A stretch of DNA of 64,000 nucleotides from Bremia lactucae (lineage: Eukaryota; Oomycota; Peronosporomycetes; Peronosporales; Peronosporaceae): contig NC_090616.1 in the NCBI RefSeq assembly GCF_004359215.1, positions 1,628,788-1,692,787 of the forward strand. The letters are read 5' to 3'. This document shows, piece after piece, positions 1 to 64,000 of the stretch. Position 1 is the first letter of the stretch, and each line of letters starts with the position of its first letter. Position numbers and translations under genes: made by a program. The notes beneath the pieces are model-generated. The model was not told where the DNA came from and did not search any database. It was given only the letters and a program-made list of their open reading frames with translations.

Positions 1-795
1 AGCCCTGCCACCTCCCGATGATGTTCGGAGAGGTGGGGAAAATGAGCCCAATCAATATTGAGGCTCATCCTCACGTACACACGCAGAGATGCGGGTCGTG
101 GGAAGGATTACAAGTGCTACCAAGTGTAGGCGGGCACGTCGTAATGCGGCCACGCTCTACTTAGACACACACCCTAGCACAGCGTGGAAGCGGTTTAACC
201 TGCTTCTCTTGCGTGGAGCGAGGTAGTTGTGGTGGCCGCGTTAGCGACCTCACTTAACTCACTAAGTATTTTGATTAAGTGTCGTCACGGGATCGGTAAT
301 CCGGCTCCTCGCGCGCACTTATCAAGTAGGAAGTAGTTTTCAGACTGATTTATTTAATCGTATTAAATATAAATACCTATTTTTACCAATCAAAATGTCA
401 TCTCTATAGATAACACTTAATATGTATTGCGAGCGTATACCTCGCGTAACGGATGACGCTAGCCGTCATCCCTCCTAATGTGATTGCACCCATGTGCATC
501 ACATTCACAAGGGTTGGTCACAAATAAGCACCACACCCGAGTGTTAAGTCTAATTACTATAATTTAGTAATTGACCATCCCCTTAAGTACACCAAATGTA
601 CTTAACGGGGACTGTGTAACATTAGGGCATCTTTAGCCCGTTACATTTAAAGAGAAGACTTCCTCTGCACGTACTAGTGTACGTGAAGTGACGTGAGGCA
701 CCACACGCAGTGAGGCAGTGCGAAGTAGACTTGTACTGAAGCAGTACAAGTCGGCAGTGCCCCGTTACAAATACGAGTGAAGTTGCCCCGTTACA
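1..795. repeat. LTR-retrotransposon remnants
   Basis: Two non-coding LTR-derived pieces. About 1-615 matches the unit at 52,046-52,640 in the same orientation; shared landmarks are the tagacacacac run and the later stem arm ending ttaacggggactg. About 640-769 is the tail of a + oriented LTR of the C/D family: it holds the hairpin with 11-bp arms at 728-738 and 742-752 and ends in CCCCGTTACA. A second CCCCGTTACA follows at 786-795. No coding sequence is seen. Confidence 0.7.
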
Positions 796-1941
796 CCTTT
801 CTATCACTCATCAGACGTCATTGTTATCGGATAACATAATTTTTTTAAGTTAGCGACCATAGAACGACCAGGGGGATGTTAAATTCTATAAGTTAGAGAA
901 GATGATTAGTTTTCGAAAGATCAGTTATTAGAGGGAAGACTGTAGTTTATAAGTTTCTAGTTGGACTCGCTAAATAATTCATTGTTCAATATCACTGACA
1001 AAATAGAATGTTGTTGTAGTATAGTTGAGTAATAACTGTCGTATGATTTTCAAGTTGCTTTTAAAGCATTAAAATAAGTCCGGATTTGAATCCCACGAAG
1101 ACTTACAACTTCGCTGGAATTCCAGATATAGTGCGATGTAAATCTCACATGCTGGTCAGGCGAAGAAGAGCGATGTCTTGATCTATCCTGTCGACAACGT
1201 CACTAGTACAAGCCTTTTGATTACCTACTCAATATTAGCCGAACCAAATGACATGAAAATTCGCATGTGCATTGACGCTCTTCATTTGCTGGCGCCATGC
1301 ACGGTGCTTCACCAAATGCCTTGATTAACTTTAAAATAACAAATGTTATAATACGCAAATTGTTGGTTTTCAAGTACTATCTAATAAGTTTCCTGCATAC
1401 AATTTTCTAGATTCCATCAATAAAGACACTGTGCAACCTTCCGTGTTACCTTCATTTTTTTATTTAACGCATTCACCCAGTGCGTGGCGTTACGAAGTAC
1501 TGAACGACCGTTCACAAGCGAGTGGTTTCAGTTATAAAAGCACTACAAGATATGTCGAATCAAACCCTGCAATGATAATGACCATTTCACGACAAGCCCA
1601 TAACCATATCGACACTTCGATACAAATGTACTACCCCAACGCGGCAAAATGTGCGGTCTTTAATAATATCTTAAAGTCTGATCACGGTAGAATTAATTCA
1701 GTGTGATGTCATTCGATAGGTATGAGACGCCGCCGATCAGTTAAAAATTTAAGTCGTGCGTAGGCACTCATCACCAAAGATCGCAATCCCAGCTGCATCT
1801 ATAGCCAAAATAAGGCCTGCCCTTTTCATGAATTCTTAATACTAAAAGCAAAACCGATTTTAATCTCAGTGATGCAAAGCGTGGTGAGCATGAAGGGGCC
1901 ACGCAAACCACGCATTCTTGATCTCGCTTTCTTGTTGAACA
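796..1941. other. intergenic, no gene recognised
   Basis: AT-rich DNA between the LTR remnants and the first gene. The longest open frame (1431-1706) begins with GTG, has no recognisable motif and lies in low-complexity DNA, so it is not called. The promoter of the gene at 1942 should lie here, but no clear TCATTC initiator was found; cgcattcttg at 1911-1920 is a weak candidate. Confidence 0.5.
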
Positions 1942-2412
1942 ATGAAGTTCTTTTCGCTAGGGCTTGTCATCTGGGGCGCTATTCTGTCGTTGACAGCTGC
2001 TAAATCATATTACAGCCATCTTGACTGTTTGACGCAAGGCTGTGTCGGCCCCAGGATCTACTGCGACAGCTCTACAGGTGTTTGTCGAGCTGCAACGAGC
2101 GACACTGAGTGTTACAATGCCACCGTCGCTCGCTTTCAAGACGAATGCGATAAAGGATACAAATGCGTCGACAAATTGTGTCGAGTTGCTGCACAGCCTG
2201 TCGATAATCGGAAATGCAAGACCTCGTGCGCTGCTGGCCTGTTGTGTGAGAATGGTCACACAACATGCCGCGGCCCTAGTTACAAAAATGAATGCTTTAA
2301 TCTTTCGACGGGGTTCTTTCAAGATGGCTGTACCAAAGGATTCTATTGCTCATTCAACAAGTGCGTCGACGTCAGTCTTAACGAGGAGCGGAAAAAACAC
2401 GCATTTCGTTAG
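1942..2412 (+). CDS. secreted protein with two tandem 8-cysteine modules
   Basis: A 156-residue protein starting at ATG 1942. Residues 1-20 form a typical signal peptide (MKFF, hydrophobic core, SLTAA), so the product is predicted to be secreted. The mature chain has 16 cysteines in two modules with almost the same spacing: C-x4-C-x6-C-x6-C-x8-C-x11-C-x5-C-x4-C, then C-x3-C-x5-C-x6-C-x8-C-x11-C-x5-C-x4-C. Each module carries one N-glycosylation sequon at the equivalent place (NAT, NLS) followed by a FQD(E/G)C motif, which shows internal duplication. The tail is basic (KKHAFR). No RxLR motif is visible. Small, disulfide-rich secreted proteins are common oomycete apoplastic effector candidates, but that role is inference. 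I do not recognise a named family. Single exon, and no frame damage. Confidence 0.85.
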   Translation: MKFFSLGLVIWGAILSLTAAKSYYSHLDCLTQGCVGPRIYCDSSTGVCRAATSDTECYNATVARFQDECDKGYKCVDKLCRVAAQPVDNRKCKTSCAAGLLCENGHTTCRGPSYKNECFNLSTGFFQDGCTKGFYCSFNKCVDVSLNEERKKHAFR

Positions 2413-2873
2413 CTTATCAGGTGATTGACTCATATCCTTAAAAAAAAACGATTTCTTTTTCTTGTAAATCCACAATTTAATTTTTACTAGGTACAAAATG
2501 ATCTTAATAGCGGATTTGACGCGTACTCGGCGCCCTGCGCAACCTTAAAGTAAGATGTTTATGCCTAGTAAGCTGTACCACAAAACAGCAAGAGGCAAGT
2601 AATTCGGATCTTGTCGGAACGATCGCTCGAAGTAAACTATAAAATTTAAGCGCTCACATTCATAAATTTCTACTCGGAGTCAAAATTTATTTTATTAATC
2701 TGAATTTGACATTGAAAGTCTTCAAGCAAAGTTGCTTGAGTGTCGCACGGAGTGCAACACGCAATCTTTCTAAGCAATTTCGAAGTATAGTAATCATCAC
2801 GAGGAACCAAATCTCAAGTGAGCTTGAAAACTTCCCATTAAGTACGATTACATCGTGCGCTTGAACACGACCT
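2413..2873. other. intergenic region upstream of the HECT gene
   Basis: AT-rich spacer with no gene recognised. An open frame on the - strand (2687-2893) has no recognisable motif and overlaps the promoter of the HECT ligase. Confidence 0.5.
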
Positions 2874-2880
2874 TCATTCC
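2874..2880 (+). promoter_or_regulatory. oomycete initiator (Inr) TCATTCC
   Basis: An exact match to the TCATTCC core of the oomycete initiator, in the context CTTCATTCCGAC, 88 bp upstream of the ATG at 2968. Position and orientation suit the transcription start of the HECT ligase gene. Confidence 0.65.
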
Positions 2881-2967
2881 GACGGGTGTCCAAGAATCAA
2901 GCCGACATCTTCGGGTCGCCTTGCATCTCGAGCCTTTATTAAACGCTCTTGTACTATCAAGGTCGTT

Positions 2968-5900
2968 ATGTTTGACGGAAGCTTTAAGTCAGCACGCAAG
3001 GTGAATCTAAGCGGTCGCAGGAAGCCTACAGCAGGCTATAGCGCGCGTATAGCCTCCCTCTCAAGCGTTCGAAAAAATGAGGTACTAAGCGGCTCTAAAG
3101 AAGAATTCTTGCTACACAATCGACTGGCACGAGAAGAGCGCCAGGCTATGAAACTGCGTGCAACCGCTAGCCTACGAATTCAAGCCCAGTATCGCCGATA
3201 TAAGGCCGCCGAGCAGGCACGAATCGACGTTTTTACCCGCTTGGCGCAACAAGTAACGCAGACTGTAGCAAGTCAAGACATCCAGTACAATCCAGTGCCT
3301 ACTACGCAACTACAGCTTTATATACGGCAATTTCTGTTTGCAAGAGCCATACGAAATCGCGTTGGGAAGAAAACAATACGTCGGATGCAAGATTACGTGG
3401 TGTTGATGCTACTTGTGAACAGCTCAAGAGTAGAGGACCCGGATAGTCTAGTGAATGTACGAAAGGATGCGACGTGGGTGTATCAAATGGCCAGGATGTG
3501 TGAGATTGCACTCGAGACATTAATGGAGGACGAAGTCAAGACGTCTGTGACGAATGTAGCCATGGCAGGAGGGAACCCTTACGTGCTGCTATTAGAGGCG
3601 CTAATCTATGGACGATATACCTCCACGCGAGATGGACAGATCGTGCAGTCCCGTGTATTGTATTATATAAGTGTGACGGCAAGATACAGTGTCTTTGATG
3701 CCATGAGCGCATGTATTGTGCAAGAGAGGAAAGACAAAAAAGCTCGTTTCGAAACGGATTTAATGGTTCAATTCATCCGAATTGCTTCGCAAACGCTTCA
3801 AGTATCCAGTCTTCTCAACCTGTCAATACGAGAAAACGCGATTCGTCAGGTCTTTGCCTCAAAAATGCTTCTTACGCCTGCCGCCGCCAGTTCTCAAATT
3901 GTACATTGCGTGGCAAAGTCAGTGTCGACAAATAGTGGATTGTTTTGGGCATCGATTGTGCAAGAATGGTGCAATTGTTCTGACTTGAGTATTCTGTCGT
4001 GGCACCAGCGGGTTATTGTGATTGGCAATGTCGTGGAATTGACGACTTTGTGTTCATTTGAACAAACTCTCGTGACCGTCGTTTCGTATGTGTTGTCTGA
4101 GCTAATAAGGCCTTCGCTCTGTCATTGGGCATTTGATGTCAAGGGTATTGAACACAAAGATCGATTGCTTGAAGATGAGGACGCGATGAATGATCCAGAA
4201 GTGCTCACAAGTCCTCGATTATTCATGACATCGCGTGATTTAAATGTAGACAAAGAAATACAAGACGGCATTGTAGCGCTTGGCGAAAGTGAAGGCAGCG
4301 TACACGTTCAATGGCAACTGCTTTGCCACTCTAGCTTTAGTGCTCGATGTCTTGATATTCTTTTGCGTCGCGATACTGCACAAATGCATGATGAAAAGAA
4401 TGCCGTGGCATTATTCTGCCATACGTTAAGCATGATTCTTTTATCAACGGGACGGTCGTACGTTCTTAACGTAGCTGCTCAATTCACACCCCCTTCTGCA
4501 GCTATTTTCGCTTTGCTCAGTTCGATGACGGTGGAGCAATTTGGAGGCACTTTGGATGGTAAAATCACGGACCTAAGTCTTGTAAACCGATTATGGATGT
4601 GGATCAAACTGACTCTCGAAAGTGTTCGAGCTCAACGCAAAGGATATGTTACGAATCAATTTGTGTTCACGACGTCGCAAATGCACGTGTTACTTGTTTT
4701 CAACGTTGTCTATAGCCATACGCTACTAGGGCTTGATGATGAAACATTCTATGACAAACAATGGCCACTCGTTTTAACGGAAGTCATGGACGTGGTGACT
4801 TTTTTAAAGCAATTGATTTACGAAACGTGCTGGATGACAACATCAGAGACTTCGTTTTTAAATGACTGCATGAGTGAAAACGAGGTGGTGCGGTTCTCAG
4901 CGGTGGTATCGTCCATCAAGTTGTTCAATCAGTTGTACGACCGCGACTGCCGACGCCCTTTTATGCCGGAGAGTGCTTGGTTATGGCCTTTAATGCCTGT
5001 AGTCAAGGAGATTGTCGATCTAGGTTTCATGAAGGAAGACGAAAGTCGAGATGCACAAGCAATTTTCATGCTAATGACTGGCAAAGTGGCTTCTCCATTC
5101 GCTCGTGCAGCATTGATCCTTGTCTCGATTCCACAAGTCTTGTCTTTTAACGAACGCGTCCAGCTTTTCCAGAAACTCCTTGAAGACAGTAAAGCTCACG
5201 TAAGCTCCATACGCGATGAATTCTCGCGAGCCTTGGTGATGAAAATCAAGCGCGATGAAATTGTTGACATGAGCTTTTTTTATTTCAAAGAATTTTGTGA
5301 CACCATGTCTTTGGGAGCTCTCAAGTTACGAATGAAAATTATTTTTATCAATGAACAAGGTTTAGTCGAAGCAGGAATTGACGGCGGTGGGGTGTTTAAA
5401 GAGTATATGGATTGTCTTACAAAGAACGCATTTGCACCTGAATTGGGTCTCTTTCTTGAAACCGAAGCACATTTGTTGTACCCAAATCCAAGTGTACGAT
5501 CCATGGTCGACTCACAAATGGAAGCATTTGAACGCTATCGTTTCCTTGGTCGCGTCTTAGCCAAAGCCGTGTATGAAAACATTCTAGTCGAGCCGCAATT
5601 TGCCGCTTTTTTCTTAAACAAATTGCTTGGCAAGTTGAATTACATTGACGATTTACATTCGTTCGATCCAGCGCTCTACACGTCACTCATGCGTTTGAAA
5701 CACTTTGATGGAAACGTGGAAGACCTTGCACTGACGTTTAGTGTCACTGAAAACGAATTTCATGACGTCGTGACGCGAAATCTCGTACCCAATGGCGAAA
5801 ATATTCCGGTGACCACTGCCAATCGAATTCGTTATATTCATTTAATGGCGCATTACAAGCTCAATGTATTGTCTTCGCTGGAAAGTGCTGCGTTTTTAAA

Positions 5901-6336
5901 AGGATTTCGTGATTTGATTCCAGGCACGTGGATTCAAATGTTTTCTCCTACGGAGCTGCAAATGCTCATTGGAGGTACGGGCACACACGTTGATATACAG
6001 GACTGGAAAGAGCATACGGTGTACGGTGGTGGCTACCATCCTTCGCAACGCCAAATTGAGTGGTTCTGGGCCATTGTTCGAGATGAATTCACGAGTGACG
6101 ACCGGGCTGCGTTGCTTAAATTTATCACGAGTTGTTCGCGTCAACCTTTGCTTGGTTTTGCCAAGTTGACGCCGAAAATTTGCATTCATCAAGTGCGTGT
6201 GGAAGATAATGAGCGACTGCCTTCTAGTGCCACGTGTATGAATTTGCTCAAGTTGCCTGCGTACTCGAGTAAAGAAGCCATGCGGAAGAAACTCTTGTAT
6301 GCCATCCGATCGAATGCAGGTTTTGACTTGTCGTAA
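2968..6336 (+). CDS. UBE3C: HECT-type E3 ubiquitin ligase, UBE3C/HUL5-like
   Basis: A single-exon gene of 1122 residues. The start (MFDGSFK, then RKVNLSG) matches the conserved N-terminus of UBE3C/UBE3B ligases. An IQ-type helix follows at about residues 66-85 (LRIQAQYRRY). A long helical region leads to the C-terminal HECT domain, about residues 745-1122, with the N-lobe landmark EAGIDGGGVFKEY and the GGTGTHVDIQDW segment. The catalytic cysteine is Cys1090 (codon 6235-6237) in SSATCMNLLKLP, and the protein ends in GFDLS with the conserved Phe at position -4. It should accept ubiquitin from an E2 as a thioester and pass it to substrates. In yeast and animals this subfamily (Hul5/UBE3C) acts with the proteasome to extend chains. 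Length is close to the family norm. An initiator lies 88 bp upstream. No lesions seen. Confidence 0.95.
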   Translation: MFDGSFKSARKVNLSGRRKPTAGYSARIASLSSVRKNEVLSGSKEEFLLHNRLAREERQAMKLRATASLRIQAQYRRYKAAEQARIDVFTRLAQQVTQTVASQDIQYNPVPTTQLQLYIRQFLFARAIRNRVGKKTIRRMQDYVVLMLLVNSSRVEDPDSLVNVRKDATWVYQMARMCEIALETLMEDEVKTSVTNVAMAGGNPYVLLLEALIYGRYTSTRDGQIVQSRVLYYISVTARYSVFDAMSACIVQERKDKKARFETDLMVQFIRIASQTLQVSSLLNLSIRENAIRQVFASKMLLTPAAASSQIVHCVAKSVSTNSGLFWASIVQEWCNCSDLSILSWHQRVIVIGNVVELTTLCSFEQTLVTVVSYVLSELIRPSLCHWAFDVKGIEHKDRLLEDEDAMNDPEVLTSPRLFMTSRDLNVDKEIQDGIVALGESEGSVHVQWQLLCHSSFSARCLDILLRRDTAQMHDEKNAVALFCHTLSMILLSTGRSYVLNVAAQFTPPSAAIFALLSSMTVEQFGGTLDGKITDLSLVNRLWMWIKLTLESVRAQRKGYVTNQFVFTTSQMHVLLVFNVVYSHTLLGLDDETFYDKQWPLVLTEVMDVVTFLKQLIYETCWMTTSETSFLNDCMSENEVVRFSAVVSSIKLFNQLYDRDCRRPFMPESAWLWPLMPVVKEIVDLGFMKEDESRDAQAIFMLMTGKVASPFARAALILVSIPQVLSFNERVQLFQKLLEDSKAHVSSIRDEFSRALVMKIKRDEIVDMSFFYFKEFCDTMSLGALKLRMKIIFINEQGLVEAGIDGGGVFKEYMDCLTKNAFAPELGLFLETEAHLLYPNPSVRSMVDSQMEAFERYRFLGRVLAKAVYENILVEPQFAAFFLNKLLGKLNYIDDLHSFDPALYTSLMRLKHFDGNVEDLALTFSVTENEFHDVVTRNLVPNGENIPVTTANRIRYIHLMAHYKLNVLSSLESAAFLKGFRDLIPGTWIQMFSPTELQMLIGGTGTHVDIQDWKEHTVYGGGYHPSQRQIEWFWAIVRDEFTSDDRAALLKFITSCSRQPLLGFAKLTPKICIHQVRVEDNERLPSSATCMNLLKLPAYSSKEAMRKKLLYAIRSNAGFDLS

Positions 6337-6652
6337 ACGACTTGGCGAGCAAAATGACACTATATTGACACGATGTAAAACGTGCTCTTAAAGACCGTTT
6401 TTGTTTTGTTACTCCCGCAGCGGGTACTGTAACCACTGGCTGTTTTTGTAATTAACCAAATCGCAGTTACATAGCTTTCACCCACGAAAATATGGGGCAA
6501 AGATATGAATACAACGCACTCGATTAAAGAATTCCTGCCTTGTCCATTGCACGTTTTTTTTTTCTAAAATTTGATTTTACGATGAATGAATGACAATTAT
6601 GGTAGGACAATATTAATCGAATACTTTGTTTTACAACTTTATTGGAATACAT
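6337..6652. other. short intergenic spacer
   Basis: About 316 bp between the HECT stop and the Hop2 ATG, AT-rich with long T runs. It should hold the 3' end of one gene and the promoter of the next. No initiator match was found. Confidence 0.5.
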
Positions 6653-7810
6653 ATGAGTGACAGTAACGACGACGACTTTTCGCTCAACGACTCGGAAGAT
6701 GAGCGATTTCATGAGACAGAAGAAGAAGAAGACGATTATGCTGCTGTAAGTGACGTTTCCGATACTCATGAGTTTGAGTCGAAGCTCCAATCGGCGCACA
6801 AGACGCCATTGCTCAAGAAGAAAGCAATACGCCTCGCTACGAAGACAATAGCGTCGAAAACGGGACCGTCGGCATCCAATCAATCCACTTCATTTTCATC
6901 GAAAACATCCCTAAAGTCTGCGTATCTTAACGCAGAAGACGCTGAGACCGCCGTGCTCGACTACATGCGCAAGGTATTGCAACCTTTTTCACGATTTGTA
7001 CCCATTTGCCACAATATGCTTTGTTTAAAAAAAAGTGGTTATAATTTTTAAATTGCCAGACCAATCGTCCATATAGTCTTTTAAATATATTTGAAAATAT
7101 GCACAAAGGCATTGCCAAGCCTACGCTGACACGAATGCTGGATAACCTCGTAGTCAAGTACGGATACGTCGTGCTTGTAGTCTTGAGAAATATTCGCAGC
7201 GTATAATGGTTTTCGGTGTCTGTAGACAAGAACTCGTAAGCAAGACTTATGGGAAGGCAACAATTTACTACTTGAACCAAAATAAGCTGCCAATACCGTC
7301 CGAAGAAGAGCACAAAACGATCGAAGCCGAGATTCAAACTCTCACGGCAGAATGTGCCACATATGAACAGGAGCTCAAGAGCGCCAAGGCAACGCTTGCC
7401 GCCACAATGGCGCAACTTTCAGATATCGATCTTGAGAGTGCACTGAAGGAGCTTGAAGCAACGGCGGCAACTTTTGAAGCAAAAGTTGCGTCGTTGGATA
7501 AAAATACTTGCCTTCCTGTGTCGCCTGGTGCTAAAAACACACTTAAGCGCAACTTTATCAAGTATCGTGTACGTTGTTTTGTCCATGGATTGTTTTTTTG
7601 TTCGTCCATTTTGACCCGGTATTTTTTGTTCGTACAATTTGACCCGGTATTTTTTGTACGCAGACAGCGTGGGTGGCACGGAAGCGAATTGCAATGGATG
7701 GAATCAATCAAATTGCCGATGGCATGGAAAAGAAACCAAAAGCTATACTTGAGCTCGTAGGCGTTGAGACTGACGAGGACGTTGGCATGAAAGAGTTGCC
7801 TCGTATTTAA
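6653..7810 (+). CDS. HOP2: Hop2/TBPIP homologous-pairing protein (spliced, 4 exons)
   Basis: Exons are placed by eye at 6653-6973, 7060-7157, 7226-7568 and 7664-7810. The introns are GT-AG (86, 68 and 95 nt), and joining them restores one frame of 302 residues. Exons 1-2 encode the winged-helix start typical of Hop2/PSMC3IP (DYMRK then TNRPYS, and later TLTRMLDNLV). Exon 3 continues with VSKTYGKATIYYLNQ and a coiled coil of about 60 residues. Exon 4 has the family's C-terminal pattern (WVARKR..., ELVGVETDED). Hop2 works with Mnd1 to help Dmc1/Rad51 strand invasion in meiosis. Unusually, about 90 residues precede the winged helix: an acidic N-terminus (SDSNDDDFS, ETEEEEDDY), then a basic Ser/Thr-rich stretch. 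I chose ATG 6653 because the frame upstream opens only with a TTG. The gene converges on the COX23-like gene, with about 65 bp between stops. Confidence 0.85.
7601..7656 (+). repeat. 28-bp tandem duplication inside Hop2 intron 3
   Basis: Copy 1 is 7601-7628 and copy 2 is 7629-7656, with shared core TTTGACCCGGTATTTTTTG. The unit includes the T-rich tract before the 3' splice site, so the intron has a duplicated polypyrimidine tract upstream of the AG at 7662-7663. Confidence 0.85.
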
Positions 7811-7875
7811 GTCAAAAAGTATACTGAATTAGTCCTTTTACAGTAAGGAAATTGTTGCGTTTTTTATTCATGATG

Positions 7876-8199
7876 TTACGCCGCATTAAAACGCGCTCGG
7901 CGCTCGGCAATTGTACGCTCATGACGGTCCTTGATACACTTTTTGTAGCGGTCAAAAAATTGCTGGCATGCGCTTTTGTGTTTTTCATTACCTATTGAAA
8001 CGCATACATAGATGGGTTCTATGCACGAATACAAGAGCAAGTGTCACGTACGGATGAGGCAATTAAGCGACTCTTTTTGCAGCTTCGTGCACTCCTGCAC
8101 AGACAATAGAAGTGCATCATGGCAAAGTGGTATCAGAGGAACAAGCTTAAGCGAAAGCAAGATACATGTGCGTACAGCATTATCAAACTTGGTCGACAT
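7876..8199 (-). CDS. COX23: twin CX9C mitochondrial protein, COX23/CHCHD7-like (3 exons)
   Basis: Recovered by splicing; it is too fragmented to appear as one open frame. Read on the - strand: exon 1 8199-8176 (ATG, MSTKFDNA), exon 2 8094-8052, exon 3 7991-7876 (TAA). Introns of 81 and 60 nt begin GTACGC and GTACGT and end CAG and TAG. The joined protein is 60 residues with two exact CX9C motifs, C-TKLQKESLN-C and C-QQFFDRYKK-C, followed by a basic tail (HERTIAERRAR). This is the CHCH helix-hairpin-helix fold. Spacing and the FFDRYKKC pattern fit the COX23/CHCHD7 group, which is imported by Mia40 into the mitochondrial intermembrane space and linked to cytochrome oxidase assembly. Other small CX9C proteins are possible. 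A gypsy LTR starts about 150 bp upstream. Confidence 0.75.
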
Positions 8200-8349
8200 A
8201 TTAAAGGTGGTTCCAGCTATATTTGTATTTCTAAATACCGGTTTAAACGAGTTGCAACGGATAATCACTTTAGCTCTCACAAAATACCGTTTAAGGAGTA
8301 CGTAGTGCATGACGATTAGATTTGCATTTCTACATTTGCGGAAACTCCG

Positions 8350-8676
8350 AAACATGGTATTATTTCCTATAAGAGAAATGATAAATATTAATTCCTATGG
8401 GAGGAAATAAATAATGAAGTACATAATTATTCTCTTTATTAATTTTGACTTAAATAGTTCCAATAATACCAAATTTGGTCTTAGGAAACTAAATATATTG
8501 ATACAGTATTACTTTACCCTTATTATAATCCTTTGAATTACCTTTAAAAGCCAAAGACCCGTAGCTACTTAGAAACATTCCTCTATATCCCTGTGTGCGT
8601 AAAGTTTTTCAAGGCATTGTTATCAGTGTAAGGTCAACTACTACTTACCAGTACTAGTAAAAGGTGCCCCGTAACA
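8350..8676 (+). repeat. 5' LTR of gypsy element A (5'-truncated)
   Basis: Similar to the LTRs at 15,532-16,015 and 19,474-19,983 in reverse orientation: tattatttcctata near the start and the end CCCCGTAACA at 8667-8676. The usual TGTAACGGGG start is missing. A decayed primer-binding site (CAGTAGCAC for TGGTAGCAC) follows after two bases. Confidence 0.75.
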
Positions 8677-9061
8677 CCCAGTAGCACTTCATAGTCCGAT
8701 GAACGACCTACGCACGTCCCATCCAATATGAATATGTTGGATGAAGGAGGGGGCTTTCCAGCCCCTCCCCTCAACAAGGCAATCACGGAACGCGTGGAGT
8801 GGAGAGCGATCGGAAGAATGAGTTCGGTCACAGGCGGGCCAGCCGTTGGCGCCCAGTACCTAAAAATACCGAGCGAAAACATCGACCTCCCGCTAAGAAC
8901 AGCGGAGGATCCGGATCCGGGACTGTTGCGAAATCGCAACGGCGAATCGGGTCGTAAAAAAAACTTTCGGGGTAAGTAGGTGCGGAGCGCCCTACTGTTC
9001 CAGCAACGTCAAAAGAATTTACAGATCTTTTGACAGAAGTTGCTTCTCACACACAAACGTT

Positions 9062-9609
9062 TTGCGTGTAACTGCCCCAGGTGATGAGGTAAACCTCATC
9101 ACGCTGAGATTAAAAGTATCAAATAAAGTGCAACTAAAGTCCCTAGTCGATTGTGGGGCGTCAAGAAATTCTATTAGACGCCAATCGCTAGAAGATCGCA
9201 GACCTAAACTTATTGAGCGCGATGTCCCTCTAACGTGGTTGACAGTGCGCCTAGCAACAGGCACATCTGTAGCGTAAAGAAAGTGTAGTTTGATATCCAA
9301 TACACATTAAAGGGTAAACAGTGAGATGATGATTTCATCGTGCTTGATTCAAGTGACAATTTTGATGTCATCCTTGAATTACCATGGCTCAGAAAGTACG
9401 AGCCATGTATACATTGGAAGAATCAAGCCGTGACGATGTCTGTCTCTTGTTCATCATTTGGCCAATTGATGAACATCTTGGAGCACCCACAAGCGTGTGG
9501 ATATCCTACGATTAAGTGCGATCGACCCAACACACTGTGGAGTTTGATCCCGACGGCTGTGCACCATTACAGGCAGCGTCGAAAGTCCACTATTGTGACG
9601 TGGGCATAG
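9062..9609 (+). pseudogene. element A retropepsin and post-protease linker
   Basis: The frame shows APGDEVNLITL, then the active-site motif LVDCGASRNSIRRQ and LATGTSVA, with a stop at 9275-9277. After a frameshift the frame from 9340 gives NFDVILELPWLRKYEP, the second conserved protease segment (VILG-type). The DCG triplet replaces the usual DTG/DSG, as in the related copies here. Confidence 0.75.
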
Positions 9610-9660
9610 TTACTGACGGCTGTGCACAAGCACACACAGCGTCGAAGTTCGACCGCTCGA
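9552..9660 (+). repeat. 63-bp in-frame tandem repeat in the post-protease linker
   Basis: The gacggctgtgcac segment recurs 63 nt apart (9552 and 9615), exactly 21 codons, giving two DGCA-type motifs. The same doublet appears in B (about 13,670-13,770, - strand) and near 26,020-26,100. Elements C, D and E show only one unit. Confidence 0.65.
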
Positions 9661-10097
9661 ATAAGACGAGTGGTACGAAACAAGGATGCTTGCTTGATAA
9701 GCAACAGTCAAGCAAGTTTATAACGCCCGTCTAAAAAGAAGCAGTGCGAAACTCCTAGATCAACTGGAGAGTCGATCGCAGAGGATCTCATTATGGTAAC
9801 GCAACCACAGCCAGAGGCAGTTGGGGAGGATTCTCCCCAAGTAAACTATTTGGGACTAAGTCCCCGGAAACGTGTGGTCAAAGGTTTTCAAGTACCTTTA
9901 AAATAAGTTCCAAAGAGGAAATTGCGACAATAGTTGTCTCAGTAAAAAATAGATCAGCTTTAGGCGCTAATACACTTGATCTAATAGCGCTTCCGAGTAA
10001 AGTAAATTGCCCTAACGCTTGAACCAAACCGGTTCTTGCGTGATCTGTGTAGTGCCATAGTCAAGCAGATCTGCGTACTTGTCACAGGTGCAACTAC

Positions 10098-10478
10098 ATG
10101 GCCGATATTCGGTCGGCAGTAGTATTTCCTGAGAAACAACGGGTTCTCGGCAGCACATCGATGGAAGAAAGTGTCCTCGACGAGAAGACTCGGATTGAAC
10201 GTTTAACGTCCCAATCCTGGGAGTCATTGAAGACAAACTTTTTATATAAGGATACAGTCAAATCCATGGATGTCTTCCCTGAATTAGTACCGTGCGGGTT
10301 GCATAAGGATAAAGGCACTCGACACGAAATCGACCTAATCGCAAGTTCGAAATGCTGCATCAAGAAGCAATGGTCATTGCCTCGTAAACAACTATTGAAG
10401 ATCGACAATTTCTTTGCCGATCATGCCCCTAAGGAAGCATATATCCTTAAACTCTTACGAGATGCGTCAAAGGATTAA
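10098..10478 (+). pseudogene. element A reverse transcriptase, N-terminal part
   Basis: Open for 126 codons. Landmarks are KDTVKSMDVFPELVP, DKGTRHEIDLI and CIKKQWSLPRKQLLKID, the conserved start of gypsy RT (FP..LP..RG..H.I.L, then the WPLPREQ region). The palm motif and all later domains are missing, because the element ends at the junction with B. Confidence 0.75.
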
Positions 10479-10646
10479 GACCTCCGATCCTTTTTCGCGG
10501 GAATGTATTCCTCTGATGGGCCTTCTGTCGAGGATGATGGGTCTCGTCGTACTGTCGGACGAAACCCGGAACGTCCAACATCAGTTAGGAACGAAGTTTA
10601 TAGCTATCATGCGAGGGTGGATACCATCGCCAACGAACGAGATAAC

Positions 10647-11252
10647 TCACTCGAACCCCCTTACCTCACGGTGGTTCGAGAGGCATTCAACAAGAAAACG
10701 CCTTTCACCACTCGAATCCGTCAATGGATGTAGAGGGGAGGGGTTTCTGGTTCGCCGAACCCGAGTTAACATCGTTTCTGGTATCAGACTCTCCATTTTT
10801 CTTACGAAAGAATATTGATCACGTGCTATCCCGTCGTCGCGAGATAGCGATGACGGTTGATAATATTTCTCGTGACCAATTGAGAGATTGTGCGCAGGTT
10901 GCGATTGATCAACTTGCGAGCGAAAGGACACAAGAGTCTCTTCAGAATGAGCTGGTGACAGCTCGTCAGAGGATCCCTTCCTTGGAGGAAAGAGTATATT
11001 GTCTGGCTCATAAAAATGCGACTCTGTTCCGAAATCATAAGGCCCTGGCAGTTGCCCTAGACCAATCCAGTGAAATTTGGAATGGGAAGAAGCCTTGTTT
11101 TGATGGAACGGGCGGAGACGCCCAATATAAAACGTTAGATGCGTACGTATTCTACGAGGCAGCTCGATCGTGTACGCATTGCCTTGGCGATCTAGTACAC
11201 GAAACAGGGCGATATACCTGGGCATTGATCTATTACTGCCTACATTTGTCAC
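10647..11252 (-). pseudogene. element B integrase C-terminal domain, linker and chromodomain start
   Basis: A 201-codon open frame on the element's sense strand: RYIALFRVLDRQGNAYTIEL, then TFYIGRLRPF (end of the gypsy integrase C-terminal domain), a linker of about 130 residues, then ERRFLVECLSNHREVRG, the first strand of a chromodomain, which is cut off. The same DNA is also open on the + strand (10,724-11,284). Confidence 0.75.
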
Positions 11253-11284
11253 TACATGTTTGGCAGGTTATCCGTAGACAGTAG
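10724..11284 (+). CDS. antisense extra ORF of gypsy elements, copy B (C-terminal half)
   Basis: A 186-codon open frame antisense to integrase and linker of element B. Its coiled-coil-like part (residues about 40-130) resembles the C-terminal part of the antisense ORF of element D. Shared order: a Leu/Glu-rich helix (LQNELVTAR here, LRDELSSAL in D), then NHKALAVAL versus DHKNILAIL, then KP..D.TGGDAQYK versus KP..DATGGADQRK. The N-terminal half seen in D and F is missing. No known domain is recognised. It could partly mirror constraint on the integrase strand, so confidence is moderate. Confidence 0.4.
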   Translation: MDVEGRGFWFAEPELTSFLVSDSPFFLRKNIDHVLSRRREIAMTVDNISRDQLRDCAQVAIDQLASERTQESLQNELVTARQRIPSLEERVYCLAHKNATLFRNHKALAVALDQSSEIWNGKKPCFDGTGGDAQYKTLDAYVFYEAARSCTHCLGDLVHETGRYTWALIYYCLHLSLHVWQVIRRQ

Positions 11285-11939
11285 GACTAAGTCATTAACA
11301 TTTAATAAAAGCATGTTTGCTCTTCCATTTTTGTCAGAGTTTTATTTATTTGGTCCACCGCATCAGCGATAGAATATTGTACGAAACAGACCACTGCTTC
11401 TCTAGCCAGCAGAAAAATCACCTATTGACTCGTTTTATATTTGTTTTCAATGCGCCCGGTTTGCACTGCGGAGATGTCAATCTCCTTATTAGGGAAAGCA
11501 TTATTGTTGCTCTCACTAATATTATTGTTTTCAAAGTCAGCAATAGCCTTATCACTATTACTGAGTTTGTCTTCTTTAATGTTAATTGAATTACCCTTGA
11601 ATAAGAGTCACTCTCAAACAAGGTAGATATACGTGGACGGCATTAGCCATTCACGAAAAAGGGTGTATGTTTTGTAGAAGCATGCACTTTATTGTTGATG
11701 GCAAATTCTACCATCGGCAAGAACTCGCTTCAACTCGTAAAAGAGTGGACGCATCTGCGAAGCATTTTTTCGAGGATATTGCTTGCACGCTCCGGCTGAC
11801 CATCTGTTTCAGGATCAGATGTTGACATTTACACTTTGATTTAAGTGACTTGTAAACAGTTTGCTATGATTCTGCCGTGAACCTAGGGTCTCGATCTGGG
11901 ACCACTTCACTGGGTAACCCATGGAGTCAAAATATTGCG

Positions 11940-12368
11940 TCAACGAAGACACGAGCACAGCCTTTGGCTATGATCGACTCCAGTACTGCAGCAAGATGAA
12001 CCATTTTTACTATAACTATCAACAAAGACAAGAATACCATTTTTCTTATGTTCGTCTTCGAAAAATCCGAAGACGAAGTCCATGAGTACAGACTGCCTCA
12101 CTCTGCCGGAAAAGGCAGAGTTTAAAACTGATACTGGCTGAAGCAATGCGCTCACCCGCGTTGACAAACTTTGCAAGCACGTATTAAATTGCAGACGAAC
12201 GCATACTGGCGTGGCCAGTAGAAGTCGCGACTTATAGTGCGATAAGTCTTTCACGTCCACGATGACCACTATTGGTGCATCGCGGCACTCATACATGATA
12301 CGAAACCACAAATCATCGTGGGTGGGGATGACGACACGAGGTGATTCGCCAGCAATGGCCGTGTACAT
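11940..12368 (-). pseudogene. element B integrase core
   Basis: The frame runs from AIAGESPRVVIPTHDDLW and RIMYECRDAP (start of the HHCC zinc region) to MDFVFGFFEDEHKKNGILVFVDSYSKN, the DDE core around the first catalytic Asp and the ILVFVDRFSKM strand. The second cysteine pair and later catalytic residues are damaged by frameshifts. Confidence 0.75.
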
Positions 12369-12592
12369 TGCTAGCTACACACCTCATGTCGTCATTAATC
12401 CATTGCGTGTTGTGTATCGATCTGTTGAGGATCGATACAATTTCGACAAGCCTTTCAAGGATCGTGAGATGGATTTTTAGGTAATTCATTACCTTTAAAG
12501 AGCCTCATCTTCTTAATAAGCTCTTCTGACATCGTCAAGTAATGCTGGCAACGAAACACTTATTGTTGCAACAGTGGCGTTATACTCACTGT

Positions 12593-13027
12593 TCATTTGC
12601 GCAGCCGGCTCAAAATCGGGTGGCGCGAAAGGGCATCAGCGGCGACGGGAAGTCGTCCTGGTTTATGCTTCACGGAGTAGTAATTCTCCGCGAAGAAAGG
12701 CAACCATCGCGCCATTCTTTTCGAGAGTTGTGGAGTGTTTATAGTCGTGCGTAAATATGCGTGGTCTGTACATACAATAAACTGTGTATCTCTCACGTGA
12801 TAGACCCTGAACCTAGCCAGTGCGTGCTCCATGGCAAGGAGTTCCTTATCATGCACTGGATAGTTGCATTGAGCTGGTTGAAGCCGACGCGACTGATGGC
12901 AGACGATGCGCTCTGCGCCGTCTTTGTCATATTGCATTAACGCACAGCCGATTGCAAAATCGCTGGCATCACAGACCACATGAAATGGTCTGTCTTGATC
13001 CGCAATCGCCAGGATTGGTGATTGCAT
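12593..13027 (-). pseudogene. element B RNase H domain
   Basis: The best preserved domain of B, 144 codons open. Motifs in order: FHVVCDASDFAIGCALMQ (first catalytic Asp), YPVHDKELLAMEHALARFRVY (catalytic Glu), FIVCTDHAYLRT (second Asp), and KPGRLPVAADALSRHP, the typical end of the gypsy RNase H. Confidence 0.85.
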
Positions 13028-13560
13028 TAAAGGAACGCTGACAATAAGCGTTCCATGACCACTTTACATTCTTAGTCAACAAAGACGAGAGATGTTGTCA
13101 TTCCGGCATTATTACGGGAGTACTTGTGTTAGAACACCGCTAAGCCGAGGAACTTTTGAAGTCCCTTTACATGGACTAGCTCAGGCCAGTCGGTGATCGC
13201 CTTGATCTTTTTATAACCGGTCGTACACCGTGTTTACACACGATGCACCCAAGAAGTGGTATTTCGCTTGCAGCCAATGTACAAATCTTGAGGTTTGCAA
13301 GCAACTTGTGCTTACGCATAAGTGTAAGCACTTTTCGGACGTGGGTTTAATGTAGCTTAACATCCGACCTTCTGTTCATGGCTCTGCTATGAATGAGACA
13401 TATCAAAAATACTCGACGCGAAATTCCGCACCGATCCCAACAGATTGGTTGCACATCTGTTAGATGTCGCAGGGGCATTACTAAGCCCTGTGGCATGACT
13501 ATCCACTTCCATATCATACCGTTTGAAGCGCATACTTCAGTGAACGGGATCAAACACGTT
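13028..13560 (-). pseudogene. element B reverse transcriptase remnant
   Basis: Partial RT. The frame 13,347-13,553 contains IWKWIVMPQGL (the MPQGL motif), after which frameshifts break the palm. The YxDD motif survives only as broken pieces. Confidence 0.7.
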
Positions 13561-13599
13561 CGCGCTGCCCCCTATAGACGGGTGTTTTAAATTTTCTTA

Positions 13600-15480
13600 G
13601 ATGTTGCTTTCCAAGCAAGGATCCCTATTTTGTATCATTTAAACTTTTCGAGTCGTCGAACTTTGACGCTTGCTGTGCTTGTGCACAGCCGTCAATAACT
13701 ATGTCCACGTCACAATGATGGACCTTCGTCGCTGCCTGTGCTTGTGCACCGCCGTCGGGATCTAACTCCACATATTCATACTGAGGTCTTGTGCAGTCGT
13801 GCCAACGACCTAACCACCAGTAAGGCCATCGCACTCACTCGTAGGACATCTACACGCTGGTAGATGCTCCAAGACGTTCGTCAGATGACCCTCTGATGAA
13901 CGTAAGATAGGCATCGTCACGGCTTGATGCTGCAAATTTGTGCATGACTCGTACTTTCTGAGCCATGGTAATCCAAGGATGACATCCGATTTGTCATCTA
14001 AATTAAGTAAGATGAAATTATTGTGTAGTTATCACTCTTAAACGTGTATTGGATACTAACTACACGTTTCTTTTCTGCTACAGATGCGCCTGTTGCTAGG
14101 CCCACTGTCATACTCGACATAGGACATCGCGCTCAATAACTTTAGCTCTGCAATCTTCTAGCGAATGGCGCCTAATAGCGACTAGGGACTTTAGTCGCAC
14201 TTAATTTGACACTTTTATTTTCATGGTGATAAGGTTAACCTCATTACCCGGGAAATGTACACGCAAAAGTTTTGTTTGTGGGGAGCAACTTTCGTCAAAA
14301 GGCTAGCAAATTCATTTGACGTTGCTGGATCAGTAGGGCGCTGCACACCTACTGACCCCGACCGTTTTTTAACGACCAGCCTTGCAGGTTCCTATTTCCC
14401 AACAGCGTCGGATCCGCGTCCTCCGCTGCTCCTTGCGAGAGGTCGATCGTGTCGCTCAGTGTTTCTAGGAACTGGGCGTGGATAACTACACTCAAAGGCG
14501 AAGTGGCGCGTCTATTGACAACGATTGCATTTTTGCAATCGTTTGTGACTGAAAGGAGCGAGGTTTCTCGCCTCCACTTACGAGAGGTCCATAGATTCCG
14601 GACTTCGTTTTCTTGTCATATCGAAGACGATAAGCTTCAGAGTGGACGAAAACCTGTTTAAGACTTGAGCCCTCCTGTTTTGCTATTAAGATCGCTTAGT
14701 TGACCGATTCTAGGTCAAGCCGGAACAGATGAGCCTTCACAGAACCGCCTGCAAGCGCTTTCATAAACATTATAACTGCGTTTGTTCAGCAATTGGATGA
14801 CTAACGATACAACTGGTCAGGTATCGAGTATGCTGGGCATTAGCGTGAAGATCACGCTTGCCCTTCTTCACATTTTGGAGGTCGGCTCGAATTCTGAATT
14901 CTGCACAGGGCGGCTTCAATGTTTGTTCGGGCCGGGCTTTAAAGACCTCATTCGACTTATACCAAATGATCCATGAAGCTTGAGTCTCAAGGCACAAGAT
15001 TTGGAATGTCCGGCTAAGTTGGACATGCCAAATTACGCTTTCGTCGCATCATCACTGATACGGCGAGCTTCTATGGCGTCGTCTAATTCGACGAACCACC
15101 TTGAAAAGGAGTCGCTTTCAAATTCCTTAAGCTTAGAGATTTTGATCTTTAAGCTTTCGGGTCGACGCGGAAGCGTCGGCACATTAGCAGCATTTAAATG
15201 CTGCTATATTAACAGTCCCAACAATTGAGCACCCTGTTCTCTCAACACCTCCGCGTGTTGAGAGCCTTGCTGATGAAGCAAGGCTACGTTCACTCACGCC
15301 GCGTCGAGTTCGTGTTGAATGAACTCGGCTATGGCCGCCTGTGAACAGAGTGAACAGCATGATGCCAATGAATAGCCCGCTTACGACCGATCTCATCCGT
15401 TCATTCGCTCTCCATTCAAGGTCACTCGTATGAGTAAACCTTTCACGCGTTGCGTGATAGGCTACTTGAGGGGCTCGAAA
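13600..15480 (-). pseudogene. element B gag, protease and linker remnant
   Basis: Recognisable pieces on the - strand: the post-protease linker with two DGAQAQ-type repeats (13,625-13,834), decayed protease (about 13,950-14,250), a region after the zinc knuckle (14,255-14,500), gag with FKARPEQTLKPPCAEFRIRADLQ (14,770-14,997) and the gag N-terminus (15,184-15,396). All are broken by stops. Confidence 0.7.
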
Positions 15481-15531
15481 GCTTCATCGCTAAAATGAAC
15501 ATGCTAGACGTAACGTGCGTGGGCTACCATG

Positions 15532-16015
15532 TGTAATGGGACACCCTTTGCTAGTACTGATAACAGTATAAGTCAACCTACGCTGTTTAAAGTGAAGGTA
15601 GGGCACCTCGACTACTTCACGTACACGACGTGCAGAAGAAGCTACGAAGTCCTAGCTACCAAAGGCTAATAATAAGCTTTAGAACAGGGAAAAAGTAAAA
15701 CGGTATTTATATATTAAGTCCCTACGTAACGATCGTCTATTATTATATTAATAACAAACTATGTATGGCGCCTGGCGCACCGCACAATCGTGTCTCATGA
15801 CGATTGGCGGGGTTGTTTTAAACTTAAAACAACCAATCAAAACATATATGTCTTATTGCGTCAATATTATCAAATTGGTTAAATTGGAACTATCAAGTCA
15901 AACTAATAATAAAGATAATATCTTGTAATTCTTCATTTATTCTCGCGCATAAAAAATAATATTTATTATACCTCCCATGAGAAATTATATTGATGTTACG
16001 GAATACCCCGTTTCA
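15532..16015 (-). repeat. 5' LTR of element B
   Basis: About 484 bp. On the + strand it begins TGTAATGGG at 15,532 and ends CCCCGTTTCA at 16,015, so in element orientation it has TG...CA ends. The decayed primer-binding site (ATGGTAGCC) lies just to its left. Confidence 0.8.
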
Positions 16016-17256
16016 CGGTTGACATTACTAATTATCACCTAGGATAAAACCTCAGACTTATGGTCCAATACGCTGCCAAATCTTACCATCCAAACAAAGT
16101 TAGACTTCTTTCGCGTTTTAATCTTAAGCGAGGGCCCGCGTTCTGGAGCTCATTAAAATTGTCTACGATTTCTTCCGCGTAAGTGACCCTTGGCTCGATA
16201 TCGCCACTAATATAATATTTAGTTCTTATTAAATGTTCTTTTTACGCGTTAAGCTTTGTCTCGCAGAGAAGATTCAAACGATGTTTATCAAACGCCCCGC
16301 GGTCCCTCGCCCGAATATTCGAATGTCGTATCACAGGAATTTACAGCCTCTGCGACTTTGCAAGCCAATTTTTATAACTCAAACGAAAGGTCAGTGGAAA
16401 CGAGAATGATTACATACGTCCAATCGTTGTTTAATCACGTGTCATTGTTGGCTAGAATGTCTTGTACGACCAGTACTTGATCGTGTACGATGCTGAAGAG
16501 GGCTTCTGCATGTAGATGCAGCTTTGCAAGGAAGGAAGATGGCACGAAATGGACAAATTCCATGTACGATTTATATTGATTTTTAAAATAAGTCATCAAC
16601 CGCTGGTTGTGAGAGCATCACGACATGCTGTATTCTGTGAGAATTCAGTGCTGTCCTGAGCCGCCACATAGAGCTTAAATTGAGAAGTACTGTTCGATCA
16701 AGAGCCTATTCCATAATCTAGCCGTCGTAGATCTGCATAACTGTTGCACATATCGTAATGGTTGCACAGCATTGTCTGCGTACAGTTTTCATGTTTCCAT
16801 TTGTCAACAAATCGTTGCACAAGGTGACAAACCTACGCAATTCTAGTTACATTATACTTCGCTTCAGTCGGCTAGCTTTATCGAGGATTTATTTTGTTAT
16901 CATCAGATTAAAATAATCTTAAAGGTTATTGATAACAGGTTCGGTTACGGCACGTCTCGATCCAGCGAGAATATTTTTTGCAGTTTTGACAGTTTTTACA
17001 TGTGCAGATTGTAGGTTGCGTTGGCAACACTTTAAAGCCTAGGACATGAAAGGGCGCTTGACATGCAACAGTTCCTAATTGTTGCTCAATTGAAACTGGC
17101 TTTTTAATACATGGACAGATATCAAAAGACGACGTTGGTCGCACAAAAATTTGGTCGTTTTCTTTGTTTCAGCATCAATAAGACCGTTGCATGAGTGATG
17201 GAGGTAGTTGTAACTCAATCAATGCCAATCACGCTAGAGAAGCTACGACGACGGAT
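16016..17256. other. intergenic, mostly without recognisable genes
   Basis: Lies between the LTR of B and the small gene at 17,257. It holds the possible gene remnant at 16,256-16,650. A Cys-rich open frame on the - strand (16,926-17,144) starts with GTG and matches nothing I recognise. Confidence 0.4.
16256..16650 (+). pseudogene. possible unrecognised gene remnant
   Basis: A 74-codon frame (YQTPRGPSPEYSN ... SVETRMITYVQSLFNH) passes, through a frameshift near 16,460, into a frame that reads LIVYDAEEGFCM-stop-MQLCKEGRWHEMDKFHV and SRHAVFCEN. The composition is protein-like and unlike the nearby gypsy DNA, but I do not recognise the family. At least one stop and one frameshift would be needed, so it is called broken. 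Confidence 0.3.
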
Positions 17257-17660
17257 TTAGTTTAATTTTTTGTCGACCCATTGCGCGCAATTATGACGTA
17301 TCTTGTCGTTCCCAAACTTCGATAAAGTCTGCGCTTGTTCCTTCCGTTCTTTGGCGATCACAATACGTCTATCAAACATCAAATGGATAAATCGGTTCTT
17401 GCCCATTTTCGCTGGTCTTCGCACTAAATCGTGCGCCTCTTTCGGTCCAATTTTTTCCATTTGTGCCCATTTGTTTCGTCGAATTATCGTCAAGCTGATG
17501 TCTACGTAATCTGCTCTAATTTATTGTTTGTTTGTTTCGGAATGGCCTTCCTATCGTCTGCAGAGGCGGTATCAAAATACAGAATCTTTTCTTGAACGGA
17601 AAGCAAATTCGCGTTGCTATAGCCTCGCGTGAAAACTAATGCCTTTGCAGGATTTCGCAT
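17257..17660 (-). CDS. small unrecognised protein, two exons (predicted)
   Basis: Read on the - strand: exon 1 17,660-17,581 (ATG, MRNPAKALVFTRGY...), a 65-nt intron (GTATTT...TTAG), exon 2 17,515-17,257 (stop TAA). The join keeps frame and gives 112 residues, rich in Lys, Arg and Glu in the second half (EKIGPKEAHDLVRRPAKMGK, IVIAKERKEQAQTLSK). I do not recognise a family. Exon 1 overlaps one arm of an imperfect inverted repeat (about 17,600-17,635 with 17,660-17,692), so the first exon is less certain. Divergent from the PDZ gene, with 281 bp between ATGs. Confidence 0.4.
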
Positions 17661-17879
17661 CCACGCGAAGTTTGTAGCAACGCAAATTTGCTAGAAAAAA
17701 AGCTCTTTTTGTCCTTTTGAGGTTGCTTCAGAATTAAATTTAAGCTAATATGGCTGCTTTCGTATAATGGCAGCTCGACTTCATGGCTGCTAGGTTTTTA
17801 TTATTAAAAAAATTACGTTTTCATCCAAGTATGGGATTCAACACCAGTTTTTTTTTTAATTTTCAGTCGAATATCGCCC

Positions 17880-17887
17880 TTCATTCG
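17880..17887 (+). promoter_or_regulatory. oomycete initiator-like TTCATTCG
   Basis: The context CCCTTCATTCGGTACC matches the oomycete Inr apart from one base (TCATTCG for TCATTCC), 55 bp upstream of the ATG at 17,942. Confidence 0.5.
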
Positions 17888-17941
17888 GTACCAATCGGTT
17901 TAACGTATAGGTCTAAGCAATTGCCAGTGTTTCGGTAAACA

Positions 17942-18610
17942 ATGGAGAAGCATGGGTCATCAACATGCGCCAGTTTTCTCTCGAACGATGGCAGCGATGA
18001 CTTAGTCGTGCGCTTTAAATGGGAAGGTGAGGCCATTGGCCTCGAGCTTATGCGAGAAACCTCCCCCGCCACCGTGCATACGGTTCACTGGGGCGCGAAC
18101 CCGCTTGGCGTGACATTAGGCGTCGAGGAAACGTCACGACGTGTCATCGTGACGCGCTCGACGCGCTCCGATGTAAGCGTCGGTGATGTGCTCATTACAG
18201 CACGTGGGGAATCAATTACAGAAGAGAATTTCGTGACGCGCATGGCGGAATTGAAGCTCGAGCATGAATATAGTCCAGGCATCCCGTTTGTGTTTGCACC
18301 GCCTCCGACGCCTGTGCACGTGAAAAAGTGCGAAGGCGCACTCAAAGAAGCAGGTGTTAACTCAACTTTTGAGTTGCGATTTGTTGACGGGCGCGTGGTG
18401 CGATACCTTGAAATGAAGGAGCTTCATGTTCTCATACGGAACTCGCACAAACCGTGCACCATGGCTTTTGTGCAGTGCCACGAAAAGCAATTTTATGGTA
18501 TCTTACAGAAACAGGAACAGCACCGACGCAAGCTGCATCATGCGAATCAAGCGGCAGCAACTAGTGCAGGTTTGGCATTAGCCGCGGCCGTGGTCGTGAA
18601 TTTGACATGA
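17942..18610 (+). CDS. PDZ-like domain protein
   Basis: A single-exon 222-residue protein. Residues about 44-120 look like a PDZ domain: the ligand-loop segment ANPLGVTLGVEE, then a strand (RRVIVTRS), SVGDVLITARGESI (the VGD.I....G pattern) and a following helix. A shorter similar half-module precedes it (WEGEAIGLELMRE). A third segment, about 130-185, also has a GxxVRYLEMKELHVLI pattern. The C-terminus is basic (QKQEQHRRKLHHANQ), then hydrophobic (AGLALAAAVVVNLT), possibly a tail anchor. PDZ domains bind C-terminal peptides; the partner is unknown. No signal peptide. An initiator-like motif lies 55 bp upstream. Confidence 0.7.
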   Translation: MEKHGSSTCASFLSNDGSDDLVVRFKWEGEAIGLELMRETSPATVHTVHWGANPLGVTLGVEETSRRVIVTRSTRSDVSVGDVLITARGESITEENFVTRMAELKLEHEYSPGIPFVFAPPPTPVHVKKCEGALKEAGVNSTFELRFVDGRVVRYLEMKELHVLIRNSHKPCTMAFVQCHEKQFYGILQKQEQHRRKLHHANQAAATSAGLALAAAVVVNLT

Positions 18611-19473
18611 AGACACGCAAAGCACAGTTTATCGAATTACCGGTAGTTGGGTTACGAAGGGGTTAGAAAGGGTATACATATTTTACGTTGAACAATGCCA
18701 AGTTTTTAAGTTGACAACAGAATTCATTCGGAGGCGTTGTCTGCAAAACACTAGCAATAGTTACGAGGCACACAATGCTTAGCCAATTTGAGGGCAACAA
18801 GTATTGTTTAGTGGATACTACGTCAAGGTAAACCGTTGGCTATCTTTTAATGACCACCTGTGATAAATATGGTAACTAGCAATTGATTGTTTCGACAATT
18901 TCGTTACATGGTTTTAAATGGCAGATTGAAAGGTTGGACTCGATATAGAAATTACCTTAACAAGAGCTTAATTATTAACAAATTAGATGTAGTCGCGACA
19001 TATTCAGTTCAGCCGATATCATAAGGACGCGTCACGCACTTCTTTAACTTTCAAAAATAATCTTTTGTCGTAGGGGTGCATTACATTAAAAGTATTTCCT
19101 GTAAGATGAATAAACAATATTGTTTCCTAGAAGAGGAAGATAATTGCTACCTCAAAGAAATTTTTTTTGTCTTCATCTCCGTTATTTGTAATAATGTATT
19201 CAAAATAACGAATTTTTAAAGATCGTCATTATCAAAATTTAAGACAAATTTCCTTTGTGTAGAAGCAGTACATTTAACAAGCAGCGAGAGAGAGAAAAGG
19301 CATCTTATCACCCGACAATTATGTAAAACTGAAATTCTAATTAGTAGACACGATTCGCGCAACTGGCTATCGCAAAGTTCGGCGACACAAATTCGTCGCA
19401 GATTCCTTTAAGAAGAATATTTTACTGATTTATCGATTGGTAGGCTGCTCGACCTAGTATTCAAGAGCAGACG
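18611..19473. other. AT-rich intergenic region
   Basis: No open frame with recognisable content. It holds the 3' flank of the PDZ gene and ends at the LTR of element F. Confidence 0.5.
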
Positions 19474-19983
19474 TGTAACGGACCCTTTGCTATTACTATT
19501 AACAGTTCAAGACACCTATACTGATAACATGAAAGGTGGGGTGGCTCGGTTACTTCACGTACACGACGTACAGAGGAAGATTACAGGAAGCTAAGTATTC
19601 TAAGCTACTAAAAATTAGTTCTTAGCTTTCAAAATAGAAAAAAGTAAAACTATATTGACATATTTAGCTCCTACGCAACGATCTTTTATCTACTACTGAC
19701 TTAAATATATTAATAACAAACTATGTATGGCGCCTCCTTGCGCACCGCTTGGTCGTGTTTGTGACGATTGGCGGAGTTGATTTAAAATTAAATTAAACAA
19801 TCAATAAAACTAATGTCTTATTGCATCACGTATTACCAAACTTAAAAAAATACTGGAACTATCAAGTCAGATAATATATAAAGGTGGTTATTTGTACGTC
19901 TGTGCCTTTTTCTTTCATAGAACATAATATTAATTATTACTCTTTTGAGAAATAATACTTATGTAACGGGACGCCCCGTTACA
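19474..19983 (-). repeat. 3' LTR of gypsy element F
   Basis: About 510 bp, starting TGTAACGGA at 19,474 and ending CCCCGTTACA at 19,983 on the + strand. It aligns with the B LTR along its length (shared tatgtatggcgcc, gacgattggcgg and tcttattgc segments). In - orientation its outer end is TGTAACGGGGCG. The internal element lies to its right, so this is the 3' LTR of a - strand element. Confidence 0.8.
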
Positions 19984-20118
19984 TAACCCATCCTTAACCA
20001 TCAGTCACTATAGTATCTGATGTGGGATAACAGGAAAATACTATTATGTCTTTCCTGAGATTGCGTTATTGATTAAATTCCATTTTTATCGAGTTATTGA
20101 TATTATTCAGAAATTAGT

Positions 20119-21530
20119 ATGGCGACGAATAAGTCTGTGCGCATAGCCCGTGAGGCCGCAAAGCTGGCGGCTGCACGGACTGATGGTAATGTAAATGTTT
20201 CAGTAAACGCTAATGCGTCCACTGTGGGGAATACGTCACCTTCTACTCCCATTGGAGGAGGCTGGAAAATGTCATCTGTTGATTACATTGCAGGTGACGG
20301 TGACAAGTAACCTGCTACACAAGCTGTAGGTGACTGGTCCAAGTTACCGCCATCGCCCGACTCAGTGGCCTTTTTAAAGGCCGCCGGATCACCCGGCGCC
20401 GAGTCCATTAAGCCTTTATATTTTTACGAGACAACTAAAGAGATGATGACGAGGTTGTTCGACTCGTCGGACTAATAATGACTTCATGGGTGACGATCAC
20501 TCTCGTGGCGTTAGTATGCATCACCAGGAGCTATGTGACTGTGCAGGGAAGAATGCTGCTGGTGCTGCTGCTTTGCATCGCCACGAAAAGAGTGCTTTTT
20601 AGGACCGCTCCTAGAGCCATGTTGGCGTTATTGCTAACATGAGTCAACAGGAGAGACCCGCAAAACGTTGCGGCTCGATCCAGGGAAGAAGCCTTGGTTG
20701 CCCTCTAAGGGAAAGCTCGTTGGTTTGCTAAAACCAACAATATCATCATATTCCGCTGTCCGACTCGTCCATGAAAAAGGCGTCGATGATACTCTTTGTA
20801 AGCGGGCAAAGAATGTCAAACCTTTGCTCCAAGCTTGGACAGCATATGTCCAGAATGTGCAAAGCATAGACCGAGGGCCTGGCTTGGCAAACTGGAGATT
20901 TTCAGTGAGCGATTTGAGAAACGAAACATAGTCAGTGCACGCTACAAGCTGCATTGTTTGTCCAGAGAGGCAGCGATACCTTGCCAGTCTTTGAAAGGTC
21001 ATGTGTTTTTATTCGTGCTGCTATAAGAGCGAAGGTCATGCCCCGAGAGAAGCATACTCTCTTAAAAATCATCAATGAAGGACGCCCATCTCTTGTGAGA
21101 TGCGCGTAGGGATCGAAACCGCCAATCCTTTTACAAGCGCAAGTAGCATTCGTTCTCTTATTGACCCTCCGTCGAGGAGAATAAGTCTCGTCGTACTATA
21201 ACTCGCGGCGTCGGTCGATAATGCGTCTCGTGACCAGTTGAGAAATTGTGCGTAAGTTGCGACTGAACATTTGACGAACAAAAGGACAGATCGGTCCCTT
21301 CAAAACGATCTTGAAACAGCTCGTCAGAGGATCCTTTTTTGGTAGAAAAGTGTGAAACGTATGGCTCATGAGAATCAGATTATGTTCCGAGACCATAAGG
21401 CTCTGGCGGTTGCCCTAGATCGTTCCAGTGTAATTTGGAATCGGAAGAAGCCTTTTTTTATGTAACGGGCGGAGACGCCCAATATAAAACGTAGGAAATG
21501 CGTCAGCTCGATCGTGTACGCATTGCCTTG
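20119..21530 (+). pseudogene. antisense extra ORF of gypsy elements, copy F (broken)
   Basis: Starts at ATG 20,119, about 135 bp inside the 3' LTR, antisense to element F. The first 63 codons (MATNKSVRIAREAAKLAAAR...) are followed by stops. The conserved middle region reads GKKPWLP, then LLQAWTAYVQNVQ, and in another frame FSERFEKR...YKLHCLSREAAIPC. This pairs with KKPWLLP, LMQAWSAFIRNVK and FEKR...YKLHRLSREAGLPC in copy D. The C-terminal part near 21,240-21,500 matches copy B (HKALAVALD, VTGGDAQYKT) with stops. Most differences between F and D in the middle region are synonymous or conservative in this + frame, which argues that the antisense frame was once the selected one. Confidence 0.55.
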
Positions 21531-22700
21531 GCGATTAAGTAGACTAAAGGGGACGATATACCTTGACAGTAATTTATTACTGCCCACATTTGTCGCTACA
21601 TGTTTTGGTTTACCGTATACAGTAGGATTTGGTCATTCACATGGAATGGAAGTATGTTTGCTCTTCCATTTTTATCAGAGTTTTGTTTCTGTTGGTCCAC
21701 TGCATCAGCGATGGAATACTGTACGAACCGGACTGATGCTTCACTAGAAAACAAGAGAACACCTACTGACTCGTTTTGCTTTTTTCAGTGCGACCGGTTC
21801 GCACTGCAATATTTTTAATCTCCTCTATAAAGAGAGCATTATTGTTCTTTCTTATATCATTGTTTTCGATGCTGAGTCTTTCAGCAGCGTTGCCAAAGTT
21901 AGCAATGGCATTATTGTCCTTACTAAATTTGTTTACCTCAATGTTAATGAAATCAACATTGGATTTCTTCCCATTGATCTTAGGGCCAATGCGCGATGAG
22001 CAAGAGCGAGAAAGTTCTTTTCTCGAGCGATCTTCCCCCCCCCCCCGCTTGAATAAAAGTCACTCTTCAACGAGGTGGGAATACGATGATGGCATAAGCC
22101 GTTCATGAAAAAAAGGTGTATGTTTTGTAAAAGCATACACTGAGTTGTTGATTGTAATTTCTACCATCGGCAAGAACTCGCTCAAACTCTTAAAAAAGTG
22201 GACATATCAGCGAAGTATCTCTTCGAGGATACGGTTTGTGTACTCCATCTGACCATTTGTTTCAGAATGATCAGAAGTTGACGTTTTATATGAACACGGT
22301 TTGTTAGAATTCTGCCGTGAATCTAGGATTTCTATCTGAGGTCAGATCGCTGGGTGACTTATGTATTGGAAATAGCTTGTCAACTTAAGACGCGAGCACA
22401 GTATTTGGCTGTGATCGACTCCGGGACTAAAGCAATATGAACTATTTTGATGAAACGAACAACAAAAACAAGAATATCATTATTATTATGCTCGTCGTTG
22501 GGGGATCCGAAGACGAAGTCACTGCCAGCACTCTGCCGGAACAGGCAGAGGTTGTAACGGAGCACAAGGTGAAGCACTGGGCTTCACACGTTGTCAAACG
22601 CTGCAAGCACCTATGTACTTGCGGATGAATTCATACTGGCGTGGCCAGTAGAAGTCGCGACTTTTGTGAAAATAAGTGTTCTTACGTCCACGATGACCAC
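21375..22700 (-). pseudogene. element F integrase remnant
   Basis: The C-terminal domain reads SRYIVPFSLLNRQGNAYTIEL (21,375-21,587). The core reads SDFVFGSPNDEHNNNDILVFV followed by IALVPESITA (22,380-22,577). The stretch between them is non-open. Inactive. Confidence 0.7.
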
Positions 22701-22739
22701 TTATTCGTGCATGGTGGCACTCATACATTATGTATTAAC

Positions 22740-23160
22740 GTGCATCTTTACGCAAGTCCGTGAACCGTCCACACCTCTCGCAAATAATGACGAGATAGTT
22801 GTCTTTTTCACGAAGCATTATTTCTCCGAGGAGTACAAATCAGGACGACTTAGCCTCGTTGTGGATGCTCTTTCGCGCCGGCCCAGTTTTGAGCTAACCG
22901 CGCAAATAAACAGTGAGCATAAGGCCACTGTTGCAACAATAAGTGGTCTGTCGTCAACACTACTCGACGACGTTAGACAGCTTTTCAAGAAGAAAAGGCT
23001 CTTATAAGGCAGATGGATTACCTTTAAAATGCATCCCAACGATCCTTAAAAGGATTGTCGAAACCAACAGATCGATACACAACACTCAATGGGTTCGTGT
23101 ATTACACGGTCATTGCTGGCGATACACCCCATGATATCACCCCCACCCATAATAAACGGA
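22740..23160 (+). pseudogene. inverted RNase H end and integrase start within F
   Basis: The + frame reads FFTKHYFSEEYKSGRL, then VVDALSRRPSFEL (gypsy RNase H end), and near 23,090 GFVYYTVIAGDTPHDITPTHN (integrase zinc-region start). Neighbouring integrase core and protease are both on the - strand. Confidence 0.65.
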
Positions 23161-23382
23161 ATCGTCACGGCTTGATGCTGCCAATTTATACATGGCTCGT
23201 ACTTTCTGAACCTTGGTTATCAAACGATGGCATCAAAATTGTCATTTAAATCAAGTACGATGATATCATCATCGTGTTGATTACCCTTAAACGTGTATTG
23301 TATACCAACTGCACGTTTATTAATTGTTACAGATGCGCCTGTTGCTAGGCGTACTGTCATCATCGCTAGAGCAATTACGCGC

Positions 23383-23736
23383 TTAATGAACTTGAGCCTG
23401 CGATTTTCTAGCGATTGGCGTCATAAGATTGTTCGACGCCGCATAATCGATGAGAAAGTTTACTGACAAATTTTGTGCCACTGATATTCTAAGGGTTGTG
23501 AGGTTAACCTCAACCCCTGATGCATTTACACACGATGTTTGTGTATGAGGCGCAAACCTCGTCATCAGGCCTGCAAATTTTTTTGACGTTGCTGAATCAG
23601 TAAGGAGCTCCGCACCTACTGACCCGACCGTATTTTGACGATCCGCCTCGCCGTTGCGGTTTCGCAACAGCGTCGAACTTGCATCCTCCGCTGTCCTTGC
23701 GGAGGGACGATCTTTTTGCTTAGTGCTTTTATGCAC
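23383..23736 (-). pseudogene. element F protease
   Basis: Frame with STLLRNRNGEADRQ (just after the zinc knuckle), ASGVEVNLTTLRI, and the active-site region FLIDYAASNNLM. The catalytic Asp is kept but the usual DCGAS is changed to DYAAS, losing the invariant Gly. Confidence 0.7.
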
Positions 23737-23739
23737 TGG

Positions 23740-24460
23740 TCGTGGGGAGCTATACTCATAGGCGTAGTGGCCCGTCTTTTGACAACGGTTACATTTTTGT
23801 AATCTTTTTGACTGAAGAGCAAGGTTTCTCTCTCTCTACAAACGAGAGGTGCATGGATTCTGGACCTCCGTTTTCTTTTCCTCTCGGTGGACGATAAACA
23901 CCCGACCGGACATAGCCTGTTTCAGGCCGAAGTCCTCTTCTTCCGCTAAAGCGGACGCTTGGTCAAGCGTCTTTGATTCGAGCCGACATAGATGGGTCTT
24001 GACAGGACCGTTTGCGAGACCCTTAATGAACACACTAACCTATGTATGTTCATCAATTGGATACCTCACGATATGACTGACCAAGTATCGTGTATGTTGG
24101 GATAAGCGTGAAGGTCACGCTCGCCCTGCTTCAAATTCAAGAGCTCGGCTCGAGCTCTGAATTTGGCACGTGGCAGCTCAAATATTTGCCTGAGCCGGGT
24201 CTTATACGACTTATAATCGCATGGGTCGTGAAGCTTGAGCCTCAGGCCCAAAATTGGCATCCGGCTAAGTTGGACATGCCAAATTTCTTTTTGTCGCATC
24301 ATCAATGATGCGGCAAACTTCAATGGCGTCGTTTAAATTGACAATCATCTATAAAGGAGTTGTCCTCGACTGCCTTGAACTTAGAGATATCTATATTTAA
24401 GCTTTTGGGTGGACGTGGAAGCGCCGGTCCATTAGCAGCATGTAACTGCTGCTGTCTCAA
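23740..24460 (-). pseudogene. element F gag remnant
   Basis: Gag pieces in the expected order: FIKGLANGPVKTHLCRLE and EEEDFGLKQAM (23,836-24,033), LRQIFELPRAKFRARAELLN followed by KQGERDLHAY (24,066-24,323). Several frames are needed. Confidence 0.7.
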
Positions 24461-24479
24461 CGAAGTAAAAGGTCTCCTT

Positions 24480-25860
24480 CATTGGCTCGTAACCGATATT
24501 GGGTCGAAATAGTATTTTCTAAGAACGAACGGTTTCTCAGCAGCTCATCGATGAGCAAAAGTGTTATCATTGGGAAGAGTCAGAATGAACGATTTACGTC
24601 CGAATGCTGGATCTTCTGAAAAAAACTTTTAAATAAGAATTTAATCGAATTGAAGAATGTATTCTCTGAATCGGTACCATGCGAGTTGCCAAAGGATAAA
24701 TCACTCGACAAGAAATCGACCTGATTCCAGTTTGGATATACTGTGTGGCCATTGCCTCTTGATAAGTGTTGGCGATCGACAAATTCTTTTCCGATCGCTA
24801 AGCAGCAGGCCATGTAAGAGTTGGCCTTCCCACATAGCTCTCCAACCTTATGTGTGCGTAAAACATCAGGAGGATGGCGAATTATGGATGCATTCAATTG
24901 ATTGAACGCTACACCGGTACCGGCTTAAACGCCGATACCACCAAAACAAAAACGTAATCATTGATGGTATGTCAAAGAGTACTATCTTTCCGTCTATGGT
25001 TCTGATGGATGGACTCTATCAGATCCTTATCCGTGAATAGGATATTCCGTTCACAGCAGTAAGCACCCCAAGCGGTATGCTATAGGATTGGCTAGTCATG
25101 CCACAGGGACTTAGTAATACCCCTGCGACATTTAGCAAATGTGTAAGCAGCCTGTTGATGTCAGTGAGGAATTTCGCATCGAATTATCTTGATGATGTCT
25201 TCGTAAATAGTAGAACCATTGACGGAAAGTCCGACGTCAGAATACATTGTACCCACGCCCGAAAAGTATTTACATTTGTGCGTAAGCTCAAGTTTTATGC
25301 AAACCTCAAGAAGTTTTTTTTTGCTGCAAGCAAAATACCACTTCTTATGATTTGTTTCGTGGGTATACATGATTTACGCCCGGATCCGGAAAAAATCAAG
25401 GTGATCATTGATTGGCTTCTGGTAGTCGATGTAAACGGACTAATAAAGTTTCTCGACTTAGCGGCATACCTGCACAAGTACTCACGCAATTATGCCAAAA
25501 TGACAGTACATCTTAATTCTTCATTGGTGAAAAATGTTAAGTAGTTATGAAAGCTAATTGTCAGTGTTCTTTTGCGAAAATCATGCGATGCTTGATGCTA
25601 TCACTAATCCTGGTGATTGCAGGCCAAGACCGACCACTTCATGTGGTCTCTGACGCCAGCAATTTTGCAATCGGCTGTGCCTAAATGCAATATGACATAG
25701 ATGGCGCAGAATGCGTCGTCTGCGATCAGTCGCGTCAGCTTCAACCAGCTGAAGGCAATTACTAAATTCATGACAAGGAATTTCCTGCTATGAAATATGC
25801 AATTGCTATGTTTAGGTGTATCTTTTGGGAGATAGACTGCTCATTGTATTTATGGATCAT
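24480..25860 (+). pseudogene. gypsy RT and RNase H fragment, + strand
   Basis: The RT N-terminus is decayed (24,480-25,090). The palm is open at 25,098-25,544: MPQGLSNTPATFSKCV, NYLDDVFVNSR (YLDD catalytic pair intact), FAASKIPLL and FLDLAAYLHKYSRNYAKM. RNase H follows in a frame with PLHVVSDASNFAIGCA-stop-MQYD and HDKEFPAMKYAIAMF. It sits in the opposite orientation to the F gag just left of it. Confidence 0.75.
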
Positions 25861-26570
25861 GTCTCCTTTTTATCAGATGGCCAACAGGTGAATGTCTTGG
25901 AGCGCTCACAAGCGTGTGCATGTCCTACGAGTGAGTGCGATGGCCTCACTTGTGGCTCGATCGTTTGCATGAATGTACAAGACCTCAGCGAGGTTACTAC
26001 TCGTACTTTGGAGTTAGATCGCGACGGCTGTGCACAAGCACAGGCAACGTCGAAGGTCCACCATTGTGACGTGGGCACAGTTACTTATGGCTGTGCACAA
26101 TCATAGGCAGAGTAGAAGTTCGAGCACTCGAATAGTTTGAGTGGCACGAAACAAGGAAAAGCAACATCCAAGAATTTCAAAGCGTTTGTCTTTAAGATAT
26201 AGTGCGAAAGTCCTAGATCGAATGGAAAGTCGATCGTTGAGGATCTCGCTGTGGTAGCGCAACCACAGCTAGAGGCAGTTAGGGTGGATATTTCCTAGAC
26301 CAGACTTGAGGAAATAAGTCTTCAAGAATCTCTGGGAATAAGTCCCCAGAAATCTGTGGTCAAACGTTTCTAGGTACCTCTAAAAATAAGTTACAAATAT
26401 GAAAATGAGGCATCAAATGTCTTAGTAAATAATGGATCAAATGTAGGCGCTTATACGCTTGATCTAATAGCGCCTACCGCTGAAAACTTGTGAGATAACT
26501 CAATTGCCAACGCTTGAACCGCAACTGTTCTTGCGTGATCTGCTTAGTGGTAAAGTCAAGTATATATACA
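25816..26570 (+). pseudogene. gypsy post-protease linker fragment, + strand
   Basis: VNVLERSQACACPTSECDGLTCG and ELDRDGCAQAQATSKVHH are the linker following protease in element A, here placed after RNase H, so the order is scrambled. Non-open linker follows to PTLEPQLFLRDLLSGKVK near 26,504-26,565. Confidence 0.6.
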
Positions 26571-26574
26571 TGGC

Positions 26575-27760
26575 CATAACTTCGGTCATGGTCGAATTCG
26601 AGCAACGAAATGTGACCCTTGTTATCTTTAAGCTCGGCGGTAGAGCTAGTGGAGTGGCTCTCACATGTGGCACTTCCATAGATGCCGTTATTCCGACGTG
26701 GGAATTCCTTAAACGGGAGTTAACTCGAATGTTTGCGCCGCCTAATTAGACTTTTTACGTCCGATCGCGAACTTTAGCGACTTGTCGGGGTAAACGCACC
26801 GTAGCGGACTATGTCGTGGATTTATGAATTCTTATTGCTGCCGTGCAGCAAGACCAATTGCCAGCAGTAGTTATATTAAACATCTTTATGGAAGGTCTAA
26901 CGTAGGTTTTGTCCGAACGGATCCCATCTTGCTACTTTCGAAACAGCGGTTGACATTGCGGCTAATACGTAATACGACTTTAAGTCCTCTCGCGAAGTAC
27001 CTTTAGGTACCATATCAGCTCCTCGAGCACATCGATTTCGTCTAATAGGCCAGAACCCATGGGCCTTAGCCTTTGTAAGGGAAGAAGAAGAGCTTTAAGC
27101 TGTACATTAAGATCCGTAGATGTTACTCGTTCGGGAGCACTAAGCATTAAGCCCGACTTGTCCATTTCATAATCCGCGCAAAGCTCGTAAGATCAACAAT
27201 CCCAATTTGGACCCTTAATCTGGTACGGTACAGGAAAACGTCGATACCCAGTAGGGGCGGGGCGCCCTTCTGGGAATGATGTAGGCTCTGTTAAACCACT
27301 AGGAGGTAAGAGTAAACAGGACCTAGCCCTTATTGGCTCGGGCGTAACGGCATAGGGCGTGAGTTCAAGCCTGGCTTGTTAGTCGCTCAAGCGACTGTGA
27401 GGAGCTTTGATAAGCCATGATCAGTTCAAATTGACTCAGGAGCGTCTTGTGATTATATTTGAAGTTATCCCTTGAGGTAAATCAGCGACACGTTGAGGCG
27501 CTTAAAGCGCATAGAAGTGATAAAATCACTGTTCACTTAGCGACTGCGACTCGTGTAACTGTTCCTGAAGTTCCATTGTACTTGGGTATGAAGTTTCTTG
27601 ACAGCGGAACGCTGTCTCGTCCTACATTTAGATTCGAGATATGATCTTATCCTTTGTATGGCCTGGCTTGAATCCATGAGCCGTTAATCGATTGGAGGTC
27701 TAAGACCTCAGGCGCCAAGCGCAATGTTCCTTACATCGATAAGCTCGTACCTAATAGGTT
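26575..27760 (+). pseudogene. gag-protease of a second gypsy family
   Basis: A different gag: VIFKLGGRASGVALTCGTS, FPTWEFLKREL-like, MFAPPN and, across stops, TVADYVVDL and FMEGL, the capsid pattern of a common oomycete gypsy family. Protease-like sequence continues at 27,459-27,700 (ITVHLATATRVTVPEV, then a decayed MAWLESHEPLIDWRSK-type end). RT and later domains are not found. Confidence 0.65.
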
Positions 27761-28174
27761 TGTACGATTTTAATACTAAACTGATATTTAGCGCAGTATC
27801 ATGTTGTAGCGTCCAGTCTCGCCAGTCTTTTCGCAAACTTATATTGCTTGACCCTAATTAGGAAGGTATTAAAACCATCGCATGAACATAAATAGTTTCG
27901 GTGTTGTAGGATAAGGAACAGACTTACTAGCAGCCTTGTTAAAAGCCATTGTAAGCGTAGACTAATAAAATGATTGCGGGAGCTCGTAGAGACTCATGGC
28001 TGGCAACTTTCGCGTGAAACGCGATCATTTAAATATGTCCAGGCATCCATATCTTAAATTGATCGCTATTACTACACCGCCTATGTTTTGGTAACAGGTA
28101 ATTCGATTTTTAATTACCGGCACTTTGATGGTGGCAATAAGCCTAATTAATCGGCCAACATCGGCATCGTCATT
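27761..28174. other. no gene recognised
   Basis: Stop-rich DNA in all frames between the second-family protease remnant and the small - strand frame at 28,175. Confidence 0.4.
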
Positions 28175-28441
28175 TTATGGAAATACAGCTTGCGCACGGA
28201 ATGTCATGCCGGAGAGGGAAGATAGGATATTAAAATATGCTTGGTCGTGAATTTGTGTAAAGATTGCACCATTACGCACGGTTAGAAGCAGTTTACTGTG
28301 ATGTTTTCCTTTATCAACGGATTGAATAACACGGATTGGTGGCAGACAAGAGAGTAAGGTAGGAGCTGTACTTGATAACATCATCTCGTAATCTGCTTCC
28401 TTTATCAACCGGTTAATAGCCGCAGCTTGAACACTACCCAC
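28175..28441 (-). pseudogene. unrecognised coding-like fragment
   Basis: An 88-codon frame starting with GTG (GSVQAAAINRLIKEADYEMM ... LSCLPPIRVIQSVDKGK). Composition is protein-like and unlike the surrounding gypsy sequence, but no family is recognised and there is no ATG. Probably an old gene fragment. Confidence 0.25.
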
Positions 28442-28809
28442 GACACAAAAACTCTCACGATGTCAACAAAACGAGCCGTAGTCCTTCTAGGAAAAAAATA
28501 TACCCATTAAGAGTACATTATTTGCATGAGATTAGCCCGGAAGGGGCTACTTGCGCATGCGCAAGACATAAAGCTGGAGAGCGAGGTCACGGAGCATGGC
28601 TCGCTAAAGAAGGTAAAGCGTTGGGTATCATCACTCAGGGTGTGCAGATACAGCATCAGACAACGATCTTTCCGCAACTCGTGCCATCTAGGGGAAATTT
28701 TAACCATTTCAGCTGAACTTTACCTTCTTATTCTACAACCGGCTCTACGCGTGAGAGACGCTCAGGGAGTATTACAATCGCACAACCCTCCATAATTGTG
28801 TCACGATGA

Positions 28810-29700
28810 CACGTCGCCTCCATTTGTTTAAGATGGAAGACAATACAAGTATGTCAATGCATACGAAGAGCTCGTGCTTAATTTGCAGACTATGGGTAAG
28901 CCGGTTATCAAGGCATGTCGGCTTTTGATACTGTTGAGCAGCCTCTCGGTCGAGTACGAATTAATTTCTTTAATCACCGCGAGCGCGAATGACATTACGC
29001 CGGTTGATGGCAAGGAAAAGTTTCTGAAAGAGTGCGAAAGCTTGGAAAAGGAGGGTATTGCCACGGAACGAGAATTAAAGGTGACCGCTGGACAGTTCAA
29101 GTACAAAGGAAACTGTAGCAAGCGAAACGATCGCAAGCGGAAGGCTCAACAACCAACGACTTCAGAAGCAAGTGTTTCGAGGGCAATTAAGCTGGGCTCA
29201 TGAAGCGGGACTGTTCTGAATGGAAAGTTAGTTGAGACGACGATGCAGTGCTTGTCGTGGGAACGGAACGTCTTGACGGACAACTGATCGACAGCGGTGC
29301 AAACGACCAAATGACCCCACACAGCTCAGAAATGGTCGAGTAAGAGTCAATGAATGCTGGTATCGAGGGCACGATTACTAATGGGAAGAAGTTGGCCGTC
29401 ATGGGTCGTGGATCAGTACACTTGGTCGATACAAACAAGAACAGCTTTAAGATGAAGGATGATCTTGCAACAGTATGTTTATTTTTCTGTTGGATTGCGC
29501 AGGCGGCTCAAAATGGGGCCCGCACAGTCATCCCCGTTACAAGGAAAGTGCGCTCAATATTTGAGTCTGCGATCTTTTAGCGATCTGCGTCGTTCGGCGA
29601 ATGCGGCCCATCAGTTCTTCAAGATGAGCAACGTGTACGCTGCCTTACCATTGTCAAGGCCAAGCGCGTGGACTCGAACGTGAGTATTGTGATGATGAAC
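28810..29700 (+). pseudogene. Ty1/copia gag-protease remnant
   Basis: The frame 28,874-29,203 reads VLNLQTMGKPVIKACRLLILLSSLS-like, EYELISLI, DGKEKFLKECESLEKE and GQFKYKGNC, the UBN2-type gag of Ty1/copia elements. Next come a broken zinc knuckle (MKRDCSEW) and protease: GQLIDSGANDQMTPHSSEM, the copia DSGAxxHMT motif with His changed to Gln, then NAGIEGTITNGKKLAVMGRGSV. Integrase-like sequence decays after about 29,580. Confidence 0.75.
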
Positions 29701-29899
29701 GAAAACTACAAAGATGAGGCCGTGCTGCGCAATATCACGGTGAAGGCATAGAATGAGCCCTACACGGAGTGCAGTAACAGTAGCAATCCTGGTCTTTAAT
29801 AGGCATACAGAGCGTGTGACTTCGTGTATTCTGCAGCGTGTTGACGTTCAATGGTTAAAGGAAGCATCATGAATCGGCGCGCCCTCCAAAAATGTGGCA

Positions 29900-31099
29900 G
29901 AGCTGCAATCGACAAGTGACTTTAGCGGCAATTCATTTGCCACTACATTTTTAAGGTGATGAGTTTAATCTGATCACCTGGAACAATTAGACACTATTTT
30001 TGTGAGGGATGAGCAACTTTCGCCAAGAGTTTCGCAATTATCTTGACATTGTCTGAATAGAAGGGCATCCGCATATACGGATCCCCATCTATTTTTGGCG
30101 ATCCGCCTCGCCGTTGCGATTTCGCGACAGTGTTGGATCCGCTTCCTCCACTGCTCCTAGCGTGAGGTCGATCGTTTCACCCAATATTTCCAGGCACTGG
30201 GCTTGGAGCACTACATATATAGGCGTAGTGGCTCGTCTTTTTCGACATCGATTGTATTTTTGTTTATTTAAGAACGAGACATCTAGCTTTCCATATACGA
30301 GAGGTCCATAGCTTCTAAACCTCCGTTTTTTTGTCGTCTTGGAGAACAATAGCTCTAGAGTGGACGAAAGACTATTTCGCTACCGAGATCGCTTGATCAA
30401 GCGAATCTTATTCGAGCCAAAAAAGGTGAGTCTTGACTGGACGTCTGCATGACCATAAATAGACACATTATCTTGAATTTAATCATCAACTGGATTACTC
30501 AAGAAACAATTTACAAAGTTTCGTGTATGTTGGGCATACGCGTGGAGATCACGCTTGCTCTTCTTCAAATCCAGGAGCTCAGCCCGAGCCCTAAGTTACG
30601 CACGTGTTGGCTCAAATTGTTTGTCTGAGTCGGCTCTCTTAAAGACCTCATACGACCCAAAGACTAATGGGTCGTGAAGCTTGAGCCTCAAAGTCCAAGA
30701 TTTTGGCACGTCCGGCTAAGTAGGACATGCCAATTTCACTTGCGTCGAATCATCATTGATACGGCAAGCCTCAATGGCGTCGTTTAATTCGACAAATCAT
30801 ATCTTGAGGGAATCGCCTTCGACTGCCTAAAACTTTTAGATTTTCGATCTTTAATTTTTCGGATCGACCTGGAAACGTCGGCTAGCTAGCAACATTTTAA
30901 TGCTGCTGTTTAAACAGTTCCAAGTGTTAAGCACCCTTTTCTCTTATCACCTCTGCGTGTTGAGAGCCTTGCTAGTGAAGCAAGGCCGCTTTTTTGGTCC
31001 TTGTCGAGTTCATGTTGTGTGAATTCGGCTATAGCCGAATGTAGCTCGTTTCTTTGTAGAGCGAACATAATTGCGCTAACATATAGCCCGCACACGACC
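29900..31099 (-). pseudogene. gypsy gag remnant, - strand
   Basis: From the right: gag N-terminus NELHSAIAEFTQHELDK (30,910-31,095), mid-gag pieces around 30,400-30,830, the post-knuckle PTLSRNRNGEADRQK (about 30,089), and the start of protease (about 29,950). Broken throughout. Confidence 0.65.
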
Positions 31100-31613
31100 G
31101 TACTTACTGATAATGGTACTAATCAACCTTCACTGAGAGCAGTGAAGGTGGGCATGCCTCCGCCAAAAAAAGTACACGACGTGCAGAGGAAGGTTTAAAG
31201 TGGCTACGGGTAAATTTTAGGGCTTTAATATGGAGAAAAAGTAGAGCGGAATATTAAGTTCCTACGTAACGATCTTGTATATACTGCGAAGTCTCTTAGC
31301 TACTAGGGGTAAATTTTGAGGCTTTAAAATAGAGAAAAAAGTAGAGCGGAAGAAGTATATTAAGTGTCTACATAACGATCTTGTATCTACTACTATCATA
31401 ATTAATTAATAACCAACTATGTATGGCGCCTACCTGCGCACCGCACAATCGTGTATTGTGACGATTGAAGGGGTAGATTCAAAAATAAATCAACCAATTA
31501 ACGAAACCGATGTCTTTTAGCGTAAAAATTCTCGAATTTGGAACTATTGGAACTATTAAGTCAAATTATTAATAAATATAGTAAAGGTACTTATTTCCAC
31601 TTATAGGAAATAA
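31100..31613 (-). repeat. gypsy 5' LTR, interrupted (continues 32,541-32,594)
   Basis: Aligns with the B and F LTRs (ctatgtatggcgcc near 31,418, gacgattg, aggaaataata at the end). Its outer end is separated by about 930 bp and resumes at 32,541 (attccttttatagg ... CCCCGTCACA at 32,594). Confidence 0.7.
31200..31400. repeat. tandem duplication of about 105 bp inside an LTR
   Basis: The block gggtaaatttta...gagaaaaagtagagcgga...aacgatcttgtat occurs at about 31,208-31,280 and again at about 31,308-31,388. Other LTRs here have one copy. Confidence 0.7.
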
Positions 31614-32540
31614 TAAGTTGGTATCTGCTATGGTCACAGACAAAACTATTACGGCCACAAACATGACCACAATTTTCCAATTCCACAACCTTATTATGCG
31701 GAAAATGGCATAAATAGCAAAACGGGCATTGAATACTAGTGGTGGTATAGGATCTTACCTCCCGGTTTACATGATCTAAATGAGGGCAGATAATTTTAAT
31801 TATATGCGACACAATTACATCTGCTCACACATCTAAGAATTGCAAAGACAAGCACAACAAATTATCTAAAATAATCTGATCTGACCATTTTAGATTGAAA
31901 CAAACAGGTTTAAAAATAGACAGCAGGTTCGAATCCACCCATTTCTATCGCTAATTTGTACATCTTAACGCGAATTGGGCGAGATATCCGCAGCACGCAT
32001 GGACATGGAGCAGAAGTATATCTAATGCAGGAGCTCAAGTCAACTTACATGCCAGAAAACCGCGCAATCTGGCTGTTTCTGCGGCCGTTTCGTCGTCATC
32101 CTCCTTTCCTCCTCTGTGATAAGCAGAATTTAATTAGGATTAATGATACCATTTTTGTGAACAACTCCCTATAAATTATGCGTGTCCACATCTATAACTG
32201 CTGCCACGGCCTTAGGTACCTTTTCTTCTCCAGCATTCCTCGAAGCTGTTCTGCTCGCGCCATGTAGCCTTCAACACGCTTCATGATAGTTTTTTTTTCA
32301 GAAGTAGGGCTCTTCTTGTCTGTGCGGGATCTGTGTTGTGTATTCCGCACGTAATAGTCGCTTTCTGATGCACGAAAGTATATTTCGACGCACATTTTCA
32401 CGCCGACCTTAAAGTGCTCTAGCACCCTTATGTAAATCAACAGGTTTTGCGAGCTGTGATTGATTAGATCAATTGTCTGTGGCCGAATGAGTTTTGTCTG
32501 TGGCCGTAATATTAATGTCCGTGGCCATAGCAGCTGTCTA
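31614..32540. mobile_element. TIR-flanked insertion carrying an MIT-domain fragment
   Basis: About 930 bp inserted in the outer part of a gypsy LTR. Its ends are imperfect inverted repeats of about 50 bp. Left (about 31,622-31,672) reads ctgctatggtcacagaca...tattacggccaca. The right end (32,460-32,535), reverse-complemented, reads ctgctatggccacggaca...tattacggccaca. Extra ggccacagac copies lie inside the right end. No transposase is present, so this would be a non-autonomous TIR DNA transposon of Pack type. I could not fix a target-site duplication; TAATA at both sides is a candidate. Confidence 0.55.
32192..32460 (-). pseudogene. captured MIT-domain gene fragment
   Basis: The frame reads YIRVLEHFKVGVKMCVEIYF, then KKTIMKRVEGYMARAEQLRG and MLEKK. 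This is the third-helix signature of MIT (microtubule interacting and trafficking) domains as in VPS4-like proteins. A GT donor directly after GAGAAGAAAAG suggests an exon edge. No ATPase or other partner domain is found inside the insertion, so it is a fragment. It lies fully between the inverted ends of the insertion at 31,614-32,540. Confidence 0.55.
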
Positions 32541-32594
32541 ATATTTACTATTCCTTTTATAGGAAAAAATTCACGTGACGGATACCCCGTCACA

Positions 32595-32924
32595 GCAGGG
32601 GCCTCAATCAAGAGTGATGGCTTAAATTACAATATGTGTAACTCTATACACAGCTACCACCCTGAATGATGTCGACACAAACTCGTAAACGCTCTCAAAA
32701 GCACTTATCGACCGATACTAACACTATCAACACTAATTCTAGTTTGACATTGCCACGACGTATCAAGCAATTGAGTTGTCTTAATCGATAAATTGAATTT
32801 ATCAAATCACATTTTTAGTCCTCGATTTATAATTTTTCGAATTCCTACGTTTCCTTGTGCACCATTGTCGGTTCGTGTTCCAAACGATCAAATCTGTCTA
32901 TAGTAACCACAACATATGATGGTT
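32595..32924. other. no gene recognised
   Basis: AT-rich DNA between two LTRs. A short ATG frame near 32,668 (MSTQTRKRSQKH...) of about 40 codons has no support. Confidence 0.4.
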
Positions 32925-33412
32925 ACATAAATGTTATTTCCTATAAGAAAAACAATCATTGTTATTTTGTATGGGGAAAAATAAGTACAGAAGTGCAAAA
33001 TCATTGTCTTTACCAATTTTTAATTAATAGTTCCAATATTATGAAATTTGATAATGTTGACGCAATAAGACATCAGTTCTAGTGATTAATTGAATCAAGT
33101 TAGAATCAACACCTCCCCTAATCGTCCAAGACACTATTGTGCGGTGCGCAAGTAGGCGCCATACGTACATAGTAATTAATATAATAAAGTTAATAGTAGA
33201 TAGATCGTTACGTAAGGCTTAATATGTGAATACAGTTCTATTTTTTTCTATTCTGAAGCTTTATAGTTTACCTTTAGTACTAAGACTTTTAAGCTATTTA
33301 GACATTACCTCTGCACGTCGTGTACGTGTAGTAGTCGAGGCGTCCCACCTTCACTGTAAACAGTGTTGGTTGACGAGTACTGTTATCAGTACAAGCACAA
33401 GGTACCCCGTTG
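32925..33412 (+). repeat. gypsy LTR, + orientation
   Basis: Begins with the decayed atttcctataag outer end and ends CCCCGTTGA at about 33,412, followed by a decayed primer-binding site (CTAGTAGAG). It is the reverse complement in layout of the B and F LTRs (ggcgccatacgtacatag near 33,155). Confidence 0.75.
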
Positions 33413-34339
33413 ACCTAGTAGAGCTTTGTAGCCTGTTTTACGGCCTACGCACGTTCCATCCAACGTGGACATGTCGGATGAAGAAGGAGGAAGCTTACAA
33501 GCCTTGTGAATCATTGGGATGGGTCTTGTCATACTGCTCGACGAGACCCAAAATATGTAAACCAAGTTGGGGTCGAGGCATCCAGCAATCATACAAGGGT
33601 GGATACGCTCGCCATTGAAGAAAGAATAGTGTGCTGCAGGTGATGCTTCAAGTAGCATAGCTTCTAGGTGAAAGCAGGGTAAATGACTGTAACGCTCTCA
33701 GAATAACGACGGGAGAAAGCAACGTTATCGTGACTCTTAAACACAAAATACAAGCCAAACGTATTGCGTGGGTTGTTGCCTCTGTTCGTCTGTGAGTCAG
33801 GAGCAGATGAATCCGAATTGCGTCGGGGTTTTGAAAACTGGCGACTGCAAAACATTTCAAAGTAGTTTATTTGGCGTGGCCAGTGGACGTCGCGGTTTAT
33901 CGTGAGATAAGTTTATTCACGTCCACGATGCCCACTTATTGGTGCATCGTGGCACGCAAACATGATACTTTAACGCAAAATCATACTGGGTGGGGATAAC
34001 GACAAGAGGTGTGTCGCTAGCAAGAGCTACGAGATATATCTTTTGAACTTTCCTCATATCACCGTGGCTCAAGTAGTGCAGCGCTCTTGGACACTCAAAA
34101 ATTACGAATGAATGAGAAGGAAGAAGATAAACCGGTCCGACTTACTTGTCGTGACAGATTGTTTGTCGACATGATCGGATTCGGGTTCTCCGATGATCGG
34201 TGAGGATGTGGATCGCGAGCGTGATCGTCGACATGGCTTACAGTTGACGGTGAACGGTCTTTACACCTATCGGTCGGAATGCCAGCGGGAATCGTGGTCG
34301 ACTAATTGGTGAACGAACGGGCGCTTTAAATTTTTCGCA

Positions 34340-35215
34340 ACGAGCTGGCGACAGCTCGCACAATGGCATACTTGCGTTCGTAGATCGATTTAGCAAGATG
34401 ATTCATCTTGTTGTAGTCCCAGAGTCGACCAAAGTTGAAGGCTGTGCTCGTGTCTCTGTCGACACGATACTTCGACGCCAACGGTTACCTAGTGAACTGG
34501 TTTATTATTGAGGCCCCTGTTCAACGGCAGATTTTCGGCTTTTCGTGTTTTAACATGGTTGTAAGTGTCAACTTCCGACCATCATAGCTAAAGTTTGTTA
34601 GACAAAATCTGCAAATTGAGTCCTCGGAGAGATACGGCTACTCGTTTACGAGTTTGAGTGGTTCATGCCGATGGCAGAATGTGCCATCAGCAATTTGATG
34701 AATTCATCAACGAAGACCTTTCTTCGTAATTGACTTATGTTATTCACGTATGCCTACTTTGTTTGAGAGTGACTCTAATTCAAGGGAGGAGGAGCTTGTC
34801 CGTGCAAAATCCTATCTAGCTCTGGACGCTTGTGCCCGTACTGGTATAATTCGCGTCCAAGAGTGTGCAAGCATGTGCTTGCGAAATTTTATCAAATGGT
34901 CAAGCGTAATCCTTCGTTCAGTGCTCAATTACAACCTTCGCAGCAATTCGTGGTCCATTTCATTGCACTTCATCTTCAGACTTCTCGAGACTTATCATAT
35001 TTAAAGTATGATAGATAGGAAGCGCCCGCCCCGGAGTCATGAGTATCTGTCTTCCCAAACATGTGAAGACGAATGTGGGCAGTAACAATTCGCTGCCCAA
35101 GTAGATCGGCCCGTTTTGCGTATTGTGCCTTAAGGCAATGCATACATAATCGAGCTGCCTCGGCGGATACGCGCGCAATATTCGTCTTTCGTCGGACGTC
35201 TTTGCCAGACTACCA
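34340..35215 (+). pseudogene. gypsy integrase remnant, + strand
   Basis: Core pieces read SKMIHLVVVPESTKVEGCARV, then MPMAECAISNLMNSSTKTF (the LPLVEFAxNNSxHASTGxTPF motif), and at 35,040-35,215 a C-terminal domain with TNVGSNNSLPK-stop-IGPFCVL. Many stops. Confidence 0.6.
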
Positions 35216-36019
35216 TTACGAGTTCATTCGACGAGGGACGGTGTAAAGGTATACATTGGTTGGATAGCCGTTGCTGTGGTACATTTACCTTATGGGTAAA
35301 ATACCCATTTTTATATTCTAAAGTAGTTGATTAGTTAAATCCGAATTCGGGACGACTTTACGTCGTCGCTGATGTTCTTTCGCTCCAGCACCAACAATAC
35401 AGTAGCTAATTTTAAGTGTTCCGTCATCAACCCTACTCGTAGAAAATCAAATTGATGAAGTAAGAAGTCTTTATAGCAATCAGGGGTCTTAACGATTTGA
35501 TGGATCACCTCGACAATCCATTACGAAAATTCATTTAGGATCTAACGTTGTATCGATCTTTTTAGATCAATACAGAACATGTAATAGCTTATTGTGTTGT
35601 ACAGCCATTGCTGTCGACACACCTCGTGCCGTCATATCCAAACACTATAAGCCGCGATTGCGCATCATGAAGAGTCTAAATGCAACAATAAGTCGGCATC
35701 GTGGACTTCAGAAGAGTAAAGCGCGACTTGTACTGGCTTCCAGGGTATAAATGCGTCAGACGGTTGACACCGAGTGACAACATTCGCTTCATTTCATCTT
35801 TGAGGTTGGAACATAAAAAGCTAACCGTTTGGTTGTGTTTTGGTTTTCTTTGTCACATGTTTAAATTCCGCGAAGAGGTTATACTTTGCGAAGAGAAATA
35901 AACATCTCGCAATTCTCTGGGAGGGGTGTGGACCGTTTGTGACCCTTTGTAAAGACGCACGGTCCATTAATTAAAAGCCAGTTCATCGACTGAGGTATAT
36001 TTTTGAAATCTTGCGAGGG

Positions 36020-36940
36020 TATACTTCATGGCAAGGAGCTCCTTGTCATGTCCCCGATAATTACGTTCGGCTGGGGTTGAAGCTGGCGCGACTGATAGTA
36101 GATGATGCGCTCTGCACCGTCTAAATGGTACTGCATTATCACAGCGCCGATAGCGAAATAGCTGCCGTTACAGACCACATAGGCCGAAAAAATATAAAGT
36201 TACTTTACATAAAGATGCACCGGCTAATTAACAATCACCTTGATCTTTTTAGGATCAGGGCGTACACCATGTTTCCCCTCAATGAGCCACGAAGTGGCAT
36301 TTCGCTTAATGAATATACATTCTTAAGATTTGCATACAATTTTTGCTTACGCATAAGCGTAAGTACTTTCAGAAATCAACGACTTTCCGTTCATGGCTCG
36401 TCTATGGATGATAACATTACCAAAATAACTCGTTGCGAAATCCCACATCGATCTCAACAGGTCGGTAACACATTTGTTAAATTGTTCACGGGCATTACTT
36501 AGCTCCTGTGGCATAACTGGCCACTTCCACAGCATCCCGCACAAGGTGATTTCTGCCGTGAACGGAAGATCCTATTTACACATGGAGATGTGCAAGAATC
36601 CATCAATTAGAGCCATTATCGAAATGGTGAGACCCTTTGACTTAAAATGAATGATTACATCTTTTCGTAGTAGCGGCATTTGATCCGGTACCGCTGCAGC
36701 GCTGAATTTATTGAGCGCATGTACAATCCGCTATCCTCCTTTCTCTTTTTGCACACAGAAGGTCGAGAAACTAGGTCGAGAGTTCGACTCTTCCATATAG
36801 TCTCTTGCTAAGCGATCTACGAAGAACTTGTCGGTCGCTACAACTTGTTCACGAGGCATTTGCCACTTCTTCATGACACAGTATTTTGGATCCGGTATCC
36901 GGTCAATCTCGGGTCGGGTCACATTGTACACATCCTTCAA
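36020..36940 (-). pseudogene. gypsy RT-RNase H remnant, - strand
   Basis: The RT N-terminus reads RIPDPKYCVMKKWQMPREQVVATDKFF (36,731-36,940). The palm reads MLWKWPVMPQELSNAREQFNKCV and SYFGNVIIHRRAM (36,347-36,544), with YFDD changed to YFGN, so both catalytic Asp residues are lost. Decayed RNase H lies at 36,020-36,180. Confidence 0.65.
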
Positions 36941-37751
36941 ATTCGAGCCAATTCTATAATGTAGAATTTGTTATCATCGACCTCTAAGATTAAGGCGTAA
37001 GAAGTAAAACCCGAGTCTTCTCATTTAGGGCACTTTTGTTAATCGATGAGCTGCTAAGATTCCGCTCGTTCTCAGAATTTGCTATGCCGACTGAATATTA
37101 GTCACCTACTTGTCATCTGTGACAAGCACGCATATTTGATTGACTTGACATTACGCAGATCACGCCAGAGCTGTTTCGGTTCTAGCGTTGGTAATTGAGT
37201 CATTTCCGAAGTTAACTCCGGAGACTCTATCGATCAAGTGTGTACGCACCTTTACTTGTTCCGATATTTACGAAGACATTTATAGTGTTAGTATCTTCCT
37301 TAAACTTTTTTCAAGTTTGCTGGGTATTTAAATTCCTCAGGTTCTTGGTAAATATTTTCTCAAGTTATTCAGGAATTATTCTCCTATTTGTTGAAGGAGT
37401 ATTTTCTCTCACTGCCACAAGGTGCGGTTGCGCAACCACAGTGTCCTCTATGATCGACTTTTCAGTGGCACTGTCTCTTACAGACAGACATTTAAACTTC
37501 CTTGGATGTTGCTTTCTCAGCAAGCATCCTTGTATCGATCCACTCGACTTGTTCGAGTGATCAAACTACAACACTGTCTGTGCTTGCGCAGTTGTCGGGA
37601 TCTAGCTTCACAGTGTGATAGGTCGCCAAGCTGATTTTTTGTACAGTCGTACTAATAACCGAACACACATGAAGCCATCGCACCTACTCTATATATACAT
37701 TCATACGCTTGTAAACGCTCCCAGATGTTCATCTGATGGGCCACCATATAT

Positions 37752-37943
37752 TTACCATACTTGTGCTTCCTGACCATGGTATTCCAAGAATGACAATGAA
37801 ATAGTCGTCCAAGTCCAGTACAATGAAATAGTCTCGTAATGTCCAGTCCTTAACGTGTATTGGATATTAAGTACACGTTTCCTAACTGCTACAGATGCGC
37901 CTGTTGCAAGGGCAAAAGTTCCTTTCATGCTTATGTCAAGCAT
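37752..37943 (-). pseudogene. gypsy protease C-terminal fragment
   Basis: FALATGASVAVRKRVLNIQYTLR matches the LATGASI(T/A)VTKGVVKFHYTL segment of elements C and D. The active-site part to its right is replaced by a + strand gag piece. Confidence 0.55.
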
Positions 37944-38503
37944 TCACGATACCCTAATGAGCTGTGTCGTGAGTCATCTTGATGAATAAGTACAGGAAAC
38001 TGTGTTTATTAATGGTATTGCAGGCGGTCCTGTCAAGATCCACCTGTTTCAGCTCGAACTAAAAGCGCTTGATTAAGCGATCTCTGCAACGTAACGAAGG
38101 ACTTCAGCCCAATACGGCTTGTCGACTCTATAGCTTATCGCTCAAATAGATGACAAGGAAACGGAGGTATATAATATATGGGCTTGTCGTAAGATGGGAA
38201 TTGAAATGCCTAACTCTTCAAGTTACAAGCGATTGCGAAGCTGCAATCGTTGTCAAAGACAGTGCACTATGCCTATGAGTGTAGTTCCCCTCGCCCAGTG
38301 CTTAAAAACACTCAAGAGAATCGATTGACCTTCCACTTAACATAGCGGAGGGCGCGAACTCGACGCTGTTGTATAATAAATGCGGCAAGGCTGATCGTAA
38401 ATAACGTCGGGGTCAGTAGATGGAGAGCGCTCTTCTGATCCAGCAACGTCACAAAAACTTGCAGATCTCTGAACTTCAAAGAGACAAATGTTTTATTACC
38501 TTT

Positions 38504-39088
38504 TCAGTGATTGGAGGCGTCGAATAATTGCATTCGACGCCAATCGCTTAAAGCTCGTAGACTCAAGCGCGGATGACATTGCGCCTCTTTTAAATTTTGG
38601 TGCTCTGCTCGTGCCAAGAAATCGACTTGTGGCGGCTCAAACATTTGTCTGAGTTTGGTAATAATGATCTCATACGACCCAAGCATATATAGGTTGGGAA
38701 GCATGAGCCTAAGGTCCAAGATTTGCCACATCCGGCCAAGTTAGACATGCCAATTTCCACTTTTGTTGCATCGTCTCCAATACGGCAAGCCTCGGTAGCA
38801 ATGTCTTGTTCGACGAATTATCTTATCAAGGGATGCCTTCAAATTGGAGATATTAATCTCCAAGCTTTCCGGTCGACGCAAATGCGTCGACCGCCAGCAG
38901 CATGTAAATGCCGCTGTTTCAATAGGGATGCCTGTTGAAGTTGTTGCCGTTGAAGCAAGGTTTCGGGCCACGTTGAGTTCATGATGTACGATTTCGGTCA
39001 TAGTTGCATGTAGTTCGTCTCTTTGCAGAGGAAACAACATGTCACTAACGGCTGGCCCGTCTTCGAGCGAACTATTATGTTTTATCAT
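38504..39088 (-). pseudogene. gypsy gag remnant, - strand
   Basis: The gag N-terminus reads MLFPLQRDELHATMTEIVHHELN (38,741-39,088). Mid-gag reads TKLRQMFEPPQVDFLARAEHQN (38,504-38,731). Confidence 0.65.
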
Positions 39089-39231
39089 TTAAGATCACCT
39101 AAGTGAATGGATACCTCACGCAATTGCGTGGAAGCCTTCATTAGGTTCGTGCAAGACTTATTTTTCTTCATCTAAGCTGCTCTGTTCGATGGTACATTTG
39201 TCGTCGTTGAACTGACCACGAAGCTTCCAGG

Positions 39232-39600
39232 TGCATGGAGGCACCTTTCGCTACTTCATTACTAGCCAACCTACAGCTAACCTACAGCCAACCTACACTG
39301 ATAACAGTACAGGTGAGGTGCCTTTGAATACTTCACATTCAAGATGAGAGTAGAATGTTTAAAAGTTGCTAAGAATGCTTAGCCAGTAAAGGTCAATACT
39401 CAGAAGGTTTACTTCAGAGAATATACCCAGAAGGCTTACTACAGATAAATATAAAACTTATAAGATAATTACATTTACATTTCTACATTGCAATCATCTT
39501 AACTGATTTACTATATTAATCTAGCTATGTATTGCGAATAGTTGCTCACCACCCATTCGCGCGTCTAGCAACGGTTGGCGGGGCAGTTTCAATACTTAAA
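39232..39600 (-). repeat. gypsy 5' LTR of a divergent subfamily
   Basis: A primer-binding site in reverse (cttccaggtgca) precedes the LTR start at 39,232. Inside are two small tandem arrays: aacctacagc units near 39,272-39,300 and a cagaaggtttactt/cagaaggcttacta doublet near 39,404-39,445. The outer end is not sharply defined. Confidence 0.6.
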
Positions 39601-40612
39601 AAGACATCCTATGAAGATTTTTTTGCAGTCCTGCTACAATATAACTGTGTACGGTAGTATGGAAAAGTTAAGTATAGTTATTTTTATTGTCCTTACATTG
39701 CTTTTCTTATTGGCAATAATATTTATACAAAGGGGACATTCCAGTACAAGAACCAGGGAAAAAGCGTGCAATACAAGCTACACCTAACTCACATATTATA
39801 TCCTCATGGATAATCAAAGCTTACAAATCGGCAGAAGGTTTAAAATTCATGTGTAGAATGTATTATTAACGCTCTCCAAGCATGCTGATATTTATTTTTA
39901 TTTAAATAAGCTTTAACTTTAATTAAGAAAAGGATACTTGGAATAAATATACATTATTTATGCCTGTACTTCATGTAAACTTACCCATTTCAAATATGGA
40001 AGCAAAATTTATTTCATAGGCTTTGGTTTCTTAGAGACACAGCTACTATGTCTTTCAAATTTTAAAGACTGACGTTGCTCGAGGAACCCCTTTCAATAAT
40101 TATAGTTGAAACATTGATACATAGATAATATAATCGAAATGACAGAAAGACAGACACCAACTGTTTATAGTCAATAACATTTATCTCGCATATCTTTAAA
40201 CTCACAAGTGACACCTACCTTTCAATAGAGTTGCTATAAGTTGTTTGTTGCCGTATCAGCTGCCTGTTTTCCAATTATAGCGACAACAACAAATAAATAT
40301 ACTATTAGCCAATGAAAAACTATTTAGACTTCTTTGCTTAAATGCTTCGCGTCTTTTTTCTTTGTTTCGTCCGCATAAAATTGGAATTATTTAACCATAC
40401 AAACATCGAGTCAAAGTGAATGCGAAGGTATTTAGCGTGTGCTGGCACGCGTCTTACGCCTCGACCAATTAGATGTCGGTGCGCCACGCGCATATGTAAC
40501 TGATAAATCCCTTTTTGTAATCTAGACAAAACTTGTACCCGTCAATTACAGTATTGTTTATCACCAATCTTCATCCCGCACTATTTGCGGCAATTTAAGG
40601 CTTTTCTGATAA
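39601..40612. other. AT-rich region without recognisable genes
   Basis: Only short frames. A 51-codon ATG frame on the - strand (ends 40,338) is basic but unsupported. Confidence 0.5.
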
Positions 40613-40987
40613 ATGAGTCTCAAATTGGCCATACCATTTCTGCTGAATCCGCAACATACCGTGTCGGCCACGACGCCGTTGCTGCTGCGCATCGCGCCAA
40701 TTGACAAAACAGGCGGCCGCAATCACACAAAAAAGGAGTATTCCGTATCTGTACAATCAATTTCGGTGCTCTGCCACACAAACAGAGCTAGCGGCAATCT
40801 TAATCGAAACGATGGTACGAAGAAATTCCCTACAGAGACGTCACCGTCGCCAGCGACTGTAGAGCCAGCAATTCAAGCGGCAATGTCGCAAACGCGCTTT
40901 ATACATGCTATGGATAACATAGCCAAAAAACCTAGTTCCTGCCTTCACCGAAAACGCATGCCCCCTGTCGATCACGCGGCGCATTAA
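40613..40987 (+). CDS. hypothetical 124-residue protein
   Basis: An ATG-started single frame (MSLKLAIPFLLNPQHTVSATTP...) with no signal peptide and no recognised domain. Basic and Ser/Thr/Pro-rich in the second half (TKKFPTETSPSPATVEPA). Base composition is more GC-rich than the flanks, as in the other genes here. Could be a short nuclear protein or the 5' exon of a longer gene; no continuation was seen. Confidence 0.45.
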   Translation: MSLKLAIPFLLNPQHTVSATTPLLLRIAPIDKTGGRNHTKKEYSVSVQSISVLCHTNRASGNLNRNDGTKKFPTETSPSPATVEPAIQAAMSQTRFIHAMDNIAKKPSSCLHRKRMPPVDHAAH

Positions 40988-41218
40988 TCCTATCTAGGCA
41001 TCTAATTGACTGTAATAACCCTACTATATTACTAATCAAGTGTCATTCAATATTCACTTGCTCATCTTTGACAAAATTGTTTTTGTTGCAATCCATTTCT
41101 CTTATACAAACTCACGCATCAGATGCAAGGCTGATACGATCAATCTTCCACGTCATTATTTCCTCGATTCGTGCATAATGCTCCTTTTAAGATTCATCCG
41201 TCGATAATAGCGTCATCA

Positions 41219-41425
41219 TTACCGTTTCTGAGCCGTATTTCCGAAATGTGTGTCGAACCAATCTTGATATAAAAACGCTAAATTCGGCACCAGTCCAATT
41301 TTGGGCTTACCACCGTGTAGAATGAAATAAAGATTGCTGAAATGACCTCGGAAAATGCCCATCAAATCTTTATTGTTTGCAATGTATTTTTTTTTTTCAA
41401 TTTCAAATAGCAAATTGCGCCGCAT
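41219..41425 (-). CDS. hypothetical small ORF or 3' gene fragment
   Basis: A 68-codon frame from ATG 41,425. After a Lys-rich start across an A run, it reads DLMGIFRGHFSNLYFILHGG and LVPNLAFLYQDWFDTHFG, which looks like genuine protein but is not recognised. An AG at the end of caaacaataaag could make DLMGI... a terminal exon. Lies 170 bp downstream of the SDR gene on the same strand. Confidence 0.3.
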   Translation of the reverse strand: MRRNLLFEIEKKKYIANNKDLMGIFRGHFSNLYFILHGGKPKIGLVPNLAFLYQDWFDTHFGNTAQKR

Positions 41426-41595
41426 TTTAATCACAAAAACTAACCGAATACTTGACTTATAATAACTTAAAGCCTTTCAGAAAGATGTGAAAATGTTCGA
41501 CGTGCTTATATAAAAATTGGCCTTTATCAGAAATGAATACGAAAAATATAAAAATTCGAGAAACTACTTAGCCATCTCGACCATACTTCCTGCTG

Positions 41596-42515
41596 CTAGA
41601 CATCAAGATCGTAATAGTCGACATGCGACCCTGACTCGTAGTCCCCGCTAATAGCCAGTTTCACGCCGCGTGCGGACGATTGCGCTGGTGGAATGAGTTT
41701 TCCTGCAGCCTTCATGCCAATAAATTGCTTTTGAAGTTCCGAGTCCACAGTTGGCGAAATGCGCAGAGTCTGCTGCATATCTGTGTCCATTGGTCCCGGT
41801 GAATACTGTAGCACTCGCACTTTATCAAACGCAGCCTGCTCCGCGGCAATTACGCGGTGGTGCATCTCGCGTGCTGCCTTGCCTGTGCAATACATCATAT
41901 GCGTCTTAAATGGTGTAATACCACACAAAGAAGTAATATTAACAATGACAAGCTGCGTCGGTTTGAGATTATTTGAGACAAGCATGGAGTCGGTAGAGGC
42001 TCCAAACATGTCGAGGAAAGACTTGTTCAGCCATATGACCGACGTCACGTTTAGTTCCCAGTATTGTGACAATTCTATTAAAGAGGATGCACACTCCTGC
42101 ACCAATCCAAGCTTTCCTAAAGACCCCGCATTGTGCACGACGTAGACTCGATCGTAGTTTTGCTTGGAAACTTGCAGCCGCAATTCGTCCATCTTGGACG
42201 CGTAGTCGCTCGAATTGCTCAAATCGACAGATTTCACAAAACATTGCAGCTCACTTGCTGTAGCCTTCATCGTCCATTCCATATGGGCTAATCGCTCCGT
42301 CTCTTTAAGACCCGCCTCATTACGAGCCCACAAGTACTGTATTGATCGTATCAGTAGCCCATGAAGTAAGCTCCTTTTTAGAAAAAGACTGCCATTTTGC
42401 AACGTACAAGGTCAAGCCCTTCATCCTGAAGCAAGCGCACAAAGTCGAGCGCAAGGCAGCGGCCGTAGCCCTGCGATGCCCCTGTTATTAGCACAGCGTT
42501 TCTTGTTTTTTGCAT
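41596..42515 (-). CDS. SPR: sepiapterin reductase-like SDR (2 exons)
   Basis: Read on the - strand: exon 1 42,515-42,408, a 71-nt intron (GTACGT...ACAG), exon 2 42,336-41,596. The join gives 282 residues. Exon 1 supplies the Rossmann NAD(P) motif TGASQGYG, and exon 2 supplies VVHNAGSLG (NAG motif), the catalytic Ser in NITSLCG and the YCTGK pair (YxxxK), all needed for a working short-chain dehydrogenase. The sequon-like NVTSVIWLNKSFL helix, YSPGPMDTDMQ and the C-terminal SHVDYYD match sepiapterin reductase rather than generic SDRs. The likely reaction is NADPH-dependent reduction of a pteridine carbonyl (tetrahydrobiopterin route), though another carbonyl substrate is possible. A gypsy LTR begins about 70-80 bp upstream of its ATG. 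Confidence 0.85.
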
Positions 42516-42585
42516 TGCGAATTGATCTCTTGTTTTTTTAAACTCAATTTGATTCATTTACTTTTCTATCAGCTTTGCATAAATC

Positions 42586-42953
42586 ATATTGGGTGTATCG
42601 TTACATGAAATTAACACTCAAAAGGTTGTTGGAAAATAATACTTTAAATAGTAATATTCGGAAAGCTTATCCATTGCTCCGCGGTCCAGTCAGCCCTGGA
42701 CGCACCAAAGAGAGAGACAGATAAGACTTTTAGTACATGTTTTGTATTAGACCAAATTAAGTTAGTATTAAATAAATAAAAACAGAAGATATATAATTCA
42801 GTTTACTTCAACCCTCTTTAAAGCAATTATTTTAAAGAGAGTCTTCCCCTGCACGCACTAGTGTACGTAAAGTGACGCGAGGCACCACTCGCACAGAAGC
42901 AATTCGAAGTGGACTTGTACTAAAGCAGTGCAAGTCGGTGGTGCCCCGTTACA
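42586..42953 (+). repeat. 5' LTR of gypsy element C
   Basis: Matches the right-hand LTR of element D in reverse complement from gggtgtatcgttacatg (42,590) to CCCCGTTACA (42,953). The canonical TGTAACG start is altered. It contains the hairpin around 42,913-42,937. Confidence 0.8.
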
Positions 42954-42955
42954 CC

Positions 42956-42971
42956 TGGTAGCACTTCGTAG
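42956..42971 (+). other. primer-binding site of element C
   Basis: TGGTAGCACTTCGTAG begins two bases after the LTR end. The same junction (CCCCGTTACA-CC-TGGTAGCAC) is seen intact at 51,310-51,330 and decayed at 8677, 15,530, 33,413 and 59,265. It should pair with a tRNA 3' end of the form GUGCUACCA, which I cannot assign. Confidence 0.65.
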
Positions 42972-43042
42972 TCCGTCCAAGGACCACAGTTCTATCATCT
43001 AACATGTAGAAGTTAGATGCTAATGGAAATACGCATCACGTT

Positions 43043-44030
43043 TTGCGTGATAGCTGCTCCTCTCTAAGTGACATAGAAAGCAGTGCGGTCGAAAGAATGA
43101 GTTCGACCGAAGGGAATGATGCCATCTTGGCCACGCTGTCCGGTTTGGATAGAGATTCCCCCCATTCAGCCTTCGCCAAGTTCATACAGCATGAACTTGG
43201 CGAGTCGAAGAAGAAAGTAGCCTTGCTTCATCAGCAAAACTGTCAGCAGGTAGGATTGTTGAAGTTACAGCAGGTACAGACCCCTGTACCTGGGATGACG
43301 CACACGCGTCGTCCGGAACCCTCAAAGATAGACATCTCTAGGGGAGTCGAAGAAGACTCCCTCTTAAGATGATTTTTCGAGTTGGACGATGCCATAAGGG
43401 CACGTCACATCGTCGACGAGCAAATGCAAGTCGCATTCGCTCAATCAAATTTGGCAGGTCGTGCCAAAACTTGAGCTCTAGGCCTTAAGTTGCGCGAGTC
43501 GCATGTCTTTGGGTTGCTAGAGGCTTCTAAAGCCCGGCTCAAACAGACGTTTGAACCGCCTAGGGCTGAGTTCAGAGCTCGATCAGAGCTTATGAAACTC
43601 AAGCAAGGCAAGCGTGATGTTCACGCAGCATATACGACTCTTAGCGAATTATATTACAAATAACCCAGTCCATGAACACACGCTAATTACGGTGTTCATG
43701 CAAGGTCCTACGGATGGTCCCGTAAAGACCCACCTGTCTGCTTGGAACTGGATACGCTTGAAAAAGCAATATCCGTTGCGGAACAGGAGGACTTTAGCTT
43801 AAAACAGGCTTATGCTAGTTCGTCATCGTATCGTCATCCAAGACGACACGAGTTAGATTCAGAACCCATGGACCTCTCTTACGTCGAAAGCGAGGTCTCT
43901 CGCTTTTCGAGCAATAAGCAATTGCAGAAATGCCATCGCTGCCGAAAATTAGGACACTACGCTCATGAGTGTAGTGCCCCACGCCCAGTACCGAAAGTAC
44001 TGAACATAATTATGGACCGAATGCCAAAAG
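43043..44030 (+). pseudogene. element C gag
   Basis: The N-terminal frame (43,043-43,372) has SAFAKFIQHELGESKKKVALLHQQ and RRPEPSKIDIS, then frameshifts. Mid-gag reads ARLKQTFEPPRAEFRARSEL and KQGKRDVHA. From 43,742 the frame is open through LEKAISVAEQEDFSLKQA to an exact CCHC knuckle, CHRCRKLGHYAHEC. Nucleocapsid function is implied for the family; this copy cannot make a full Gag. Confidence 0.8.
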
Positions 44031-44242
44031 GGGCAACAGTCGCGGGTCCGACGTTGTTGCGAAATCGCAACAGCGAGGCGGACAGCCAAAAAACGGTCGG
44101 AGTTAGTAAGGGCGCAAAGACCTACAGATCCAGCAACCTCAAGAGAGTTTGCAAATCTCTTAACGAAAGTTGCTCTAGCCACACAACAATTATGTGTCTC
44201 TGCACCTGGTGATAAGGTATCCCTCATACCTTAAAATTAATT

Positions 44243-44644
44243 GGGACAAATAGTTTTTCAGTTAGAGCCCTAGTGTACTGTGGAGCGTCGAATTACTTTA
44301 TTCGTCGCCAGTCTCTAGAGGGTCGTAGGCTCAAATATGTTGAGCGCGACATCCCTTTAACGAGGATGTCGGTGCGTCTAGCGACAGGCGCATCGATAAC
44401 AGTAACGAAAGGCGTAGTGAAATTTCACTACACATTAAAAGATTTACGGTATGATGATGATTATATCGTACCTGATTTGGATGACAAAGTTGATGTCATC
44501 CTCGGTTTACCGTTGCTCAGTTTGTATGAGCCAAGAATTAGCTGGCAGCATCGATCCATAAAGATGCCTGCCACTTGGTGCATCATATGGTCATCTGATG
44601 AAAGTCTTGGAGCGTCCACAGGCGTGTGGATGGACTACGAGTGA
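44243..44644 (+). pseudogene. element C protease with catalytic Asp lost
   Basis: The frame is open but the active-site Asp codon is TAC (44,276-44,278), giving YCGASNYFIRRQ where D has DCGASNYFIRRQ. Later landmarks LATGASITVTKG and KVDVILGLPLL are intact. Retropepsins need this Asp, so the enzyme is dead. Confidence 0.8.
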
Positions 44645-45299
44645 GTGCTACGGCCTTACTTGTGGCACGTTCCTTAGTACGACGGGACAAGATCAAAGTG
44701 TGATTACTAATCACACTGTTGAGCCAGCTGCCGGCGGCTGTGCGAATGCACAGGCAGCGCCGAAGGACCACCACTAGAATAAGTCGAGTGGATTGAAAAA
44801 TGAATGTACGCCTAGCACGTGACATTCAAGGAAGATACCGGTTATCCAAAAGGGACAACACGATAATACTAGGTCAAGTAGAGAGTCGACCGTAGAGGAC
44901 GCGGCTGTGCTAGCGCTTTCACAGTCGGAAGGCTTTGAGGGAATAAGTCTTAACGTACTTGAGGAGATATCTCCTCAAAAAGTTACTGCTGAAGTGACCA
45001 GACTTCAGCATCCCGAGGAAATACTTCCTCGGCAGCCTGTGGATAAATCCCAAGAAGAAACCGAGACATTGAATGTCTTGGTTAATGACGGATCAAGAGT
45101 AGGCGCTTATACGCTTGATCTGTATGCGCCTCCGAAGTTAACTTCGGAGATAACTCAATTACCAACCCTAGAACCTAAGCGGTTCTTGAGAGATCTGCAT
45201 TGTGGGAAAGTCAAGCAGATCTGCGTACTCGTCACAGAGGACGATTACGTAACCGACATTCGGTAAGCGGTAATTTTTGCAGAGAACGAACGGGTTCTC

Positions 45300-46160
45300 A
45301 GCAGCTCATCGATGGACGAAAGTGTCCTCGATGTGAAGACTCGGATTGAGAGATATTCTACTTAATCCATGGAGTCACTTAAGACAAATCCTTGATATAA
45401 GGATTTGATTGAATTCAGGGATGTATTCCCTGAAACAGCTATTCACATAGCTCTCCGACCTTCTGTGTGCGAAAGGCCACAGGAGGGTGGCGGATAGTGC
45501 ACGCGTTCAATAAACTGAATGCTGCAACGGTACCATCTCAAACGTCGATACCTAGAAAAGACGCAATCATATATGGTATGCCTAAGAGTACCATCTATTC
45601 GTCTATGTATCTGATGGATCTATTTTATAAGATCCTTATGCGCGAATGGGACATCCCGTACACAGCAGTGAGCACTGCCTCTGGGATGCTCTGAGAATGG
45701 CTAGTAATGCCACAGGGGCTTTGTAACGCCCCTGCAATCTTCAACAGAAGCGTAACGAATTTGGTAAGACCCGTGCAAGAATTCGCACCGAGTTATTTTG
45801 ACGATGTGATCGACCATAGCCGGACCATGGACGGAAAGACGGACGTGGAAGTTCATAAACCTCACGTTCGTCAGGTTCATACAAGCAAAAGTTGTACGCA
45901 AATCTCACGAAGTGTATATTCGCTGCAAGTGAAATACCAATTATTGTATGCATCGTCGGTAAACACGGCGTGTACCCTGATTCTGAAAAGATAAAGGCAA
46001 TTACCGACTAGCCAGTTCCAGTCGATGTCATACAACTTAAAAAGTTTCTTGGGCTAGCGGCGTACTTGCACCAAAATACTCCCGCAATTATGCCGAGATG
46101 ACAGTTCATCTCTATCGTCTCTTGAAAATAGACGAGAAATGGCTATGGAATGCTGAGGGT
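45300..46160 (+). pseudogene. element C reverse transcriptase
   Basis: KATGGWRIVHAFNKLN, PRKDAIIYGMPKSTIYSSMYLMDLFYKI and IPYTAVSTASGML, then TGA (where TGG is expected), then EWLVMPQGLCNAPAIFN and SYFDDVIDH (YFDD intact). About 60 codons between FPE and the FCVRKATGG motif are deleted. The thumb follows in other frames (KKFLGLAAYLHQ-like). Confidence 0.8.
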
Positions 46161-46199
46161 CAGCGTTCCTTTGCGGTATTAAGCAAAGCTTGATGCAAT

Positions 46200-46640
46200 C
46201 GCCCATCTTGTCGATTACAGATCAAGAGAGACCGTTCAATGTGGTCTGTGACGCCAGCGATTTCGCAATCGGCTGTGCGTTAATGCAATGCGGTACATAC
46301 GGCGCGTAGCGCGTCGTCTGTTTTTCAATCGCGTCAGCTGCAAACAGCTGAACGCAATTACCCAGTGCATGACAAGGAACTCCTTGCCATGAAATATGCA
46401 CTGGCTAAGTTTAGGGTCTATCTCCTCGGAGATAGACTGTTCACCGTATATGCGGACAATGCGTCATTACACACGGCCGTAAATAGCCTACACCTCTCGC
46501 AGAGTATGGCGAGGTGGCTATCCTTTTTCGCGGATTATATTTTTTCGTGGAATATAAACCAGGACGAATTAATGTCGTCGCGGATGCGTTATCATGCTGA
46601 CCCGATTTCGAGCCGGCTGCGCATTCTAAAAGTGGAGATA
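46200..46640 (+). pseudogene. element C RNase H
   Basis: NVVCDASDFAIGCALMQ-type start, VHDKELLAMKYALAKFRVYLLGDR, FTVYADNASLHTAVN, MARWLSFFADYIFSWNINQDEL. Stops lie between the first and second motifs. Confidence 0.7.
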
Positions 46641-46683
46641 ATTCACTATTGCAACATTAATTACAGGCGTTCCGTCATCAACC

Positions 46684-48078
46684 TTGTTTGATAACATTAA
46701 GAAAGCCTACGCAGAAGATAACGATCTTCTGCGTTTAATAAATCATCAGATGAATCCATCCGATAAATCTTTCAAAATTTACGGCTTTATATCGATCGAC
46801 ATCCCATCATTACACAACACGCATGGCTTATTGTATTACACAGCCGTTGCCGGCAACACTTATGCGTCGTCGTCCCAACTCACAATGATTTGCGCTTGCA
46901 CATCATGTATGAGTGTCACGATGCACCAACAAGTGGGCATCGTGGATGTGAGAAGACTTCTCTCACAATAAGTCGCGACTTTTACTGGCCCCGCCAGTAT
47001 CAGTTCGTGCGCAAGTACATTCGTGCTTGCGAGGTATGTCAACGGGTGAAGCCTAGCCCTTCGTTCCGCGCACCTCTCCAACCTCAATTACTTCCGGCAG
47101 AGTGTTGGCAGTTCGTATCTATGGACTTCGGCTTCATTTTTCCGAAGACGATCACAAAAACAATGGAATTCTTGTTTTTGTAGACAGATCTAGAAAGATG
47201 GTACATCTCGCTGCAGTGCCAGAGTCAATTACGGCTCCGGGCTGTGCCCGTGTCTTTATCGAGACTGTTTTCAGACTCCACGTATACCCCGTAAACTGGT
47301 TCTCGAACGAGATCAACGATTCATGATGGAGATTTGGCAATTTATGTTCCGATCTCTCGGAACATAGCTGACTATGTCATCTTCTGATCATCCAGATACA
47401 GATGGTCCACCAGAACGCGTAAATCGCGTCCTTGAAGAGATACCTCGAAGTCCGTCCAATCGTATCCGAACTGGAGCGAGCTTTTACGGTTGGTCGAATT
47501 CGCCATCATCAATTCGGTGCATGCGTTGTAGACGCATGCACCGTTCTTTGTGAATTGTTTACGCCATCCACGCATACCCACACAAATAGAGAGATGCTCT
47601 TGTTTAAGGGGGGACTCGCACAAGCAAATTCAACTCTGGCTCATGCTAATCACGCGTCGAAGTCACCAACGACGCGAATGATTTCGATGTCGATTACTTT
47701 GATCTCATGGCGGTGCGCACAAAGCGCACTGAAAAAAAAGACAAAACAAATGCGTCCGTAGAGGAATTTTTGCTGGCTCGAGAATCAGTGGTCCGTTTCG
47801 TACAGGATTACAATGCTAACGCAGTGGACCGACATTAACGGAACGCAGACAAGCATGGAAGAGCAAATGTTCTTTTATTCAAAAATATTGAGCTCGTACC
47901 ACTCTCTACGGTAAACTTACCTTAGCGTGCAGTCCCTAATGTGGGCAGCAGTAAACTACTACCCAAGTTCATTGGGCCATTTCTTGTTCTGCATCGCAGA
48001 GGCAATTCATCCACAATAGAATTGCCAAGTAGGAAGCAAACGTATCCTACATTTTACGTTGGTCGGCTCCGCCCGTAG
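46684..48078 (+). pseudogene. element C integrase
   Basis: HHCC region: RLHIMYECHDAPTSGHRG ... RKYIRACEVCQRVKPS. Core start SMDFGFIFPK, then a frameshift to NGILVFVDRSRKMVHLAAVPE. The end of the core is badly damaged (47,300-47,760). The C-terminal domain ends TFYVGRLRP followed by TAG at 48,076-48,078, a stop shared with D. Confidence 0.75.
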
Positions 48079-49015
48079 CATCTGTACGCGGTTTCTCCCG
48101 AAGATGGATCTGACCACCCTTTTTAAGAATCGCTAAAATATTCTTGTGGTCACAAAGCAGATTCTCATGCTGAATTTGGAGATTCTCATGTCGGGTCCAA
48201 AGATCCTCAAAACCGCGATGAGCTGACGACAGCTCATCACGAAGAGCGTGATATTTCTTTCATACTCCATCATTGAGGATGCGCTCTTCGAACGGTCTGC
48301 CAACCGTTCGATATAGTGAGCCTGCACCGTCTGCTCCAACGAGTGACGCTTACCGCACTCGTGATCAAGTCTCTTCTCCAATACATGAAGGAAGTAATCG
48401 AGTTTGTCAACCTTCGACTCAAGATCCGACACACAGGTCGGATCTATTTTTCCTCCTCCGCCATGACCATAGGTGTATACCCACGGTGGTCTCAACGTTT
48501 CCTTGTGGAACGTAATTTAAACCAACGCGATGTGAAGGGGCAGTGAACGCGATATCTTGCTCACGCGCGCGTTTATCCACCTTCCGATGACAGCTGGGAA
48601 CCTTGTTCCCAGCTGGTTGTTGGCGGTGAGGGCCTCGTCCGTGATTATGACGAGACCCATCCGATGGATCAGAAGGCCATTAAAAATACGCGCCTCTGGC
48701 GCCTGTAAATCGATTGCAAAACGTCAATTGCATCGCGCATCTCGAAAGAGATGTGAGCCCTTCCCTAAGGCGAAGAAAGGGAATGAATATCTCCTTTCAC
48801 CCGTTTCGTGTTGTCGACACAACATGGAGAAGGATCACTTCACGTGAAGCATAGAAGTCTTGCCTCACGAGACAACGGATGCAATATAAATCTTGCACCT
48901 GTTGAAGTTCGTTTCTCAAACTTGACGCGAATCGCGTTAAGTTTTGAAGCCAGGCTTCGCGTGTTATGTCTTTGACATTGCGAAAAACGCGTTCCAGGCT
49001 TGCATCAACGAGCTT
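48079..49015 (-). pseudogene. antisense extra ORF of gypsy elements, copy C (frameshifted)
   Basis: The - strand carries SDLESKVDKLDYFLHVLEKRLDHE and HSLEQTVQAHYIERLADRS (48,133-48,495), close to copy D. Further left on this protein, MQAWNAF...RNVKD (about 48,990), RVKFEKRTSTGARF and HPLSREARLLC are shared but split by one-base deletions. Relative to D it has an extra block containing the palindrome GAAGCCTGGCTTC. Confidence 0.5.
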
Positions 49016-49334
49016 TTATCTTGCTTGTTGCCACGAGGCAAGGGCCACTTCTTCTTGACACATTATTACGACCCTAGTATCAGGTCGATTTTACGACGAG
49101 TGCCTTTATTCTACGACAAATCGCACGGTTTGGATTCAGGGAATCCATCCTTGAATTCGATCAAATCGCTTTAGAAAGGATTCGTCTTCAAAGTCTCCCA
49201 GAATTGGAACGTAAAACGTTCAATCCGAGTCTTCTCATCGAGGATACTTTCGTCCTTCGATGAGCTGCTGTTTATTCTCAGGAAATTCTATCGCTGACCT
49301 AATATCGGCCACATACTTGTCATCTGTGACAAGT

Positions 49335-49395
49335 ACGCAGATCTGCTTGACTTTGCTACTACGCAGATCTGCTTGACTTTGCTACTACGCAGATC
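49335..49395. repeat. 26-bp tandem repeat in the element E linker
   Basis: ACGCAGATCTGCTTGACTTT... is present twice in tandem, followed by a partial third copy (ACGCAGATC). The unit itself contains a GCAGATCTGC palindrome. Confidence 0.8.
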
Positions 49396-51235
49396 ACGCA
49401 AGAATTGTTTCATTTCTAGCGTTGGCAAATACGTTATATGAAGTTAATTTCGGAGGCTCTATTCGATCAAGTGTTCACGCGCCTACACTTGATCCGTTGC
49501 TTACTAAGACATTGAGTGTTTCCGTTTCCTCTTTGAAGCTTATTCTTAAAGGTACCGGGGAACTTCGACCACAGGTTTCTGAGGTCTTATTCCCGCAGTT
49601 TTCTGGGGACTTCTACCTTCAAGTATTATTTGGGAAGCATCCTTCCTAACTGCCTTCAGCTGTCGTTGCGCTACCACAGGAGATCCTTTACAATCGACTC
49701 TCCAGTCGATCTGGTCTTTTGTTTTGTCTCCTAAAGACAGGCATTTTAAGCTTTCTTGGATGTCGCTTTTCAAGCTAGCAACCTTGTTTCGTACCACACA
49801 TCTCATTCGAGCGGTCGAACTTTGACGCCTCTGCTTGTGCGCAGCCGTCAGGATCAAACTCTGCAGTGTGATAAGTATTCTCACTGAGCTCTTGTGCAGT
49901 CATGCAAACGGTCGGACCACAAGTGAGGTCATCGCACTCACTTGAAGGACATCCACACGCTTGTGGACGCTCCAATACGTTCATCAGTTGGCCATCTGAT
50001 GAACAAGAGACTGGCATCGACACGTCTTGATGCTGCTAGTTTATGCATGGCGGCTCGTACTCTCTGAGACATGGTAATCCAAAGATGAAATCAAAATTGT
50101 CATCCAAATCTTGCACGATAATATCATCATCGTACTGTTTACCCTTAATGTGTATTGGATATCAACTACACGTTTCTCAACTGTTATAGATGCGCTGTTG
50201 CTAGGCACACTGGCATTCTCGCGAAAGCGATATCGAACATAATAAATTTGAGTCTGGGGTCTTCCAGCGATTGGCGTCGAATAAAGTTATTCGACGCCCC
50301 GCAATCGAATAGGGACTTTAGTTGCACTTTATTTGATACTTCTATTTTCAGGGTGATGAGTTTAATCTCATCACCTGGGGCAATTACACACAGTGTGAGG
50401 AGAAACTTTCGTCAAAAGACCTGCAAATTCTTTTGACGTTGCTGCATCAGTAGGGCGCTCTGAACTCACCGACCCCGACCGTTTTTGACGATCCGCCTCG
50501 CTGTTGCGATTTCGCAACAGCGAGGTCACTCCACTCATAGGCGTAGTGGCCAATTTTTTGGCAAAGGTTACATTTCTATAACCGTTTGTAACTTGAAGAG
50601 CGAGGTCTCTCGCTTACATACGAGAGGCCCATTGTTTCTGGACCTCTGTTTTTTTTGTCGTCTCGGAGGACGATAAGCTCCAGAGTGAACTAAAGCCTGT
50701 CTAAGACTGAAGTCCTCCTGTTCCGCTATAGAGATCGCTTGGTCGAGCGGCTCTAGTTCAAGCCCGAAAAGGTGAGGCTTAATAGGGCCGTCTGCAAGAC
50801 CTTTAATAGACACAGTTACCGGTGTTCGTTCAATAATTGGATGACTAACGATACAATTGACCAGGCATCGTGTGCTGAGCATAAGGCGTGAAGGTCACGC
50901 TTGCCCTGCTTCAAATCCAGGAGCTCGGTCAAGCCCTGAATTCGGCACGTGGTGGCTCAAATATTTGCCTGAGCCGGGCCTTGAAGACCTCATACGACCA
51001 AGAAACTAATGGGTTGTGAAGCTTGAGCAAATGCCAAATTTTTCTTATGCCGCGTCATCATTGATGGGGGAGCTCCAATGGCGTCGTCTAATTCGACAAA
51101 CCATCTTAAAAGGGAGTCGCCTTCGACTGCCTTAAACTTAGAGGTTTCTATCTGTAAGCTTTTGGGTCGACGCGGAAACGTCGGCTTATAACCAGCATTT
51201 ACATGCTGCTGTCTCAGCATTTTTAATTATAAAGC

Positions 51236-51690
51236 AAGTTTCGAGACACCTAATGTTCACTGTTATTAGTGTCAGGTCAACATGTATTACCAGTACTAGT
51301 GAAAGGTGCCCCGTTACACCTGGTAGCACGTAGTCCATTCAGCAACCTACGCACTTCCATCGAACATGAACATGTTGGATGAAGAAGGAGGGAGCTTCCC
51401 ACCCCCTTAAGAAGGTCATCACGCCACACGTGAAGAGTTTACTCATCTGAGTGACCTTGATTGGAGAGCGATCGAACGAATGAGTTCGGTCGTAGGCGCG
51501 CCAGCTGTTGGCGCTATGCTGTACAATCTGGGAGGAGAAGAACAGCATGCGGCCATAGCCGAGTTCATACAACACGAACTTAATGCGGCCCGAGATGAAG
51601 TAGCCTTGCTTCACCAGCAAGGCTCTCAACACGCAGAAGTTGAGATAACAGGTTCACGACACAAGGGTACAGAGAAGGCTCCAAAGTAGC
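51236..51690 (+). pseudogene. inverted LTR end, PBS and gag N-terminus of element E
   Basis: LTR end CCCCGTTACA, CC, then TGGTAGCAC (PBS), then gag start MNMLDEEGGSFPPP and RMSSVVGAPAVGAMLYN (from 51,480), AAIAEFIQHELNAARDEVAL and LLHQQGSQHAEVE. The preceding and following parts of the same element are on the - strand. Confidence 0.7.
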
Positions 51691-52045
51691 TTAGGGGCTT
51701 TAGCTACCAGAGGTAATTTGAAGAATTACAAATTAAGGAAAGAAAATTTGTATTGACATATTTAGTTTATCTACCACTGATTTTATTATATTAATATCTA
51801 TCTAAGTACAGCGCCTTCTTGCGTCCCGCACAATTGTCTTATAACGATTGGCGGGGTTAATTTAGACTTAAATCAACCAATCAACAGATCTTATATCTTA
51901 TTGCATTAATAATTTCTAATTTGGAAATATTGAAACTATTTAAATCAAAATTAATAAAGATAATAACTTTGTACTTCTTTATTATTTCCTCTCATAGGTA
52001 ATAATATTTATTATTCCTCTTATAGGAAATAATACCTATGTAACG

Positions 52046-52646
52046 GACACATTTTACACTTATAGTGTAGGCGGGTATGTCTAAATGCGGCCACGATCTA
52101 CCTAGACACACACACTCCCAAGCATAGCGAGGAAGCGGTTTGACCGTCTTCTCTTGCGTGCAGTGAGGTAGTTGTAGTTGGCGCCTTAGTGACCTCACTT
52201 GATACCCTAAATACTCTAGTAAAGTGTCATCACGAAAGCGGAAATCTGGCTCCTCGTGCGAACTTACTAAGTAGACAGTAGTTTTTCGACTGATTTATAT
52301 TTAATCGCTTAAATATAATGCCTATTTTACCAATCAAAAATGTCGTCTCTGTAGATAGCACTAATATGTATTGCAAGCGTGGTCACAAATGTGAACCACT
52401 CCCGAGTGGTGGGTCTTATTACGCAGTCCCCGTTAAGTCCACTTTGTGTACGTAAGTAGATGGTCAATTACTTCACTTGACCATCTCCTTAAGTACACCA
52501 AGTGGACTTAACGGGGACTGCGTAACAATAGGGCAACTTTAGCTCGTTACAGATAGACTCAATAAGTTTCTTAGTTCTATATAACTAAAAGAGACTCAGG
52601 GATTCGTAGAGCGAAAAGGCAACTAGCGCTCGAGAGTATGTCCCTA
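52046..52646. repeat. LTR-like unit with nested long hairpin
   Basis: Matches 1-615 in the same orientation. It contains an inverted repeat with arms of about 30 bp at 52,421-52,450 and 52,493-52,522 (acgcagtccccgttaagtcc...), and nested within it GATGGTCAA / TTGACCATC. No coding potential. Confidence 0.7.
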
Positions 52647-52855
52647 TGTAACGGGGCACTGCCGACTTGTACTGCTTCAGTACAAGTCCACTTCGCACTG
52701 CCTCAGTGCGAGTGGTGTCTCACGTCACTTCACGAAAACTAGTACGTGCAGAGGAAGTCTTCTCATTAAAACACTTGCTTTAAAGAGGGTTAATTAAAAA
52801 CTGTATTATTATAATTAAGTTCTTCTTGTCTATCTACTTTATACGTGGTGTTACA
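52647..52855 (-). repeat. 3' LTR of element D (shortened)
   Basis: On the + strand TGTAACGGGGCACTGCC at 52,647 to GGTGTTACA at 52,855. Colinear with the inner half of the 5' LTR at 59,272-59,460, then truncated. Carries perfect hairpins at 52,664-52,688 and 52,694-52,710. Confidence 0.75.
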
Positions 52856-52863
52856 CAACGTGA

Positions 52864-54404
52864 ATGCGCCCCTGTTTGGAGGTCGACTACGAATGCGAGT
52901 CGGACGAAATGTCCGACTCGGGGAGAACGGAACATTCGCCTGATCATCGTCAGGCGGCTGACTATAAGCCTTCAAATGAGGGGGGGCTCATTCGAGTAGA
53001 CGTGGGGGCTCATTCGAGTAGACGTGCTGGTAGCATTTGCTACAGCATGTTCGGTTCCGACGGCACAGGGGACGGTGCTGGCGATGAGGAATCATCCTCA
53101 TCGCCAGTACCGTCTCCTGTGCTGTCACCCGCAAATATTTCTGTGCGTGGCGATGACGATGGAGTAAGCCATCGTAATAGAGGTTCTTGAGGTACCCCTG
53201 ATTGAGTGGGTACCACTCAAGGTATCGTAGACACGAAAATGTCTCGTCTTGCCCTGGAGAAGAAGCCGTGGCTTTTGCCCGAGCATCTAATTAATAGCTT
53301 GTCTGGAGAGGCTACTCCCCACAATAAATATCCATTATCTATTGCGACAAAGCTACATGGCATTGATCCCAACGCGAAGAACTTTCGCGCTGAGGAAGAT
53401 TTTATTCGATGCTTTTTTTCAAGCATCGATGGTATAGTGGCAACAATAAGCGAGATAAAGTCTCGCTTATGCAAGCCTGGAGCGCATTCATTCGCAATGT
53501 CAAAGACTTAACGCGATTTCGCGTTAAGTTTGAGAAACGAACTCCAACCGGTGCAAATTATAAATTGCATCGGTTGTCACGTGAGGCAGGACTTCCATGC
53601 CTCACGTGGGGTGATTCCTGTTCGTGTTGTGTTGACAACACGAATCGAGTAAAAGGGATGTCTATTTCCTTATTTTGTCCTGGGGGAGGACTCACATCTG
53701 TATCGAGATGCGCGATGCGATTGACGTTTTGCATACCGACTTACATGCACCAGGGCCGCGTGCTTTTCGTTGGATCTTCTGAACCATCGGATGGGTCTCG
53801 TCATACTGACGGACGAGGCCCTCACAAACAACAATTAGCTGAGAATGAGGCTCCCAGCTGTCACGTGAAGGTGGATAACCGCGCCAGCGAACAATATAAT
53901 TCGTTCGCTCCCCCTTCACATCACGGTGGTTTCGGATACGTTCCAGAAGGAAACGTTGTCCATTGTGGGAATCCACCAATGGTTGTGGCGGAGGAGGAAA
54001 AATTAGATCCGACCCAAGTGTCGGATCTAGAGTCGAAGATCGCTAAACTCGATCGCTTCCTCCATAATTTGGAGGAAGGACTTGATTACGGGTGCAATAC
54101 GCGTCGCTCGTTAGAGCAGACGGTGCAGGCTCATCTTATCAGACGGTTGGAAGACCGTTCGAATAGTGCGTACTCCATGTTGGAGTACGGTCGAAATTAT
54201 CACGCTCTTCGTGATGAGCTATCGTCAGCTCTTCGCGGTTTCGAGGATCTTTGGACCCGACATGAGAATCTCCAAATTCAGCATGAGAATCTGCTTTGTG
54301 ACCACAAGAATATTTTAGCGATTCTTAAAAAGGGTGGTCAGATCCATCTTCGGGAGAAACCGCGTACAGATGCTACGGGCGGAGCCGACCAACGTAAAAT
54401 GTAG
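52864..54404 (+). CDS. antisense extra ORF of gypsy element D (near-intact)
   Basis: Starts at ATG 52,864, 8 nt inside the 3' LTR boundary, and runs opposite to pol up to the end of integrase. One frame covers 52,864 to about 53,470 with two TGA codons (53,188 and 53,203); the next, 53,409-54,404, is open for 331 codons. Layout: an acidic Ser/Gly/Asp-rich N-terminus; a conserved block KKPWLLPEHLI ... FRAEEDFIRCFFSSIDGIVA ... LMQAWSAFIRNVK ... FEKR ... YKLHRLSREAGLPC followed by a Cys cluster (DSCSCC); a variable part lying over the chromodomain; then a coiled-coil-like C-terminus (VSDLESKIAKLDRFLHNLEE to DATGGADQRKM). Homologous pieces occur in B, C and F. No known family is recognised. One frameshift and two stops mean this copy is probably inactive as a whole. 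Confidence 0.55.
53692..53979 (-). pseudogene. element D chromodomain
   Basis: A classical chromodomain: FLLERIRNHRDVKG, TNYIVRWRGYPPSRDSWEP (the aromatic W..Y/W...WEP cage pattern), then SQLIVVCEGLVRQYDETHP. In chromoviruses this domain at the end of Pol guides integration to marked chromatin. Here it is cut off from integrase by stops. Confidence 0.85.
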
Positions 54405-55400
54405 GATACGTTTGCTTCCTACTTGGCAATTCTATTGTGGATGAATTGCCTCTGCGACGCAATTCACGGAATGGCCCAATGAATTTGGGTAGTAGTTTAC
54501 TGCTACTCACATTAGTGACTACACGGTTAGGTAAGCTTATAGTAGAGAGTAGTACTAGGTCATTCACTTTAAATGAAAAAACGAATGCTCTTCCATGTTT
54601 GTCTGCGTTCCGTTAATGACGGTCAACTGCGTTAGCAATAGAATCCTGTACGAAACGGATTACTGATTCTCGAGTCAGCGGAAATTCCTCTACGGACTCA
54701 TTTGTTGTGTCTTTTTCAGTGCGCTTTGTGCGCGCTGCCATGACATCTTTCTCATCTTCGATTTCTTCAACGTCGACATCACTCGCGTCGTTGTTAACTT
54801 CGACGCGTGATGAGCATGATTGACGCGTTCCGTCTGACCATCTGTCTCTGGATGATCAAAGTTGACACAATTAGTCGTGTTCCGAGAGATCGGAACATAA
54901 ATTGCCAAATCTCCATCATGAATCTTGGATTTCTATCCGAGACCAGTTCACGGGGTAACCCATGGAGTTTGAATACCGTGTCGATAGAGACACGGGCACA
55001 ACCGGAGCCGTGATTGACTCAAGGTGTACCATCTTGCTAGATCTGTCTACAAAAACAAGGATTCCATTGTTTTTGTGATCATGTTTGGGAAATATGAAGC
55101 CGAAGTCCATTGATACGGACTGTCAACACTCTGCCGGAAGTGGTTGAGGTTGAAGAGGTGCACGGAATGAGAGGCTAGGCTTCACCCGTTGACATACCTC
55201 GCAAGCACGAATGTACTTGCGCACGAACTGATACTGGCGGGGCCAGTAAAAGTCGCGACTTATTGTGAGAGAAGTCTTCTCACATCCACGATGCCCACTT
55301 GTTGGTGCATCGTGACACTCATACATGATGTGCAAGCGCAAATCATTGTGAGTTGGGACGACGACGCATAAGTGTCGCCGGCAACGGCTGTGTAATACAA
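54373..55400 (-). pseudogene. element D integrase
   Basis: The HHCC region is intact (MYECHDAPTSGHRG, RACEVCQRVKPS; 55,123-55,341). Core: MDFGFIFPKHDHKNNGILVFVDRSSKM (54,916-55,110), then DHPETDGQTERVNHAHH with the catalytic Glu (54,690-54,908). C-terminal domain: SSSKLLPKFIGPFRELRRRGN and TFYVGRLRP, then TAG. Frameshifts separate the pieces. Confidence 0.8.
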
Positions 55401-55541
55401 TAAGCCATGCGTGTTGTGTATCGATCGGATGACGATCGATATAAAGCCGATAAATCTTTAGAAGATTTGTCGGATGGATCTATCAGATGATTTATGAAAC
55501 GCAGAAGGTCGTAATCTTCTGCGTAGGCCTTCTTTATGTCA

Positions 55542-55868
55542 TCAATAAAGGTTGATGACGGAAAGCCTGTAATTAATGTTGCAATAGTGAATTATCTCCA
55601 CTTTTAGAATGCGCAGCCGGCTCGAAATCGGGTCAGCATGATAACGCATCCGCGACGACATTAATTCGTCCTGGTTTATATTCCACGAAAAAATATAATC
55701 CGCGAAAAAGGATAGCCACCTCGCCATACTCTGCGAGAGGTGTAGGCTATTTACGGCCGTGTGTAATGACGCATTGTCCGTATATACGGTGAACAGTCTA
55801 TCTCCGAGGAGATAGACCCTAAACTTAGCCAGTGCATATTTCATGGCAAGGAGTTCCTTGTCATGCAC
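55542..55868 (-). pseudogene. element D RNase H
   Basis: MHDKELLAMKYALAKFRVYLLGDR, FTVYTDNASLHTAVN, MARWLSFFADYIFSW. The segment with the first Asp (CDASDFAxGC) lies to the right in another frame. Confidence 0.75.
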
Positions 55869-56099
55869 TGGGTAATTGCGTTCAGCTGTTTGCAGCTGAC
55901 GCGATTGAAAACAGACGACGCGCTACGCGCCGTATGTACCGCATTGCATTAACGCACAGCCGACTGCGAAATCGCTGGCGTCACAGACCACATGGAACGG
56001 TCTCTCTTGATCTGTAATCGACAAGACGGGCGATTGCATCAAGCTTTGCTTAATACCGCAAAGGAACGCTGACCCTCAGCATTCCATAGCCATTTCTCG

Positions 56100-56860
56100 T
56101 CTATTTTCAAGAGACGATAGAGATGAACTGTCATCTCGGCATAATTGCGGGAGTATTTTGGTGCAAGTACGCCGCTAGCCCAAGAAACTTTTAAAGTTGT
56201 ATGACATCGACTGGAACTGGCAAGTCGGTAATTGCCTTTATCTTTACAGAATCAGGGTACACGCCGTGTTTACCGACGATGCATACAATAATTGGTATTT
56301 CACTTGCAGCGAATATACACTTCGTGAGATTTGCGTACAACTTTTGCTTGTATGAACCTGACGAACGTGAGGTTTATGAACTTCCACGTCCGTCTTTCCG
56401 TCCATGGTCCAGCTATGGTCGATCACATCGTCAAAATAACTCGGTGCGAATTCTTGCACGGGTCTTACCAAATTCGTTACGCTTCTGTTGAAGATTGCAG
56501 GGGCGTTACAAAGCCCCTGTGGCATTACTAGCCATTCTCAGAGCATCCCAGTGGCAGTGCTCACTGCTGTGTACGGGATGTCCCATTCGCGCATAAGGAT
56601 CTTATAAAATAGATCCATCAGATACATAGACGAATAGATGGTACTCTTAGGCATACCATATATGATTGCGTCTTTTCTAGGTATCGACGTTTGAGATGGT
56701 ACCGTTGCAGCATTCAGTTTATTGAACGCGTGCACTATCCGCCACCCTCCTGTGGCCTTTCGCGCACAGAAGGTCGGAGAGCTATGTGAATAGCTGTTTC
56801 AGGGAATACATCCCTGAATTCAATCAAATCCTTATATCAAGGATTTGTCTTAAGTGACTC
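56100..56860 (-). pseudogene. element D reverse transcriptase
   Basis: HAFNKLNAATVPSQTSIPRKDAI-type start (56,538-56,735), the TGA shared with C, MPQGLCNAPAIFN and SYFDDVIDHS (56,244-56,525). The same N-terminal deletion as C (near 56,790). Confidence 0.8.
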
Positions 56861-57581
56861 CATGGATTAAGTAGAATATCTCTCAATCCGAGTCTTCACA
56901 TCGAGGACACTTTCGTCCATCGATGAGCTGCTGAGAATTCGTTCGTTTTCTGCAAAAATTACCGCTGACCGTATATCGGTTACGTCCTCTGTGACGAGTA
57001 CTCAGATCTGCTTGATTCTACCACTATGCAGATCTGTCAAAAACCGTTTAGGTTCTAGGGTTGGTAATTGAGTTATCTCCGAAGTTGACTTCGGAGGCGC
57101 ATACGGATTAAGCGTATAAGCGCCTACTCTTGATCCGTCATTAACCAAGACATTCAATGTCTCGGTTTCTTCTTGGGATTTATCCACAGGCTGCCGAGGA
57201 ATTATTTCCTCGGGATGCTGAAGTCTGGTCACTTCAGCAGTAACTTTTTGAGGAGATATCTCCTCAAGTACGTAAAGACTTATTCCCTCAAAGCCTTCCG
57301 ACTGTGAAAGCGCTAGCACAGCCGCGTCCTCTACGGTCGACTCTCTACTTGACCTAGGATCATCGTGTTGTCCCTTTTGGATAACCGGTATCTTCCTTGA
57401 ATGTCACGTGCTAGGCGTACATTCATTTTTCAATCCACTCGACTTATTCTAGTGGTGGTCCTTCGGCGCTGCCTGTGCATTCGCACAGCCGCCCGCAGCT
57501 GACTCAACAGTGTGATTAGTAATCACACTTTGATCTTGTCCCGTCGTACTAAGGAACGTGCCACAAGTGAGGCCGTAGCAC

Positions 57582-57990
57582 TCACTCGTAGTCCATCCAC
57601 ACGCCTGTGGACGCTCCAAGACTTTCATCAGATGACCATATGATGCACCAAGTGGCAGGCATCTTTATGGATCGATGCTGCCAGCTAATTCTTGGCTCAT
57701 ACAAACTGAGCAACAGTAAACCGAGGATGACATCAACTTTGTCATCCAAATCAGGTACGATATAATCATCATCATACCGTAAATCTTTTAATGTGTAGTG
57801 AAATTTCACTACGCCTTTCGTTACTGTTATCGATGCGCCTGTCGCTAGACGCACCGACATCCTCGTTAAAGGGATGTCGCGCTCAACATATTTGAGCCTA
57901 CGACCCTCTAGCGACTGGCGACGAATAAAGTAATTCGACGCTCCACAGTCCACTAGGGCTCTAACTAAAAAACTATTTGTCCCAATTAAT
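57582..57990 (-). pseudogene. element D protease (active-site Asp kept)
   Basis: DCGASNYFIRRQSLEGRRLK with GAC at 57,948-57,950, RMSVRLATGASITVTKG, KVDVILGLLLL. The DCG triplet is characteristic of this family. Upstream linkage to gag is frameshifted. Confidence 0.75.
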
Positions 57991-57999
57991 TTTAAGGTA

Positions 58000-59200
58000 T
58001 GAGGGATACCTCATCACCAGGTGCAGAGACACATAATTGTTGTGTGGCTAGAGCAACTTTCGTTAAGAGATTTGCAAACTCTCTTGAGGTTGCTGGATCT
58101 GTAGGTCTTTGCGCCCTTACTAACTCCGACCGTTTTTTGGCTGTCCGCCTCGCTGTTGCGATTTCGCAACAACGTCGGACCCGCGACTGTTGCCCCTTTT
58201 GGCATTCGGTTATAATTATGTTCAGTACTTTCGGTACTGGGCGTGGGGCACTACACTCATGAGCGTAGTGTCCTAATTTTTGGCAGCGATGGCATTTCTG
58301 CAATTGCTTATTGCTCGAAAAGCGAGAGACCTCGCTTTCGACGTAAGAGAGGTCCATGGGTTCTGAATCTAACTCGTGTCGTCTTGGATGACGATACGAT
58401 GACGAACTAGCTTAAGCCTGTTTTAAGCTAAAGTCCTCCTGTTCCGCAACGGATATTGCTTTTTCAAGCGAATCCAGTTCCAAGCGGAACAGGTGGGTTT
58501 TTACGGGACCATCCGTAGGACCTTGCATGAACACCGTTATTAACGTGTGTTCATGGACTGGGTTATTTGTAATACAACTCGCTAAGAGTCGTATGTGCTG
58601 CGTGAACATCACGCTTGCCTTGCTTGAGTTTCATAAGCTCTGATCGAGCTCTGAACTCAGCCCTAGGCGGTTCAAACGTCTGTTTGAGCCGGGCTTTAGA
58701 AGCCTCTAGCGACCCAAAGACATGTGAATCGCGCAACTTAAGGCCTAGAGCTCATGTTTTGGCACGACCTGCCAAATTTGATTGAGCGAATGCGACTTGC
58801 ATTTGCTCGTCGACGATGTGACGAGCCCGCATGGCATCGTCCATCTCGACAAATCATCTTAAATGGGATTCTTCTTTGATTCCCCTAGAGATGTCAATCT
58901 TTAAGGTTTCCGGACGACGCGTGTGCGTCATCCCAGTTACAGGGGTCTGTACCTGCTGTAACCTCAACAGTTTTGCCTCTTGAGAGCCTTGCTGATTAAG
59001 CAAGGCTACCTTCTCCTTCGCCTCGTCGAGTTCATGTTGTATAAACTTGGCGATGGCTGAATAAACGGCATTTTATGTGATAGCTACTCCTTTCTAAGTG
59101 GCTAGAGAGGAGTGCGGTCGAACGAAAGAGTTTGACCGTAGGGAACGATGCCATCTTGGTCATGCTGTCCGGTTTGGACAGAGATTTGATGCGTATTTTC
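58000..59200 (-). pseudogene. element D gag
   Basis: Zinc knuckle CHRCQKLGHYAHEC with MDLSYVESEVSRFSSNKQLQK before it (58,000-58,357), gag HTLITVFMQGPTDGPVKTHLFRLE and SLEKAISVAEQEDFSLKQA (58,412-58,612), the N-terminal region to about 59,200 broken by stops. Confidence 0.75.
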
Positions 59201-59271
59201 ATTATCATCTAACATGTCCATGTTAGATGATGGAGCTGTGGTATTTGGACGGACTCTAAAGTGCTTCCAGG

Positions 59272-59694
59272 TGTAACGGGTTACTGCCGACTTGTATGCT
59301 TCAGTACAAGTCCACTTCGCACTGCCTCAGCGCGAGTGGTGCCTCACGTCACTTCACGTACACTAGTACGTGCAGAGGAAGTCTACTCTTTAAAACACTT
59401 GCTTTAAGAGGGTTAATTAAAAACTGCATTAATATAATTAAGTTCTTCTTGTTTTTCTACTTAATACTAACTCATTTATAAACCAATACAAAACATGTAC
59501 TAAAAGTCTTATCTGTCTTTCTCTTTGCGCGCTGACTGGACCACGAAAGTAGATATAATGGTCTATATCAATGGATAAGCTTTTAGAATATTACCATGTA
59601 AAGTAATATTCTTCAGATATTCTCTACCTTTTAGATAATATATTAATAAACAACCTTTAAGTGTTAATTTCATGTAACGATACACCCCGTTACA
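59272..59694 (-). repeat. 5' LTR of element D
   Basis: 423 bp, TGTAACGGG at 59,272 and CCCCGTTACA at 59,694 on the + strand (TG...CA in both directions, with an inverted TGTAACGGGG). The reverse PBS (gtgcttccagg) lies at 59,261-59,271. Confidence 0.8.
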
Positions 59695-59843
59695 CCCCTC
59701 CTGTCTCTCACAGATCAATGCGCAAGCCTTAGGAACGCACTAGACGCTTGAAGATCAAAAGGGGAAGTGCACTTATTATTCAAATCTAAAACTTTTACCC
59801 TTGTAGAATACGTGACGCTCGCTATTTTGAAAAATACGAGTTG

Positions 59844-60201
59844 CTATGTCGGTTTTGTTTGGAACAAAAATTGAGCTACTTTTAATGGCTGCAAAGAATT
59901 CGGTAGATCTTCGTCTGTTACCGCATTTAATCTTGCCAATGCAACTGCGATTCGTGCATAAGACCCCACAAGCTCATCCGGGCTCACATGTCCTTTGTAG
60001 CTATAGAATAAGGAGTAATTCATCAAAAGCTGTTAAATCGCGTCCTGCATAAGCTTTAACACAAGCTGCTAAAGACGGTGCATACGTGAATGGTCCAAAT
60101 CCAGAAGCTGCCGCCACGACGCATGCTGGACGAGTGCATGTGCCTTTACCCATTAACATTTGCAAAAAGGGTACGACGCATGGGTAATTCGGCAAGATCA
60201 T
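59844..60201 (-). pseudogene. unrecognised small gene with one frameshift
   Basis: From ATG 60,201 the frame gives MGKGTCTRPACVVAAASGFG, then AYAGRDLTAFDELLL and a stop. With a one-base shift it continues YSYKGHVSPDELVGSYARIA and LARLNAVTDEDLPNSL to TAG at 59,844. The two halves read as one protein of about 118 residues. I do not recognise the family. The frameshift could also be a sequencing error. Confidence 0.4.
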
Positions 60202-60284
60202 TATGCTCTATTAACAAGACAATTAAGGGCGAAGTAAACCTTCACATTACAATATTTAACCGTATTTTTAGAAACTGTTATTAA

Positions 60285-62290
60285 AACTCATCATTCTCGA
60301 TGGGCGAGACGCCATGGGTAGAAAAGCGCTATGGAGACTGAGTCACCGAAAAGCCCCCTTTCTACATGGATTTGCGTCTCTGGCTTGAAGTCATTTAGGC
60401 CGAGAAATGTCGGGAGAGAAAAGATCCGAGCCAAAGTATCACAAATTCGGCGACCAAAATGGCTCAACTTTAAATTATAAGTGAGGCAAGATATTTGAGC
60501 TGTTGGGAAGACAGGTGGAGTGGCAAGGGCAAATAGAGAAGGAAGGCAAAGGAAAGAAAGGGATATCGTTTAAATCACCCCGAGGTAGTGTGTCCGTGCG
60601 ACCTGCTTGAAGTTACTAATTCTACAGATTAGACGCCAGTCTTTTCTATTAACAAACGATCGTCATGAGAAATCGAAAGCAACATTTCGGTAAATTAAGC
60701 GACTCGATAAGCGGATCTGTTGAAAAAAAATCATGCGGCACCGGCGTGTGTAAATGGCGGGCCGTATAATACAGCCACGGTAGCCTGCTGACAGCGATCA
60801 TTTAAACTTACATGCATGGTAGAAGGCCATTAAAGACGCGACAAATTGTGAAATAAAGGGTGACGACATAGACATCAATATCGATAACCTTGCCTTTTTC
60901 TGCCGCACACAGAAGCTCAGTGGAGTCGATATTTAGTACACAAGTGCAAGGGAACGATTACTTTTGCCCCTGAGTTGTAGGACATTCCTGTTAGGAGCGG
61001 CACTACTGTTCGACTTGAAGTTCTTTTAAAGGCCAAAATACTTAAACGCGAGCACCTTGGGCAGAATTGATCGTCCGTCGTGCAATTTTCTGTTTAATAA
61101 TTAAATCAAAGTTAGCCACACGTTGCCGATCCCGATCATTCTATTGATTAGAGGTATATTTGTAGCGGCGGCAGGTCATGGTACCGATGTCTCTGTCACT
61201 TTGCAGCGATGGATACTAGCAAAATAAAAATTGACTTAGAGTATCTTGCGCTCATTTTGCTTTGAACCGTTGCCGGTATTGAATGCCTAAAAGTGATTTT
61301 GATATTCAAGAAAAAGCTCTTATCTGTAAGTAACATTTCGCTGCACGATGAAGTCACTTTGCTCCATTTCTTAACACACTGAAGGCCAGGTATTACCTTT
61401 TGGTGACTCCTAGTCGATCCTATTACATCCTGGATAGTCTTGCGCTACGTTGGTGGAAAAGATGACCTGGGTCGGCAATCGTCTTGCTCTTGATGGCGTT
61501 TGAAACGCACCACTTAAATTTCCTAGCTCCAATTCGCTGATTTTATTTAAGTTGTGTCTCGGCTACTTTGAAGCACCGTCGAAACGACAGAAGCCAAAGG
61601 CAGGTACTACAACAGCTGCTCATTAGATTCGATGTTGCTACATATGTGACTAAAGATGTTAAGCTTCTGTGAACTATTTGCGGTGTGGAAAGTAGTGCTG
61701 ACCAGAAATGGCCATAGATCATACTATTCTCTGTACAGAAACACTTTCAAAGAAGGACTGGAACGACCATTTTCCTCGAAAGATCTGTGGAAGAGCTAAA
61801 CGAGCGTCGATGGTGGATAATACGAGGGAATCCCGTCTACACAGAGGTCCATCTTGGAGCAATAAAACAGCATAATGTCCTATCCAACGTCCTTCTAATT
61901 CTTATCTGGCTTGTAGTCTCGTTTCTAGACGAATTGTCACGATGGTATCAGAGACCTGCAATCAACTCGTTCGACCTGAGCCCAAGTTTGTTATCACATG
62001 TATCAAATCTCGCGATAAGATTACGTTTCAATATTTAAAAGGGTATTTGTATACAGCTCAAATCCATCGCGGTAGTCTCCGCTGGGGCCTTGGACTTCAA
62101 GAGATCGTACACACGACTTGAAGATTCAAGCATTACTGCCCCAGCCTTTTTGGTGCGCGATGACACTACCACGGGTCTACACTTTTCTCTATTCTCCGTG
62201 TTAAGCAAAATGAAAGATTTTGATCGACGTGCAAAAGTTCCTTATTGCTTTTCGTGCCTAAATTGGTCACATTGAAATAAAGAAAGATAC
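60285..62290. other. no gene recognised
   Basis: Stop-rich. A non-ATG frame around 61,590-62,038 (SVEELNERRWWIIRGNPVYT ...) with internal stops may be an old gene or transposase remnant, but no motif supports a name. Confidence 0.4.
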
Positions 62291-62346
62291 CAGCTGCGCC
62301 GACGCAGCTGATCCTAGACAAGCCGTCGGCTCAGCGGCTTGTCTAG
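62291..62346. repeat. two adjacent perfect hairpins
   Basis: CAGCTGCG-CCGA-CGCAGCTG at 62,291-62,310 (8-bp arms), then CTAGACAAGCCG / CGGCTTGTCTAG at 62,314-62,325 and 62,335-62,346 (12-bp arms, 9-nt loop). Confidence 0.85.
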
Positions 62347-62892
62347 TGCGATACGATGCACAACGGCAGTCCAGCAATGCTATGCTACAGTCCATCACAA
62401 ATATTTATGCCCAGACGAACCAGCACAGACAAGCGTCTAACAAAAACAGATTGCTGGCGCCAGTCAGTACCTCCTTTCTTCTTGACGCTCCTCTCTACGT
62501 GCTTCCCTCTTGCGGTCTGGCAAATGATTCTGGGCAACTTTATTCCAAAGAATGTGAGAGGAAAGTTAAATCAGGCTTGTTCTGCCCACGAGTTTCCCAC
62601 ACAAACCTTCAAGCGACGAAGCAAAATTGCCAAAAATCTTCATGTATCCGCCTCAAAACACCACTATCATTGCATCTTATAGGTTATTTCAGAAATTGGC
62701 CACATCCTAACAATACTTTGATTGCCTTGTCATTTCGAAGCCATCTGTTGATAAAATGGTCGATCAAGTGCTCACGCGATAAGCAAACACACACGAATCG
62801 GATTCGCCAACGATTTGTATGTCGATGACATTATGCCTACAGTAGCTATAGAATCATTCAGCCTGTCAAACACCATGCATGATGGTCCGAGT
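62347..62892. other. no gene recognised
   Basis: Two overlapping + frames (62,346-62,828 and 62,356-62,682) compete with no motif in either. The second has a basic stretch (FIPKNVRGKLNQA, TFKRRSKIAKNLHVSASK) that looks protein-like, possibly a DNA-binding remnant. Confidence 0.35.
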
Positions 62893-63618
62893 CTATCCTC
62901 GGCAAATCGGTAGAAAAGGACACTCGAATAACCTTCTGAATTCTAAACTTTCAAGATGATTGCGCGACGGGACTCGCGATGAATTAAACTTCAAGCGCTT
63001 GCGTTCCTTTTGTTGATCAGATGTTTGAGCGTCAAGTGGTGTTCTACCTATGCGACGGCGTAAAGATTTTACAATAAAAAGAAATGAGCCACCTGCGTAC
63101 GTAATACTTTCTAGCAGTGGCGAAAAATAGGTCCATTTGGCCCACTTCGATGCCACCAGGATGTCCCACATTTGCTGGACACACTTCCTGGCGTGGCGAA
63201 TTACAACCACTTCGGCAGCGTGACCTTCGATTAACAGACTAAGATGCCACGGAAACGCATCGTAACAATTAAGTCCAGCTTGGCACTGACACGACGACGG
63301 TAATCACCGCAAAAGAGTGCATCTTGTGGCCAGTCACACCATCTTTTTGGTCTCTCACACCGAAATCCAAGGTCAAACGCCTATCTTTAGCGGTCCAGTG
63401 CAGTGGCACCCACGCAAGTATCTTTTCATGCATTTCTGGTTTGGGAAAGCCCACAGTGCGAGTTCCAAGTACCCCACTCGCAGCTGAAAAAGCTCGAGGC
63501 GAGGTCCTAATGGCCACGTATATTCAAACACGGATTCGTAGAATTGCCGTAGTTGAGGCTGAGTTGGCCAACTCTTTAGCTTTATACATTTGTCAACGCG
63601 GCGAAGTGAGGCAGGCAC
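62893..63618 (-). pseudogene. possible unrecognised gene remnant
   Basis: Two consecutive - strand frames read as protein: RTVGFPKPEMHEKILAWVPL and LTLDFGVRDQKDGVTGHKMH (63,269-63,517), then after a shift FPWHLSLLIEGHAAEVVVIRH, WAKWTYFSPLLESITYAGGS and FLFIVKSLRRRIGR (62,893-63,300), with one possible membrane segment. No ATG or family identified. A + frame over 63,324-63,695 is an alternative. Confidence 0.3.
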
Positions 63619-63695
63619 GACTGCTTAGGCGTCGAGCTGTCGCGCGGTGGCTTTTTTCCCACAAGATTAGGTACATCAGTCTAACCCGACCGTAG

Positions 63696-64000
63696 GAATA
63701 GAAAACGCCGTAGACTTTTTCCACACGTAGAAGAGGCTAAACATGAGACTGTATCTGTGAGCCTTCCAAGTTGCGTATCGCCTTCTTCTTTGCAAGCTGT
63801 TTTTTGTTTGATTTTGCCTTCTTGAATCCCCACGTACGGGATTCAAACTGGATCTTCAATCCTCACGCGATTTCGATTGAAATCTCCTCAAGCGCGCGCT
63901 TACTGTTTTCAACACCCCAAAAACTCGCCTTGAAAAACTTAAAAGGTCGTTCGAATAACACAAGGGCCAATTCCCTCATCCTATAAGACCCTCGAGGTTA
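63696..64000. other. window edge, possible end of a - strand gene
   Basis: On the - strand a frame from ATG near 63,978 (MRELALVLFERPFKFFKASF...) runs to a TGA near 63,860 and then resumes, Lys-rich (KKAKSNKKQLAKKKAIRN), to about 63,742. It could be the edge of a gene beyond the window; too little is visible to call it. Confidence 0.25.

What the first reader, a model, noticed from the sequence alone, without database searches (positions are those of the whole stretch)
52864..54404. Conserved antisense gene in oomycete chromoviruses, starting at the 3' LTR
Element D has a long frame on the strand opposite pol. It begins 8 nt from the 3' LTR, crosses the chromodomain antisense, and ends exactly behind the integrase GRLRP. 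Counterparts are visible in F (20,119-21,530), C (48,079-49,015, - strand) and B (10,724-11,284). Between the divergent copies D and F, codon by codon in the antisense frame, the block LMQAWSAFIRNVK / LLQAWTAYVQNVQ differs mainly by synonymous or conservative changes (T/S, Y/F, V/I, Q/R, Q/K), and SREAGLPC / SREAAIPC behaves likewise. The part nearest the 3' LTR lies beyond pol, so it cannot merely mirror Pol. Antisense extra ORFs before the 3' LTR are known in some plant Ty3/gypsy (Tat-type) elements; I know of none described for oomycetes. Inference: an accessory protein, perhaps a regulator, expressed from the 3' LTR in reverse.
Basis: partly seen in the sequence, partly recalled or inferred. 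Interest (0 to 1): 0.87.

Follow-up and report, generated by a model that had tools for sequence, protein, structure and literature searches.

The report
Antisense gene in downy-mildew retrotransposons
A family of jumping genes in downy mildews carries a real, conserved gene of about 560 amino acids written backwards against its own integrase and chromodomain code, and the window holds decayed copies of it; its function is unknown but it looks like a nuclear regulator.

Summary
D is a decayed copy: 52864-54404 is two frames with stops, and its start 8 nt from the LTR is a deletion scar. The gene proper (aORF, ~560 codons) starts ~120-150 nt inside the 3' LTR, has ~340 codons beyond pol, crosses the chromodomain and the pol linker, and stops at integrase GRLRP. 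187 database proteins match, Peronospora and Hyaloperonospora among them. In the window's own genome 20 of 20 copies examined (of 89 matches) keep the antisense layout; back-translation finds it in 14 of 14 homologues tested. Beyond pol, changes shared by several copies are mostly synonymous in the antisense frame (37:24; private changes 92:299; p=2e-8). In the overlap constraint is divided: pol keeps the chromodomain, the aORF a coiled coil opposite the pol linker, and both frames avoid stops. AlphaFold gives a helical domain plus a long coiled coil, without confident PDB match. Expression and function are untested. It resembles plant Retand antisense ORFs and retroviral HBZ in layout, not in known domains.

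The parts
52647..52855 (-). 3' LTR remnant of element D (element reads on the - strand; shorter than the ~455 nt LTR of L016)
   Evidence: TGTAACGGGG at 52647 and GTGGTGTTACA ending 52855; 92% match of 52647-52844 to 59272-59467
52864..53190 (+). aORF of D, first piece (from about codon 55 of P0001; codons 1-54 are missing in D)
   Evidence: tblastn 52870-53418 = P0001 55-222, 64%
53206..53418 (+). aORF of D, second piece, same frame as the first, after in-frame stops
   Evidence: (stops at P0001 codons 146, 151)
53394..54404 (+). aORF of D, main open piece (codons 217-558: most of the helical core, Cys cluster, chromodomain-antisense stretch, coiled coil, C-terminal basic patch)
   Evidence: tblastn 53400-54398 = P0001 217-558, 68%
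53692..54042 (-). pol chromodomain of D, opposite the aORF
   Evidence: PF00385 E 2.4e-11
54373..54612 (-). integrase C-terminal (SH3-like) stretch of D ending PTFYVGRLRP; the aORF stop lies opposite it
   Evidence: homologous stretch in L018 is PF24626 E 4.2e-09
59272..59694 (-). 5' LTR of element D
   Evidence: terminus CCCCGTTACA at 59685-59694
48053..49029 (-). decayed aORF of element C (codons ~246-558, several frames)
20656..21174 (+). decayed aORF of element F
   Evidence: 28% to P0011 147-339, E 3.8e-10
10353..11134 (+). decayed aORF of element B

Best explanation
Element D is a dead copy of a chromodomain-bearing Ty3/gypsy retrotransposon family that carries a genuine protein-coding gene on the antisense strand. 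Shown: the gene (~560 codons) starts about 120-150 nt inside the 3' LTR, runs some 340 codons through DNA that pol does not use, passes opposite the chromodomain and the linker, and stops opposite integrase GRLRP. It was under purifying selection while the family was active. The overlap is a double-coding stretch in which each protein puts a tolerant part opposite the other's constrained part. Inferred: the gene is transcribed from an antisense promoter in or next to the 3' LTR. The product has an acidic disordered N-terminus, a helical core with a Cys cluster, a long coiled coil and a C-terminal basic patch (KKPRTD type), so it most likely acts in the nucleus as an oligomer on the element's own DNA or chromatin, tuning or shielding its transcription, in the manner proposed for plant Retand antisense proteins and known for retroviral HBZ. 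Gene real: about 0.95. Nuclear regulator of the element: about 0.45. The confidence given below is for the statement up to 'Inferred'.
For: Homologues: 187 proteins E<=1e-3 and 211, best 120 listed each time; named ones are Peronospora matthiolae (two 90%-identity clusters hold 1335 and 524 sequences), P. effusa and Hyaloperonospora arabidopsidis. Layout: 20 of 20 copies fetched (the best-scoring 20 of 89 matches) have chromodomain and integrase tail opposite the aORF. Back-translation recovers the chromodomain in the predicted reverse frame and place in 14 of 14 homologues tested (scores 130-154; best of 20 shuffles per protein 86-107). Selection: core codons 166-340, shared (3 or more copies) syn:non 37:24, private 92:299, OR 5.0, p 2.2e-8; with 6 or more copies 15:0; transversions alone OR 7.8. 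Overlap: aORF-frame stops 29 observed, 182 expected from pol residues; pol-frame stops 26 observed against 74 expected in the chromodomain, and 292 against 292.3 in the core, where there is no pol. Structure: residues 171-350 with block-mean pLDDT 74-93, helix 429-536 mostly 94-98. Copies L016 and L018 show gag, zinc knuckle, protease, RT, integrase and chromodomain on the other strand, so the aORF is not gag.
Against: No RNA evidence; promoter not shown. N-terminal 165 codons show no significant constraint in the shared/private test (OR 1.46, p 0.15). The aORF residues opposite the chromodomain show none either (OR 0.84; pairwise dN/dS 0.72-1.03). 23 of 25 copies used carry at least one in-frame stop. 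With the loosest cut (2 or more copies) the core signal shrinks to OR 1.78, p 0.004. Copies share ancestry and 30 region-frame combinations were tested, so p-values are guides. The whole-protein model is weak overall (mean pLDDT 64.5, pTM 0.38). No Pfam family explains it, and no fold match with Foldseek E<=0.001, so function rests on features and analogy. The basic patch as nuclear signal is my reading, not a prediction run here.
Confidence: 0.8

Rival explanations
1. The antisense frame is a passive mirror of Pol: conserved chromodomain and integrase codons leave the opposite frame open and conserved by chance.
For: In the chromodomain stretch the residues of the aORF frame follow pol: no aORF constraint, pol frame OR 3.36.
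Against: Some 340 codons lie beyond pol and their core carries the strongest aORF constraint. Sense-strand frames there hold 107-292 stops of 4329 codons against 24 in the aORF frame. Opposite the pol linker the aORF frame is constrained (OR 2.8) and pol residues are not (OR 0.28). Pol residues alone would give 182 stops in the overlap, 29 are seen.
Confidence: 0.02
2. The product is a structural or packaging helper (a second capsid- or coat-like protein) rather than a regulator of transcription.
Against: The element has its own gag with a Retrotrans_gag match in L016 (E 7.4e-10); a gene on the opposite strand would need its own transcript, which is unusual for a particle protein.
Confidence: 0.2
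3. The antisense transcript matters (RNA interference control or evasion) and the protein is secondary.
For: Antisense transcription over integrase would make double-stranded RNA. In Phytophthora infestans small RNAs in sense and antisense orientation map along two abundant Gypsy elements (PMC3522703, passages read).
Against: Selection acts at the amino-acid level in one frame and the protein is conserved between genera. The same paper saw no obvious bias to antisense small RNAs.
Confidence: 0.15
4. It is a captured host gene in reverse that still has a cellular role, not an element gene.
For: No relative outside these elements was identified, so an origin by capture cannot be excluded.
Against: All 20 copies examined sit in the same place of the same element type; 14 of 14 homologues tested keep the overlap.
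Confidence: 0.08

Closest known systems
Antisense ORFs (TRP28, PF04195) of plant Retand/Tat Ty3/gypsy elements (PMC11963269: abstract, discussion section and passages read)
   Same: Antisense gene between pol and 3' LTR, present in nearly all recently active clusters, proposed DNA-binding regulator; some of those antisense ORFs match Mis12, Smc or mitotic checkpoint families; the Grande product is reported there as nuclear.
   Different: No TRP28 match here; host is an oomycete element with a chromodomain; here the gene runs into and overlaps the chromodomain and integrase tail.
HBZ of HTLV-1 and APH-2 of HTLV-2 (passages in PMC11963269; rest recalled)
   Same: Antisense gene of a retroelement; nuclear, regulatory. 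Near the 3' LTR (recalled).
   Different: bZIP proteins (recalled); no such domain found here; retrovirus of animals.
Chronos elements of oomycetes (PMC5348765: abstract, one results section and passages read)
   Same: Oomycete Ty3/gypsy with a chromodomain at the end of pol.
   Different: Chronos is described with dual RNase H; only one RNase H was found in element C. The paper's main text does not contain the word antisense.

Membership tests
Plant Retand/Tat antisense ORF (TRP28) | Antisense ORF between pol and 3' LTR | tested here: met
   20 of 20 copies examined; here it also overlaps the end of pol
Plant Retand/Tat antisense ORF (TRP28) | Transposase_28 domain PF04195 | tested here: not met
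   No PF04195 in 6 homologues at E<=10 (HMMER filters drop most weak matches), nor among the 25 of 29 families shown for 48 members at E<=0.1
Plant Retand/Tat elements | Non-chromovirus pol without chromodomain | tested here: not met
   Chromodomain PF00385 in D and L018
HBZ-type retroviral antisense proteins | Basic leucine zipper (recalled) | tested here: not met
   No bZIP family in 6 homologues at E<=10 (same filter caveat)
HBZ-type retroviral antisense proteins | Transcript initiated in the 3' LTR in reverse | not testable with these tools
   No RNA data
Chronos (oomycete Ty3/gypsy) | Chromodomain at the end of pol | tested here: met
Chronos (oomycete Ty3/gypsy) | Second, archaeal-type RNase H | tested here: inconclusive
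   Element C shows one RT_RNaseH (PF17917) and then integrase H2C2, no second RNase H, but C is broken and the other copies were not scanned there (many have N runs)
Ty3/gypsy LTR retrotransposon | gag, protease, RT, RNase H, integrase between LTRs | tested here: met
   gag to chromodomain in L016/L018 pieces, RNase H in C; LTR pairs; purine-rich tract next to the 3' LTR in L016
Chromovirus clade | Place in the RT tree | not tested
   No RT tree was built
Tyrosine-recombinase core-binding domain (UniRef name of P0012) | Match to a core-binding family | tested here: inconclusive
   No Pfam family for P0012 at E<=10; no recombinase among Foldseek or VIA rows, which does not exclude one

The most novel reading that the evidence does not exclude
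A previously undescribed antisense gene family, conserved across downy-mildew genera and probably carried by thousands of retrotransposon copies, encodes a nuclear protein with a core of no recognised fold that oligomerises through a long coiled coil and controls its own element. It evolved independently of the plant TRP28 and retroviral HBZ genes. It is interleaved with pol as a natural double-coding gene: disordered aORF opposite the chromodomain, flexible pol linker opposite the coiled coil.
Probability: 0.45. Interest if true: 0.82.

Novelty: new variant of a known kind. Interest (0 to 1): 0.72.

Why it matters
Antisense accessory genes near the 3' LTR have been described in plants and retroviruses; a third, unrelated case in oomycetes would argue that LTR elements repeatedly gain a reverse-strand regulator. 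The long overlap with pol is a clear case of divided constraint that can be tested. Downy-mildew genomes can be full of Ty3/gypsy elements (53.3 of 91 Mb assembled in Bremia lactucae, PMC6570648, passages), and 1,859 database sequences in just two P. matthiolae clusters bear only the name 'uncharacterized protein'.

Full report
What was claimed and what is there. The finding says that element D has a long frame opposite pol, from 8 nt off the 3' LTR to behind the integrase GRLRP. The sequence shows two frames: 52864-53190 and 53206-53511 in one, 53394-54404 in another, with in-frame stops after the first piece. The last piece is a 336-codon open stretch with ATG at 53409 (331 aa), the second longest of the 12 ORFs of 150 aa or more in the window. 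The chromodomain lies on the other strand at 53692-54042 (PF00385, E 2.4e-11), and the stop of the + strand frame lies opposite the integrase tail PTFYVGRLRP. Compared with the database protein P0001 (559 aa), D's pieces are codons 55-222 and 217-558. D has only 14 nt between its LTR edge and codon 55, so the 8-nt distance is a deletion scar. C, B and F hold pieces of divergent, broken copies.

The protein family. A search with the 331-aa piece found 187 proteins at E<=1e-3 among 1249 candidates. A profile of five members found 211 among 7989 scored candidates. The best 120 are listed each time. Full members read are 493-593 aa. Named sources among those listed are Peronospora matthiolae (two clusters at 90% identity hold 1335 and 524 sequences), P. 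effusa and Hyaloperonospora arabidopsidis; the other listed rows are unnamed ENA contigs. The alignment shows a strongly conserved core (SLxQAWxAFIxN...FEKRxPxGARYKLHRLSREAGLPCLSWGDPCPCC), a variable acidic N-terminus, a helical C-terminal part and a C-terminal KKxRTD patch.

The genome. The window lies in contig C7 of a 115.9 Mb, 220-contig assembly. By assembly size it could be Bremia lactucae (115 Mb with gaps, PMC6570648, passages read); this is an inference and was not tested. A six-frame search with P0001 gave 89 matches, a lower bound. I read 25 copies: the 20 best-scoring with 9.9 kb each and 5 more divergent ones, shorter. In 20 of 20 of the former, chromodomain and integrase tail lie opposite the aORF. 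In 11 of these 20, LTR-like pairs of 259-475 nt with 71-93% identity flank the element, so these copies are not recent. Several loci hold N runs. In L016 the 3' LTR edge is at 1017, a purine-rich tract (sense strand) adjoins it, and the likely start ATG, five codons before the P0001 start, is at 1138, about 120 nt from the LTR. Pieces of L016 and L018 on the other strand match gag (PF03732), protease, RT, integrase H2C2, integrase SH3 and chromodomain above curated cut-offs, and zinc knuckle and integrase core just below theirs.

Selection. The copies were codon-aligned to P0001 by tblastn. Changes shared by three or more copies happened mostly while the lineage was active; private changes happened mostly after insertion. 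Changes found in exactly two copies are left out of both classes, as are codons with gaps, N or broken neighbours and columns with fewer than 15 copies. The window copies D, C, F and B were not used. In the core beyond pol (codons 166-340) shared changes are syn:non 37:24 and private ones 92:299 (OR 5.0, p 2.2e-8). The +1, +2, rev0 and rev1 frames show no such excess. Rev2 shows OR 3.3 because it shares the wobble position, but has 130 stops of 4329 against 24 in the aORF frame. The result holds at cut-offs 4, 5 and 6 (24:10, 18:2, 15:0 against 95:304), for transversions alone and for the 20 copies L009-L028 alone; at cut-off 2 it weakens to OR 1.78, p 0.004. Pairwise dN/dS, summed by divergence class, is 0.37-0.58 in the core, 0.35-0.56 opposite the linker, 0.51-0.72 in the N-terminal part and 0.72-1.03 opposite the chromodomain. 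The N-terminal 165 codons are not significantly constrained in the shared/private test (OR 1.46, p 0.15). Copies share ancestry and 30 region-frame combinations were tested, so p-values are guides.

Division of constraint in the overlap. Opposite the chromodomain (codons 345-445) the pol frame is constrained (OR 3.36, p 2e-4) and the aORF residues are not (OR 0.84). Opposite the pol linker (446-530) the aORF frame is constrained (OR 2.8, p 0.003) and pol residues are not (OR 0.28). The relative frame puts the pol wobble on aORF position 2 and the aORF wobble on pol position 2. Given pol residues and codon usage, 182 aORF-frame stops would be expected in the overlap of 25 copies; 29 are seen. 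Given aORF residues, pol-frame stops are 26 observed against 74 expected in the chromodomain and 14 against 35 in the linker, while in the core, where there is no pol, they are 292 against 292.3. So both frames are kept open in the overlap. The predicted disorder of the aORF (356-426) falls on the chromodomain and its confident helix (429-536) largely on the linker.

The layout is old. From protein sequence alone, I asked whether the chromodomain could be encoded opposite each homologue. In 14 of 14 tested, the best match of a 28-residue chromodomain stretch of D was in the predicted reverse frame at the homologous place, score 130-154, against a highest shuffled score of 86-107 per protein in 20 shuffles each. 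The 14 include three from P. matthiolae, two from P. effusa and one from H. arabidopsidis, so they are not all independent.

Structure and function. AlphaFold with 48 sequences gives a disordered N-terminus, a helical domain at about 171-350 (block-mean pLDDT 74-93) and one long helix at 429-536; the model as a whole is weak (mean pLDDT 64.5, pTM 0.38). A shorter member gives the same core. No confident match was found in the PDB or among viral models. The mechanism I think most likely is a nuclear, coiled-coil oligomer acting on element chromatin. This is inferred from the anatomy and from plant and retroviral parallels; no step of it is shown here.

Known relatives. Plant Retand elements carry antisense ORFs with a TRP28 domain before the 3' LTR (PMC11963269; abstract, discussion section and passages read). 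The oomycete family shares the layout but no TRP28 match was found. Chronos elements of oomycetes carry a chromodomain and dual RNase H (PMC5348765; abstract, one results section and passages read); element C shows only one RNase H. In Phytophthora infestans, small RNAs of both strands map along abundant Gypsy elements (PMC3522703, passages). Six literature searches listed no account of an oomycete antisense gene (listings partly capped).

A second oddity. The elements are packed with short perfect hairpins, see Noticed in passing. They do not explain the codon pattern, which is specific to one frame and its wobble mirror, but they are striking in themselves. A control speaks against active pair-keeping: paired changes in the stems are not more common than double changes at random column pairs.

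Noticed in passing
window 42600-59700 and L009-L028: Great excess of short perfect hairpins (stem 8 or more, loop 3-20): 4.85 per kb in elements C/D against 0.29 in local shuffles; 19-56 per 9.9 kb locus against 0.2-3.8 shuffled. In five elements (L014, L016, L018, L020, L025): 8.0 per kb in the aORF, 7.1 in LTRs, 4.8 elsewhere inside, 1.7 outside. 21 hairpin places in the aORF recur in 6 or more of 25 copies. The host HECT gene has 0.89 per kb against 0.18. Possibly template-switch copying by the element's reverse transcriptase, or selected structure.
   Followed up: partly
L009-L033, aORF nt 74-94 and 618-640: A few hairpins occur in two versions with paired stem changes or an inner part turned to its reverse complement (for example loop GAA against TTC), as intrastrand template switching would leave. 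Overall paired changes are rare: 22 of 4566 stem cells, 441 one-sided; at random column pairs 1558 of 97068 cells changed on both sides, so there is no excess.
   Followed up: partly
window 53406-53429 and 53506-53529: Two lesions of the D aORF (the frame change near codon 217-222 and a loss of about ten codons after NVKD) lie at hairpins that many other copies share. Whether the hairpins caused them was not tested.
   Followed up: partly
window 43164-59062: C and D are inverted neighbours 96% alike over most of the internal region but 82% alike across the aORF region, which suggests recombination between element subfamilies near the 3' end.
   Followed up: no
window 2968-6336 and 41596-42402: Host-like genes: a HECT-domain ubiquitin ligase ORF (PF00632 E 2.8e-94) and a short-chain dehydrogenase (PF00106 E 6.8e-14).
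   Followed up: no
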